Assembly (NCBI RefSeq): GCF_026151205.1
Contig: NC_087077.1
Span: 2,666,001 to 2,730,000 of the forward strand
DNA from: Bolinopsis microptera
Taxonomy: Eukaryota; Ctenophora; Tentaculata; Lobata; Bolinopsidae
Direction of reading: 5' to 3'
Length of the DNA stretch: 64,000 nt
Under the pieces are notes generated by a model. It made no database searches. It saw only the letters and a list, made by a program, of their open reading frames with translations, and had not been told where the DNA came from. Of this stretch, positions 1 to 64,000 are shown one piece after another. Every line of letters starts with the position of its first letter. Position 1 is the first letter of the stretch. Position numbers and translations under genes: made by a program.

Positions 1-1019
1 CGCGTGGCTGAGATAGTTGTAAATTTGTTTGTCACATAACAAGGCGATCACGCGTCATGTGTCATGCCTTATATCTGGAGTACCCATCTAGACTTGATAA
101 TATCAAATATGTCTCCTGATTTATCTTTTCTTATCGCGCGGCTCATCACTCTGATCATGTTATCTTCTCTCTACGGTCCGACTTCATATTGTGGTCCGAT
201 ATTATAACTTTTTCTGAGTCTGTAGATCATTAAATGAACTACCCTACTCAGTGAGATCATTATCATCTGTAGAATGTTTTAAAAATGCGCTAAAGACGTT
301 TTATTTCCACCTAGCTTTTGATAATATTTCTAATATTTGTCCATAAAGTCTGAATTGATATGAAAGTGCATAATTTTGGGAACTTCTTACAAATATTTGT
401 TCATAAAATGTGAACTGATAAAAAGTCCATAATCTTGGTATTTCATCACTAAGTCTCGCTTGAATGACTTAAATGTACATCTTTGTTGGGTATATTTTAA
501 TGTCGAAGCGTGTAATAAATGTTAGAATTTATTTATTTATTTATAAATTTGATTGGCACCCGTTGCCAAATCGTTTCATTTTCATCTTGAACATTTTAAA
601 GAATGCGCGATTATTCGTGCTAAATATTTACGATGTATGAGGCTAAAAGTCGCCCAAGTATTTCAAATCATATTAACACTCTGCAGAACTCCCAAAGCTA
701 GAGAGAGAGAGAGAGAGAGTTGACTGTTTTGTTTTATTTCATACACCCTAAACAATATAATATGAAAAGTAAATAAGGAGCCAATACGGTGAATACGCCC
801 TCTTCACCGTACCTGACCGTTAAGGTGGTTGCTAAACGAGTACCTGATGAAAAAGGTTCAAGTAATCCAATCAGTTCACAATGATGTGGAGATATTGTGG
901 CCTGGGTTGAGAGTCTTCTTTACTTGTGTGTGGTTCAGTAACAACACGGATTTCACTAATAATGGTTTACTTCCCCCTCGCTCACTACTGCTTGCCAAGC
1001 ACCTTACTCAATCTTTGAG
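1..1019. other. Intergenic, no gene seen
   Basis: AT-rich sequence without a convincing coding region. The only structure I see is a short (GA)n microsatellite at about 699-719. Small open frames here lack family resemblance. Confidence 0.5.
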
Positions 1020-4000
1020 GTGCTTCTCAAGGGTTCTCAATTAATCGCTTGTAATTTTCTTCCTTTGAAGTGTTATATATGGTCATTGCTTTACGAATTT
1101 ACGAGCACGGCAGCGCGTGCATCAGTGGAACCTGCATATTATTTTCAAAAAACTGCAATATCATTAAAGATTTTTCTTTCGACTTTTTTTGAGGAGTTAT
1201 TTATTTGGTCCTTGTTACTTCTTTTTCATTTCCTCTATCATCTCATCGAAGAGATTTGATCGCCTTTAAATCAGTCGGCTTCAACGCTTTACTTTGTGGT
1301 CAGTCAAGCTGAACCGCTGGTATTCAGAGAGATTGCGAAGGAATTCTCATAATCTCATGGCTATTGGCTAATGGCTTCTTTTAATACCCACAGAAGTTTC
1401 CTGATTATAATACTATACGGATAACCGGCCGTTCTTCAGTCGTAACCCACCTTGAGTATTTTCGTAGAAGTGGTCTCCAGATATCTACCTGCTACCACCT
1501 TACTTCCATTATTATACCACGTAGTACGTTTTTACTCTGACTTTAAAATATTTCTACTCATAGTCAGAGTCCGACCTAAGACCTAGGTGTCAATATTGCG
1601 GTATCAATTTAATAAAATAGTAAGATTCTTAGAGGGTCGGTTTACTCATTAGCGACTGTTAAAGATATTTTTTAGGACACCTGGTCTAAATAATATGTTG
1701 AAACAACCAGGCCAGTGGGCCAGATTTCTCAGGTGTTGACCTAAACCGTGACCTTTGAATATTTGAGCGTTCGGTATTAAATAAGATGACCTTCAACTTC
1801 GGTTTAAATGGCAGTTTTTGATTTAAACGTCTTAAAAGAATAAATTCAGTGGGTCAGCAACTCCAACACAGATATCACTGTCTCAATATTTCACTGTCGT
1901 ACCGGCTAACACCTACCCTGACCACACCTTATTCTTTGAGGGGGTTCTAGTATACAACATCTCGTGCTCTCAGCGCAGTTCTATTACAGTTTCACCCTTT
2001 TAGTGACCAGGTTTCTGGGGTGATACTATGGCGTATTGCATATATATAGGATATAATCTAATTCAGAGGACCATTTCATCTGTTAGCGGCTTTTAATGAT
2101 ACTGTTTAAAATACAGCTCATTTATAGACCCGAGTTGTCAGGACTTAAACTTAACCGTTAAGTGTTCGAGCATTGCATTTTGAGTGGGTTTGGTTTACGT
2201 TATCATGGTTTACGTTATCATGGTTGTTGGTGGTCGTCCCTGGTAGTTAGTCTTCGCACGTGTAGTTCTTCACACGTGCAGTTATATAAAACTCCTGCAC
2301 AGATTTTACTATTTCACTATCTCACTATTTCACTATTTGACTATCTCACTATCTCACTATCTCACTATCTCACTATCTCACTATCTCACTATCTCACTGT
2401 CTCACTATTATTTCATCTTAATGGTTAATAACATCTCTTGCCCAGCAGCTAACTTTATACTATCTCGGAGAGGCTTCTCAATTAATCACATGTAATGTTC
2501 TTGTTATGAAGTCGTATATTACGAGCTGATGATGATCACCGCTTGGCGGGAGAGCTACACAGTGCACATGTGTCTAATTTAACATTGCATCATTGGAACC
2601 CCATCTTATTTACAACTCTCTATCAAGCAATATTATTGAAGTTTTCAACTTACTTTTGTAATTATATTATTCAGCCGGTCACTCAAGCTGGCATTAGAAA
2701 GATCGAAACTTATATTGCAGCAGAAATTTGCATTTTCAGTACGTGTTTTTACTTTTTAGTTATTCACCTTAATGTCACTTTATTCATATCTCAAATTTGA
2801 TCATATTCGCCTCATCACTCATTTTTAACGTATTTCTTGGACAGTCATTCAAGCTGGGATAAGTACTCTACTATAGATTGCTTGTGAATTTACATTTTCA
2901 CTGGAGTTGTTATTAATGAATTTTCCAGATTATATAATACGGACTTTACTCTTCTGTTATTGGGACCACCTTGTGAATATTCTCAGAAGTGGTCACAATA
3001 TAAATAGAAAGTTATTTGTATTTAACTCATTTCATGTAGTATATTTTAACTGTAACTTTAAAATATTCCCACAGCTAGGAATCATGGTCTTGGTCACAAT
3101 ATTCTGGTATCGGTTTAATAAAATAAATATTATTATTAGTATCGTTTATCATTAAAATACCTGGTTTAGATATGTTGCGCTAACTGAAGCTTCTAGGTGT
3201 TCAGCTAAACCAGGACATGAATAATCGCATTTGTGCTATTGGGCTATTGATTGAAGTGGTCCTCAGTTTTTTAAGTGGCAGTAGCTAGTCTCTGACAGAT
3301 AGTCTTTAGTCTTGTGGTTCAGGGCAGTCCCTAGTCCCTGACAGATAGTCTTTAGTCTTGTGGTTCAGGGCAGTCCCTAGTCCCTGACAGATAATCTTTA
3401 GTCTTGTGATCAACTCCAAACAGATTTCACTGTCCGCCCTGACCTCATCTGACTTATTAACACCCTCTCGGAGAGGCTTCTCAATTAATCACATGTCATT
3501 TTCTTGTTATGAAGTCGTATATACGAGCTGATAGTTGTATGATCATTGCTTCACGGGCCGAGCGAACTGTGTCCGACTTATTATTGTATTATTTGAGCCT
3601 CCATCATATTTACAACTCTTCATGTTGCAATTTCATTGGATTTTTAAACTTCTTATTACTTTATTCATTATGTTATTCAGCCGGTCACCCAAGCTGGGAT
3701 TAGAATGATTAAAAGTTCAAACATATGTCGCAGCAGAAGTTCGCATTTTCAGCACGTCGTGTTCTACTCAATCACCTTATTGGGACACATCGTGTTTAAC
3801 TCCGCAGAAGTGGCCGCGGTAAAGCAATTTATTTCAAGTCAGGATTTCCCTGGGTCGAAGTAACATTTTCATAGTCTTTATTTCTATGCCGCGTTCGTTG
3901 GACGAGTAGGGTTTGTTCTTTCACCTTTGAAAATTCCCACTGATATAAATTAAGGTCTTCATCGCAATATTTTGGTGTCCCTCCCTAACAATAAAATGTC

Positions 4001-4130
4001 ATTCGTGAAAGACCATTTAACTTAGAAATAAAGTTTGAGACACCAAAATAATAATTATGTTGAACAAACGAGCGCTCTTAGGAGTTGCGCTAAATTTTAT
4101 CGTTAGACATCGCACTTTAGGCTGATTGGC
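1020..4130. repeat. Three diverged tandem copies of a ~1-1.4 kb noncoding unit
   Basis: Three blocks start near 1020, 2465 and 3470 with the shared landmark 'cttctcaattaatc' followed by a match to 'ttcttgttatgaagtcgtat'. Later shared landmarks recur in the same order: 'gtca(c/t)(t/c)caagctg' near 1299, 2674 and 3681, and 'caatatt(c/t)tggt' plus 'aataaaat' near 1590, 3094 and 3963. The copies are well diverged, so the duplication is old. Minisatellites sit inside: a 10-bp CTATCTCACT run (about 2309-2409) and a 46-bp unit repeated about three times (about 3286-3407). No coding function is visible. Confidence 0.6.
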
Positions 4131-4214
4131 GTTAGTTGTAATTATGAAACCGTAAAGAAACACAGTACACAACACACACAATACACAGATACACAGCTAC
4201 CCTCCTGGTCGCGT

Positions 4215-4455
4215 CAGTATACTTACCTCCCGTCAGTTTACTTACCTCCCGTCAGTATTCTTACCTCCCGTCAGTATTCTTACCTCCCGTCAGTATACTT
4301 ACCTCCCGTCAGTATTCTTACCTCCCGTCAGTATACTTACCTCCCGTCAGTATACTTACCTCCCGTCAGTATTCCTACCTCCCGTCAGTATACTTACCTC
4401 CAGTCAGTATACTTACCTCCCGTCAGTATACTTATCTCCCGTCAGTATACTTACT
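4215..4455. repeat. 19-bp minisatellite, ~13 copies
   Basis: Head-to-tail copies of CAGTATACTTACCTCCCGT with small variants (tattctt, tattcct). The copies are nearly uniform, so the array looks recent. Confidence 0.9.
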
Positions 4456-4756
4456 TAATACTTACAGCACTTATGTCTTAGACTTAGAGTAGGTTTGGCT
4501 AAACCAGACACCAGAGTCAATACACCAGATAATATGATAAAAGGTCCACCCTCGCAAGAATCCAGATCTTAACCGGCCAGATATATTTACACCATTCGCC
4601 CAGGTTCCCAAAGACTCGTATCCCGATCACCGTTGCCCTGTCAACCCTAGGACTCTACCTTGGAATACCGCTAGCAGTGGCGTGCTTCCCTCAAACCAGT
4701 ATCCTAGCTGTAGACAAGCTGGAGCCTACTTGTAACCCTACCGGGAGTTTTGTTTA

Positions 4757-4820
4757 TTACAACAAGGGTTTGTAACGCGTAACAAGGGTTTGTAACGCGT
4801 AACAAGGGTTTGTAACGCGA
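4757..4820. repeat. 20-bp tandem repeat, three copies
   Basis: Three copies of AACAAGGGTTTGTAACGCG(T/A), with a fourth degenerate 'agggtttgtaatg' near 4850. Confidence 0.8.
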
Positions 4821-4859
4821 TGATCTGAAACCCAATTGTAATTATAGCTAGGGTTTGTA

Positions 4860-6340
4860 ATGTTTGATCTTTAAAACTGTGTTTATGATAATACCGGAGG
4901 TGCTAGGGAGACACACATATATCACAGTTTCTACTGCAGCATGGACCTTTTAATTAACGATTGTTTTTAACATAATGGGAGGTATAGACTATACAAACAT
5001 TTTAACTTGCAGCTCATCTCTCAGCAAAGGGAAGTGTTAAGATATTCAGGGCACGTTTTGTACTGTCATTTTGGCTTTTGTTAGAATCTTCATTTCTATT
5101 GATATTTTGTTGAAGGAAAGGCTGAACTAAGGTGATTATGAATATAATTCTTGAAGAAGCATTCTATGCACGGATATTGGTGATAGCCCGTCCTCTACAA
5201 AATACTATAGCATGAAGCGGGGGTTTTGCTCGTTTTATGTTTAAGAATAGATACATTTACATAGTTTCCGGTTGTTATTTTCCAGACTGCACGTTATGGT
5301 CCTCACAGAGGTTTTATTGTCTGTATTAAACATAATTGTCTATTGATTTTTTGTGTCTAGTCTAATCGATTAAAATGATTTGATTCTGCGAAATAAATAT
5401 TGTGAATTTTTGCTTTTTTGATTTTCCAAATTACATTGTATCGGAGAATATAATGTTTTAGAAAAGTATACCTCGACTTTTATTTATACATTATGAAGAC
5501 TTAACGCAATTATTTCTAGATTCTTAGGTTTATATTATAGAGTGAATTAATTATATTTCTATATTTGATAGTACTAGTACTTAATAATCAAATATATCCT
5601 GACAAGATAGACATTGCTCTATTTAGATTTAATAATTGTATACGTTTTCTTGGGTTCTCTCTTTTTTTAAACTGCTTTTTCCGTTTTATAATTTCCTTAA
5701 GTTCAGACTCATCACGGTTTTGATGATGCACCATGTTTGTATAAAGTAAGTTTTAGTCAAGTAATTTTGATTTATTGTGACATATTATTTAGATGTTGTT
5801 CGATTGTAAATACTATAACATACATCCGATGCACGAAAAACTGCCCTGGAATTGTTATCTACGTACGCGTTTAAAAGTTATCACACTTTAAGTTGGTTGA
5901 TAAATTTGTTGGCGTTTCATCGTCAATGTTTTTACTTTTTGTAACTTTTAATAACCGCAATGAAGCGTTCATATCTCGAAATCTAGGGCCAGCATTTCGT
6001 GCGCCGGATGTACTGCTTGAATCAGTGTACTTGTAATTTCAATTATTAAGATTGGCTTCAAATTTATAATAAATTATGTTCAGTTTGTTGTTTCTATTGC
6101 TGTAAATCATATTGCTCGTTTGGCTTTATGCCAAGTCGGTCGATTAGACAAGAAGCAGATAAAAAGGTTAACCCAGGACTCAGGAATAAGACACGTAGTT
6201 AATAAGCAAACAACCAGTAACATCACGTTCTTAAAATGCTCATTTTACTTTATTCAGCAGCCATATGGTTACATTGTAACCGGCCAATAACAGGAGCTGA
6301 AGGTGCAATTATAAGAGGGCAGAGGTCAGAACTCTGATCA
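4860..6340. other. Intergenic, no gene seen
   Basis: AT-rich sequence without long open frames or recognisable exons on either strand. Confidence 0.5.
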
Positions 6341-6600
6341 CCTCCATTACACTGTATCACACTAATTACACTAATTACTCACTAATTACACTGTATCACA
6401 CTAATTACAATAATTACACAATAATTACACTGTATCACACTAATTACACTAATTACACAATAATTACACTGTATCACACTAATTGCACTAATTACACAAT
6501 AATTACACTGTATCACACTAATTGCACTAATTACACAATAATTACACTGTATCACACTAATTGCACTAATTACACAATAATTACACTGTATCACATTACC
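6341..6600. repeat. ~39-bp minisatellite
   Basis: Tandem units built on 'attacactgtatcacacta' plus 'attgcactaattacacaata', about six copies. The 73-residue open frame on the minus strand across it is repeat-driven and is not a gene. Confidence 0.85.
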
Positions 6601-7796
6601 CATCGCTTAACTCATCCAGCACAATCACTACTATACTAAATAATCAGCAGACTACAATAACTAATTAGTGCCTAGTACTACGTTCATCCTTTTAAATAAA
6701 ACATAACAATACCTCAAAATATTGAATAAATGTATGAAGAAGTGAAATGATATCACCACATCCTGTATTCTATTGTCAGACTACTGCTTGCTTCTATTAC
6801 TGTACAGGAAGTGTGAATAAAGTTAATGGTTTGGTTCTACTTCAGTTTGTGTTTCCTTTATTGTTCACGTTTATTTGAAGTATTAAGCTGCTTTGCGGGT
6901 TAGAAATTACTAATATAATTCCTCTTGTGGATTCCGCTGAATACGACGATTTTATTTAGTCCATAGATAAAGCTGGTTTCGTATAAATAGAATATTTTAA
7001 TCATTCTATTGAGAAGTTGGGTAGAATAATGATAGAAATCCCATAATATTTGGTCAGTATAGGTCATGGCTTGTACTTTCATCCAGCAATAAGCAACTAT
7101 GATAACTGCCGAGATAGATGAACAACAATTACTGTTATGCCAAAATATAGTAATTGCTGTTTTAATGGTTAATGGTTGCTGTTAATGGTTCATTCCACAA
7201 AATTGTCAACCAACCTTTATTTCGACGGACGAAGACGGACAAATAAAATTATTCCTTAATTCCTAAATTCGTGATAAAAATATCTTACATAGAGATTTCT
7301 GGTTTCATAGATTAAACACTAAACTGGGATAATTTAATGATTAGTGATTTATTATCATATCCTGCTTTGGCATAAGATGCATGATGATTGCTGAATCATC
7401 AAAATTAAGTGATCATTACGATTTGATATGTAGATTATAATACTCTTTACTCTTTAAAACCGCGGTTCTGCTTCAATGGTCCTATAACTTCGTGTTTGGC
7501 TTCTTTGCTCTTCTTTTACTTGCTCTGGATATTTTTAACTCCCGAAGTGTATATTAAGTACATGATTAGTTTCCTAGTAAATTAACCAATTTTGCCATTA
7601 AATAGTAAAAGTGTCATTATTAAAATAGACCAAACCGTTTCGTTTGAAATGAATTCATCATGCTTTTAATCTTGTCGCGTCGACGTACCTGCAAATTCTA
7701 CTTGAAATTCTCTGCTGTGTGCATGCAAAATGAGCGGTAGACAATTTTGATAGTGTACCAATCCAAATATTATGCAATTCTCTTGCAGGTAGTATA
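6601..7796. other. Intergenic, no gene seen
   Basis: No supported coding region, RNA gene or long repeat was found in this stretch. Confidence 0.45.
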
Positions 7797-7803
7797 AATG
7801 CAG

Positions 7804-7804
<1 letters not shown>

Positions 7805-7836
<32 letters not shown>

Positions 7837-8202
7837 AATGACTACTTTTGGGGACTTGGGGAATTACGTCAACGATTTTACCCCGAGTCCCCATGATTTT
7901 AGTCCCCATTAGTCCCCAAAAGTCTCCATTAGTCCCCATTTAGATGATTTTTAGTCCCCATTAGTCCCCAAAAGTCTCCATTAGTCCCCATTTAGATTTA
8001 TCCTACTCTTATCTTGGACAAAACATCTCGATCGTATCGTTATTAAACTAACTTGAAAACCATAAATAACTGTCAAAAATTCTGGGGACTTATGGGGACA
8101 AATGGTGAATTACGTCAACGAGTTGACCTCTAGTCCCCATGATTTTTAGTCCCCATTAGTCCCCAAAAGTCTCCATTGGTAGTCATTGGCCCCCCCCCCC
8201 CC
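7805..8202. mobile_element. Non-autonomous DNA element with poly-G/poly-C ends
   Basis: The element starts with 30 consecutive G and then CCAATGACTAC, and ends with GTAGTCATTGG and a poly-C run, so its ends are inverted repeats. It is flanked by the 8-bp direct repeat AATGCAGC (7797-7804 and 8203-8210), read as a target-site duplication. Inside are two direct copies of a ~110-bp block sharing 'gaattacgtcaacga' and many 'agtccccattagtcccca' motifs. An 8-bp duplication suits a hAT-type mechanism, but no transposase is encoded, so the class is inferred. Confidence 0.7.
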
Positions 8203-8210
8203 AATGCAGC

Positions 8211-9553
8211 AGAGTTCTCTACATAATCTTGATATCTAGGTTGTTACCCACCTCTTTATTAATCTCACGTATAACATCTAGACTCTAGAGTGGAAATAAA
8301 GCTTTCCTTGCACCATCCTCTAGATTTGATTTGAAACTTTCATCAAATACAAACGACAATAAGATTGAAACATAGCATAACTGTGAAATATATGCTTAGG
8401 CTGCTAAAATGATCAGGTCAATGGTTGGGAGCAAGGTATTGTAAAATCACTGCGCTCGATTTGGGAGTCCAGTATTCAGTAACATAGATCACTCCAGTAG
8501 CATACAGCTAATGACTCTAACTGGGGGCCATTTTAATATTGCATAGATCCGCTTTGTAATGTCAGTAACATTTACAAATGATTCCTTGGGGACTAGTCCG
8601 TAGAACCAGACAATTTTTACTCAAAATAAATTATTTTAGATATTAAAAATCGACACAAAATTAAATATCGTAATACGAATACGTAAAACAATATAATATA
8701 TGAATGAAATAGTCACAACTCACTTACACGACTCAGCTTGTAACTTTGTAAGTGAGTACTTGATTTCTGTTCCAATGACTAAGCGTTCAAATTCTATGAG
8801 ATTTTCGGAGTTCCGGAAAGTTGTTAAGGAAAGTTGTTAAGGAAATTATTCGAGCTCATCCATTCGTTTGGGTTACCTTCTGCCTGGTACCTAATGAACA
8901 GTGATTTTATGCTGTTCTTGTAAATCATTATTTTGTGCAACGATGCAGGCGATACATTACACCCTCATAATGCATCAGAGACTGCGGACGTTCCTATTTT
9001 ATTCCTAGCTTGTGTTTTGATACTCAGTTTGATTATCTTCATGTAACATAGTAAGATTATCCGAACTTGCAATAGAGAAGCCCCCTAAGAGCGCAATCTG
9101 TCCCATGACCTCTAATATGAGCTGCTCCGAAATTGTGGTCCGCCATTGTATCATTAGGTTTAAGTCTTGTGGTTTGGTCTGCTTTAATCTAGTAAGATAA
9201 GCATGCAGCTCTGCGTTGTTTTAATCTTCACTACGGTCATTGCTGCTGTAATCAACAGAATCATTTCTAGATTGTGCTTATATTAAAGCTTGACGTGGAA
9301 CATCTGTTCAACGTTGAGTTTTATTTTATAAATTTGTTCAAAATTACGTTAATTCAATAATTACACGTGCCATTTGCGTCAGATACTAATTTGCGGCTTT
9401 AAAACGTTTTATCGATATTCAATACATAGTATAATTGTATCCAAACATCCATCAAAGGATTAACTTAATACCTACGTTTAGGTTATTAAATGCTTTAAAT
9501 AACATCTCTATTATTTATAGTTTCTAGTAAACTAACCTCCAGTAAACCAGGAG
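8211..9553. other. Intergenic upstream of GPCR, no gene seen
   Basis: AT-rich flank of the GPCR at 9554. No exon, RNA gene or repeat array could be supported here. Confidence 0.45.
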
Positions 9554-10657
9554 ATGATTACTAACGAGACCAGCTCCGTGGAGCCCATCACCAACCCCCT
9601 CCTCGGTACTGTCACCCTGACTCTAGCCATCATAACCGTCATCGGTAACCTCATCACCGTCCTGGCAATCCTCAAGTCCCGGGCCAGGTCCCTGAAGAGG
9701 CCCCACATTACCCTCATCTGCTGCCTGTCCATTGTGGACTTCTTCATCGGTCTCTTCCACGTGCTGTTTGTAGCTATAGCCTGTTTCACTGGCAGATGGC
9801 TGGATATCACGGGTGATCTGGTTGAGAAATGGGATCATCAGATCCTAAATAACAGGACCTGGTGTAAAATATCCTCCTTCCTGGTACAGCCTCTCTTCAA
9901 GATGGCTATATCCACTGTAGCTGTGATAGGGATGGAGCGGATCCTGACAATGAGGTTCCCTTTGAAGAGTGAGACTCTGATCACTAACGTGCGGTGTATC
10001 TTCGTCCTGCTCCTAACCTGGGTTATTGTAGCTTGTCTCCTCGCTCAGGAGATCTTCTCTCAGCACGTCACCGTCTACATGATGCCTGCTTACCAGTGCA
10101 TTGCTAGCTACGGCTCTGCTAATGATGTTGAGTTCATCATCTGGACCAGCATGGCTGTTAACTCTGTCAGCTTCTTCATCATCATTGTTGCTAGTGTCTA
10201 CACCTTCTTCACTCTCCTCAAACTCCGCCGTAAAGCTCAAACTCAGATGGGGGAAGCGAAGGACGCGTCACAAACGAAGATGATCATGACAGCAACAATC
10301 CTGACTCTGATGTGTATTGACACGAGCACCTGGTTGCCCCAGTACGTTGCCACAACCCTGCGGTACCTCCTCCCCGACACCCCTCTCTACTACACCCTGG
10401 TGGAGTACAACCTCCGTACATCTGTCTGGTGGATCCAGTACCTCTCCCCTGCTCTCAACCCTGTTATTTACGCGCTCCGGCTCAAGGCAGTGCGCCGTGA
10501 GATTCTGGTGCAGACGAAAGCGTTCGCACAGCTGGTATATCCGGACTACAAGAGGAATAGTGTGAATGCAGTTGCAGTTCATGTTCCCATGCTGAACAGG
10601 ACCAGGGGTGATAGTTGCTGGAGTGAGGGAGGCCATGTTAAGTCTCCTGTAAAATAA
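9554..10657 (+). CDS. Class A (rhodopsin-like) GPCR, single exon
   Basis: A 367-residue seven-transmembrane receptor of the plasma membrane, expected to signal through G proteins; the ligand is unknown. The extracellular N-terminus has a glycosylation site (NETS, residue 4). TM1 carries Gly-Asn (31-32), TM2 has LSIVD with the conserved Asp (58-62), and a Cys at 104 before TM3 could pair with an ECL2 Cys (YQC). The DRY position reads MERI (127-130), with Arg retained. TM7 ends in LSPALNPVIY, a normal NPxxY. The start was chosen at the first ATG ahead of TM1. It is clearly more GC-rich than its flanks, consistent with an intact expressed gene. It lies upstream of, and converges on, the DNAJC22-like gene. 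Confidence 0.92.
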   Translation: MITNETSSVEPITNPLLGTVTLTLAIITVIGNLITVLAILKSRARSLKRPHITLICCLSIVDFFIGLFHVLFVAIACFTGRWLDITGDLVEKWDHQILNNRTWCKISSFLVQPLFKMAISTVAVIGMERILTMRFPLKSETLITNVRCIFVLLLTWVIVACLLAQEIFSQHVTVYMMPAYQCIASYGSANDVEFIIWTSMAVNSVSFFIIIVASVYTFFTLLKLRRKAQTQMGEAKDASQTKMIMTATILTLMCIDTSTWLPQYVATTLRYLLPDTPLYYTLVEYNLRTSVWWIQYLSPALNPVIYALRLKAVRREILVQTKAFAQLVYPDYKRNSVNAVAVHVPMLNRTRGDSCWSEGGHVKSPVK

Positions 10658-11323
10658 AGCTACTCTTCCTCTGATCTATAGATCTTACTGATGTGTTACA
10701 TTGACATACATTAACAGCTTCCTCGGCTGATACTGGAATGACTGCTGTTTTGGGAACCGAACTATCGAACTGTCACAACTAACTGTCACAACTGTCACAA
10801 TTGTACTAGTGACAGTGGTTTATGAGTATTGCTGCATGTTTCCACAATGAAATATTCAAATGCTACGATTTTATTTCGAAAGTCAGTTATTGTGCCATAT
10901 TCGCTTACCTATGATACCTGATGCGATGTTTAATGTTGTTGTGTTCTTAAGCAAAGCTGACAAAAAGGAGAGGTGAACTTGCTCCTAATGAAAGTAAGCT
11001 CTTATCCAATTTTATTGTTATTTAAATCTGTGTACTTTGATTTGTACGTATATTCGTCTCGAAACAGTTTCTTATCTGTTGAGTGTTAAGCAAAAAACTG
11101 ACTTTTTATTAACGTATCAGTTAATATTCAATATCAGAACTGAATCATGATACTATCGTAATTAAAGTATGAACAAAATAATTACACTTTATGTTTTGTG
11201 TACAAATCTGGTGTCGCAGTTACAATGAAGATGTCCCTGTAAACAACATATAATATATAATATAGTAATATAACCGACACCAGTACTATAATATCTTATA
11301 AAAGTCAAAAAAGTGTTCTGAAT
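10658..11323. other. Gap between convergent genes
   Basis: AT-rich sequence between the GPCR stop and the 3' end of the DNAJC22-like gene. It presumably holds both 3' UTRs; nothing else is visible. Confidence 0.4.
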
Positions 11324-14300
11324 CTACAGGTCCACAGTGTTTCTCAGTTTCTTCTCCTTTTTCCCGTACTTGTTGAGTCTGTCTGATATCTCTTTCAGTA
11401 GCTTAGCACCCTCAATCTTAGTCTTATAGGACCTCATCTTTATTATCACCTGATGTAGAATAATCAGTTTTAAAAACGTATTATCAAAGATATTGAGCCC
11501 ACACAGATCATATAGATTACCTCCTCATTACTAACAGAGATATAGTTTTAAACTGTTTGAACCCCTAATCAATGTAACTGTTATGATCTTTATACATGAT
11601 TAGTACTCTAACTTACCTCGTAAGCTGCCTTGAGTTCCATGAAGTGCTTGTTAGCCATCTCCCTCTTGTCGGGGGACTGTTTGTCAGGGTGGTACTCCAG
11701 TGTCAGGGCTCTGAACCTGGACAATGTAATTAGTAGCTAGTAGTAGTAACTTGTAGTAACTAGTAGTAACTAGTAGTAACTAGTAGTAACTAGTAGTAAC
11801 TTGTAGTAACTTGTAATAACTATTAATAACTTGTAATTACTGGTTACCTGTGTGGAAATCAGGGTGCGTTTTCTAGGAGGAACCCACTTCTTAGAAGTGA
11901 GGAACATCCGATTTCACAGCGAGCAATTTCCTAAAAATCTGACTAAACTGGCAGTGTGGCATGTCGAGCCTATCATTACAATAACAGAAGATACAATATG
12001 TGTATTATGTGAATTCTACCCGTAAGAGCAAGTACTGACCTCTTCTTAAGAGCGGCATTAGTGATGTTCTCCTCAACTCCGATTATAACATAGGCTGCCT
12101 CCTCCGACAAGGAGTCTGTGTTGAAGAGTTGGAGTCTGTTCAATGCTGGCATTACTCCTATCACCCAGACCTACGAGTAATATGGAATACTAGTATACAT
12201 TGTACATTATACATTACCAGCAAGTAATATGCGGTAATAAAATGAACCTACAAGTAATACGGAGTCAAAACCAAATCCAATAATATTGTGTCGTTTAACT
12301 GGCATTTATGCTAGTGTTATAATACTTTTAGTTTTATGTTCGTTAGAAACTCGGTAATAATCAGCAAAAAAAATGGCAATTGCAGGTACTGCAATAAATT
12401 AAAGTATTATTATCAAATCAAAAGACAGAATCGTGTACTAGCAGTAGCTGCTGTACCTCTTCATAAAATTGCCCCAGTGCTATCCGAGCTTCAATCCAGG
12501 CTGAAGAGTTGAAAAACTCTATCAGTACATCCTTCAAAGGGAGATCTATTCCTTGTATTGATATTGTCGCGTTATTGTAGTAGTAACACCCTGTCAATGT
12601 ACAGTTATTATTATGTCGAAAATATCCGGTTGGGACTTGGGACGTATAATATTTTTTTGAAGGAACATTTTCAAAATATATACCACACATTAGAGTGTCG
12701 GATGACAAAGTTACTAGATAAAATGATATAATGATTGATAATGAAAATTAATTATTTTTATCTGAAGAATATAATCAAGAAACACGTACCTTGAAGTGAA
12801 ACCATGACAACAAGTGTTGCCAAGAATATCTTCTTCTTGTGCTTCAGTATTTTGCCAGGACTCGGGCTCGTGTTATACGACTGATATCTAGCGTAACATA
12901 CCACCGCTCCTGGAATTGTTGTTTCGGCTCAAAAATTCTTGTAATCTAAGAATCTAGGACCAATTTTGAGAAATCAACAGTTTGGTTTGCGGTAGTCTGT
13001 ATGCAATGGTAATGGAGATTTATCTCCTTACCTTCGGCTTCAAACTTTTTATATGATATTTAATCTTGTCAAACTGAAAAATGCCTAATTCAATAATCAG
13101 AGTATCAGTGGACGGCTATAATAACATGTTCATATATATTATATGTTGTGTATTTCACTTGGTCAAACTTGGTCAAACTTGTTTTTCCAGTCGTAAACAG
13201 AAACCAGTTTTTTATTGTTATCTTGAAATAGATAAAACACGTACAGTGCGTGTTCCGTGTACCTACGTCAAGGATTAATGAATATAATCAGTAACATGTG
13301 GACTATGGAGTCAGGACACATACCTAGAGTTGTATCGAAGGGGAAGTATGTGATGGGAATGTGTAGAATGTACTGTAGCACGAAGAATGAGAGGTAGGAT
13401 CCAAGAAGAGTGGCTTTGAAACTGCTTTTAGCGTGGAACACCTTTCCTACCAACCATACTCCTAGGGCCGGGGAGATGATTGTGTTATGCTTATCAGGTT
13501 GAGACAAGCTTTAGATACGGTCGGATTTACCGTGGAAAGTTAAAAACATTTCCATCCCATTACATAATACTCAATAAATGTATTTAATTGCAGTCGTGAA
13601 AATAGTTCAATACTACTCGTATATAACTCACCGATAGTTGAAGCCAGTGGTAGTATGAAGTTTCTAAACACTGTGTACTCGTTATAAGGTATAGATTTGG
13701 TCGCTAGAGTTCTGCTGTATGCTCCTATCACTAGCTGTATTATTATCATACCCACGTGCAACCTAGGCTGAAGTAATAAGAAATTAGTAAGGTTAACTTG
13801 ATAGATCAGTCATCAGCGATTGAGAAATGATATCGACTGATTTTTAATGGGCTAACTATCAGCCCATATGTTGAAAATCAGGTGATAAACCTATTTGTTT
13901 ATCCTTTTGAATCGCTATATATAAAATTGTATGTATTGGATCATTTGTGTCACGTTTTTTCTCCCTTCCATCTCACTCATTATTCATCACACACTTCCAA
14001 TTTCCATCAAACACTCACAGCACATTGAGTTCTGACATACTGAAACACTAACCTTTTTGAAGTGTTTTTTCTCCAACTCTACCAAATCTTTGAAATAAGG
14101 GTGGTTGTTTGCTTGTTCGACGTATCGTGGAATGTAGAAGAAATCCATTATAAGTCCTGATATATGAATATAATAATAATATGAAATATTTTAGAAATAC
14201 TTTACATTTAATTTACACTCTTGCTCCCTCAGCTGCGTTAAATTATTTAAGTGACTCACTTAAGTATGAAAATTCTTATTCAATACCAAATATTGCTAAC

Positions 14301-17300
14301 AAACATCCTTTATATATAGCCAATAGTTTTGCGAGATGGGGCCCTCATTATTATCCCTGATATCTGCGGATGAGATGAACAAAGCACTCTACCCTGCCTT
14401 TCAACATCTTACTAAATGTCTCGGGTACGTTTCCTTAATTTGTGTTTCAATAATAACTTTTTAAACATTTAAAATATAATTTTAAACATGTCAGTGCCAT
14501 CATTCAAATCTCAAACATAAAAAATATTTTGCAGAGTTGTGTGTTGTAATAATACCGCCTAGATAAAAATCCCGATTATAATATATATATATATTGAAAA
14601 TTTGATATTAATTATTGGATAACTTGACTGGATTTTAACCCCAACATTCTCCACATCTCAGACTGTCAACACTAACATCAGACGTGCTCTACCTAAAGCT
14701 ATCAGCCATCCTCCAAAGTTACTACCTCTACCACTACAACTCATCTCTTACAGAGCACTACTGGGGTGTCTCCCGCTCCTACCTTACTCCTTCATCAAAA
14801 TCATCAATGCCAGTATCATGTGACAGCCTTACACCCAAGTCTCACGCTATGCCCGTCCGTTTGATAAAAGTGCTGAAAGTGTTGGGATGTTTGGAGACTG
14901 TCCTGGTTCCGTTTATAAACCAAAAGCTAGGAAACATTCACAACGATCAGTATCATGGTGATGATTTGACCAAGGTTAAAGAGGTCCTGGCACGGGTGTA
15001 CCCTTATTTGAACTTGACCGTTACTGTCACCAATGCTCTTATTAAGCTCGGGTATTTCCTTCACTACACTGAGAGTTTCTCCATCGCAACATCCCTGCTC
15101 GGCATAAAATACAACAGTTCCACCCCTGTGACCCGCACTAAACTGGGCCTCCTTCGTGGACTTATCGAACTTCTCTTTCCAATCTCAATGTTCTACGTTC
15201 AGTTCATCAAACAGTGGTCCTCTATTGAAGGTGTGTCTCCCTACGAAGCTACCATCAAACCCCCACCCCCCTACAAAACAGGGGGTGGAACCCCCGACAT
15301 TTGTCCGATCTGTGATGAGAAGTTCAGGATACCAACCGCAGTGCCTTCTACCGGCATTGTGTACTGTTATGTGTGTATCTTTACGCACGTGCAAAAAAGT
15401 GGGGTGTGTCCTGTTTCCCATCTCCCGGTGGGTACAACTGAACTAATTAAGTTAAACATTAGATAAGTATTTCTAATTAATATTGGAAGATTCAAGATCT
15501 TGGAGATCTGTGTCTTTATCCGTTTCGGAAATTGTTTCTGCTTAAGTACGTGTTTTTAAGCGTCAGAATTTTTTCTTAATGAATGCTTAGAGCGTAGAGT
15601 TTGTGGTCTTATATTAATTCGGAGGTTTATATCATATCTTTTTATTTCGATTTATTGTATATTCTGTTTTATTTTTCTTTAAGTTTGGGAATGTTTATTT
15701 TAGTTTATTGCGATGTTTTTAAGAATTTCCATCTGAATGCTATTTAATAATGCGATGTAAATTTGAACATACTTGACAGTTGTACGATTGCGTCTCATTA
15801 TGATATTATACTGTATCAGTGTTTTCTTTCAATATGATTTTGTACATCGGTCAAGTAACTTGTGTTGTCTTGTTTATTGAGTAAACAATTTTGCTCTAGT
15901 AAGCTACGCACTTTGAATGTCGTGATGCGGTTTATTCATATCAAGCAAATTAATATCAAGCAAATTTTAGTCATCTCCGGTGAAAAAAGGTTTGATATTT
16001 CTATTCAATTATTTTTTGGTTGGTAAATTGCCTATGGTCCGTAGAATTTTATTATACAGTACATTAATTAATCTAGCTTCATGTATCGTGAGAATTGCTA
16101 TTTTTGTTAGATATGGAGTACCTTTGTCAAATTTTGTACTTAACGATAATTTTGGTGTTCGATCTTCAGATGAATTAAGTTCCTTAGAAATTATAAAGCT
16201 GAATTAAACCTTCTTGATATGAGATCATACTTCATAGTCATCATTAAAGTGTAATATTTTAAAAACATATCTTCCATATAGTATATGACATGCTTGATGA
16301 GGAATTCTCTGGCACAAAAAGGCCTTCGATGAATCTGCAACATTTTCATCATCTGCCTTTTACCGAGGTGGATGCATGTGGTGATAACGACAATCTCCCC
16401 ACTGTCCATGTTCTGAATGATGACTGCTTGGACATGATACTGTCTTATTTCGATCTTGTCGAGTTATTTCAACTCAGTTTAGTTTGTAGACGATGGTACA
16501 ATTTATGTATTTATAAAATCTCCTGCAGCAACTATTTTTCTACTGAAACATTCAAAAATTATAATGTTGATTGGCAAAAACGATATGAAATCCTTGCATC
16601 TACCTCTGTTGATGCCGTTATGTCAGTGCTTTGTCTTACTCATCACCTCAAGTCCTTATCATTGTCAAAAGTCGTGGGTCTGAATGCTGAAAGACTGTCC
16701 ACTATAGCAGACTTTCTGCTAAACGTAAAGGAGTTGGAACTTTGTTGGGAGTTAGATTTAGATGAAGCTTTTTTTCAAGTTATAGGGGAAAGGTTCGTTA
16801 AAAACTTAGAGTGCCTGATGGTGCAAAGTTGGCATGCGGATAATATGAAATTGTTACTAAAAGATGCTAGGAATTTGAAGTTTTTGAGCATTACTGGTTC
16901 TGATGACGATGATTATCCAAACCAATTTTGTTTAACAGACTTCTTTTCTACGGACAATCCCCTGATGTGTATTTGCTTTCAACGTTTCAGTCATCTACAC
17001 CCAGATTCAATGAGTTTCATTTTCAAAAACTTCGCTGCAACTTTAGAGTACGTAGATTTATCGTACACAAATCTTCAGGGCCTTGCTAACTGCTCTATTT
17101 CACTGCCAGAGCTTGTAAATATGAAAGTGTTCATTGCTCCTATCGATATATCGGACACTCCTATCGGTGATAATGGACAACCAGATCAGACAAGATGCAC
17201 TCATCAGCTTGTATCAGTTTTAAAACTGATGCCAAATCTCCGTGTTCTAGATTTGACCTACAATTTACATCTGACCTCTAATAGAGTTGACATTGTGGAA

Positions 17301-19311
17301 ATTTTGGCGAACCACTGCCCTTTGCTGGAGCAACTGTTCCTGGGATGTTGCTGGATTTCAGCCGAAAAACTTGTGAATTTACAAAAATTATCATTTCTCA
17401 AGAGACTAGATCTCGACCATTGCCAATCAAAGATTGAGATGTGTTTTGATTTACCAAGTTATGACTACGCAGCCAGTTTTTGGAACATAGCAACTTTTGT
17501 TATCCCCCATTTGAAGGAATTGGAGCATTTTTCGTTGACTCACAGCTATTGGACTGATACAACCATGGATAGGCGTATACAAGGGCATGAATTATTTGAG
17601 TTTCTGAAGAATGCTGGTCCGAAATTTAAAGGAATATTTTTGACGACAGCGAAATCTCAAGATGGTGGTGAACCGTACGAGTTCGTTGCTGAAGCTGTGA
17701 AAATGTGTAAAACACTAAATAGAACTAGCATGATGAAAATTTACCTCCAAAATCAAATGTTTATTAACAAGGATTCTGCGCTGATAATGGATTATTTTGA
17801 TTCAATATCTCCCCCATTTGTTCAAGTGAAGTTTACTGATTATTCATTTTCGGAAAAGTTATATTCCTCCGATGTTCGGTCTAAATATGTGAACCTGCCT
17901 AAGCTCTTGATGTAGATTGTATTGTAGGTGTTCCAACAAATTACTCTGTGTTTTAGTTTTTATCTCTGTTAAAGTTAAAGTTTGCTTACAAATTCTTGTG
18001 TTGTCGATTTACTGTTTGTTTTATAATTCAAATAGTACAATAACATTATGCAAAGAAGAGAAGATTCCACCACAGTGCCATCCAACGGGCATTGTGCACT
18101 TTTATGTCTTTATGTGTGTATCTTTACGCACGTGCAAAAAAGTGGGGTGTGTCCTGTTTCCCATCTCCCGGTGGGTACAACTGAACTAATCAAGTTGAAC
18201 ATTAGATGAGTATTTCTAAATAATATTGGAAGATTCAAGATCTTGGAGATCTGTGACTTTATCCGTTTGGGAAATTGTTTCTGCTTTAGTACGTGTTTTT
18301 TACGTCAGAATTATTCTTTATGAATGCTTAGAGCGTAGAGTTTGTGGTCTTGTATTAGTTCGGAGGTTTATATCAGATCTTTTTATTTCGATATATTGTA
18401 TATTCTGTTTTATTTTTCTTTAAGTTTGGGAATGTTTATTTTAGGTTATTGTGATGTTTTTAAGAACTTCCGTCTGAATGCTATTTAATAATGCGATGTA
18501 AATCTGAACATACTTGAAAGTTGCACGATTGCGTTTCATTATAATATATTATTGTATCATTGTTATCTTTCAACATGATTTAGACTTAAGTACATCGGTC
18601 AAGTAACTTTTGTTAATGTGAACCTGCCTAAGCTTTTGATGTAGGCGCTCCAACAAATTACGATTCCAAAAATATTCTGTGTTTTAGTTTTCAAACTGCA
18701 GTTAAAGTTTGCTAGATATTTTCGTGTTGTCGATTTATTGTTACTTTTTTTTGTTTCAATAGTTTAATAACTACAATAATATTATGCAAAAAAAAAAAAG
18801 ATTTATAAACTTACACTTAAAATAACAAAAAAATTCCAACTATTTAATTTTTACCCAATCCGGTTAACTCACCCAATCCATAGCAGCCCCCTACACTAGC
18901 AATCAGAAGAACAGCCTGATAGTCGTTATTCAGATAAATATGATGAGCCCCCACAAATCCTCCAAATATTAACCTGTAAAGGAAACTTGTTTAGTTCTCA
19001 CCCTTGTGTTGTTATTTGTGAGAGTTTCAAGGTGTTATCATGGTGACTGTCATGTTATATGCGAGCTGTTATTTTTAAAGAAAGTTGATATATCATTTTA
19101 CAATATTCATGAAAGTATTTCTGGAAATGGTGCAATACGGAATACTAAAATATCTCCTCTTATCTTACCAAAGATAAGCTTTGAAAACTGATTTTTCGGC
19201 CTTAACTTTGACTTCATCATCAGTGCTTTCACTGTCCGACATTTTTTCTTTTCGCTTCTCATATTTGAAGGGGTCATCTTTGAAAACTTTCAACTGGTCG
19301 ATATTCGCCAT
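11324..19311 (-). CDS. DNAJC22-like multi-pass membrane J-domain protein, 10 exons
   Basis: Exons in transcript order (minus strand): 19311-19169, 18973-18873, 14156-14053, 13767-13632, 13461-13324, 12909-12790, 12713-12457, 12170-12040, 11716-11617, 11449-11324. All junctions are GT-AG and phases agree, giving 451 residues. After an acidic/basic N-terminus, exon 2 gives the family's TM2-like start (FGGFVGAHHIYL), followed by several membrane segments in exons 4-6. The J domain is C-terminal (about 350-415), with HPD at 386-388 inside LEYHPDKQ and the helix III match FMELKAAYE, then a lysine-rich tail. Membrane segments followed by a C-terminal J domain are diagnostic of DNAJC22 (fly Wurst), implicated in clathrin-dependent endocytosis through Hsc70. 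Exon 5 uses the acceptor before GAGTATGG, because an earlier AG breaks frame. Intron 2 houses two antisense genes. Confidence 0.92.
11735..11845. repeat. Short tandem repeat in DNAJC22 intron 8
   Basis: About ten copies of a 10-bp TAACTAGTAG/TAACTTGTAG unit lie between exons 8 and 9 of the DNAJC22-like gene. Confidence 0.8.
14336..15466 (+). CDS. PEX12, peroxisomal RING ubiquitin ligase subunit
   Basis: PEX12 is a peroxisomal membrane protein that, with PEX2 and PEX10, ubiquitinates the PEX5 import receptor for recycling. Two exons: 14336-14424 and 14662-15466, with a GTACGT donor and CTCAG acceptor; the join gives 297 residues. Exon 1 matches the family N-terminus (ALYPAFQHLTKCL) and exon 2 begins LSTLTSDVLYLKLSAILQ. 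The C-terminus holds the reduced RING: CPIC, then CYVC, then CP, followed by TTELIKL, as in other PEX12 proteins, which bind one zinc. It is shorter than the human protein (359), partly at the N-terminus, so a further upstream exon is possible. It lies on the opposite strand inside intron 2 of the DNAJC22-like gene. A diverged copy of its 3' end lies at about 18061-18610. Confidence 0.95.
15467..16289. other. PEX12 3' flank / F-box 5' flank
   Basis: The first ~400 bases form the PEX12 3' UTR region and are duplicated at 18190-18610; homology stops after 'gtcaagtaactt' near 15870. The rest is AT-rich and contains no supported gene. Confidence 0.5.
16290..17915 (+). CDS. F-box / leucine-rich repeat protein
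   Basis: A 541-residue single-exon protein. The F-box lies at about 41-80 (LNDDCLDMILSYF then LVCRRWYNLC), the segment that binds Skp1 in SCF ubiquitin ligases. The remainder is a run of degenerate leucine-rich repeats (for example LKSLSLSKVVGL, LRVLDLTYNLHL, LKRLDLDHCQSK) suited to substrate recognition. The specific FBXL orthologue is not recognised. The start is the first ATG of the open frame, about 120 bases before the F-box. It is AT-rich and intronless, lies antisense inside DNAJC22 intron 2 and follows PEX12 by 0.8 kb in the same direction. Its last codons and 3' UTR are duplicated at about 18614-18800. Confidence 0.85.
   Translation: MLDEEFSGTKRPSMNLQHFHHLPFTEVDACGDNDNLPTVHVLNDDCLDMILSYFDLVELFQLSLVCRRWYNLCIYKISCSNYFSTETFKNYNVDWQKRYEILASTSVDAVMSVLCLTHHLKSLSLSKVVGLNAERLSTIADFLLNVKELELCWELDLDEAFFQVIGERFVKNLECLMVQSWHADNMKLLLKDARNLKFLSITGSDDDDYPNQFCLTDFFSTDNPLMCICFQRFSHLHPDSMSFIFKNFAATLEYVDLSYTNLQGLANCSISLPELVNMKVFIAPIDISDTPIGDNGQPDQTRCTHQLVSVLKLMPNLRVLDLTYNLHLTSNRVDIVEILANHCPLLEQLFLGCCWISAEKLVNLQKLSFLKRLDLDHCQSKIEMCFDLPSYDYAASFWNIATFVIPHLKELEHFSLTHSYWTDTTMDRRIQGHELFEFLKNAGPKFKGIFLTTAKSQDGGEPYEFVAEAVKMCKTLNRTSMMKIYLQNQMFINKDSALIMDYFDSISPPFVQVKFTDYSFSEKLYSSDVRSKYVNLPKLLM
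18061..18610 (+). pseudogene. Duplicated, broken PEX12 3' end
   Basis: The segment matches the PEX12 RING-encoding end and 3' flank (15313-15870): both copies share 'tctttacgcacgtgcaaaaa', the stretch ending CCCATCTCCCGGTGGGTACA, the stop region, and several hundred bases of 3' flank with scattered changes. The RING core is disrupted because the sequence upstream of 'gtgtgtatcttt' is rearranged, and the open frame left over reads the RING DNA in another frame. No upstream PEX12 exons accompany it, so it cannot encode a functional protein. Confidence 0.88.
18612..18800 (+). pseudogene. Duplicated F-box gene 3' tail
   Basis: It matches the last codons and 3' UTR of the F-box gene (about 17888-18060): 'atgtgaacctgcctaagct', 'tgatgta', 'ctccaacaaatta', 'ctgtgttttagttt' and 'gtgttgtcgattta' occur in the same order. 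It directly follows the PEX12 tail copy, with all of the F-box coding body missing between them. Confidence 0.85.
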
Positions 19312-20100
19312 CAAAATCTAAAACGTGTCAAAACTTAAGTTAAATGAAATTATTCCCGATTACAGAATACAGATAAAATAGTCCGTAAAGTGACAATATG
19401 ACAATCAATGAAACGGTAAAATGTCTGGTTCGACAGGTTAGGTACCTGCTGCAATTAGAGGTGACAAAGTAAGTAAGTAAGAGAAAAAGTAATTAAGACC
19501 CAAACTTAGTAAAAGAGTAAAGACAAAGTAAGTAAGAAACAGGAACAAAGTTGATTTAGAAAACAAAGTATACTGACGTGTCCGGAATCCTAAAGGCTTA
19601 CAGCTCAGCTACTTTCTTGCTCAATCGGCCCCCAATTATTCCATATTTGAGCATAAATAACACCTCCAACAGCTGGCCAACTATTGGTACCTGCTGATTT
19701 AAACTCAGTAGTTAAAAGTCGAGCTGCATTTTGTGCTACAATTTTACAATAATATATAAAAGCTTTGTTAATCATGAGACTGTGCTCCTTTATGATAAAA
19801 CATCTTATCTGAGAAGCCACGTGATGAAACACCATGCCGTTTAAAGTTTTAAGCCAGCTGTTTTGAATTATTCTTTCAAGATTGGTTCTGATCAGACTCA
19901 GTCAAATAAGACTAAACAACAGTGCATTGGTTAACCAGGTGTTAATATTCTGAATTAGTTCTAGTACAAGAATACGGTTTAGTTTGCTGTCTGAAATGAT
20001 GATCAATTAAATCCTTAATTTGAAAACACAATGTTATTAAACTAATAATTATCTAATTACAAAACAATAACAAAAGACACCGACTGTTATAGCGTGAGTA
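19312..20100. promoter_or_regulatory. Divergent intergenic region DNAJC22-like / TAF6
   Basis: About 790 bases separate the divergent start codons of the DNAJC22-like gene (-) and TAF6 (+). A shared bidirectional promoter is an inference from this head-to-head layout; I see no clear TATA box or named element. A short AAGTAAGT-rich stretch lies near 19469-19540. Confidence 0.45.
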
Positions 20101-23100
20101 ATGGTTGAGCACGCGGAGCAGGACAACGAACTGGGCAGTGAGAGTATTAAAGCTATCGCTGAAAGTGTGGGTGTTAAAGATCTTAATGGGGACTGCACAG
20201 CTTATCTTGCCAAGCAGGCGCTTCTTCAGGTATGTGGAGAGAAGGCTTATATCATATTTTCACATTAATATGTGTTAAGTTACACTTTCTTCTGGAAGGT
20301 CCTATTTTTGAACATTCAGAAGTATTCAGATATTTGATAGTTGCCTCAGGTATCTCTTGGGTTGGCTAATGTTATGTCAACAGGCTAGAACGATACTGCG
20401 AGATGCTCTCAAGTACAAGCTAATGACGCACTCGGTAGAGTTGACGACAGATCATATGGAGCGAGCTAACAAGCGCCCTGTCCCTATCTACGCCTCTACT
20501 GGCCAGAAACCTAGGAAGTAAGTGCTCAGCAAATTCTTGTGACATTTTGTTGTAATAATGTAGATGAGCTAATGAGAATGAAAAAGTTTGTAAGTAATTT
20601 AACTTATTAAATTTGGCTCTGAGATCAATAGAAATTCCATCCTCTCAATCTCTGTGTGATTTTGTATATGCTACGTGATCTTATGAGGCTACTTCACGTC
20701 ATGTCAAATTCTAAAGTCGGGATACAGTAAATAAAGCAACTGAGTCTGTTATCTGAACTATATTCCAACAAAATGTGTATCGTCAAGAGTTCAGCGAAAG
20801 ACTAAACACTACAAGTAGAGACCTATTGAACCTATTTAGAGGTTTAGAAGTGGGCATCTTTACGGCCGTCACGCAATTCGCGGACCACCTGTGGACACGT
20901 ATGATAACAGTTAATAGTTAATAATAATATGATAAACTACAGTAATTAAAAGAGAGTAGAAACTACCCAAATCCCGTGTTGTGTTAGTGTAGGGGTTTTT
21001 GTTCGCCACTTTGCAGAACAGCATTAACTCCTTTCATTAAAACTTACCAATTTAATTACTATTTCTTATTACCGGCCGCGGCCGGGGATATGAAACATAC
21101 GGTATCTGGCAAGGAGCCCAGAGAGTATAGCTAATGGAGGGGAGGGAATATATTAGGGGTAAAATTAGGCAGTTATTGGTTACCGTGGTCAGCTAACCAA
21201 AGTAAACTGTGCTCGTGCAAAATTAATCTGTTGCTGCTATTGGAATTATTGACTTTCAAAATAAAAATCAGTTTTCCTCTCCGCAATCAAGCTTCTTTGA
21301 CATCTGATATCGTAATTTCACTTCTTTTCCAGATACTGTATGGCGACCTCTAGAGGTCGGGAGATATACGGAGCTCAGGACGAGGAAGTCGATCTGGATA
21401 CTATCTTATCAGCTCCGCCACCCAAGGTACAGGACTCAAGTTTTATCGTGATTAAATGTTATTCTGTCAATCAAAGTGATATTCTGCCGAGTGAAAGGAC
21501 GTGAATTTTAGGAGCAATCAGATTGATAACGTGATGTGCAACAAAACCATAACGAGGTCCGACACTTGGTATCTTACACGTGCAAACATTCGGACCGTTT
21601 CGTCTACAAAATCACCAGTTTCGGTGTGCGCGGCTCACCTACTGTGTGGCAAATTTTACTATAAACGTCGGGCGCTCAGCAAAACTTGTGATAGTCACGT
21701 GATTATTTGTGCGCGTACTAGCAAATTATCTAACAAATTTGATGTCATGTAGTGGAACTAGCTGTTATACTGGTCTATTTGTTGAATCACATGGCATGCA
21801 TTCAAATATCAGTTGATGCCAAAATACATGAATTTAGAGATTTATTTAGACAAGTTTCTTTAAGGTACCGCAAGATGTGCAGGTGAAGGTGCATTGGCTG
21901 ACTATCGAAGGTTCGACCCCAACTATTCCGGACAACCCGCCTATGGAGGACGACAAACTTGTTATCGGTAAAAAATAAAATGCGTCTTTTGTTTCATTCC
22001 AAATAGGGGCCATCTACTTAGGATTTCCGCAAAATCGCAGATATTCGAACCACCCCCCCCCCCCCCCCCCGGATTTGTCCGAAATTCCAAAACCACCCCT
22101 CCCTATTTGCCGGACGTCCTAAGTAGATGGCCCCTTAAGACGTTTCCGTCCAATTTACGTGGAATTTAAACTTTTCGGGTCAGAACTGGGACTGGACGAG
22201 TGATGAAATAATACGAAGAAATAAGTCCCTCCCACTCTTTGTGATGAACTTCGATTTCGCCATACATCTGTTATACAATAATCTATGTTACATTTTCAGA
22301 CGCTCCAGTAGTCTCAATAGACAACGTAGAAGCAGTAAACTCGGTGGCCCCACACGAAATTTCCAGAGAACAGCAACTATATTTCAAGTTAGAAAATGTT
22401 AAATCTGTTTTACATACATCATCGAAAAGAAATATTCACCTCTCGTGCTCCAAAATGTCATTCTATTTTCTATCTTAAAAACAAAAAACACATCAAAAAT
22501 GAAAACAAACAACGAACTCTTCAACAGTACTCTAAATAAAATTTCCACATACCCCCCCCCCCCCCCACATCTATTCCCATCCATTTCCACCTAACCCCCA
22601 ACATCCCCCCCCAGAGAACTGACCACAAAGTGTATATCAAACGAGAAGCAAGTACGAGACGAAGCAGTTCACAGTCTGTCCACAGACCCTGGTCTGGCAG
22701 CAGTCTTGCCGCGTCTCACTGTCTTTATAATAGAGGGCATACGTGTTGGCCTGGGTGACTGCAAGATGTACTATATTCAAGTTAGTTTTATATAGACAGT
22801 TTTCGGGAGTTCCAAATAATTTCCGATTATTCTGATTTATTGCGACAAATGATACTGCACTGTTAGGATAAAAGACGTTTCAAAGTAACAACTTCGTATT
22901 CATGCTCAAATTATTTGAGTAGTGTTGAAAGTATTAAAACTTAGTTTTATAGTTAGTTTAGTTTCTATCATAAGTCATAACCCTTGCATTAAGTTGGTTT
23001 GGTTTAATCTTTTTTCGAAAGCTTCTGCGGTCTGTTCACCCTAAAAGAGTAAAAGGGTGCAAGTGGTTCCTGTTTATGTACAATGTACATTATTGTTTTA

Positions 23101-26100
23101 AATCTGTAAAAATGTAATAATGGGGTTTAAGATATCTGAGTTGAGGGATAACGAAAAATATAATTCGATTTCTCAGGTTTCTCTCTGCCCCTTCCCCCTC
23201 TTTGGCCTTGCCTGTCTCTTAGGCAAGGCCAGGTAGAGTGGATTTAAGAAATTTAGTGAATTTCCACGATTTTTCATTATTCGAGATGATTTGGATCTGG
23301 TTGTAAAAGCAAAACAAAAATTAACACAACAAAAAGTGATAGCGAGATTATTTCCATCAAGACCAATTAAAACATTGACATCTGTAAGATTGCAAACATA
23401 TTTCGGTTAAATGTCTACATCATAATAGATAAATTCACGATATTTGATGATTCTTTAAATTAAGGATCAACACGTCACTCAACTTAAAGCTACTCTCAGT
23501 AATTTCTTCAATAGTCTGTTCCCAGGTATTGGCCTACATTTGTGTTTCGTCGACCTCTTTTTCATTCCTACTTGGAGTTGCAACTGTTTTCTTTACCTCC
23601 TCTTGCCTCCTTCTTTGAGATGCATTTGTATCGATTTTGTGGTTTGTTGAGCCTTTGATGGGGTGTACTCTTTTATGGGTCACAAAACACGGAAATATCG
23701 TAAATAATTTAGTTTTGATGAAATTCCGAAAGCTAGGTATTGAAACTGTGTAGATGAATACATTTGCAATGTTGTTCAAGTATGGAATACATTTACAAAA
23801 CATTACCGTTTTAAAGAGGCTATGATTACCATCAATCACCTGAAGAGCATAATATCCAAAAAGGGGCAGCATACTAATGCAATACACAACTGCTATCAAG
23901 ATTACAGTTACGATTCCCTGAAGATTAGCTGATCTCCCTTGTCGGTGGCTCAACCTTACAGCGATCACTATTAGCCAGATGCCACAAATCACTACTATGA
24001 CAGTGCAGAGTAGTGCTACAAGCAATATCACGAATGCTGATGTAATAAACAATAAAATAGAAATAAACATCAGTTCGCAATTTAGCTGACGTTCACGGTA
24101 TAGAACCTTAATTTTATCTATTTGCACAACTAATATTAAAACAAGGGCTAATGAGGCAGCCCACATGCAGCTTGCTAGAATGTGTCCTTGTCGACACGTC
24201 CAGCTTGCACCTCTAAAAGGAAAAAGCATAGAAGCTAGTTTGGAACAGTTCATAGCAACAGTCAAAAGGGCAGTACAGATAAAGAGAAACCATCTGGAGT
24301 ATGCTTGTAAATCACAGAAGTTTTCTCCTAACAACCAACTGTCCGTGATGGCAGCCAAGCAAGTGGGGAAGAGAATAACTAGTGTAGTTAAGAGGTCGAG
24401 AACTGCAACGTGTTGAATCAGCGCAGTTGTTATCTTGCCCACCCTAATCGCCTTCTGTTTAGTAGCTATTAAGATGACAAAACTTCCAATCAGTCCAACC
24501 AGTGTACCAAGAAGGAAAAACGTTGAGAAGAGTGAACGGGCCAAAACAGGGTTTACATTGTGATAAAGCCACCAGTTCTTCGCGTATCCTCCAAACAGGC
24601 TGTAATTGTTGGGAGGGGCCCTTATTTCTCCCATGTTTATTGCTAAGGATACAGAATTAAAAAATAAGGGTTAATAACTTCTTTGAATAATGAACACCAA
24701 ATATTTAAAAACCCGTAAGACGAAGCTTGTGAGTTTTGTCCTTGACATAGCAAATGTAAAAAAATATGTTTGATTAAAAATTCTGTTTGAAAATGTATCA
24801 TTTTTGTTGAACAGTACATATCATAACGTTAACATGTGGGAAGGGTTGAAAGAAATATCAAACGCTATAATATAATAATACTCTCGCGCTCTGAGGGCCG
24901 CGCATGATAACGCCCGAACGTAGTGAGGGTGTTTGCGCGGCCTGATAGAGTGAGAGAGTATTATCAGTTATATTTATAATGCACGACGGTTCCGATAGGA
25001 AGGGGTGTAATGTGATACGTGCGCATGATACAATATAGTACTAATAAAACAAATATTTAATAAAACAAATATTTATTTTTACGGCACAATCAAACAATAT
25101 CAATAATAAATATATCAGGGGAGGTTTGAAGAGGTTTCAAGTGCCGAAGGCCACTGCTTATCTTTAGGATTTGAGAGTGACCTGTGCTTGAAACCCCCTC
25201 AACCATCCACTACGTCAATATACTTGTTATATAAACTATATAGAAAAATATAACAATCTAAAATTACTTATTGGTTTAGTTTGGTGACATAGGAGAGCCC
25301 AGTTGAGTTTTAGTTTAGGTTTAAGTTTTAAGTTATAGTTTAAAAGGTTAGCCATGTTTCATGGCAGAGAGAGATATCATGTGTGCAGAGCCGTACCGGA
25401 TTTAGAATTTGAGATATAATATAAATTAGTTACCATGTATTAGGGTCATCTCGATTTTGGAGGGATAGCAAGTGCTTTTTAAGGTTAGATTTAATAACAC
25501 CTGACGAGGCTGACAAGTCTGAATTCTTGGAAGAACCCGGGATCATTATCCCATCTACATTAGCATCACATATTTCGAATACATAGGGGCTGAGGTCATT
25601 CCAAATTTTCGTAGAGGTCATTCCAAATTTTCGTAGAGGTGTACTAATTAACTGTGGAGCCGGAAACGTATTACGAGAAATGAAAGTGGTCTCTCGCTGT
25701 TCCTATGGCTATACCTGTTTTGATAATGCTCCCTGACAAAAATTTAGCGTTACCACTTTTCTTCCTCATAACACATTATCACATCTTCAAGTGTTTGCCT
25801 AGTCGGAAAGTGGTCTAAGATCAGACTGCTGGGGCGCCTGGTACAGAACCGTCCTGCGATTAAAGCCCCGAAACGGGGACCAGGTTTGTGGCTGATGATT
25901 CCGATGAAAGTTCCGGTGAGGGAGAGATGTTTTGGTGAGAGAGTAGCTGGTTTGGGAGTTTGATTGGTGTGGTGTTTGGTTGGTTGTGGTGTGATTACTA
26001 GCGTGGTTCGTTTGTTCGCAGTTATAACTGTGTTTCACCCCCAAGAAACATCAGAATAGGCGGACTGGTAGCCGCAAAACGAAATAGGTGGAACTAAGGC

Positions 26101-29100
26101 CATAACAGGGACAAAAGGATTTCGCGGTTATTTTGGCCAAAAATCGCGGCACCCCGACAAGCCAAACTAGGCTAATTCGCGGCGGGAATTTCGAAAATCG
26201 CGGCATATTCGCGGCAAAAAAATCGAAAAAACGCGGCAAAAAATAATGTATTTACAGTGCTTAGTTAGAGTTCACATATTCTTTGACTATTCTGTTTGAT
26301 CGGCACATGTCCCATGAGGATGTGATCTCATCATATGATCTGATACAGGCTGATGGGGGTCCATAACAACAAGAGCTGCCATAACTTTTGACATGATCTC
26401 AAATGTTGCAATGTCATACGTACTGTATGACATATCTCGTTATCGATACTATATAACTTTCAACAGACGACAGGAGACATCATCATTCGACCATCTACAC
26501 TTCACAACTATAGCAATGGAATACTACGAACTTTTCAATCCAATTCCCATATCCTAGTCTATCCCCATCTAGTATCCAACCTCTACCCCTTGAAGTTTAC
26601 ATCAACCTGGACGACATCCTTACCCCGGCCTCCTGCACGAACCTTCTAGATTTTCTAACCACATCCCGAGGGAAGCCCATGATTGTTCCTTATGTGGTCT
26701 ACGACGAGATTACATGCTCTACAAAATAGCTTCCCATTGTCAGCATAAAACGAAGATTTGCCAAATTCAGCCACTCTCGTGGAAGCTGTTACATTGCCCT
26801 GTTTAGCCTGTTTCGAGCGTTTGCTACCCTTCGATACACGATTTTGGACTCGAGGGCTCCCTTGTAATGCGATCTCGGAAGGCAGACCTCCCCTTCGCAA
26901 TACGAGCTTGGAAGCGGGAGCTCCGCCTTCAGAGGTACGTATCGAGAATGACTCGGACAGAAAATTTTCAGTCAAAATTTTTCAAAGTTTTTCTGGAAAC
27001 TACTTTTGTTCATGTTTCATGCTACCCTGATCATTATGAGCCGAAAATATTTTTTCGGTTTTCAAAGGTCACATACCCTTCGATACACGATTTTGGACTC
27101 GAGGGCTCCCCTTGTAATGCGATCTCGGAAGGCAGGCCTCCCCTTCGCAATACGAGCTCGGAAGCTTGACCAGTAGACATATAAAACTTGACCAGACGAC
27201 ATAAAGTTGACCAGTAGACATATAAAACTTGACCAGACGACATAAAGTTGACCAAACGACATATAAAACTTGACCAAACGACATAAAGTTGACCAGACGA
27301 CATTAAGTTGACCAGTAGACATAAAAAACTTGACCAAACGACATAAAGTTGACCAGAAGACATACAATGGATTAAGAAATCGAACTGTATGTTAAATCAG
27401 TGTTGTTATTGAATCGTCACTTGTCAGATATTTCGTCATCGTTATTCGCTTGGTATTGTATTCGCTTGTTATAATGGACCGCTTTGTCAAACGGCCTGCC
27501 GACAAACCGGCTGGACCTTCGTCTAGCAAACGCTCGAAACAGGCTAAACAGGGCAATGTAACAGCTTCCACGAGAGTGGCTGAATTTGGCAAATCATTGT
27601 TTTATGCTGACAATGGGAAGCTATTTTGTAGAGCATGTATCGAAGGGTATGTGACCTTCAGAGGTACGTATCGAGAATGACTCAGACAGAAAATTTTCTA
27701 AGTCAAAATTTTTCAAAGTTTTTCTGGAAACTACTTTTGTTCATGTGTTTCATGCTACCCTGATCATTATGAGCCGAAAATATTTTTTTCGGTGTTCAAA
27801 GGTCACACATACCCTTCGATACACGATTTTGGACTCGAGGGCTCCCCTTGTAATGCGATCTCGGAAGGCAGGCCTCCCCTTCGCAATACGAGCTCGGAAG
27901 CGGGAGCTCCGCCTTCAGAGATACGTATCGAGAATGACTCGGACCGAAAATCTTCTAAGTCAAAATTTTTCAAAGTTTTCATGCTACCCTGATCATTATG
28001 AGCCGAAAATATATTTTTCGGTTTTCAAAGGTCACACATACGCTTCGATACACGATTTTGGACTCGAGGGCTCCCCTTGTAATGCGATCTCGGAAGGCAG
28101 GCCTTCCCTTCGCAATACGATCTCGGAAGCTCCGGAAGCTCGGAAGCTCCGCCTTCAGAGGTATGTATCGAGAATGTACCTACAATCGGAACTCACGGAA
28201 GGCTGTAAATGTGATTAGTTTCATATACTTAATACTTGTAGAAAACGTGACATTTGGCCCGCAGATTGTATGGAAAATACGCAAACTTGGTCCTCAGTTT
28301 TAAAGAAAAATGCTCAAATTTGTCCTCAGATTTAAAGCAAAATGCGCAAATTTGGTCTTTAGATTTAAAGGAAAATGCGCGATTTTTCGCGGAGGACTGA
28401 AAAAATCGCGATTTGACGCGGAGAATGGGAAATTTCGCGATCTGTCGCGGAAAACGTAAAAAATCGCGATTTGTTGCGGAGAATGGGAAATTTCGCGGTT
28501 TCGTACATGCCGCGAAATCCTTTTGTCCCTGGGCCATAAGAACACCAAACTAGGACCCTTATCTCAGTTCAAGGGTCCTAGTTTGTTGGTCGACTGCCAT
28601 CTCAAAAACAAGTTTCACAAATAAAATACGCACGATGACTATTTGGATACAAGATAATCTGGGGAAATACTTCTCTATTTATATGCTTTTCTAAGGGTTA
28701 AGGAGCTCTTTACCCATTATACGACAACAAAGAGCTGTGGTGAGAGTGATGGGTCTAGACACTAGAGGCTAATCAATATTTGATATTAATTAATATTGAG
28801 TTGGCAGATTAGTATATTGCAGACAATGGACCATCAGTGGGCATGGTGAATATAAAAGAAGTACTGATGTACTCACCATTTTGACCCAAATAACAAATTT
28901 ATAGATGGTATTTAGATGGTAATTTATTGTCAATTGTCTAGGTGGCTACAAAGCATCTGTGATTGGTTATTTTGTACCATCTTTATACCATGGTTTATTT
29001 AGAGTGTTCAATTGTATGGTATTAAAATCCAGCACCAAACAAATTGGTGAACAAAGGCTATGATTTAATTTGGTCGATTTAAATTGGTTGAACTGTCGTG

Positions 29101-32100
29101 GATAAAGAGTAGTCGAGACATTTTGTGGGTACAAGATGGAAATATAAAAGTGTCAAACAGTATATATACGATAAAGTAATTCAAGTGTTGCAATTGGCAG
29201 AGCACAATACAGAGGTAACGGAAATTGTCCAATGCTACCAATATTATATAATATGAAATATCGACAATCAGATATATATACACATCTACTCCATCATAGG
29301 GGCAGGGATGAGGTTTTAAGAGACTTCTGATAGTGGTGTCTCATATTTGCTGTGGGTACAAGATAGCGTTCATATAGTTTTACAAGTGTCGTAATGATAA
29401 ACTTACCCGAGGTCTTATTTTTACAATTATTCGACTGATTAAGTCGTGTAGTGTTATTGGGTCTCATTTGACGATTCTTTCAAGAAAATTTCTGATTTTT
29501 TCTGAAGAGACTCAGTGATGACAATGTTCTAATGAAAACAAATAGATAAATCACGTATCATGACGAGGACAAGAGATAAAAGATTAAAGGACAAAAAAGA
29601 AATAAATGGACGGTAGAAAAGTCAAATTTATACGATAATACTACTATTAAATTAAAAATTTATCATGCCACTCAACTTAAAGCTGCTCTCAGTCATTTCT
29701 TCAACAGTCTGTTCCCAGATATGTGCCTACATAGCTGTTTCATCAACCTCTTTTCTATTCTTACTTTGAGTTGCAACTGTTCCTTTACCTCCTCTTGCCT
29801 CCTTCTTACTGTTTTCTGGGTCACGAAACACGAAAATATCGCAAAGAATTTCGCTTTGATGAAATTCCGAAAGCTTGTTATGGAAACCGTGTAGATGAAT
29901 ACATTTGCAATGTTGTTCAAGTATGGAATACATTTACAAAACATTTTCGTTTTAACGTAGCTATGTTTACCATCATAAATCACCTTCAGGACATAATATC
30001 CAAAAAGGGGCAACATGCTGGTGCAATACACAACTGCTATCAAGATTACAGTTAAGATTCCCTGAAGATTAGCTGATCTCCCTTGTCGGTGGCTCAACCT
30101 TACAGCGATCACTATCAGCCATGTGCCAGAAATCACTACTATGACAGTGCAGAGTAGTGTTACACTGAATACTACGATTGCTGATTTAATAAACAATTCC
30201 ATAATAATTATCAGGTCGCAACTTAACTGCTGATGAGAGTATTTAACGCTTATTTTATCTTTTTGCAGAAAAATAGGTAATAAAAGGGCTAATGAGGCAG
30301 CCCACATGCAGCTTGCTAGAATGTGTCCTTGTCGATAAGTCCATCTTGCACCTCTGAAAGGAAACAGGATAGACGCTAGTTTGGAACAATTTATAGTTGC
30401 AGTCAAAAGAGCAGTAGAACAGCTCAGAAACCATCTGGAATATGCTTGTAAAGCACAGAAGTTTTCTCCTAACAACCAACGGTCCGTGATGGCAGCAAAG
30501 CAAGTGGGGAAGAGAATAACGAGTGTAGTCAAGAGGTCGAGAACTGCAACGTGTTGAATCAGCGCAGTTGTTATCTTGCCCACCCTAATTACTCTCTGTT
30601 TAGTAGCTATTAAGATGACAGTATTTCCAGTCAGTCCAATCAGTGTACCAAGAAGGAGAATTGTTGAGAAGAGTGAACGGGCCAAAACAGGGTTTACATT
30701 GTCAAGAACCCACCCGTCTTCAAACAGACTGTCATCTTTGGAAGGGGCCCATATTTCTCCCATATTGCTAAGGATAGAGAACTACGGAATAAGTGTTAAC
30801 AACTTCTTTGAATAATGATCTCCAATTATTTAAAAAACAGTACGAGATAGCTTGTGACTTCTCTCCTTGACAAAAATCTGCTTGATAGAACAAGAAAATT
30901 TCTAATTTTTCTTGAACAGTAGATAGTATAACTTTAACATGTGGGTTGAAAGAAATACCAAACGCTATAAAACACCCTACCGTCATACCAATACCAAGAC
31001 CGGAGACTAAAATCGGAGCAAATACTTATAAGCGCACTTTGAAATATTAAAGAATTAAGTTGCTTCATTATACTTCTAAACGTTGACCACATGCGCGGAA
31101 TTTGAAGCGGAATTACTGCCATAATTGCTCTATTTCGCATTCCTCTCTAGGCCACGAATTACGAAACAGAGAATTCTTACGTCTGAGTTTTTGACTTGTA
31201 AGCCAAGACTCCTGTGTAAAATTTGGCTTAGATTCTGACTCACTGGCTCAAAAGTTGGGCTCACCGAAACTAAATATTAACTAAGTATTGGCGTAGCGGA
31301 TCTAATTTTCCACACTTTCGATTTTTCACTCTTTCGCCGTAGCCCAGGAAAATTAGGAAAATTAGGAAAACCAGGAAAATAGATCTCAACTAGGAAAACC
31401 AGGAAAAACAACCAGGAATCTGGACCATGATTAGAGTATTTGTTTAAAAAAGTCCAAAAGAGCGCGAATAGCAATTTTCGAGCTTCAAAATAAAAAGATG
31501 TTGCCTGTGGCGCACCAGAATTATTTTCATTTAATCTAGTTCGACATGCACTCTAATTCGACAAACCCTAAAGTTCGACTCTGTCGGACTTCAGTACACA
31601 ACCTGAAATCTAGTTCGGCATGTACTGAAATTCGACACGATAACTTCGACTGTCGAACTACGGTACACTACCCGCTGCACTCTCATTGGACACGAATTTA
31701 TCAAAACCAATCAAAACACAGCATCGATGGTTGGTATTTTATAGCATTGATATACCGTGATTATACCATTCAAAACTATCCGTTTGTCAGACTATCTCGA
31801 GTGTTCCACTTGTATGGTATAAAGATAAAGATAATCCGCTAAATCCAGCAGCGAACAAATTGGTGAACAATAGCCATGAACTCGTGTTCAATGAATCTAA
31901 TTGCGCTCTTTTCAACCGAACAAATGCTACCTTCTCCGACTTAGTTTGATAGGATTTTCGTGGATAAGTCGTGAAATAATTTGAATGACACTTTACAGCA
32001 AACGTTGGGCCTTTCATGATCACTTATCAACATGCACAGCTGCTACAAGTTAACGTAAAAACATTAACAGAGTTAAAATTATGTAAGAGGGTGTTCACCC

Positions 32101-35100
32101 CTGGACGCGAGAAGGTATTCAGGATCAGCCATCAGGTATTCAGGTTCAGGTATTCAGGATCAGGTATTCAGGATCAGGTATTCAGGATCAGGTATTCAGG
32201 ATCAGGTATTCAGGATCAGGTATTCACACGCATTTTGAATATTTTGCAACACTCGCCACTGTTTGTATGTGTAATCGACACGACAATCGCACACGTAATA
32301 TGTTCTAGTGTGCATCCTGTAGAAAATCAGACCTCACTCCTCATTAATACCACGTGATCTGTTCATGACGTGACACGTTGGATCACAAGCAGAAAATGGA
32401 GGGAAAATATTTGTCGGACTAGAATACGCTACCTGGACTCTAGTTCGACACGTACCGAAGTTCGACAGGGTTTATCTCTGGTGAACTTTAGTCGTCGAAC
32501 TAAAGTATATTATGTCGAACTGGAGTACGCCAATCTTGGATTCAGTACGCTATAGATTTTAATCGATCTATTAATATGCACTGCATACATTAGGAATTTC
32601 CATTATTATCATCGCGTGTGTTTTAATATCCTAATTGATAAAAGAAGACTCAATCTTGAAAAACAAACAACAGCTATTATTTTAAAATAACATTATGGAA
32701 TTACAATCTGCTACATCTAAATAATTTAGTAAAATTTCCATATTATTAAAATAAAATCAAGAAAGAGTATCTGGTCGACTAAATTGGGTTGGTCTACGAC
32801 TGGATACTGTTCTAGCTAACGTCCCATTCCCTCTACAGAATATCTTAGTGTCAACAAAACGTTTAAAACTTGCTATAGAAAGATAGTAAATGATAGGGTT
32901 GGCCACGAAATTCAGATTTAAAATGTAAACTACAAACCGGTATATCTGAGGAAAATAAAGAATTTTCCGCACATCAATTCCAGTGGCCATCACGGCAAAG
33001 AATGCCGAGTATGGAATGTTTGAAATAAAGAAATTGACAGATACTAAGATTATTGTCACAACCCCTTGCATCTGTAGTCCGGTCGTACTCTTCTTCGCAG
33101 CATACACCAGCAGCCATACCGAAGTTACCAGAATCACGAGAAACGGTCCAAACAGGATGAGAAGAGCAAAATAAATTACAATCCAATCGCACTTAGCTCT
33201 ATAACTACTGTTACACTGAAATGTAGCATAATCAAAGGACTGCGGAGGACTACACAACCAGTAGGGCACCAGTTGAGCCACCAGCACACTTGCCACCCAC
33301 ACCACCACCGCCACAATCCAGCCGGTTTTCTTGGAACGGGCCCGGGTCCTCAGGGGATACAACAGGTTGGTTAGCTTGCTGATGTTCATTGCACATAGAA
33401 GGTAGATGTCCGCGCAGAGGAACACTTCGTCCGCCAGGTTGAAGAAGGAGCTGATGATATCTGCAAATATCTGGCGTTCTGCCACGATGTAGACGGTGGA
33501 GGGGATGATGCAGGTGAAGGTGAAACCAAGATCAGCTAGAGCTGTGTTAGTGATCAGTATCACGGACACGGCGTCTAGTTTTATAGAGCTGTACTTGAGG
33601 GTGGCGAGCAGGACGGTGATGTTTCCTACTGTTGAGATAAGGGCAGAGCAGAGGTTCCAGCTTGCTAGTAGCCACTTCTCTGGGGAGGTTATCGGGGTTG
33701 GGTCCATGTTGTAGGAAATACTTGGTGCTGAGTTGGTTTGTTGAAACAATACAAACTTTGAGAAGTTAGACGAATTAGCTGAAAGGGATGAGTTTGCTGT
33801 GGTGGGAAACTAGGGGGAAATTGTTAGGCTGTTCCAGTAATCTTCGTAGTCATGAAAATCAACACCTGTTGAAAGAAAGACTGGTTAAATTAGGAGAGGT
33901 TAATTTCCTTTTTTGTTATGAAAGTTTAAAATGAGGAGTCCAAAGTATAAGGGTTGAAAAAACGCTCGACATCCTTCGCAATAAACGCAGACGAAAGTTT
34001 CAAGAAGTGTTGAAATTTAAATGGCTTCAAAAACGACGACAAGCTCACTTTATATAAACTTCCCGACTGGACTAAATACCACAGCAAATTTGACGGATGT
34101 TGTCCGCTCTGCATGAACCATCCCTTTGGTCGACATCACCCTGACTCTGACCTAGGCTCCATTCAGGCGGATTGTAATGACCTACAATCACCTGAATCTT
34201 GATATCCTGACAAAAGCGGCCGTTGGTTGGTCTCCATACTCACATACCACACATTTCATACCCTAAACCTATTATATAAGTCACAACACATGGTGCTGCA
34301 TAACCGCAGATCTAAGTAAAACTACAGGTAAATATAAGTACAGATACTGTGATAGTGACGTGTGGGATAGTTCACGTCAAAGCATGTAATTGCAGATCAG
34401 TTCCAGCTGGTAGGTCCAGCTGACAGGTGATCAATAATTGTGGGATTTAGTCCCCGTCCCACCACACCAAGTGACTTTAGGGTGGTAATCAGGGTGGGAT
34501 GAAGTAGCCAAAGCAAACGCTAAAAGTAGTCATGTGACGACGTAAGCTGTGAGAAATTGGCTTACGAAATTTAAATCTAATGAATGAATAATGAGGAACA
34601 ATTTAGAGTCACAGATATGCTATGTTACTACTTGTTATAGCTCTAAAATGCACGAAAGATGTAGAATATGCTCTGATATCCACATATTTTCAGTATATGT
34701 TAGAGATGCTGGATAATCTACTACAAAACAAGGCGATAAGGCTGGAGAAGTTTCTACACGATATCATTCCATCAGTTATCAGCTGTATGGTTTGCACCCA
34801 AATATGTGGTAAGTCAAATGGTTTGTCGATGGTCATAATGCATATATTATGATATGTACATTTTTTCGGGCGATAGTTTGCTGGATTTCTATTATAACTA
34901 GTGGTTAAGATAAGATAATTTTGGATACATCAGCAAGAGTGCGAACTAGACAAAATCTCGTAAAGACATTAAGATTTGAGCGCAGTTTGTGTTAACTTTT
35001 TAAAAATTAATAGGAAGAAAAAAAAATCGTAAGAAGACGTGCTTTTGCACACTTTGCCCTACTTTTGCAGGCTTCATTAAAAACTAATTGTAAAGATCCA

Positions 35101-38100
35101 GGTTTTCAGTTTCAATTCCGATGATTATCAGATTTAGGGATCGTGGAGGTGCTTTTACTTAATTTCATAGCTGGAAAGTTAATTATAAGTTCTTTTCAAT
35201 AACGTGTGTTCGAAAACACTGAAATAAATGAGGAACATCAAATATTCACGAAAACTCTCAATATGTAGTTTCAAAATGAAAAGCGCACAAGTAAGGTTAT
35301 ATTCCTGTTAAAAACAATTAACCTCAGCTAAATTCAGAAAGTAGATCCACCTAACCTCATAGAAAATAACCTCACCTAACCAATAACCTCACCTAACTCC
35401 AGAAAATAACCTCACCTTAACTCATATAAAAACGTCACCTAACCCCAGAAAATAACCTCACCTAATAACCTCCCAGGTCGACCCCTCGAACAGGACCACT
35501 GGTCAGTACGAGGGTTTGCCTCCAGGATCCTAGCAGGACTGGTCCGGTCCCACAACCTGGGAACTAACCAGATCCAGAGTAGGGTTATTAAGATGCTGCA
35601 TCACGCTCTGGATAAACAGAACTCTGGGCTCGTATCCACTTTCGGAGTGCTAGGTATTATGAGTTCGGGAGATTGTACATATCATATTACCTATCAGTAT
35701 TCAGTATCAACTCGTATGATAAAATAGTTATTGAAATATGATAACTTTCTCACGGATCGTACAGACTTCAACAGTCACATGACGAGAGCTGAGTCCCTAG
35801 AAAATAATCTAACCTTATATATTTCAGCTGGTTTGTGTGAGCTGGGTTCGTTAACAATCAGCACGATAGTTCTTCCTGAGATACGGAACATTTACAGGTA
35901 CACTATGACGTAATAGTAAGCAAAATTAGAAAAATATGTTTCTGATTAGAAAATGTCTCTACTGTATGTATATTAATATACACAGCGTTCAGGAGCCGAG
36001 TTGGGTAAAATAAGCTCATCTGAAAGTAGATGTAGCACACTGCGACGGATCCTTCATCTGTTTTGTTTTTCTAGACCACTTCTGGATCGGCTTAGTAAAG
36101 AAATTGTATCGGCAATAATCGCTTGGATTATATATTAATCAGGAATCATAACCAATAATAACAACCGATATAATAATAACTGAATACTGATATACCTGTC
36201 TCAGGAGAGTTGAACTAAAGTGTGCCACCTCCCAAGATCCTATAGACAGGCATGCTAAGGAGAGGATAAAGGAACTGTTAGTGCGGAAATGTGCCCACGT
36301 GGTTCAGGAACATCTCCCAGAGCTTCTCAGGTACAATTTGCTGGTTTATTCGTTTGAACATCTCCCAGAGCTCCTCAGGTACAATTTGTTGGTTTGTTCT
36401 TGAACATCTCCCAGAGCTCCTCAGGTTCAATTTGTTGGTTTGTTGGTTTGAACATCTCCCAGAGCTTCTCAGGTACAATTTGTTGGTTTGTTCGTTTGAA
36501 CATCTCCCAGAGCTCCTCAGGTACAATTTGTTGGTTTGTTCGTTTGAACATCTCCCAGAGCTCCTAAGGTTCAATTTTTTGGTTTGTTTGTTTGAACATC
36601 TCCCAGAGCTCCTCAGGTACAATTTGTTGGTTTGTTCGTTTGAACATCTCCCAGAGCTCCTAAGGTTCAATTTTTTGGTTTGTTTGTTTGAACATCTCCC
36701 AGAGCTTCTCAGGTACAATTTGTTGGTTTATTCGTTTGAGCATCTCCCAGAGCTCCTCAGGTACAATTTGTTGGTCTGTTCGTTTGAACATCTCCCAGAG
36801 CTTCTCAGGTACAATTTGTTGGTTTATTCGTTTGAACATCTCCCAGAGCTTCTCAGGTACAATTTGTTGGTTTATTCGTTTGAACATCTCCCAGAGCTTC
36901 TCAGGTACAATTTGCTGGTTTGTTCGTTTGAACATCTCCCAGAGCTTCTCAGGTACAATTTGTTGGTTTATTCGTTTGAACATCTCCCAGAGCTTCTCAG
37001 GTACAATTTGTTGGTTTATTCGTTTGAACATCTCCCAGAGCTTCTCAGGTACAATTTGCTGGTTTGTTCGTTTGAACATCTCCCAGAGCTTCTCAGGTAC
37101 AATTTGCTGGTTTATTCGTTTGAACATCTCCCAGAGCTCCTCAGGTACAATTTGTTGGTTTGTTCGTTTGAACATCTCCCAGAGCTCCTGAGGTACAATT
37201 TGTTGGTTTATTCGTTTGAACATCTCCCAGAGCTCCTCAGGTACAATTTGTTGGTCTGTTCGTTTGAACATCTCCCAGAGCTCCTCAGGTACAATTTGTT
37301 GGTTTGTTGGTTTGAACATCTCCCAGAGCTCCTCAGGTACAATTTGTTGGTTTGTTCGTTTGAACATCTACCAGAGCTTCTCAGGTACAATTTGTTGGTC
37401 TGTTCGTTTGAACATCTCCCAGAGCTCCTCAGGTACAATTTGTTGGTTTTTCGTTTGAACATCTCCCAGAGCTCCTCAGGTACAATTTGTTGGTCTGTTC
37501 GTTTGAAAATCTCCCAGAGCTCCTCAGGTACAATTTGTTGGTTTGAACATCTCCCAGAGCTCCTCAGGTACAATTTGTTGGTTTGTTTGTTTGAACATCT
37601 CCCAGAGCTCCTCAGGTACAATTTGTTGGTTTGTTCGTTTGAACATCTCCCAGAGCTTCTCAGGTACAATTTGTTGGTTTATTCGTTTGAACATCTCCCA
37701 GAGCTCCTCAGGTACAATTTGTTGGTCTGTTCGTTTGAACATCTCCCAGAGCTCCTCAGGTACAATTTGTTGGTTTGAACATCTCCCAGAGCTCCTCAGG
37801 TACAATTTGTTGGTTTGTTCGTTTGAACATCTCCCAGAGCTCCTCAGGTACAATTTGTTGGTTTGTTCGTTTGAACATCTCCCAGGGCTCCTCAGGTACA
37901 ATTTGTTGGTTTGTTCGTTTGAACATCTCCCAGAGCTTCTCAGGTACAATTTGTTGGTTTGTTCGTTCGAACATCTCCCAGAGCTCCTCAGGTACAATTT
38001 GTTGGTTTGTTCGTTTGAACATCTACCAGAGCTCCTCAGATACAATTTTTTGGTTTATTCGTTTGAACATCTCCCAGAGCTTCTCAGGTACAATTTGTTG

Positions 38101-41100
38101 GTCTGTTCGTTTGAACATCTCCCAGAGCTCCTCAGGTACAATTTGTTGGTCTGTTCGTTTGAACATCTCCCAGAGCTCCTCAGGTACAATTTGTTGGTTT
38201 GTTCGTTTGAACATCTCCCAGAGCTCCTCAGGTACAATTTGTTGATTTGTTGGTTTGAACATCTCCCAGAGCTCCTTAGGTACAATTTGTTGGTCTGTTC
38301 GTTTGAACATCTCCCAGAGCTCCTCAGATACAATTTTTTGGTTTATTCGTTTGAACATCTCCCAGAGCTCCTCAGGTACAATTTGTTGATTTGTTGGTTT
38401 GAACATCTCCCAGAGCTCCTTAGGTACAATTTGTTGGTTTGTTCGTTTGAACATCTCCCAGAGCTTCTCAGGTACAATTTGTTGGTTTGTTGGTTTGAAC
38501 ATCTCCCAGAGCTTCTCAGGTACAATTTGTTGGTTTGTTCGTTTGAACATCTCCCAGAGCTCCTCAGGTACAATTTGTTGGTCTGTTTGTTTGTACATCT
38601 CCCAGAGCTCCTCAGGTACAATTTGTTGGTTTGTTTGTTTGAACATCTCCCAGAGCTCCTCAGGTACAATTTGTTGATTTGTTGGTTTGAACATCTACCA
38701 GAGCTTCTCAGGTACAATTTGTTGGTTTGTTCGTTTGAACATCTCCCAGAGCTCCTCAGGTACAATTTGTTGGTTTGTTCGTTTGAACATCTCCCAGAGC
38801 TCCTCAGGTACAATTTGTTGGTCTGTTTGTTTGTACATCTCCCAGAGCTCCTCAGGTACAATTTGTTGGTTTGTTTGTTTGAACATCTCCCAGAGCTCCT
38901 CAGGTACAATTTGTTGATTTGTTTGTTTGAACATCTACCAGAGCTTCTCAGGTACAATTTGTTGGTCTGTTCGTTTGAACATCTCCCATAGCTCCTCAGG
39001 TACAATTTGTTGGTTTGTTTGTTTGAACATCTCCCAGAGCTCCTCAGGTACAATTTGTTGGTTTGTTCGTTTGAACATCTCCCAGAGCTCCTCAGGTACA
39101 ATTTGTTGGTCTGTTCGTTTGAACATCTCCCAGAGCTCCTCAGGTACAATTTGTTGGTTTATTCGTTTGAACATCTCCCAGAGCTTCTCAGGTACAATTT
39201 GTTGGTCTGTTCGTTTGAACATCTCCCAGAGCTCCTCAGGTACAATTTGTTGGTTTATTCGTTTGAACATCTCCCAGAGCTCCTCAGGTACAATTTGTTG
39301 GTTTATTCGTTTGAACATCTCCCAGAGCTTCTCAGGTACAATTTATTGGTTTATTCGTTTGAACATCTCCCAGAGCTCCTCAGGTACAATTTATTGGTTT
39401 ATTCGTTTGAACATCTCCCAGAGCTTCTCAGGTACAATTTATTGGTTTATTCGTTTGAACATCTCCCAGAGCTCCTCAGGTACAATTTATTGGTTTATTC
39501 GTTTGAACATCTCCCAGAGCTCCTCAGGTACAATTTGTTGGTTTGTTTGTTTGAACATCTCCCAGAGCTCCTCAGGTACAATTTGTTGGTCTGTTGGTTT
39601 GAACATCTCCCAGAGCTTCTCAGGTACAATTTGTTGGTCTGTTGGTTTGAACATCTCCCAGAGCTCCTCAGGTACAATTTGTTGGTCTGTTCGTTTGAAC
39701 ATCTCCCAGAGCTCCTCAGGTACAATTTGTTGGTCTGTTCGTTTGAACATCTCCCAGAGCTTCTCAGGTACAATTTGTTGGTTTGTTCTTTTGAACATCT
39801 CCCAGAGCTCCTCAGGTACAATTTGTTGGTTTGTTCGTTTGAACATCTCCCAGAGCTCCTCAGGTACAATTTGTTGGTCTGTTCGTTTGAACATCTCCCA
39901 GAGCTTCTCAGGTACAATTTGTTGGTCTGTTCGTTTGAAAATCTCCCAGAGCTCCTCAGGTACAATTTGTTGGTCTGTTCGTTTGAACATCTCCCAGAGC
40001 TCCTCAGGTACAAATTGTTGGTTTGTTCGTTTGAACATCTCCCAGAGCTCCTCAGGTACAATTTGTTGGTCTGTTCGTTTGAACATCTCCCAGAGCTTCT
40101 CAGGTACAATTTGTTGGTCTGTTCGTTTGAAAATCTCCCAGAGCTCCTCAGGTACAATTTGTTGGTCTGTTCGTTTGAACATCTCCCAGAGCTCCTCAGG
40201 TACAATTTGTTGGTTTGTTCGTTTGAACATCTCCCAGAGCTCCTCAGGTACAATTTGTTGGTTTGTTCGTTTGAACATCTCCCAGAGCTCCTCAGGTACA
40301 ATTTGTTGGTCTGTTCGTTTGAACATCTCCCAGAGCTTCTCAGGTACAATTTGTTGGTCTGTTCGTTTGAAAATCTCCCAGAGCTCCTCAGGTACAATTT
40401 GTTGGTCTGTTCGTTTGAACATCTCCCAGAGCTCCTCAGGTACAATTTGTTGGTTTGTTCGTTTGAACATCTCCCAGAGCTTCTCAGGTACAATTTGTTG
40501 GTCTGTTCGTTTGAAAATCTCCCAGAGCTCCTCAGGTACAATTTGTTGGTCTGTTCGTTTGAACATCTCCCAGAGCTCCTCAGGTACAATTTGTTGGTCT
40601 GTTCGTTTGAACATCTACCAGAGCTCCTCAGGTACAATTTGTTGGTTTGTTCGTTTGAACATCTCCCAGAGCTTCTCAGGTACAATTTGTTGGTTTGTTT
40701 GTTTGAACATCTCCCAGAGCTCCTCAGGTACAATTTGTTGGTCTGTTCGTTTGAACATCTCCCAGAGCTCCTCAGGTACAATTTGTTGGTTTGTTGGTTT
40801 GAACATCTCCCAGAGCTTCTCAGGTACAATTTGTTGGTTTGTTCGTTTGAACATCTCCCAGAGCTTCTCAGGTACAATTTGTTGGTTTGTTCGTTTGAAC
40901 ATCTCCCAGAGCTTCTCAGGTACAATTTGTTGGTCTGTTCGTTTGAGCATCTCCCAGAGCTCCTCAGGTACAATTTGTTGGTCTGTTCGTTTGAACATCT
41001 CCCAGAGCTTCTCAGGTACAATTTGTTGGTTTGTTCGTTTGAACATCTCCCAGAGCTTCTCAGGTACAATTTGTTGGTTTGTTCGTTTGAACATCTCCCA

Positions 41101-43223
41101 GAGCTTCTCAGGTACAATTTGTTGGTCTGTTCGTTTGAGCATCTCCCAGAGCTCCTCAGGTACAATTTGTTGGTCTGTTCGTTTGAACATCTCCCAGAGC
41201 TCCTCAGGTACAATTTGTTGGTTTATTCGTTTGAGCATCTCCCAGAGCTTCTCAGGTACAATTTGTTGGTCTGTTCGTTTGAACATCTCCCAGAGCTCCT
41301 CAGGTACAATTTGTTGGTCTGTTCGTTTGAACATCTCCCAGAGCTCCTCAGGTACAATTTGTTGGTCTGTTCGTTTGAACATCTCCCAGAGCTCCTCAGG
41401 TACAATTTGTTAGTTTGTTTGTTTGAACATCTCCCAGAGCTTCTCAGGTACAATTTGTTGGTCTGTTCGTTTGAACATCTCCCAGAGCTCCTCAGGTACA
41501 ATTTGTTGGTTTATTCGTTTGAACATCTCCCAGAGCTCCTCAGGTACAATTTGTTGGTTTGTTCGTTTGAACATCTCCCAGAGCTCCTCAGGTACAATTT
41601 GTTGGTTTATTCTTTTGAACATCTCCCAGAGCTCCTCAGGTACAATTTGTTGGTCTGTTCGTTTGAACATCTCCCAGAGCTCCTCAGGTACAATTTGTTG
41701 GTTTGTTGGTTTGAACATCTCCCAGAGCTCCTCAGGTACAATTTGTTGGTTTGTTCGTTTGAACATCTCCCAGAGCTCCTCAGGTACAATTTGTTGGTTT
41801 GTTCGTTTGAACATCTCCCAGAGCTCCTCAGGTACAATTTGTTGGTCTGTTGGTTTGAACATCTCCCAGAGCTCCTCAGGTACAATTTGTTGGTCTGTTG
41901 GTTTGAACATCTCCCAGAGCTCCTCAGGTACAATTTGTTGGTTTGTTCGTTTGAACATCTCCCAGAGCTCCTCTGGTACAATTTGTTGGTTTGTTCGTTC
42001 GAACATCTCCCAGAGCTCCTCAGGTACAATTTGTTGGTCTGTTGGTTTGAACATCTCCCAGAGCTCCTCAGGTACAATTTGTTGGTTTGTTCGTTTGTAC
42101 ATCTCCCAGAGCTCCTCAGGTACAATTTGTTGGTTTATTCGTTTGAAAATCTCCCAGAGCTCCTCAGGTACAATTTGTTGGTTTGTTGGTTTGAACATCT
42201 CCCAGAGCTCCTCAGGTACAATTTGTTGGTTTGTTCGTTTGAACATCTCCCAGAGCTCCTCAGGTACAATTTGTTGGTTTGTTCGTTTGAACATCTCCCA
42301 GAGCTCCTCAGGTACAATTTGTTGGTTTGTTCGTTTGAACATCTCCCAGAGCTCCTCAGGTACAATTTGTTGGTCTGTTCGTTTGAACATCTCCCAGAGC
42401 TCCTCAGGTACAATTTGTTGGTTTGTTCGTTTGAACATCTCCCAGAGCTCCTCAGGTACAATTTGTTGGTCTGTTCGTTTGAACATCTCCCAGAGCTCAG
42501 GTACAATTTGTTGGTTTGTTGGTTTAAACATCTCCCAGAGCTTCTCAGGTACAATTTGTTTGTTTGTTGGTTTGAACATCTCCCAGAGCTCCTCAGGTAC
42601 AATTTGTTGGTTTATTCGTTTGAACATCTCCCAGAGCTCCTCAGGTACAATTTGTTGGTTTGAACATCTCCCAGAGCTCCTCAGGTACAATTTGTTGGTC
42701 TGTTCGTTTGAACATCTCCCAGAGCTCCTCAGGTACAATTTGTTGGTCTGTTTGTTTAAACATCTCCCAGAGCTCCTCAGGTACAATTTGTTGGTTTGTT
42801 TGTTTGAACATCTCCCAGAGCTCCTCAGGTACAATTTGTTGGTTTGTTCGTTTGAACATCTCCCAGAGCTCCTCAGGTACAATTTGTTGGTCTGTTCGTT
42901 TGAACATCTCCCAGAGCTCCTCAGGTACAATTTGTTGGTTTATTCGTTTATGCTGGCACCTGTGCTCTGGTCACAGGTGTGCTTGTCTCAAGTTTGTTCG
43001 CGTTATTTAACAGGTAAATTGCTTACTAGCAATTAATCAGCATATTCACTTTTAACTTGGTCCTTTTTTGGTTTTTGCGTGAGCCCTCTTCACCGGTCTG
43101 TTCTTACTTATCAATACATTTCATCCCAGTGTTGACGACTACGAGCAGAAGTTTGGTGACATAGGACGTGAAATGTTTTACAAGGTCATGAGACCTACTT
43201 CTCACATGCCAATGATGAAATAA
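20101..43223 (+). CDS. TAF6, TFIID/SAGA subunit, 11 exons across 23 kb
   Basis: TAF6 pairs with TAF9 through a histone fold and scaffolds TFIID with C-terminal HEAT repeats. Exons: 20101-20229, 20384-20517, 21333-21426, 21865-21967, 22300-22387, 22615-22780, 34694-34808, 35477-35653, 35828-35897, 36205-36330, 43130-43223. All junctions are GT-AG and phases agree; the product is 431 residues. Exons 1-2 give the histone fold (SIKAIAESVGV, then LTTDHMERANK). Exons 3-4 match the middle region (RGREIYGAQDEEVDLDTIL, VHWLTIEGSTPTIPDNPP). Exons 5-11 form the HEAT domain (LSTDPGLAAVLPRL, LEKFLHDIIPSVISC, IQSRVIKML, VDDYEQKFGDIG). The long Pro/Ser tail of vertebrate TAF6 is absent. Intron 6 contains three antisense GPCR genes; intron 10 is filled by an array seeded on the exon 10 donor. 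Confidence 0.95.
22004..22136. mobile_element. Short inverted-repeat element with poly-C core, TAF6 intron 4
   Basis: About 130 bases begin with GGGGCCATCTACTTAGGA and end with TCCTAAGTAGATGGCCCC after one base change, with a run of about 20 C in the middle. It has the shape of a miniature inverted-repeat element. No unambiguous target duplication is visible. Confidence 0.6.
22781..23533. other. TAF6 intron 6, proximal part
   Basis: AT-rich intron sequence between TAF6 exon 6 and the first antisense GPCR. Nothing else is recognised. Confidence 0.5.
23534..24634 (-). CDS. Class A-like GPCR, nested in TAF6 intron 6 (copy 1)
   Basis: A 366-residue intronless seven-transmembrane receptor. TM2 has the conserved Asp (AVLDLLTTL), and a Cys (ENFCDLQAY) precedes TM3. 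The DRY position reads NCSKLASMLFPF: no Arg, with Lys instead. TM7 ends ANVFIY, so the NPxxY Pro is replaced by Val. The C-tail is long and basic (RRRQEEVKK). It is highly similar throughout to the receptor at 29693-30763, and their 5' flanks also align for about 300 bases, so the pair arose by segmental duplication. The ligand is unknown, and the altered microswitches make standard G-protein coupling uncertain. The start is the only ATG ahead of TM1 with a conserved context in both copies (MGEI). Confidence 0.9.
   Translation of the reverse strand: MGEIRAPPNNYSLFGGYAKNWWLYHNVNPVLARSLFSTFFLLGTLVGLIGSFVILIATKQKAIRVGKITTALIQHVAVLDLLTTLVILFPTCLAAITDSWLLGENFCDLQAYSRWFLFICTALLTVAMNCSKLASMLFPFRGASWTCRQGHILASCMWAASLALVLILVVQIDKIKVLYRERQLNCELMFISILLFITSAFVILLVALLCTVIVVICGIWLIVIAVRLSHRQGRSANLQGIVTVILIAVVYCISMLPLFGYYALQVIDGNHSLFKTVMFCKCIPYLNNIANVFIYTVSIPSFRNFIKTKLFTIFPCFVTHKRVHPIKGSTNHKIDTNASQRRRQEEVKKTVATPSRNEKEVDETQM
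24635..26097. other. TAF6 intron 6 between GPCR copy 1 and the hAT element
   Basis: It includes the receptor's upstream flank, a 90-base palindromic element at 24875-24964, and AT-rich sequence. The open frames near 25430-26040 have no recognised family and are not supported as genes. Confidence 0.45.
24875..24964. mobile_element. Small palindromic element
   Basis: The left arm ATAATACTCTCGCGCTCT... pairs with the right arm ...AGAGTGAGAGAGTATTAT, and GGCCGCGC on one side pairs with GCGCGGCC on the other, around a short centre containing 'gcccgaacgtagtgagggt'. It starts right after the last base at which the two duplicated GPCR 5' flanks align ('caaacgctataa'). Confidence 0.65.
26655..26860 (-). 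pseudogene. BED-type zinc-finger fragment of a hAT protein (inverted copy)
   Basis: The minus strand encodes SKRSKQAKQGNVTASTRVAE, then FGKSSFYADNGKLFCRAC and NLVVDHIRNNH. Cys-x2-Cys followed by two His fits a BED finger, the DNA-binding start of hAT transposases and of domesticated CGGBP1, which has the same EFG...GKLFC...C spacing. The frame has no start of its own and runs out soon after the finger. Confidence 0.7.
27165..27365. repeat. Minisatellite in the hAT element
   Basis: About nine tandem units on 'ttgaccagacgacataaag' and 'ttgaccagtagacatataaa'. The 101- and 109-residue minus-strand frames here come from this periodicity. Confidence 0.85.
27474..27680 (+). pseudogene. BED-type zinc-finger start of a hAT protein, truncated
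   Basis: It begins MDRFVKRPADKPAGPSSSKR and continues with the same finger half as the inverted copy (FGKSLFYADNGKLFCRAC). The MDRFV start resembles CGGBP1 and related hAT N-termini. After the second Cys the sequence switches to the ~200-bp block and the His pair is lost, so the finger is incomplete and the protein stops at 68 codons after the fusion. Confidence 0.7.
28540..29692. other. TAF6 intron 6 between hAT and GPCR copy 2
   Basis: AT-rich. The stretch at about 28970-29040 resembles 31740-31870 (shared 'gtatggtat', 'ccagca', 'aacaaattggtgaacaa'), suggesting a duplicated noncoding block. No gene is supported. Confidence 0.45.
29693..30763 (-). CDS. Class A-like GPCR, nested in TAF6 intron 6 (copy 2)
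   Basis: A 356-residue paralogue of the receptor at 23534-24634, aligned from MGEI through the C-tail. Conserved parts include ITTALIQHVAVLDLLTTL (TM2), NCSKLASILFPF in place of DRY, LSHRQGRSANLQGI between TM5 and TM6, and ANVFIYTVSI in TM7. Changes concentrate in the N-terminus, the extracellular loop before TM5 (KISVKYSHQQLSCDL against KIKVLYRERQLNCEL) and the C-tail, where a ~20-residue segment of copy 1 is missing. That pattern suits divergence in ligand binding and signalling (inference). It is intact and intronless, antisense to TAF6. Confidence 0.9.
   Translation of the reverse strand: MGEIWAPSKDDSLFEDGWVLDNVNPVLARSLFSTILLLGTLIGLTGNTVILIATKQRVIRVGKITTALIQHVAVLDLLTTLVILFPTCFAAITDRWLLGENFCALQAYSRWFLSCSTALLTATINCSKLASILFPFRGARWTYRQGHILASCMWAASLALLLPIFLQKDKISVKYSHQQLSCDLIIIMELFIKSAIVVFSVTLLCTVIVVISGTWLIVIAVRLSHRQGRSANLQGILTVILIAVVYCTSMLPLFGYYVLKVIYDGKHSYVKTKMFCKCIPYLNNIANVFIYTVSITSFRNFIKAKFFAIFSCFVTQKTVRRRQEEVKEQLQLKVRIEKRLMKQLCRHISGNRLLKK
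30764..32756. other. TAF6 intron 6 between GPCR copy 2 and the third GPCR
   Basis: The first ~250 bases align with the 5' flank of GPCR copy 1. Two related ~100-bp blocks rich in GTTCGAC/GTCGAAC lie at about 31540-31675 and 32411-32530. A 14-bp CAGGTATTCAGGAT minisatellite lies at about 32118-32228. No gene is supported. Confidence 0.5.
32118..32228. repeat. 14-bp minisatellite
   Basis: About eight copies of CAGGTATTCAGGAT, the first ones degenerate. Confidence 0.85.
32757..33707 (-). CDS. Class A-like GPCR, third receptor nested in TAF6 intron 6
   Basis: A 316-residue intronless seven-transmembrane protein. I start it at MDPTPITSPEKW, the first ATG; the frame is open upstream but has no ATG there. 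TM1 has GN (STVGNITVLL), TM2 has the conserved Asp (TALADLGF), the DRY position reads NISKLTNLLYPL, and TM7 ends VANPIIYYL, a normal NPxxY. It is clearly diverged from the two neighbouring receptors but shares the N-x-S-K-L motif and the LQMQGVVTIIL / NLQGIVTVIL segment of TM6, so all three belong to one family. Its DNA is more GC-rich in the 5' half than the neighbours. Ligand unknown. Confidence 0.88.
   Translation of the reverse strand: MDPTPITSPEKWLLASWNLCSALISTVGNITVLLATLKYSSIKLDAVSVILITNTALADLGFTFTCIIPSTVYIVAERQIFADIISSFFNLADEVFLCADIYLLCAMNISKLTNLLYPLRTRARSKKTGWIVAVVVWVASVLVAQLVPYWLCSPPQSFDYATFQCNSSYRAKCDWIVIYFALLILFGPFLVILVTSVWLLVYAAKKSTTGLQMQGVVTIILVSVNFFISNIPYSAFFAVMATGIDVRKILYFPQIYRFVVYILNLNFVANPIIYYLSIASFKRFVDTKIFCRGNGTLARTVSSRRPTQFSRPDTLS
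33708..34693. other. TAF6 intron 6, distal part
   Basis: Upstream flank of the third GPCR and the end of intron 6, finishing with the TTTTCAG acceptor. Nothing else is supported. Confidence 0.45.
35340..35470. repeat. Degenerate short repeat in TAF6 intron 7
   Basis: Repeated 'aataacctcacctaac(c/t)' and 'ccagaaaataacctcaccta' immediately upstream of the exon 8 acceptor. Confidence 0.75.
36308..42949 (+). repeat. 48-bp tandem array made of the TAF6 exon 10 5' splice junction
   Basis: About 138 head-to-tail copies. The first copy is not intergenic: its first 23 bases (GAACATCTCC...CTTCTCAG) are the last bases of TAF6 exon 10, encoding EHLPELLR, and its remaining 25 bases (GTACAATTTG...TTCGTTT) start intron 10. 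Every unit therefore reproduces the exon end, the CAG|GTACAA donor and the intron start. Units differ by a few recurrent variants: CTCCTC or CTTCTC, TTTGTTCG, TCTGTTCG, TTTATTCG or TTTGTTGG, GAAAATC for GAACATC. A few units are short (near 36400, 37545, 37770, 42500 and 42655). Because 48 is divisible by three, four of six frames stay open for hundreds of codons; these frames are not genes. Confidence 0.97.
42950..43129. other. TAF6 intron 10, unique 3' end
   Basis: The array ends abruptly at 'ttcgttt' followed by ATGCTGGCACCTG. The remaining 180 bases are unique and lead to the TTTCATCCCAG acceptor of exon 11. Confidence 0.7.
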
Positions 43224-43611
43224 TTAACAGGAATGTTACTCCTCCTTCCCTCTGGCCAGCCGTAAAGAGATTTTTTGATTCTGGGACTGAATATTCCCAA
43301 CATTTTGATGAGCTATCCTTTTTAAATTATAACATTTTATTTCATCTCTGTTCTCTATATTTGATAAATTTATGAGCGAATGTTTTTCATAACGTTTGAC
43401 GTATTGTATTATATATATTCACAGTTCATATTCACAGTTGATATTTGTGTTTCACTTACCCATCGTGGGTGGATCAATCCATGTTCTTTCTTAGTATCCT
43501 CTAAATTTGTACCGATACTCTATTCTTTATGTGTAATCAATAAGCATTTTTAAAACAATTTACCTTAGGAGATGTTAACTTGATTTGAACTAATTGGAAA
43601 CAAAGATCAAT

Positions 43612-44424
43612 ATGGAAGGTAACAAATATACTCTCATTGGAGTAAACATATTTTCTTAACATCTTTACTTACTGTATGATTTCCAAAATGTGACTTATTT
43701 CCATCAACGTTTGGTTAAAATTAGCACAATATCTAATTATCATGCCAATTATTTTTCAGAGGAGGTGCGGTCAGAGAAAAGACGACACAAAACAAGCGAG
43801 TCAGATACCCCACCAGAATATAAGAAGCACGTAAATACCAACCCATCCCATCCATCAACCAACATCTCAGTTTCACATTTAGGGGACGAATGCGCGCCAC
43901 CAACAGAAATAGCTGACAATGAGAACTCTGCAAACCGGCGGGCCCTTGAATCAGACGACCAGCTGCCGCACACTGGACCGGAGGACCCTAACCGACCCTC
44001 CCGCGGCTACGAATACTGTGATCACACCGCAGATATCCAGGTGCATTCCTGGGGAGTAAACCTCAAGGAGGCATTCGAGGAATGCTGCGTGGGAATGTTT
44101 GGGTATATTACAGATCTCACAACTGTTGAACCTAAAGATACCTTCACTTTGGAGGCTGAGGGGCATGACATGGACACCTTACTGTTCCATTTCTTAGATG
44201 AGTGGTTGTACGCGTTCAGTGCTGAACCTTACTTCACCCCTAACGAGATCAATATCCTTGAGTTTGACGAGGCGAATTTTAAAATAAAGTGTGAGGGGTA
44301 CGGTGAGCCGTTTGATCTTCAGAAGCACCCCCAGGGGACGGAAGTGAAAGCTATAACTTATAGTGCTATGCAGATTAAACAACATGATAAGGGTTGCGAA
44401 GTGTACGTTATTGTGGATATTTAA
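43612..44424 (+). CDS. Archease, activator of the RTCB RNA ligase
   Basis: Archease promotes guanylylation and turnover of RTCB, the ligase that joins tRNA exons and XBP1 mRNA halves. Two exons: 43612-43618 (ATGGAAG) and 43760-44424, joined at GT-AG to give 223 residues. The archease fold covers the last ~140 residues: the hallmark YEYCDHTADIQVHSWG with metal-binding Asp residues, FGYITDLTTVEP, LLFHFLDEWLYAFSAEPYF, and HPQGTEVKAITYSAMQ before the VIVDI terminus. It has an extra ~85-residue low-complexity N-terminus rich in Ser, Pro, Asn and Glu that replaces the shorter helix of the human protein. The seven-base first exon is inferred from the splice sites; an alternative is an ATG in the preceding sequence. 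It follows TAF6 by 390 bases in the same direction. Confidence 0.96.
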
Positions 44425-45059
44425 CATATTTAACATATTTAAGATATTTTTTAAGGTGGTGTTTTGTTAGCTCGGGACTTGGGTTAGCGACAGTTTTATG
44501 TTGTAGGTTTATAACCTACCAGGACGCGCGCCGAGTTGGACTCGTTGGAACAAATATTTTACGAGTATCACCCGTTAAGTTTTATGTAGCAGGCAGATTC
44601 AGAAGCACTGAAGCAGGTTATATTACCAGTCCACAAAATAAAATTACTTAATATCGTACATAAATTATACAGAAGTTCATTGCACTTTTTTATGTTACTG
44701 TATCTTGATTATTATTATTTGATAAATAATTACTATTTGTGGCGACTCGTTTCTTTCTTAGATGATTTTTATTATTTTACGCAGATTTTAGTGGACTTCA
44801 CATGAATTGGTTGAATCAATTTTTAGAATTGTGTTGAAGTTTATTTCTGTAATTGTTTGTGATATATGCTAGTTTTACTTACATTTCTACAATCATCTGG
44901 TGTGGAAATCTTCTTCTTTCCTTTTTATGAATTATTGTCAATAAATAAGGTGATATGACAAAATCCAGTCAGATATTATTATAAACAACATTCTTTAATG
45001 GTAAATTTTTAATTATCTTAATTTTTTGATCTTTGTAGGGGTATAGGTAGTGCTATGAG
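44425..45059. other. Gap between archease and thiolase
   Basis: AT-rich. A possible acceptor (TTGATCTTTGTAG) lies 28 bases before the thiolase ATG, so a 5' noncoding exon may lie upstream. No other feature is visible. Confidence 0.4.
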
Positions 45060-46337
45060 ATGGTATCGAAGGCGATGTTTATTGACGGTATCAGGACGCC
45101 GTTCCAACTCCCCCACACCGGTTACGCCAACATGACAGGCGCCGCCCTCCTCTCAGCCGCCATACGCCGCCTTCTCTCCCGAGTTAAAATAGACAAACTC
45201 GAAATCAACCACATGGTAGTTGGCAATGTTTTCCACGAAATAAAGAGCCCTAACATTGGGGCAGTATCCGCTGTGGCGTCAGGTATTAATGTGCCTTCTC
45301 ATTCTCTATCCATGGCGTGCATTAGTGGGCAGGCTGCTCTGGCGAAGGGTATCGAGATGATAAACTCAGATTACGCTGAGGTAGTGTTAGTTGGCGGTGT
45401 TGAGTACCTCTCTGATTTACCTGTGTTAGTCAACGAAAAGGTACGGAAGACTTTCATAAAATGTAAGAACCCAGACTTGACCCGAAGACAGAAACTAGCT
45501 CTCCTCTCCAAAATCAGACCCCGTGACGCGGCCCCAGACTTCCTCAAAGTGGTCGAGTTCCAAACAAAAGAAACTTTCGTGCACAACGGCGACAAGATAG
45601 CTGCCCGGTTCGGTATCAGCAGGTGGGACCAGGACGAGTACGGCTACAGATCTCACCGCCTCTCTAAGAAAGCTGCAGTAGAGGAGAAGTTCCCCTTTAT
45701 TTGTGCCGTACAACATTCTAAAACTAACGAAACTGTCAGTACAGACGGTACGCTGAGACGTTGGACTCGAGAGAAAATGAGCAAGAGACGGCCCGTACTG
45801 CGCGGCGGCTCTGTTACCATCGCTACTGCTAATCAACCCTGTGATGGGGCTGCTGTCTGCCTCCTCGCTTCAGAGCGCGCGGCTCAGCGCCTTAATATGT
45901 CCCCACGTGCGGAACTTTCTCCTGTGTTGTTCGCAGCTTGCTCCCCAAAAACAGACTTACTCATGGGTACCACTCACTCTCTTGCCAGACTCAAGTTAGA
46001 AAAAGGAGTAGACCTCGAGAAAGCTGATGTTTTAGAATTCTATGAAGGGTTCGGAGGTGAAGTTTTATCCCAACTCTCAGCTCTTTCAAGCACTAAGTAC
46101 GCTCAAGACGTGTTCAGTCAGGACACATGTATAGCAGATCTTGATATTGATAAACTGAACCTGTGGGGTGGTACGATAGGACTAGGTCACCCGTTCGGAG
46201 CTACTGGTATCAGGTTGTTGTTGCACACTGTGGGGAGGCTGGAGGAAGAGGATGGGGAATTGGGGGTGGTGGCAGGGTGTGCTGGGGGCGGTCAGGGAGC
46301 CGCATTTACTGTTACCAGGATCAGACTGGGTGGATAA
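45060..46337 (+). CDS. Thiolase, HADHB-like (3-ketoacyl-CoA thiolase)
   Basis: It matches the beta subunit of the mitochondrial trifunctional protein, which cleaves 3-ketoacyl-CoA in beta-oxidation. 425 residues, single exon. It opens with IDGIRTPFQLPHTGY, then the nucleophile loop SMACISGQAAL with the acyl-accepting Cys, VVLVGGVEYLSDLP, and a C-terminal GLGHPFGATG (catalytic His) and GCAGGGQG (second Cys). An in-frame stop 12 bases upstream fixes the ATG, and residue 1 sits just before the first strand of the fold, so no mitochondrial transit peptide is present. The HEAF motif of HADHB reads YEGF here. Both differences suggest a divergent or relocated paralogue rather than the canonical subunit (inference). 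The gene is GC-rich compared with its flanks. Confidence 0.92.
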   Translation: MVSKAMFIDGIRTPFQLPHTGYANMTGAALLSAAIRRLLSRVKIDKLEINHMVVGNVFHEIKSPNIGAVSAVASGINVPSHSLSMACISGQAALAKGIEMINSDYAEVVLVGGVEYLSDLPVLVNEKVRKTFIKCKNPDLTRRQKLALLSKIRPRDAAPDFLKVVEFQTKETFVHNGDKIAARFGISRWDQDEYGYRSHRLSKKAAVEEKFPFICAVQHSKTNETVSTDGTLRRWTREKMSKRRPVLRGGSVTIATANQPCDGAAVCLLASERAAQRLNMSPRAELSPVLFAACSPKTDLLMGTTHSLARLKLEKGVDLEKADVLEFYEGFGGEVLSQLSALSSTKYAQDVFSQDTCIADLDIDKLNLWGGTIGLGHPFGATGIRLLLHTVGRLEEEDGELGVVAGCAGGGQGAAFTVTRIRLGG

Positions 46338-47319
46338 GAGTCTCTCTTGCTCGACAGTTGTGGAGCAAGAGGCCCTGATGTGGCCCTTTTATGTGAGCAG
46401 TGTGCCACAGGAGAACCATGATGATAACTGATTGATCGTCACCAAACGTTACCACGTGATTGGGTTATTTGTACATAAAATGATTTTGAAGTATTCGTAA
46501 ACTGAATGTAAATATGAGTGTTGACTTTGTTATGAAGTGGATTCTGATGCAGTTCTTTTACCTTTACCTTTGCTTTGTCCTTTATACATGAGTAATTTGT
46601 GGGGTAGCTTGTTGTTTTGATTTTGATACTTTATGAGTAACTTATCCTTTATTATTACATTATGTAGGATCAGTAGTAGTATCGCTTATTCTGTGTCATA
46701 TTTTTCTAGAGTTTAGACTACTAGACTATAGGAAAATTGCATTATTACCAAAGCGAATGATTAAACAGAGATTTAAACGGAGGTTTGTGTCAATAAATGA
46801 CGGCTGTTCAAATTTGGTTGATTGGTTGAATAAGGATTTACAGGCTTTCCATACTAAATAACCCATTTATCTAACGAAAAGATTATGATATGGTAATGGT
46901 CCCAGTTTTATTACAATGTAATGTGAGATGTTAACTATTTCTGTTCAAAGAAAGTCATGATTAAGACCATGGCTAAGATATGGTATGTTTTTGAGGCTTA
47001 ATGGCCAATGGTACCGTGGTGCCACTTTGCATTCTGGTCGCGAATTATAGGAGTTTGTTATTCGTGGCCTCTCTTAAACAATTTTTAATGTGTTAACTTG
47101 AGGAATTAAACTTTAAGGTTTTTATTTTCATCTCAAAACTTGTATCTCTGCTTTTATTCTACTTACAGTAGCAAATTAAACGAATTTGGATAATGGTTCA
47201 GTACAAAATTCTATGTAGGTTGTCTTTTAAAGTCAATCTAAAAGTATCCTCTGTGGCAAATACCTAAATTTGTTTTTTTGAAAGATGAGAAGAAAGTTTC
47301 TTCTAATCAAACCGAAATC
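46338..47319. other. Intergenic, no gene seen
   Basis: AT-rich flank between the thiolase and the next gene; no RNA gene or repeat is recognised. Confidence 0.4.
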
Positions 47320-50204
47320 ATGTTTCATTATTCACACCGAAAATATCCCAGAATGATAGGACTTGAGACCCTGTATGATCGACTTCTTCTCGAACAATCT
47401 CCCCCTACCCTGCAATCAGACTTCCACGAGCTCTTCCTATCTGTGAAGAATTCTCCTTCTCACATCTCGTCTTTCAACTCTAAAATATTCTACTCGGCCC
47501 TGCTGTCGGATGAAACCTATCCTGTAGCTTTGTCGAAACTTCTGGCGAATGTTTGGCGCCAGTGTCATGGATTCACCGCTACATTGCCGATAAAACTGTC
47601 AGACTATTTGACTGCTGTCGGAGATTTTCAGCTGGAGAAATATTTCGTCGCCGAGCTTCGATCACTACCAGATGTTCTGTTTGAGGAAGTGTCCAACAGG
47701 ATACTTCAGATAGTCATTAATAACAAAGCTTTCGTAAAACTAGTACCTCACATCTTAGAAGTTGACACTTTAAAGTGTAAGACAGGTATTGGTTCTGGTA
47801 ATATTTCAATTAAATGTCTGGAACATGCCACCCAGCGGTTAGATTCACTAGACGAACCATCTGTAACTAAACTAGTCCAACATGTCTCCGAGATATCCTA
47901 CATGGTTTGCTACACGGGCACAGGGACTGTTATCAGGACAACTTCGGAGACTTGCGACATCATCGACAAAGTTTCATCTCACGACACCGACATTTCCTCT
48001 GTTTTTGATCAGATTCACCCCTCGGACTCTGTCTTCGCGGAACTTCATACCGGATCAAAATCAACCTGCTGTCACTTCGAAGTGCTTACCAACCTTAACA
48101 CCCACTTCACTCACCTTGCTCCGGTATATGACGCTGGTAGACTGTTCCTGGACAGTCTCTCCGTACACTGTGTCTGTGATGATGAACCAAATAAACTGAT
48201 ACACCTGTATTCTCTGAGCAAGTACCTGCTGTCCGACCAACTGTCACGTGCTCTCTACACACCGGAACATGTAGAGTATTTGGAGAACCTGGTGGAGAGT
48301 GTTCCTGAAGAGAGCTTGGAGATTATAGTGTCTTCTCCCATCTACAAAGCTCTCAATTTTGACCCGATTACTGCGGAATGGAGAGAGTTAGTCACCCAAG
48401 TCCGGAATGGGTTGTCAAAATCAAACGAGAGTTTTGATGTTATGATGAACACCACTGATTTAGAGTTCAATATGATAGAAGATTGTATCAGTCTAGTGAA
48501 TGTTTTGAATACTTCTCAACTTGCTTTAATGTTCTCGAGGACTCTTGGGGCTAACAATTCCATTATCCCCTTGCAACAGAAAATACTTATCGTACGGAAC
48601 ATTATTGACACTATAAAGAAGTCTTCTGTGAAGAACCTCTCAAGTTTTAGTAAATCTCTGTACAACGATTGTGGGTTTTCTTTCTCTCAACTCGACCAGT
48701 TTTCTCCTGAAACCAAAGATGTTATACTCGGAGATAATGGAAATATGACTAAAACGATCAACCAGCTGGGCAGCAAAGGGGCTGGAAAGTGGAAAGAAAA
48801 ACTTTACCACTCACTCCTAACTTATTTCACTTTAATGCCAGACGAACTATTAAGAAGTTTGATCGGTCAGGCTACTCGCAACAAAGCTTTGTCTTCCTCG
48901 GTGGCTGTATTTCTGAAAGATTCGTTACCTTTTACTCTAAATCCATTGATACCTACTTCAGAAGTCGTGTTCCTTTCCCTTAAAACAGAGTTTCAACTCC
49001 TCAAGACGCTGAAGGAGGTTAAACAGTTTGATGGGTTCATTGAGACCCTCAAACCGCTCGTTTCCCATCAAACAATCCTTAAATTGCTTCTTCTACCGCT
49101 CATAAAATCTTGCCAGGACAACCAATTCACCACTCTAACCTGGCTGCAGCTATACCTCCAACGGGAACCATTCTACAACTTCTCTCTTTTCTATGAGCTG
49201 GTTAGAATCTGGGCTACCCCAGATCTAGACGGGAACTGTTCAGAGCTGCTTGACGATGGAGACATCCTGGACGATCTCAGCGCTCAGATCATGGATTACC
49301 CTAAAGAAGCGTACTTGATGCTGAAGATGGTGACTCAAGGGTGGGGTTGGAAGGCGGGTTTGAGGTTCGCATCAATAATGGAAGAGCCCGAAAATCAAGC
49401 TCCCAAAGATGGTTGGAGATTTGGATTTGAGTGTTCATGTTTTGATGGACTGTTTAGGTTTTGTAGAGGGTGACTTCAGGGACGAGAGAGGTGAACCGTC
49501 AGCTTCTATTGCTCTGTGTCTCCTACAGCTTGCCAAATATTCCAGTTCATCTCTTAAGTTTAAACTCTCTAATCTAAACCAATCTTCTATTACTGATTCT
49601 GTTTTCACACAGTTCAGCAAAATCTCTACGCGATCACTTAAAGAATGGGAAAATGTTTATAGATTCTTGGACGAATGCTTCAGCGAAGAAACTCTAAATC
49701 TTACCCATTTTCTCGTGAACAGAGGAGAGATATCTGATCTAACAGCGGCTATCAAAAAATCTGCAGATGTATGTAATGGAATTGAACTAAATTATCTTCC
49801 TTACTTCACTAATGACGTGCTCACTTTCATTGTTTTATCGGCTGTGTCTGGAAACACCACAGCGCTTCGCTGGTTTGGCAAGGTCTGTGAAACATTTAAC
49901 AACTCCAATCCTGGGCCTGAAACTGATCCTGATGAGAACTTTGTAGTACAGACTATTCACGTCAGTGTTTCCCAAGATGAACCTACAGATAACATCAAAA
50001 AAGCTGAAAGAGAAAACATCGACCAGATCCTTTATCTTCGTGTGCGTTTTGTTGAAGGTGCTTCAATCACAGTCGCTTGAGACCCTCCTCCTAAGCATGG
50101 CTCCGCACGTCAACATTACTTCGGGTGATGCGAAGAAAGCTTTGGCTTTACTACCAGCGTCTCTACAGAGCACTTTATCCATTAAGAGAGTCCCCGTAGT
50201 GTAG
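47320..50204 (+). CDS. Large unrecognised helical protein, open frame broken twice
   Basis: A nearly continuous coding stretch of ~960 codons. The first frame is open to 49473, the second covers about 49409-50080 and the third ends at the stop 50202-50204; each step shifts by +1. Residues on both sides of each break keep the same leucine-rich helical style (LLLPLIKSCQDNQF; IALCLLQLAKYSSS; LLSMAPHVNITSGD), so one protein is intended. No intron with clear GT-AG sites of the right length was found at the breaks; assembly indels, tiny introns or a decaying gene are all possible. I start at the first ATG (MFHYSH); an upstream exon cannot be excluded. The composition suggests an alpha-solenoid, but I do not recognise the family. 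Confidence 0.7.
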
Positions 50205-52314
50205 TGCGACACACATCCCAGTGTCTTAAGATTTAAGATGGTTTCCTCTAATGAATAGATATTTGACATATTCTTTTGGTTTTAATTTTCAACGATGTAT
50301 TGATATTCATTTTAAGGATAAAAACTCTTGACTTTTATTTCATTTTATTTAAATTTTTGTTTAATAATATTCAATTTAATAAAATTATGATAAATTGCTC
50401 GTTTTACTTATCACTATCAAATCTACTCAATCTAGTTTCTCATTCAAGTCGGTAGAAAAGTAGAAATTAAACTCTGGTATACAATATACATTTTCATAAA
50501 AGTCAAACTTGGTATATATTATCATCAGTGCTGCTTGATCACGAAATATTGATAAAATGTCGCATTTAAGAGACTGTAAAATAAAATGAGCACTTTGAAA
50601 TGAAAATAAAGAATATAAATATATCCATTATGAATTAAGAGGCGTGAGATTAAAAAAATTCAAACTCTACTCTCCCTTAATTATTGGTTACCTCTCAATA
50701 AATCTGGATTTTGGTGGGGATTGAAAGATATTTTTCCTGAGACGTGACTGGTACTGGTAGTGGTAGCAGCGATTAATCATTAATAAATCGAATAAGCTTC
50801 CATAAATATAAAGATATTTTTCCTGATACGTGACTGGCATTAATAAATCGAATCAGCTTCCTTCATTGACCAATTTAATCCCAGAAGCACTGTCAAGTGT
50901 CAAAACAAATATGTCTCACCTCCAACCTCCCATCCTAATCCAGATCATATTAAAAAAATAATATTTGTGTACGATAACATTTACTGGGCCGCGCTCAGCC
51001 TGTCATTCCGCCGATGATTATGAACATAAATATAAATATAATACTAATATACATATAATAGCCTGAGGTCCCCAGGTGAGATAACATTAGAAAATAATTG
51101 CGATATTATGACGAAAAAACGTTCCAAAGGGCGAAGTCTATCGGTGTCTTGAAAAAGAAGTAGGAAATGAACTCCATTTATAAAATATAATCGCGAAAAA
51201 TAACATTTTGAACACCGACAAGTCCGACATGGTCCATAAAACATGGCCAATGGGCAAATTCATTGTTTATACTCCAGTTTATCGTTCAAAAAGTAAGGAA
51301 TTCATATTCCTTTTATTCCTATCCTAAAATCAGTCTACAGTTGGAAGAGTTTGATATTCTGTCGTTCTAGCCAACTATCGATATCTGAAAGAAGTAGAGC
51401 TCTGTAAATGAAATACCAAAGTAATGTCATGTAGAATTTGTGAGTAAATTCTTCTTTCCGATCTATTTGCAGAGGAAATTAAGCTTAATATAAAGTTGAC
51501 CACTTCTTAACAAGATATGATATTATGAGTTAAGAGTCACAACAGTTGTTCTAACACTAACAGCAACAGGAGAAAATAGGTTTGAAAAACTTAATAATCT
51601 ATTGCATACATTTTCTTAAGCTGTGACTATCGAATATTACGTGAGCAGGAGCAATGACGGATCTTCTGGTGGTTTTGTTGGTTCAGTATTCATGCGCTGC
51701 ACAGAAATCTGATGGAAAATGTCATAAGTAAATTTTAGTGCAAAATGATGTATCGTTATTTAAAGAATGCCCGTTGATTTATCGAAGATGTCAGATGTTT
51801 GCTTCATCTGCCCCAATCCATAATTACGAAACCATGGTCAAGATTAAGAATCACTTATTTAAAATTTTGTTACCTGGAAGTCAAGATAGAGACAGGATTA
51901 ATTAAAAGGTTCTCCTTTTTTCCCGTCAGAGCTTTTGTAGTTCATGATTACCATTTACAATTTTCTATTTATTAATTGTATCTTGCATTTTTCTTAAGCA
52001 TGATACAATTAACATTGTAAATTATTTTAATAACGATTTTAGGCGATAAAAAAACATAATTGTGAGTAATCTAGATAATAATTAAATGTTAAAGCAACAT
52101 CGTGAACAAAAAACATTCCCATGAGTTTTGCTGCACGATATCACACCTTAATTAATGAACTTAATAACTAATAAACTATTTAAATAATAACTTTGTTATA
52201 CATGTTGGGAAACGTATAGTTTTGTTGGGGACCCCGACCATTTCTGGAAACAACTGACCTATTTTCTTTAATCTGATATTAATTGGTTGTGTTTGTACCT
52301 GGTTGTGTTTGTAC
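50205..52314. other. Intergenic, no firm gene
   Basis: AT-rich. A ~60-base block ('gatatttttcctgagacgtgactgg' type, with 'cattaataaatcgaat(a/c)agcttcc') occurs twice near 50728-50870. A possible plus-strand signal-peptide exon lies at 51655-51726 (MTDLLVVLLVQYSCAAQ) followed by GTAAAT, but no partner exon was found. Confidence 0.4.
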
Positions 52315-52521
52315 CTGTTTTTACACAACCAGAGTTGGTGAGACAGCTAGTCAGATTCAGCCCCCCGTTCTGACAGGTCGCTTTCATTTCAATCTTGTTA
52401 CAGTCTCGGTTAGTGTGCTTTCTCTTGCATTTTAGTTGGACAGTCTCGCCGTGCTTCACTGGTAGTTCAGGTTCCGTAATTGACAGGTTCTTCCATGAAG
52501 GATCCATTACGGTGCACTTCG
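52315..52521 (-). CDS. Sushi/CCP-like extracellular domain exon
   Basis: The minus-strand exon has a CTCAG acceptor and an ACAG|GTACAA donor. It encodes KCTVMDPSWKNLSITEPELP followed by a run with regularly spaced Cys (VQLKCKRKH, KATCQNGG, LTSCL, GCVKTG). The CxV-x-GxxxxLxC pattern resembles a complement control (sushi) module, which occurs in secreted and surface adhesion or immune proteins. It shares the start DP(S/T)W(K/N)N with the next exon upstream, so the two are duplicated modules. The rest of the gene is not resolved. Confidence 0.6.
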
Positions 52522-52676
52522 CTGAGAAAATATTGAAAATGTTTATATACACTACTATAGTCATAGATAAATCCTTTAAAATGATTTGTGAATACATTAA
52601 AACATTTTTTAAGAAGTAGTCGAGGATCAGGAATTTTACTTCAAATATGAAATAAGCGAATATTTGTTGTTTTCAC

Positions 52677-52860
52677 CTTTACAAGATGGTTCCGGGTCAG
52701 CTTCAAACTGAGAATCGTTCAAACAAGTCACCGTATTGTTGCCCACAATATCATGGTCCGGTTCTACACACTTTACTGTCAGCACTGTCCCCGGTATCAC
52801 CGGAAACTTCGTTACAGTGGTCATGTTATTCCACGTTGGATCCAATGCCGTTACAATGTA
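52677..52860 (-). CDS. Second sushi/CCP-like exon
   Basis: It encodes ALDPTWNNMTTVTKFPVIPG, then VLTVKCVEPDH and NNTVTCLNDSQFEADPEPSC, with a TAAAG|GTGAAA donor. Phe-Pro-Val...Gly-Thr-x-Leu-x-Val-x-Cys and the closing W/F-x-x-x-P-x-C fit a sushi module. The first Cys of the module appears to be missing in the open frame, and the frame does not join cleanly to the exon at 53064; an intermediate exon or decay is possible. Confidence 0.58.
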
Positions 52861-53063
52861 CTAGAATTTAACATAACACGATTCTGGGGTGAACAAAAAT
52901 TGAATTAAATAGCATAAATTAAATTATTAAAAAATCTTTTGCATCAATTAAAACGACACCACAGTCACTTCTTGGCGCCATTTTGCATTTCATTGGCAGA
53001 AGAAAAACATAAGGTAAGCTGCAACGAACATAACTATTTCTGAAGTAAAGGTTGTCGTTTTAC

Positions 53064-53395
53064 CTGCTGGTGGTTTGGGTAATTTTATTCGGCAATAACC
53101 CGTTTCATCCGTCGGTCTGCTGGTCCAGATTGTCTTTTTATCTGGTAAAATGGACGGCCAGGGCTGGCAGAAATCATTTTCGACGTTAGTAGCTTGCTTC
53201 CAACTATCATCCTCACTAAAGTTTGCTTCTGACCAGTCCTCGTGATGTGCATTTGAGCATTTCCAATAATTATCAGTTTGAGATTCTATGACGTCCTCAC
53301 CAGCAGCGTCTTGAACTTTTACCTTGATGCCATAAGGTCCACCGGTGTTTTTACATTTTATTCCTACAACGACAGTGGACGCAAGGATCTGTCTA
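53064..53395 (-). CDS. Extracellular lectin-like domain exon, partial gene
   Basis: The open stretch encodes IKCKNTGGPYGIKVKVQDAA, GEDVIES, DNYWKCSNAHHEDW, DDSWKQATNV and KTIWTSRPTDETGYCRI. The DW...W..A and IWT...YCR pattern is typical of secreted multidomain invertebrate proteins with galactose-binding-like modules; I cannot name the family exactly. It ends at the donor CCAGCAG|GTAAAAC. The 5' boundary is approximate. It lies just upstream of two sushi-like exons on the same strand, so all three probably belong to one surface or secreted protein. Confidence 0.55.
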
Positions 53396-53498
53396 GGTAC
53401 TACGCATACGTATTTCCCGATGATAAATTACGTATTTCAAATTAAGTTGCAGTAACGCGCGAACATCTATATATGAATATTACATTACAGTATATGGA

Positions 53499-53571
53499 AT
53501 CGTGGCCTAATTGGTTAATACGCTAGCTCCATATCAGCAGATTGCGAGTTCGAGACTCGGATAGGATCATT
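53499..53571 (+). other. tRNA-like sequence (pseudo-tRNA or SINE head)
   Basis: TGGCCTAATTGG matches a Pol III A box and GAGTTCGAGACT a B box at tRNA spacing, resembling tRNA-Arg. The acceptor stem does not pair and position 33 is not T, so a functional tRNA is unlikely; a tRNA-derived SINE head or pseudogene is more plausible. Confidence 0.4.
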
Positions 53572-54281
53572 CTTTCCCATACTTTTTGGCAATTATGAAT
53601 AACTAATGAATAACTAAAAATACCTTTGTAATATAACTAGCAAGGTGAAATGAAATCGTCATCCGGCCGAAAAATTTATTATAGCCGTTTTAAAAGTCTA
53701 TTATAGCCGTTTTTTCTTTCCAGGCTGGATTCCTAGTCACTTTTTAAACTTATGCCACTGGGAAGTCCGTGTTAATCCGGTAACCGGTTTCAAAATTCAA
53801 GCAAGAGAGACTTGTGATCTTAGTCTGCGAATATTGTAATAGATAAAAATGCACTGGAACTGGGTCTCGGTTGAAAGTCTATTCCTCGAGGGAGGCATAA
53901 CTGCTTTATAACCTGAGAAGCTCTGCTCTGCAGCAGACCGACTGATTGGTTGCAGTTCAGCATAAGAATAGCAAGTCGCTGCAGCGTTTTCATTCGAGCA
54001 CCGTGAAGTCTCCAAAACGACTGTCAGTATTGCTATATTAATATACCACTGGGCCAGCGACGCACGCGCAAATATCACTAATCTGTAATCACGTATTTCA
54101 AAAGAGATAATAATAATAATAGGATTATGGCCACATAGCCATCTCGACAAAACTTGAAACCCAACTGCACTCTACGCTATTGCAGTTCGCACAATATTTT
54201 CAAAAAGAAAAATGTTCCTATCCGGAACATGTAATGATTAATTATTTTAAGGACGTTAACATGTAGTTCTGAATTTATTAA

Positions 54282-57206
54282 TCAAGATACATTGATTCCT
54301 CGGTATTTAGCAATCAATGGGTTATTAGACATGAAATATGCATATGAATCATGCTCACATGTATTTATTTTTGACATCAAGGTTTCGCTGAGATCCCAGA
54401 AGTGACCCTTTGACGATGCTCCACTCGCTATCAGTTCATTTTTATAACATTGAAGTCGAGCTTTGAATGCGTCTACTGAACTGGCTTCTTTAACCGAACT
54501 TGGTACTTTGTTCCAGTAATTGGCAACCCGGTTACTGAGGACCTGATTTCCTCTTTTATCTTTTAGGATCTTGGTACCACTACGTGATATCCTGAAAAGA
54601 TCTTGTCCATAGTCCACTTTACTCGTCGTTATTTTAAAGGTTTCAATAAGATCACCCCTCATACGGCGCTCCAGTAGTGTTGTTAACTGGAGGATTCTCA
54701 GTCTCTCGTCGTATGGTAGGATACCAATCCCGTCGATTATTCGTGTAAATTCTCTTTGAACATCTTCTATCTTCTTAATAGTCCTCCAGTTTCCGTGCTC
54801 TGCTGGTAGATTCCACACTTGCACAGCGTATTCGATGTGAGGTCGAACTAGAGTTCGGTAGACATTTAGCATAACAAATTTGTTACGGCAGATCAAGCTT
54901 CGTTTGATCCAGCCTATAACAGACTTTGCTTTTTTCACGGACTTATCTATATGGTCACTCCAGTCCAGGTTTCTGGTAGTTAGAACTCCAAGATCCTTTT
55001 CTGACTTCACTTGGGGGAGGCATTCCCCATTCATGAAGTACTCATGCATTGGATTGTTACGCCCAATATGTAGAACCTTACACTTGCCATCCTTCACATT
55101 GAATCTTAGGAGCCATTCCTTCTCCCACGCATTGAGTTTCAGTATATCATCTTGTGCAACACTGTGCTTAGCTGTGCTCGTTACTAGCTTAAGATCGTCA
55201 GCAAAGAGTGATACGAAGCTCTCAATTCCATCAGGGAGATCATTTATGAAGAGCAGGAAGAGCAGGGGGCCCAGCACGGTTCCTTGAGGGACCCCGGATG
55301 TTACAGCAAAGACTCTAGAAAATGATGATCCAACCCTGACGCGAAATGTTCTTCCTGTTAGAAAGTCTTCCACGACTGCAAGGGTGTTGCCAGATATTCC
55401 AAAGGATTGCAATTTTCTCAGCAATCGTTTGTGTGGTACAGAATCGAAAGCCTTCTGAAAATCGAGATACAGTATATCAGCTGACCCGTCCTTCTCTAGT
55501 ATCTCACTGACAATGTCCATACATTCCAGGAGGTTCGAGACGCAGGATCTTTTTGGTAGGAAACCGTGTTGTTCATTCACAATCATGGGGGATACGTGAG
55601 CTAGAATATGGTTTCTTAAAAACCTCTCAAAGATCTTGGAAAGAACACACGTTAGGCTAATAGGGCGATAGTTGCTGGCTTGGGATTTATCCCCCTTTTT
55701 ATGCAATGCAGTGACATTTGCTTGCTTCCAGATTTCGGGAATCTTTCCGTCGTTGTAGCATTTTTGGAACAGTGCTGTGACTGAATCAGCAAACTGTTTG
55801 TTTTCGGCTAGTGTTTTCAAAAGCTTGGGGTGTATATCATCAGGTCCAACGGATTTCCAGATGTTAACTTTACGAAGTTGATCTTGAACTTCACTTGTAT
55901 TGAATTTCAGGTCAGGAATCGTCTCCTTTGCGCTGTCTCCGGGTAGTGGGTCAGGTATTGAGGCCTGATCCTCCTTTACAAACGTGCTCTCAAAGAAAAT
56001 CCCAAGTTGGTTAGCCATATCATGTGCTGAGTGGAGTTCATCCCCACTAGCATCTCTGATTCCAGATATTGCAGCCTTAATCTTGCGCTTGGAGTTCATA
56101 TAGCTGTAGAAAGCTTTTGGATTTATTTTTAGCTGGGCTGCTGCTTTATTCTCATAGCATATCATGAGCTGCTGTTGCTTCTTCTCGTAAGCACCCTGCT
56201 GATGTAGTGCATGATTCAGGTTTTTTGATGTCGGGTCGCTTTCAAAAATAGACCACAGTTTTTCTTTTAGCTTCCGTGCCTTGATTTGACATGGTTTGTC
56301 CCAGACCGATCGTGATTTTATTGTACCTGCACGATTTATCCTCAATTTGACGACTGGAACAGCTTCAGCAATGGTGTTGGCATTGGCCTGAATCAGATTC
56401 CAGTGCTCTTCAATAGTCAAGTCATGATTAGCACTCCATTGCAGCGGCCCTGCTGTATCAATGATTAGGTCTTTGTTTGCTTTTGACCAATTCTTCTTCT
56501 GTTGAGTCACATATTCATCATGGTTAGCAATTGACCACTTACTGATAATTCCCACATGGTCTGATTTTCCCAGCGGTGCGGTTATTTGAACTTCCTGAAA
56601 TATGGCGGGGTCTGAAGTCATAACATTGTCAAGAGTTGACGATTGCACTGTTGTTAAAACCTTCCTTCTGCGAGTTTTAACATCGTCTCCGATAACCCAA
56701 CTGAGATCATGTTTTGCGAAAAAGTCAAGATAACACTGTTGAATCAGGAATTTTTGATTAATTGTATTATTCGGACATTTAACTACACCTAAATCCCACA
56801 CAACATCAGGAAGATTGAAATCTCCCATCATGATCAGTTCGGTATTAGGGGCTAGATTTTCAATCGCTACGGACAGATTAGATAACATAGATTGACACTT
56901 ATCGATTGTTAATGAAGGGGATCGGTATATAACAAATAACGCAATATCAATACAATCAGAATTTAGCATGACACATATGCAATCAGGTACATTTATTGTT
57001 ACATTGTGAGATTGGATAGAATCATGCACATATATACAAGAACCACCACCTTTCCCCGTTAATCGATCTACTCTATACAGCCTAAAGTTCGCTAATGCTA
57101 CCTCTGCATCATACACATCTGCACTGAACATTGTTTCTGTAATTCCCAAAACCTTGCAGTCGCTGGATTCGGCTACAATTTGCAGTTCACTGATTTTATT
57201 CTTCAA
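54282..57206 (-). CDS. LINE ORF2: endonuclease and reverse transcriptase
   Basis: About 974 codons. The N-terminal part is an apurinic-like endonuclease (GITETMFS; GDFNLPDVVWDL near 56.8 kb; TLDNVMTS; KSDHVGIIS), which nicks target DNA. It is followed by the reverse transcriptase (ASNYRPISLTCVLSKIFERF, LYLDFQKAFDSVPHKRLL, GVPQGTVLGPLLFLLFINDL and the catalytic FADDLKLV near 55.2 kb), then a C-terminal domain with TLVRPHIEYAVQVWN. The endonuclease frame is open upstream past the ORF1 stop, with no in-frame ATG before MFSADV at about residue 27, so translation may depend on termination-reinitiation after ORF1 (inference). Confidence 0.96.
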   Translation of the reverse strand: MKNKISELQIVAESSDCKVLGITETMFSADVYDAEVALANFRLYRVDRLTGKGGGSCIYVHDSIQSHNVTINVPDCICVMLNSDCIDIALFVIYRSPSLTIDKCQSMLSNLSVAIENLAPNTELIMMGDFNLPDVVWDLGVVKCPNNTINQKFLIQQCYLDFFAKHDLSWVIGDDVKTRRRKVLTTVQSSTLDNVMTSDPAIFQEVQITAPLGKSDHVGIISKWSIANHDEYVTQQKKNWSKANKDLIIDTAGPLQWSANHDLTIEEHWNLIQANANTIAEAVPVVKLRINRAGTIKSRSVWDKPCQIKARKLKEKLWSIFESDPTSKNLNHALHQQGAYEKKQQQLMICYENKAAAQLKINPKAFYSYMNSKRKIKAAISGIRDASGDELHSAHDMANQLGIFFESTFVKEDQASIPDPLPGDSAKETIPDLKFNTSEVQDQLRKVNIWKSVGPDDIHPKLLKTLAENKQFADSVTALFQKCYNDGKIPEIWKQANVTALHKKGDKSQASNYRPISLTCVLSKIFERFLRNHILAHVSPMIVNEQHGFLPKRSCVSNLLECMDIVSEILEKDGSADILYLDFQKAFDSVPHKRLLRKLQSFGISGNTLAVVEDFLTGRTFRVRVGSSFSRVFAVTSGVPQGTVLGPLLFLLFINDLPDGIESFVSLFADDLKLVTSTAKHSVAQDDILKLNAWEKEWLLRFNVKDGKCKVLHIGRNNPMHEYFMNGECLPQVKSEKDLGVLTTRNLDWSDHIDKSVKKAKSVIGWIKRSLICRNKFVMLNVYRTLVRPHIEYAVQVWNLPAEHGNWRTIKKIEDVQREFTRIIDGIGILPYDERLRILQLTTLLERRMRGDLIETFKITTSKVDYGQDLFRISRSGTKILKDKRGNQVLSNRVANYWNKVPSSVKEASSVDAFKARLQCYKNELIASGASSKGHFWDLSETLMSKINTCEHDSYAYFMSNNPLIAKYRGINVS

Positions 57207-57283
57207 GTCATTTGCATTTGAATAAAAAACTTTCAGAAAATGACTAGCATTGTTTCTTAGTTTAGAGTTATAACTAGAGACAG

Positions 57284-58363
57284 CTAACCGGTCGCAACGT
57301 TGTCGGAGTTTTCCGATTCCGTACCACCTGTCAATAGTCCCTTGAAATCACTGTTCTTCGTCCGCTCCCGTCTTCTTTGCCGCGCCTCGTAGTTCGCTCT
57401 TCTTTCAGCCTGGGATAAGTCTGGATTTATCCAGTAGTCCTCACCATCCTTGAAAACCTTGCAGCCATTTCCGTACTTGTGCTTGCTACGGGCAAGATCT
57501 GGTGTCGCAAGCACAACAACAAGGGGTCGTGGCTTTGTTCTTTCCTTATTAGAGCCAGACCCGAGAGGGGGACCAGCTCTGTAGCAGCGTTCTATCTGGT
57601 CGATTGTGACATCTAGAACCATGGCAGCTATAAGCTTGTCGGCTGCGATCCTGTCCTTTATCTCTGTTAGTGAGCTCTCGGGAACAGTAGTGATCACGAC
57701 GTTCCTGATACCCTTCTCTTTGTCGAACACATCAGCTTCCTGTCGAGCTGTGGTCTGAGATACAATCTCAGACTGGCTTTCCTTAAGCGCAGAGGCTAAA
57801 CTGTTCTCGAAACATTTCTTCGTCTCGCGGCCAATAATACTTTCTGTATTCTTCACAACGTCAGCAAATGTTTTTGTCATTTTGTCTGTTTTGACTATCG
57901 TGGAGACAGTTTCGGTCATAATCTCTTTCAGGTGATCTTTAACGGCCTGCTTCACTTCTTTCTTCATATCTATACCTGATACATCGAGATCTTGCTTCCA
58001 GTTTTCCAAAACAGTCTTGACTTCACCAACAACGTCACTATAGGTCCCAATTAGCGTGTCTGCTCGGGCATTCAAGCTTTCGTTTTCCGTTTGTAACTCT
58101 CTGATTTTGAGCTGAAAATCCTTGATCTCAGCCGATACTCGCACATTCTCCTTTACAATGTAAGTGTATGATGTAGCACCCTTATCAGTGATAACAGGCA
58201 GAATGCTTGTCTTCATGAGGTTGAAAATCTTCAGCTTTGAATTATCAAACGCCTTTTGACTGTCTTCCTTCGATCTGTTGCTTTTATTTATAGTCGGGAA
58301 ACTATCCAATATATCGACAATTTCATTGTAGGCCGTCTTCGCCTTGGCTATATGGTCGGGCAT
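57284..58363 (-). CDS. LINE ORF1: nucleic-acid-binding protein
   Basis: 359 residues starting at MPDHIAKAKTAY. The first half is helical, with a coiled-coil-like stretch (KDFQLKIRELQTENESLNAR). The second half has an RRM-like order (NVVITTVPESS, IERCYRAGPPLG, RPRPLVVVLATPDLARSKH, then KVFKDGEDYWINPDLSQAER), followed by an Arg-rich tail (EARQRRRERTKN). This is the usual plan of LINE ORF1 proteins that coat the element RNA. It ends 77 bases before the listed ORF2 start. Confidence 0.9.
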   Translation of the reverse strand: MPDHIAKAKTAYNEIVDILDSFPTINKSNRSKEDSQKAFDNSKLKIFNLMKTSILPVITDKGATSYTYIVKENVRVSAEIKDFQLKIRELQTENESLNARADTLIGTYSDVVGEVKTVLENWKQDLDVSGIDMKKEVKQAVKDHLKEIMTETVSTIVKTDKMTKTFADVVKNTESIIGRETKKCFENSLASALKESQSEIVSQTTARQEADVFDKEKGIRNVVITTVPESSLTEIKDRIAADKLIAAMVLDVTIDQIERCYRAGPPLGSGSNKERTKPRPLVVVLATPDLARSKHKYGNGCKVFKDGEDYWINPDLSQAERRANYEARQRRRERTKNSDFKGLLTGGTESENSDNVATG

Positions 58364-58890
58364 CAAGTTACAAGTACAAGGGGTGCAGTACTGTTAGTGT
58401 TAAAACGAAGAGAGAGAAATTTGACGCAAAACAAAAACAGATTTTCAGAATGAGAGATACGCGCGTATTTTGAGAAATTTTACCATCAAAGAATTTAAGC
58501 GCCAAATTTTGCCTATTTCACGTATTTCTTAGAATTTTTGAATACGGCGTATTTACAGGCGATTTTTTGACGTATTTACCATCGATGTTTTGGACATTAC
58601 CAGTAATTTATGTTTGAAATTACTTGAACTTGAAGTTAAACATAAAATGTAAACTAAGGAAATTTGTGGAATGGAGTTCATTTAACAATAACCATAATCT
58701 ACATGTATCGTTTGTATATTATGTAGATAATTTCAAAGTCAACATAATTAAGGGGAGAAGGCAACCCTGAGGGGCACAATGATAAGTATTCCTGACAAGA
58801 TAGTGGAGGTAACTTAGTTATCAGAGTCTAATATCAAAGTAAGTACCAAGTTACCGTTACCTAGTAACCAAGTTACCGAAAGTTTTGCTT

Positions 58891-59155
58891 CCGCACTGCT
58901 AGGACAGTTCACTGCACTACTAGGATATTTCACTGCACTGCTAGGATAGTTCACTGCACTGCTAGGACAGTTCACTGCCCTGCTAGGAAAGTTCACTGCA
59001 CTGCTAGGACAGTTCACTGCACTGCTAGAACAGTTCACTGCCCTGCTAGGACAGTTCACTGCACTGCTAGGACAGTTCACTGCACTGCTAGGACAGTTCA
59101 CTGCACTGCTAGGACAGTTCACTGCACTGCTAGGACAGTTCACTGCACTGCTAGG
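58891..59155. repeat. 21-bp minisatellite, ~12 copies
   Basis: Units of GGACAGTTCACTGCACTGCTA with sparse changes. The Asn-Cys-Pro-Ser-Ser-Ala-Val frame on the minus strand is produced by the repeat. Confidence 0.9.
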
Positions 59156-59534
59156 ACTCTTGCTTCAGGGTTCAGGCCCAACTGGGTTTTCTAAATACTC
59201 ATAATAGCTCACTCATTTAACTGTAAATTCGTATAAATTGGATTGTTTTTTGTGCCGATATGATATGATTTTTGAGCTCCTGGGCCTGGTTTTGAAAATA
59301 GGGGTCGTTCACATATTACGTAATCAGCCGACGAGGAGGGGTAGAGAGATCGCATGTTTGTACAAAGCTGCTTAACGGTGGACATGTCTGATTCCATTCG
59401 AATTAAAATGTATACATAGTTGAAGAAGTATTGAAATATAAATCTACTGTCGAAATTTACGTCGTGCACTTTCTTTTAAAAATCAGAACTCAGAACTCAG
59501 AGGAAACATTTTTAAATGAGTACTGCGACTTATT

Positions 59535-59640
59535 AAATTATTGCTACAGATCCGTAAATTATTGCTACAGATCCGTAAATTACTGCTACAAATCCGTAAA
59601 TTATTGCAACAAATCCGTAAATTATTGCTGCAATGTTTTG
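59535..59640. repeat. 21-bp minisatellite, ~5 copies
   Basis: Five copies of AAATTATTGCTACAGATCCGT with small changes. Confidence 0.88.
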
Positions 59641-59788
59641 GCATTGCTCTGTACAAATAATCATTAAGTTGCATAACAACATATTATGTATAACAACGTA
59701 GTCTATCTGAACTCACACAAAAAAAACCCAAAGCAATCGTGATTGTCCGAACAAATAAGTCTTTCAGTTTGAAGTTTGTCCGTAAAGT

Positions 59789-59880
59789 TCAAATATCCTC
59801 CAAAGCTTGCTCAGAGTCTCTTCCACTTATATCTTCGATGGTATTGTGCATACTGTTCCACCTACTGCTTACCCATTTAG
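59789..59880 (-). pseudogene. Orphaned C-terminal tail of the GPCR at 61984-62946
   Basis: On the minus strand, directly beyond the left target duplication of the MULE, the receptor's reading frame continues open for 30 codons (TKWVSSRWNSMHNT..., ending SEQALEDI) to a TGA at 59789-59791. The composition (Ser, Glu, Asp) suits a receptor tail. This is the segment displaced 2.1 kb from its gene by the insertion. Confidence 0.75.
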
Positions 59881-60113
59881 TAGATAACCACTGGGAGACT
59901 TTGGGGCCGAAAACTGATCCGGCCCCCAAAGAGGAGTCAGATCACGTCACCAATTAGTGACGTATAATTAGTGATGTGATCCATCTGTAGAATTTAATTG
60001 GCCCAGAAATAGGCTAGATACTGGGTAGAGTTCACATGTCAATTCTGTACAACATAGCTGTTCATTAAGAAGTAAACATGATCTGACTGCTCGACTCGTA
60101 GAGTCTGGCAGCC

Positions 60114-60332
60114 ATAACCACTGGGAGACTTTGGGGCCGAAAACTGATCCGGCCCCCAAAGAGGAGTCAGATCACGTCACCAATTAGTGACGTATAATTA
60201 GTGATGTGATCCATCTGTAGAATTTAATTGGCCCAGAAATAGGCTAGATACTGGGTAGAGTTCACATGTCAATTCTGTACAACATAGCTGTTCATTAAGA
60301 AGTAAACATGATCTGACTGCTCGACTCGTAGA
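60114..60332 (+). repeat. Second tandem copy of the MULE left terminal repeat
   Basis: Apparently identical to 59884-60102. The junction between the copies reads AGTCTGGCAGCC-ATAAC-CACTGGGAG, that is, the right element tip, part of the target duplication, then the left tip. Confidence 0.9.
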
Positions 60333-60495
60333 TCACATAAGGGACGGGAGCTCTTGCTAAAGGGGGGTTCTCGTATCAAGGGATGTGAGACGTACGTGTC
60401 AAAGGCTTGCAAGGGGAGTGAGCCGATCTAGTGTTCTAGGTATAAATATTGGGTGATAGAAGGTAGTAGTATCGCATTTAATTCTATCAACAGTC

Positions 60496-61395
60496 ATGCC
60501 TACCTTCTCCAAGTTCCTCAACGGTTTCAGAGGATGTAAACAGGTGCTTGATTCTGACGGATATATCTACAGCCGCAAGAAAAATGATGACACCGTCCTC
60601 TCCTCTGCTTGGCGTTGCCAGAAGAACAAATCCCTTAAATGTCCTGCCAAGTGCTATCTCGCTCTCACAGACAACAATCTTTCCCTTGGAAGTAAACCAC
60701 ACAACCACGATTCAGATCTGGCTACCCCACAGAGACTCGAACTCCTTACAACGCTCAAGAGGAAGGCTGCAGAACAACCCCTGTCGGCGACTCAGAACCT
60801 GATATCAGAAGTCCTTGCTGATGCTTCAACAGAAGTAAACCAGACGCTACCTAATATGGAATCCCTTGGAAAAGTCGTCCAACGAGCCAGAGCTTCTGCC
60901 TCCGGATCTGCCCAACATACCGAGTCGAAGACTTCTCTTGAATTCGTTCTTCCTCCCAGCTGCACATCTACGAGAAGAGACGAACCATTTATCCTCTTTG
61001 ATGGGAAGACTGACCGAGATGTGAGAATCATAGCCTTCGCCACCAACAGGAACCTTCACACCCTCGCAGAATACAACAATTGGATTGCTGACGGGACATT
61101 TTATGTCGCTCCGAAGATATTTCCCCAAAGTTACACCATACATTCGGTGATAGAAAACAAATGTCTACCATTAGTTTATATTTTGACTGGTGATAAGAAA
61201 GGAGACACCTATAGTTATGTTTTGAGTGTGATTAAGTATTTCTTTGACCAGAATTGTCCAACTGACACTGGTACTGTTCTTATAGATTTTGAGAAAGCTG
61301 TCAGTCTGTTCAGAAGAACATCAGCAAAAAATTTAAAGTTTGATATTTTAAGGATAAGATTTTTGCGAGAGCCGCAAGGCTGGTTGCTTTTTTAG
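60496..61395 (+). pseudogene. MULE transposase, FLYWCH finger plus partial catalytic domain
   Basis: The N-terminus is a FLYWCH zinc finger (GYIYSRKK, WRCQKNKSLKCPAKC, HNHDSD), the DNA-binding module common in animal MULEs. The MULE DDE domain begins at about residue 200: NNWIADGTFYVAPKIFPQSY (first Asp), VYILTGDKKGDTYSYVL and VLIDFEKAVS (second Asp). It then diverges into KNLKFDILRIRF and stops. Codons resembling the later catalytic region (LVAFLAFVPIADVEEAFFEI) appear in another frame from about 61375, so a deletion and frameshift removed the middle and the third catalytic residue. Inactive. Confidence 0.9.
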
Positions 61396-61740
61396 CTTTT
61401 GTCCCAATAGCTGATGTTGAGGAGGCTTTCTTTGAAATAACTTTCTACATCCAATCTAACTATCCTGACATGGTGGAGGGGTTTCAACATGAGGTTTCAA
61501 AACCCGAGTGAATCGCCCAAAGCCCTCTGTTCAAAAATATTTTCGTGCTATCAAGGAGCAACAGGTTGTTACAGATTACCATCTGGATCGGCTTGCTGTT
61601 GGAAAGACTCCTTCCAAAAAGAAGAGGATTTCCAGCAGTATTCTGTACGACCTTTGTTCCTTCTACACGACATACCCAACAAAGATTGAGTACTTGTTCG
61701 CTGTTGCGAAATACTTTGGTAATAATATTGAGTAATTTGT
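61396..61740 (+). pseudogene. 3' remnant of the MULE transposase
   Basis: Frames after the stop at 61395 read ADVEEAFFEITFYIQSNYPD, then, after another shift, NRPKPSVQKYFRAIKEQQVV and SSILYDLCSFYTTYPTKIEY. These resemble the distal part of MULE transposases, split over at least two frames. Confidence 0.65.
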
Positions 61741-61983
61741 TGTATTCTGAAGTATTATATTATTAATCGATTTAACATTTTATAACCAGCCAATACATTG
61801 TCTCAATTTAAAACATGTTCACTTCTTAATTTGTAGCTTCTGTGTGCAGAGTTGTCATATGAACTTTACCCCAGATCTAGCCCATTTCTAGGTCAATTAT
61901 ATTCAATCCATGGATCACATCACTAATTATACGCCACAAGCTTCAAGCTTGCATGTTAATTACTTGATGACGTATATGGTGGA

Positions 61984-62946
61984 TCATATCACTTCGGCCC
62001 CAAAGTCTGGCAGCCTAGATAACGAGATCTTCTGTTTGATTTGATCATTGTACCGAGGCATCCGAATCAGGTATAAGCACGGGTTGAGTGCAGCATTCAG
62101 GAATACTGGAAAACAAAGCATCATCAAGTATCCGTACCACTTCGTATCATCAATGAATTGTTTCACTATTTCTGAGTGTAAGTTCTTTAATCTCACATTA
62201 GAAAAGAGCAGTTGCACAATAGTTGGGGTGTTGCACGCCAGAAATATGGCTGTGAAGAGTGCTATTGTAGTGGAAACCTGTCTTGATCTTTTCTCTGCAT
62301 CAATGTTGGAGGTTGGTGCCGCCTTCTTTCTCATCAGAGCCACAATACCAACAATAAAACTTACAAAAACTGCTATTGACGGCACAGCGAACTCTGTGTC
62401 GAAAGTGGTATAGTAAAAATTTGTTGCCCAAGAAGGACTTTTATCCGTGAACGACAATACGCATGCTGATACCAGTTGCAGATATACCGGTTTAACCCAG
62501 CCTTGGGCTAAAAATATTATATCAGTGAAAATTAAGAAAGCAACGTAACCCCCAATAACAAACGCCACTAGCTTAGTTTTGATTCGAATGAATCTGTGTG
62601 GTGAGACAATAGCGATGGTCCTCGTTACACTCAAAACAGCAACCAGGAAAATGGACAGTCTCACCGAAAATAATACTGTCATGAGATAGGTTGAACACAA
62701 TGCGGGGATTCCACAGAGCATAGGCTTCCTGTTGTTCAGAAGAGATGTTAACACAGGGAGAGATGAGATACTGGTAATGATATCTACAACAGCTATTGTG
62801 ATGTAAAGTTTATCTGGGAGGGTTTTCAGTTTGTTTGACCAGAAGAACCGCAAAGCTGATATGTTTCCCGCGAGCGAAACAACAAGAATTATTATCAGAA
62901 GAGCTCCAATTATCTTATCGGCTGTTTCGGACTGCTGCAATACCAT
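61984..62946 (-). CDS. Class A GPCR truncated by a transposon insertion
   Basis: A 320-residue single-exon receptor. TM1 has AGN, TM2 has AVVDIITS with the conserved Asp, TM3 ends VLSVTRTIAIVSP (T-R in place of D-R-Y, Arg kept), TM6 has CNTPTIVQLLF, and TM7 has ALNPCLYLI, a good NPxxY. All seven helices are intact. The last nine residues (LPDFGAEVI) and the stop are encoded by the right terminal repeat of the adjacent MULE; the receptor's own tail lies beyond the element at 59789-59880. The protein may still reach the membrane but has lost about 30 tail residues used for phosphorylation and arrestin binding in other receptors (inference). Confidence 0.92.
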   Translation of the reverse strand: MVLQQSETADKIIGALLIIILVVSLAGNISALRFFWSNKLKTLPDKLYITIAVVDIITSISSLPVLTSLLNNRKPMLCGIPALCSTYLMTVLFSVRLSIFLVAVLSVTRTIAIVSPHRFIRIKTKLVAFVIGGYVAFLIFTDIIFLAQGWVKPVYLQLVSACVLSFTDKSPSWATNFYYTTFDTEFAVPSIAVFVSFIVGIVALMRKKAAPTSNIDAEKRSRQVSTTIALFTAIFLACNTPTIVQLLFSNVRLKNLHSEIVKQFIDDTKWYGYLMMLCFPVFLNAALNPCLYLIRMPRYNDQIKQKISLSRLPDFGAEVI

Positions 62947-62974
62947 TTCTACTCCTGATATTTGAAGTTTTAGG

Positions 62975-63533
62975 CAGGGATCGACCGGGGACGAAATTTA
63001 GCCGGGGCCGGGGCCGGGACCAAGTTGAATCAGCCGGGGCAGGGATTAACCGGGATTTTGAAATGTTGCCAAGGCCGGGGCCGGGGCCGGGATCGGCTAA
63101 AATATGCCGGGGCCGGGGCTGGGGCCGGGATTTTTTAATCTAATTTTGAACATTTTTGTAAGTTTCCGGAAACTCGTATCAATGTAAGCTAGCTTCAAGG
63201 TCAACCTAGAAGGCAGCTACACAATGTTAAGTATAATTACAATGATGTCAAGTCCTCGTATTTAGATTTTTCACTCGATCTCATGTTACCGAAAATTTTG
63301 TGTTTAATTTAAGTCTAAAAATCAAGATAGATTCTGATAATCTATCGGTTTAAATTGAGGCAGAAAATACGAGAAATCCCGGCAAAAATTGACAAAAAAC
63401 AGCCGGGGCCGGGGCCGGGATTGGTGGCCTCTGGCCGGGGCCGGGACCGGGATTTTTAAAATTATTTTGCCGGGGAAAAAACACAAATCCCGGCCGTATC
63501 CGGGGCCGGGGCCGGGATCCCGGTCGATCACTG
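62975..63533. mobile_element. Non-autonomous hAT element, GC-rich
   Basis: 559 bases with inverted ends CAGGGATCGACCGGG and CAGTGATCGACCGGG. A perfect 8-bp target duplication GTTTTAGG flanks it (62967-62974 and 63534-63541). Both ends are packed with GCCGGGGCCGGGGCCGGGA repeats in opposite orientation; the AT-rich centre encodes nothing. It lies 28 bases upstream of the GPCR start codon, probably in that gene's promoter or 5' UTR. Confidence 0.9.
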
Positions 63534-63541
63534 GTTTTAGG

Positions 63542-64000
63542 TAATTTTGATAAAAAGAATAGTGGATCAGACTTTTAAAAGACGACTCAAATTATTACCA
63601 ACTCAAAGAGGCATTTGGAGTTATGGATAGATTTGGCTATTGAACATAGTTTGAAAAGAAAGTTCGACAATTTTGTGATTGATCGAACAAAAGATTTAAA
63701 TCATATTAGGAAAATATCTCATTCACTTGATAAACATCTTCTGATCGTTTCGGTTTGATTATAATTACTCCATGTTCATAGTTACTTCATGAACTCATGC
63801 ACAACGACTGTGCAAACACAAAATACAACACCACCGTCTGAAATTCTTAAGCTCCAGATAATCTAAATTCAATCCAAACAGCAATAAAACACAAGTGTCT
63901 AGACTCTAGGTTTTATTGATTTAGGAAATTACTCACAACGTAGTGAATTACTGCGATAAAAGTTGAAAAACAAAAATGTTACTGAGTATACTGAACAGTA
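63542..64000. other. Intergenic, no gene seen
   Basis: AT-rich sequence to the window end. No supported feature. Confidence 0.4.

Follow-up and report, generated by a model that had tools for sequence, protein, structure and literature searches.

A 139-unit minisatellite built on a TAF6 exon-intron junction, and similarly built arrays at further predicted exon ends of the genome

How does a single intron come to carry more than a hundred copies of its own 5' splice site, and what would those copies do to the splicing of the gene? The question is raised by a minisatellite at positions 36308-42949 (+ strand) of the window, i.e., the whole stretch of 64,000 nucleotides that was analysed. Tandem Repeats Finder, run on the 64-kb window, described it as an array with a period of 48, 139.0 copies and a score of 11716, ranking first in both length and score among the 49 rows obtained. 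An independent parse yielded 139 units as well, the 138 spacings between them being 48 bases in 132 cases, 40 in three, and 47, 46 and 45 in one case each. Each unit is laid out as the final 23 exon bases and the initial 25 intron bases of a TAF6 junction, and unit 1 (36308..36355, +) is the authentic junction itself, carrying the donor CAG|GTACAA with its GT at 36331-36332. The array was thus born from the exon-intron junction of TAF6, as an earlier note on this DNA had claimed. When the whole genome was searched with the first 193 array bases, at least 37 matches were found, all reported ones being inside the 36308-42949 array. A perfect 8-bp inverted repeat (CACCTGTG...CACAGGTG, 42957-42979) starts 8 bases past the array end.

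The TAF6 model to which the junction belongs covers the last six exons only and was derived from the genomic sequence. The exons, all on the + strand, are predicted at 22615..22780 (TAF6_C domain, donor CAA|gttagt, phase 0), 34694..34808 (TAF6_C domain, donor GTG|gtaagt), 35477..35653 (TAF6_C domain), 35828..35897 (phase-2 donor ACAG|gtacac), 36205..36330 (the exon with the amplified end, phase 2) and 43130..43223 (the final exon, phase 2, ending in TAA). The first three were assigned by Pfam, reading frame and alignment, the fourth and the last by frame and alignment, and the amplified one by the open frame and the alignment with TFIID subunit 6 across the junction. Pfam TAF6_C scored above its cut-off in exons at about 22616, 34682 and 35476, and just these three exons were reported among TAF6_C matches at E <= 0.001 in the 264.65-Mb genome. 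The six exons, once joined, form a single open frame of 248 amino acids terminated by a stop, and residues 1-240 of this query aligned with TFIID subunit 6 (677 aa), which we take to be the human protein, at an E value of 2.1e-42 and with one gap, located away from the 36330/43130 junction. Because the six-exon frame is open and the alignment is gap-free at the junction, the predicted donor of unit 1 is well supported, by phase and homology, as the real TAF6 donor. The reading that the exon ends at 36330 and that the gene resumes at 43130 in matching phase is likewise upheld, both exons being in phase 2 and the frame open. The intron so predicted (36331..43129, +) is 6799 nt long and would measure 205 nt if the 138 extra units were taken away; its unrepeated remainder (42950..43129, +) closes with the acceptor ttcatcccag. 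An extra exon at ~36075 was considered and rejected, as by eye no donor there fits the phase-2 end required by the next exon; we left it out because the chain lacking it aligns with TFIID subunit 6. A PDB search with the single exon 36191-36331 returned nothing useful (best E 0.65).

Two other introns of the predicted gene hold features of their own. One inferred TAF6 intron (22781-34693) houses, in antisense orientation, three receptor genes of the rhodopsin family (7tm_1) on the - strand (23534-24670, 29693-30781 and 32757-33809), each of them one uninterrupted open frame; intron-nested genes are described for the ctenophore Hormiphora in PMC8527503. In addition, a pyrimidine-rich array of CACCTAACCCCAG-like units at 35319-35465 stops 11 bases before the exon at 35477, and is thus an acceptor-side array in TAF6 that contains no exon sequence.

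The earlier note had counted ~138 identical copies of the donor. The count is sound, as the array has 139 units, but the identity is not: the 139 units comprise 50 distinct sequences, CAG|GTACAA is kept in 130/139 and GT[AT]CAA in 137/139, the GT being lost in units 37 and 43. The full-length units (n = 133) have a mean pairwise identity of 95.1%, i.e., 2.34 of 48 bases differ, and each unit bears an extra AG upstream of its donor (CCCAG|AGCTCCTCAG|GT). Unit 1 has the same sequence as unit 17 and shows one mismatch to units 9, 11-16 and 29, among others, which means that sequence of the real exon end has been exchanged with the array or copied into it. Recurrences of one and the same unit type were over-represented at a spacing of 3 (17 vs 8.2 shuffled) and of 4 (20 vs 8.1), and this excess, confined to short spacings of about 3-5 units, indicates that the units evolve in concert within the array. 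The copy number comes from one assembly, and long near-identical arrays assemble poorly, so one may ask whether the number of units was produced by the assembler. We regard this as very unlikely, given that the 50 unit types are ordered with an excess of identity at short spacings only, and that the same anatomy was found at other loci (see below).

The unit length of 48 bases, equal to 16 codons, invites another reading, namely that of a coding repeat; the unit reads EHLPELLRYNLLVCSF and is stop-free through the first two units. This reading was rejected, and we give it practically no chance. The frame is not kept across units but is shifted by the spacings of 40, 46 and 47; stops occur in every forward frame of the array (32, 99 and 13 in the three); and the alignment with TFIID subunit 6 requires the array to be removed. 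The array is non-coding.

The array is most likely a mirage, a minisatellite grown by tandem duplication of the junction; it would be spliced out within one intron that starts at the first donor, and would be close to neutral. A short tandem duplication, from 23 bases inside the exon to 25 bases inside the intron, would have placed a second donor downstream, and slippage or unequal exchange would then have grown the array to 139 units, with the intron of some 205 nt swelling to 6.8 kb. As the duplicated stretch started upstream of the donor, all extra copies would be intronic, and the mRNA would be unchanged provided that the 5'-most donor joins the acceptor 43129/43130. This first donor should be favoured because it is transcribed earliest and is paired with the acceptor 36204/36205 through exon definition; it would not win by sequence, because the neighbouring donors are alike. 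A splice from the donor of one unit to the CAG| ahead of another GT would shorten the array and regenerate the same exon end. The closure argument, by which any splice from CAG|GT to CAG|GT restores the exon end, would be limited by the extra AGs, as internal splicing at the upstream AG of a unit would presumably not be silent. Overall, we infer the order of events, the use of the first donor and the neutrality of the array, which may be expected to be carried along at little cost. Recursive splice sites, or zero-length exons, have CAG| and |GT juxtaposed. The TAF6 units juxtapose the same two elements, as putative sites judged by sequence, and differ from recursive sites in the additional AGs just upstream.

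A rival reading is that the decoy donors act. Choice would be spread over the field of donors, leading to intron retention or isoforms, chiefly through donor 2 with its additional 16 amino acids, and would tune the level of TAF6. Such an effect is conceivable in that 137/139 donors are intact, the first donor is no better than the others, and the reading frame survives the use of donor 2. Of the 136 alternative GT[AT]CAA donors that were tried against 43130, donor 2 alone kept the TAF6 frame open, and its use would add 48 nt. The remaining ones would cause a frameshift or a stop if chosen, which counts against regulated use; since a mis-selected inner donor would break the frame, complete neutrality is not guaranteed either. 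The donor positions are variable at 4/9, compared with 18/39 for the other positions of the unit, and thus there is no sign of decoy donors being purged or preserved: the donor bases are conserved no more than the remainder of the unit. Moreover, splicing is reported as undisturbed at amphioxus mirages (PMC3087553, PMC3902484). We consider an active role of the decoys unlikely.

Even less probable, in our judgement, is that the array serves as a dense U1 platform shielding a long intron against premature polyadenylation. Numerous U1-like sites do lie within this single intron, but the donor GTACAA is a weak U1 match beyond +3, as judged by the consensus, and neither AATAAA nor ATTAAA was found in the array, nor AATAAA in the remainder of the intron. 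Without the array the intron is just 205 nt, which leaves nothing long needing protection. A mirage carried along almost neutrally remains our preferred explanation.

The earlier note knew of no described counterpart of such an array. That statement has to be withdrawn, as amphioxus mirages are tandem repeats across exon-intron boundaries with AG/GT in many units. According to PMC3087553 (2010), the amphioxus globin genes BflGb6 and BflGb9 contain minisatellite-like tandem duplications at exon-intron boundaries, called "mirages", a name traced there to Adh3 (Canestro et al. 2002), of which the units are 10-72 bp. The same paper gives two BflGb6 haplotypes with 6 and 3 units, AG/GT being present in many though not all of them, describes undisturbed splicing (by RT-PCR) together with length instability, and uses mirage-type repeats for modelling intron gain. 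PGBD5 and TnC are further amphioxus mirages according to PMC3902484. The TAF6 array resembles these cases in that it spans an authentic exon-intron boundary, has AG/GT in many units (130/139 and 137/139, as above), overlaps them in unit length and has units evolving in concert; the amphioxus mirages can affect both 5' and 3' boundaries. Differences exist too. The TAF6 array has 139 units, unlike the 6 and 3 given for BflGb6, and its units 1 and 17 are the same, whereas boundary units are reported in PMC3087553 to be excluded from homogenisation. The mirages described under this name in these papers are cephalochordate and the TAF6 array lies in what is probably a ctenophore, a difference that concerns occurrence and not nature. 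Finally, the TAF6 array is known from the sequence of one assembly, whereas the amphioxus cases carry RNA and population data.

Other systems are related more loosely. Exon-boundary tandem repeats (mean 30-bp units x4) occur in genes of human segmental duplications, as PMC2812944 reports, and these have in common with the TAF6 array that intron structure can be altered when a minisatellite expands at the edge of an exon; the human repeats gave new introns by cryptic sites, whereas the TAF6 intron seems merely enlarged. Tandem duplication of AGGT has been connected with intron gain (Rogers 1989, via PMC3087553; potato RdRp, PMC4974935). The TAF6 array likewise consists of tandem AG|GT copies, each potentially both donor and acceptor, but no new TAF6 intron position is evident, and a pre-existing intron seems to have grown. 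A paper on earthworm metallothionein genes (PMC12783039) mentions a minisatellite and an exon-intron junction. In the titles and beginnings of abstracts of the ctenophore papers listed, no such arrays were reported, which is weak evidence of absence with subscription journals mostly uncovered.

Does the same anatomy exist elsewhere in this genome? We scanned 264.65 Mb in 232 contigs with patterns in which a strong donor motif occurs three times, with spacers in between, so that AG|GT is present in the units by construction. Among the matches listed, there were at least 7 arrays for AGGTAAGT, at least 8 for CAGGTRAGT and at least 6 for AAGGTRAGT (one in common with AGGTAAGT). Flanks were examined for 6/7 of the AGGTAAGT arrays and 8/8 of the CAGGTRAGT arrays; the start of one (L045) was not reached, leaving 13 resolved, and five further AAGGTRAGT arrays on C1 lie outside these 13. 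Exons beside the arrays were called by eye from reading frames, splice signals and Pfam. Seven of the 13 resolved arrays start at a predicted exon end, and in 5/7 the frame resumes in phase behind the array. The other six (L036, L037, L038, L041, L047 and L048) had no recognised exon end within the 0.7-0.9 kb examined.

The seven loci differ in how much is known of the gene. An ADAM-type protease at C1:14.12 Mb has an exon ending in ...CDCGTEE|GTAAGT, followed by 8 units of ~44 bp and by the next exon ECIASDPCCEP (phase 0/0); Reprolysin was detected in the two exons preceding the array (E 3.8e-8 and 6.1e-4, the latter just under the cut-off). In an Img2-like gene at C1:4.18 Mb, the exon ends in ...VPPYPVRTVVNK|GTAAGT, 44-bp units extend over ~1.9 kb, and the next exon reads VFGDYNVLVEDLL (phase 0/0). 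Pfam Img2, a mitochondrial large subunit ribosomal protein, matched across this junction with an E value of 1.1e-7, its 32.4 bits being below the cut-off of 34.4. The predicted exon at C3:5.82 Mb ends in ...MFSAVFDMKCQ|GTGAGT and is followed by ~4.65 kb of 46-bp units and a next exon in phase 0/0; 20-bp units at C4:1.26 Mb and 25-bp units at C1:12.06 Mb are flanked in phase 2/2 and 0/0, respectively. For the remaining two, 4 copies of 41-bp units at C4:3.73 Mb and 29-bp units at C5:13.82 Mb, the next exon was not found within 1 kb. The last array stands behind a WD40-like exon that matched the MABP1/WDR62 model at E 1.7e-5, below the cut-off of the model, and the preceding four loci (C3:5.82, C4:1.26, C1:12.06 and C4:3.73 Mb) gave no significant Pfam family. 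For TAF6 and five other predicted genes there is thus support from the exons both before and behind the array, and mirages recur in this genome as a real class.

Several further arrays came to our attention. About 4 copies of a 37-40-bp unit with CTCCTCAG|GTAC stand directly before a predicted exon at C4:3729.5 kb (about 120-290 of L051), and look like a mirage of a 3' splice site. A 47-bp array with TTTTCAGGACAG in each unit, at C3:10522198-10525882 and from 10725660, is possibly another acceptor-side array. L036 and L037 (C1:36.6 and 761 kb) share the same 32-bp donor-motif array in similar repeat-like DNA, which is probably carried by a mobile element. On the - strand at C1:5066597-5067258 (L022), an array of 20-bp units with GGGGTRAGT lies ~100 nt past the donor MRPITVEVMMQKYTLG|GTAAGT of an exon predicted to be the first coding one. 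Within the window, 12.8 copies of a 19-bp unit at 4212-4454 read GGAGGTAAGTATACTGACG on the - strand and contain the donor motif GGAGGTAAGT, with no exon recognised alongside; a 14-bp array of ATCAGGTATTCAGG at 32131-32226 has CAG|GTA in every unit; and a 230-bp unit is repeated ~2x in tandem at 59884-60332 with 100% matches. Roughly 100 or more 45-bp units (GAGTTAAGAAGGAGGCAGAGAGC...) form an array at C2:16404415-16408931.

Recurrence at exon ends raises the possibility that donors are preferred seeds, i.e., that a process linked to 5' splice sites, be it mutational or selection for arrays, gives birth to minisatellites more often there. Genome-wide, windows with AGGTAAGT numbered 498+762 = 1260 against 11+0 = 11 for the motif written backwards, those with CAGGTRAGT 236+463 = 699 against 12+4 = 16, and those with AAGGTRAGT 371+718 = 1089 against 25+6 = 31, and predicted exon ends host 7/13 resolved arrays. 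Windows are not equal to arrays, however: 359 were counted for a permuted motif and 132 for that motif reversed, and one 45-bp array accounts for all but one listed place of the permuted motif. With controls spanning 11 to 359 and long arrays dominating, we discarded window counts as an enrichment statistic, unstable as they are in view of the permuted control. On C1, which is complete in both lists, AGGTAAGT occurs in 5 arrays, two of them sharing a unit, and the permuted motif in 1. For AGGTAAGT, CAGGTRAGT and AAGGTRAGT combined, this 26.2-Mb chromosome holds at least 13 distinct arrays. In 264 kb, AGGTRAGT was present in 1/57 Tandem Repeats Finder arrays against 0/57 with the units reversed, too few to decide, and AGGTAAGT and its reverse were about equally frequent outside arrays (5 vs 6). 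Many strong donor motifs in a genome would be real donors anyway, and 7/13 at exon ends is therefore not in itself an excess. The acceptor motif TTTTCAG x3 gave 915 windows against 213 genome-wide, on a T-rich background. Preferred seeding is accordingly a tentative idea that we rather doubt; the case for a birth preference for donors is weak to moderate, and such a preference is not established. It is attractive to speculate that 5' splice sites are minisatellite hot spots in this ctenophore lineage, that arrays of up to more than 100 units are tolerated there because they are closed under splicing, and that introns grow in this way from ~0.2 to several kb, albeit we hold this extension to be no less doubtful.

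Other sequences of the assembly can be set beside known ones. At E<=1e-20, the ligand-binding part of an ionotropic glutamate receptor at C12:11.79 Mb (L054) matched no more than four distinct PDB sequences. Three belong to ML032222a, with a best E of 3.8e-32, and the fourth is 4zdm; they come from the ctenophores Mnemiopsis and Pleurobrachia, so that this fragment points to a ctenophore as the source. A longer fragment of this receptor is less specific, a kainate-5 receptor chimera ranking ahead of ML032222a, which comes second. The best matches of a second glutamate receptor (L055) were of the AMPA type, and ML032222a was absent among its best 60 matches. At C5:8335643 (L012), a GGTCGGAGGTC-type repeat follows an incomplete copy of the 18S rRNA gene; a full-length match lies in L013, and its 18S sequence looks non-bilaterian. 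A search of the assembly for COX1 gave no match.

What is new here is that mirages recur in this genome; the kind itself is already known from amphioxus. The TAF6 intron offers a natural test object for how the spliceosome chooses among more than 100 near-identical donors, by transcription order or exon definition as opposed to strength, and for how introns grow. Since several genes show this anatomy, the question can be posed genome-wide. If the assignment to a ctenophore is true, mirages extend from amphioxus to a non-bilaterian animal, and would be no cephalochordate oddity.
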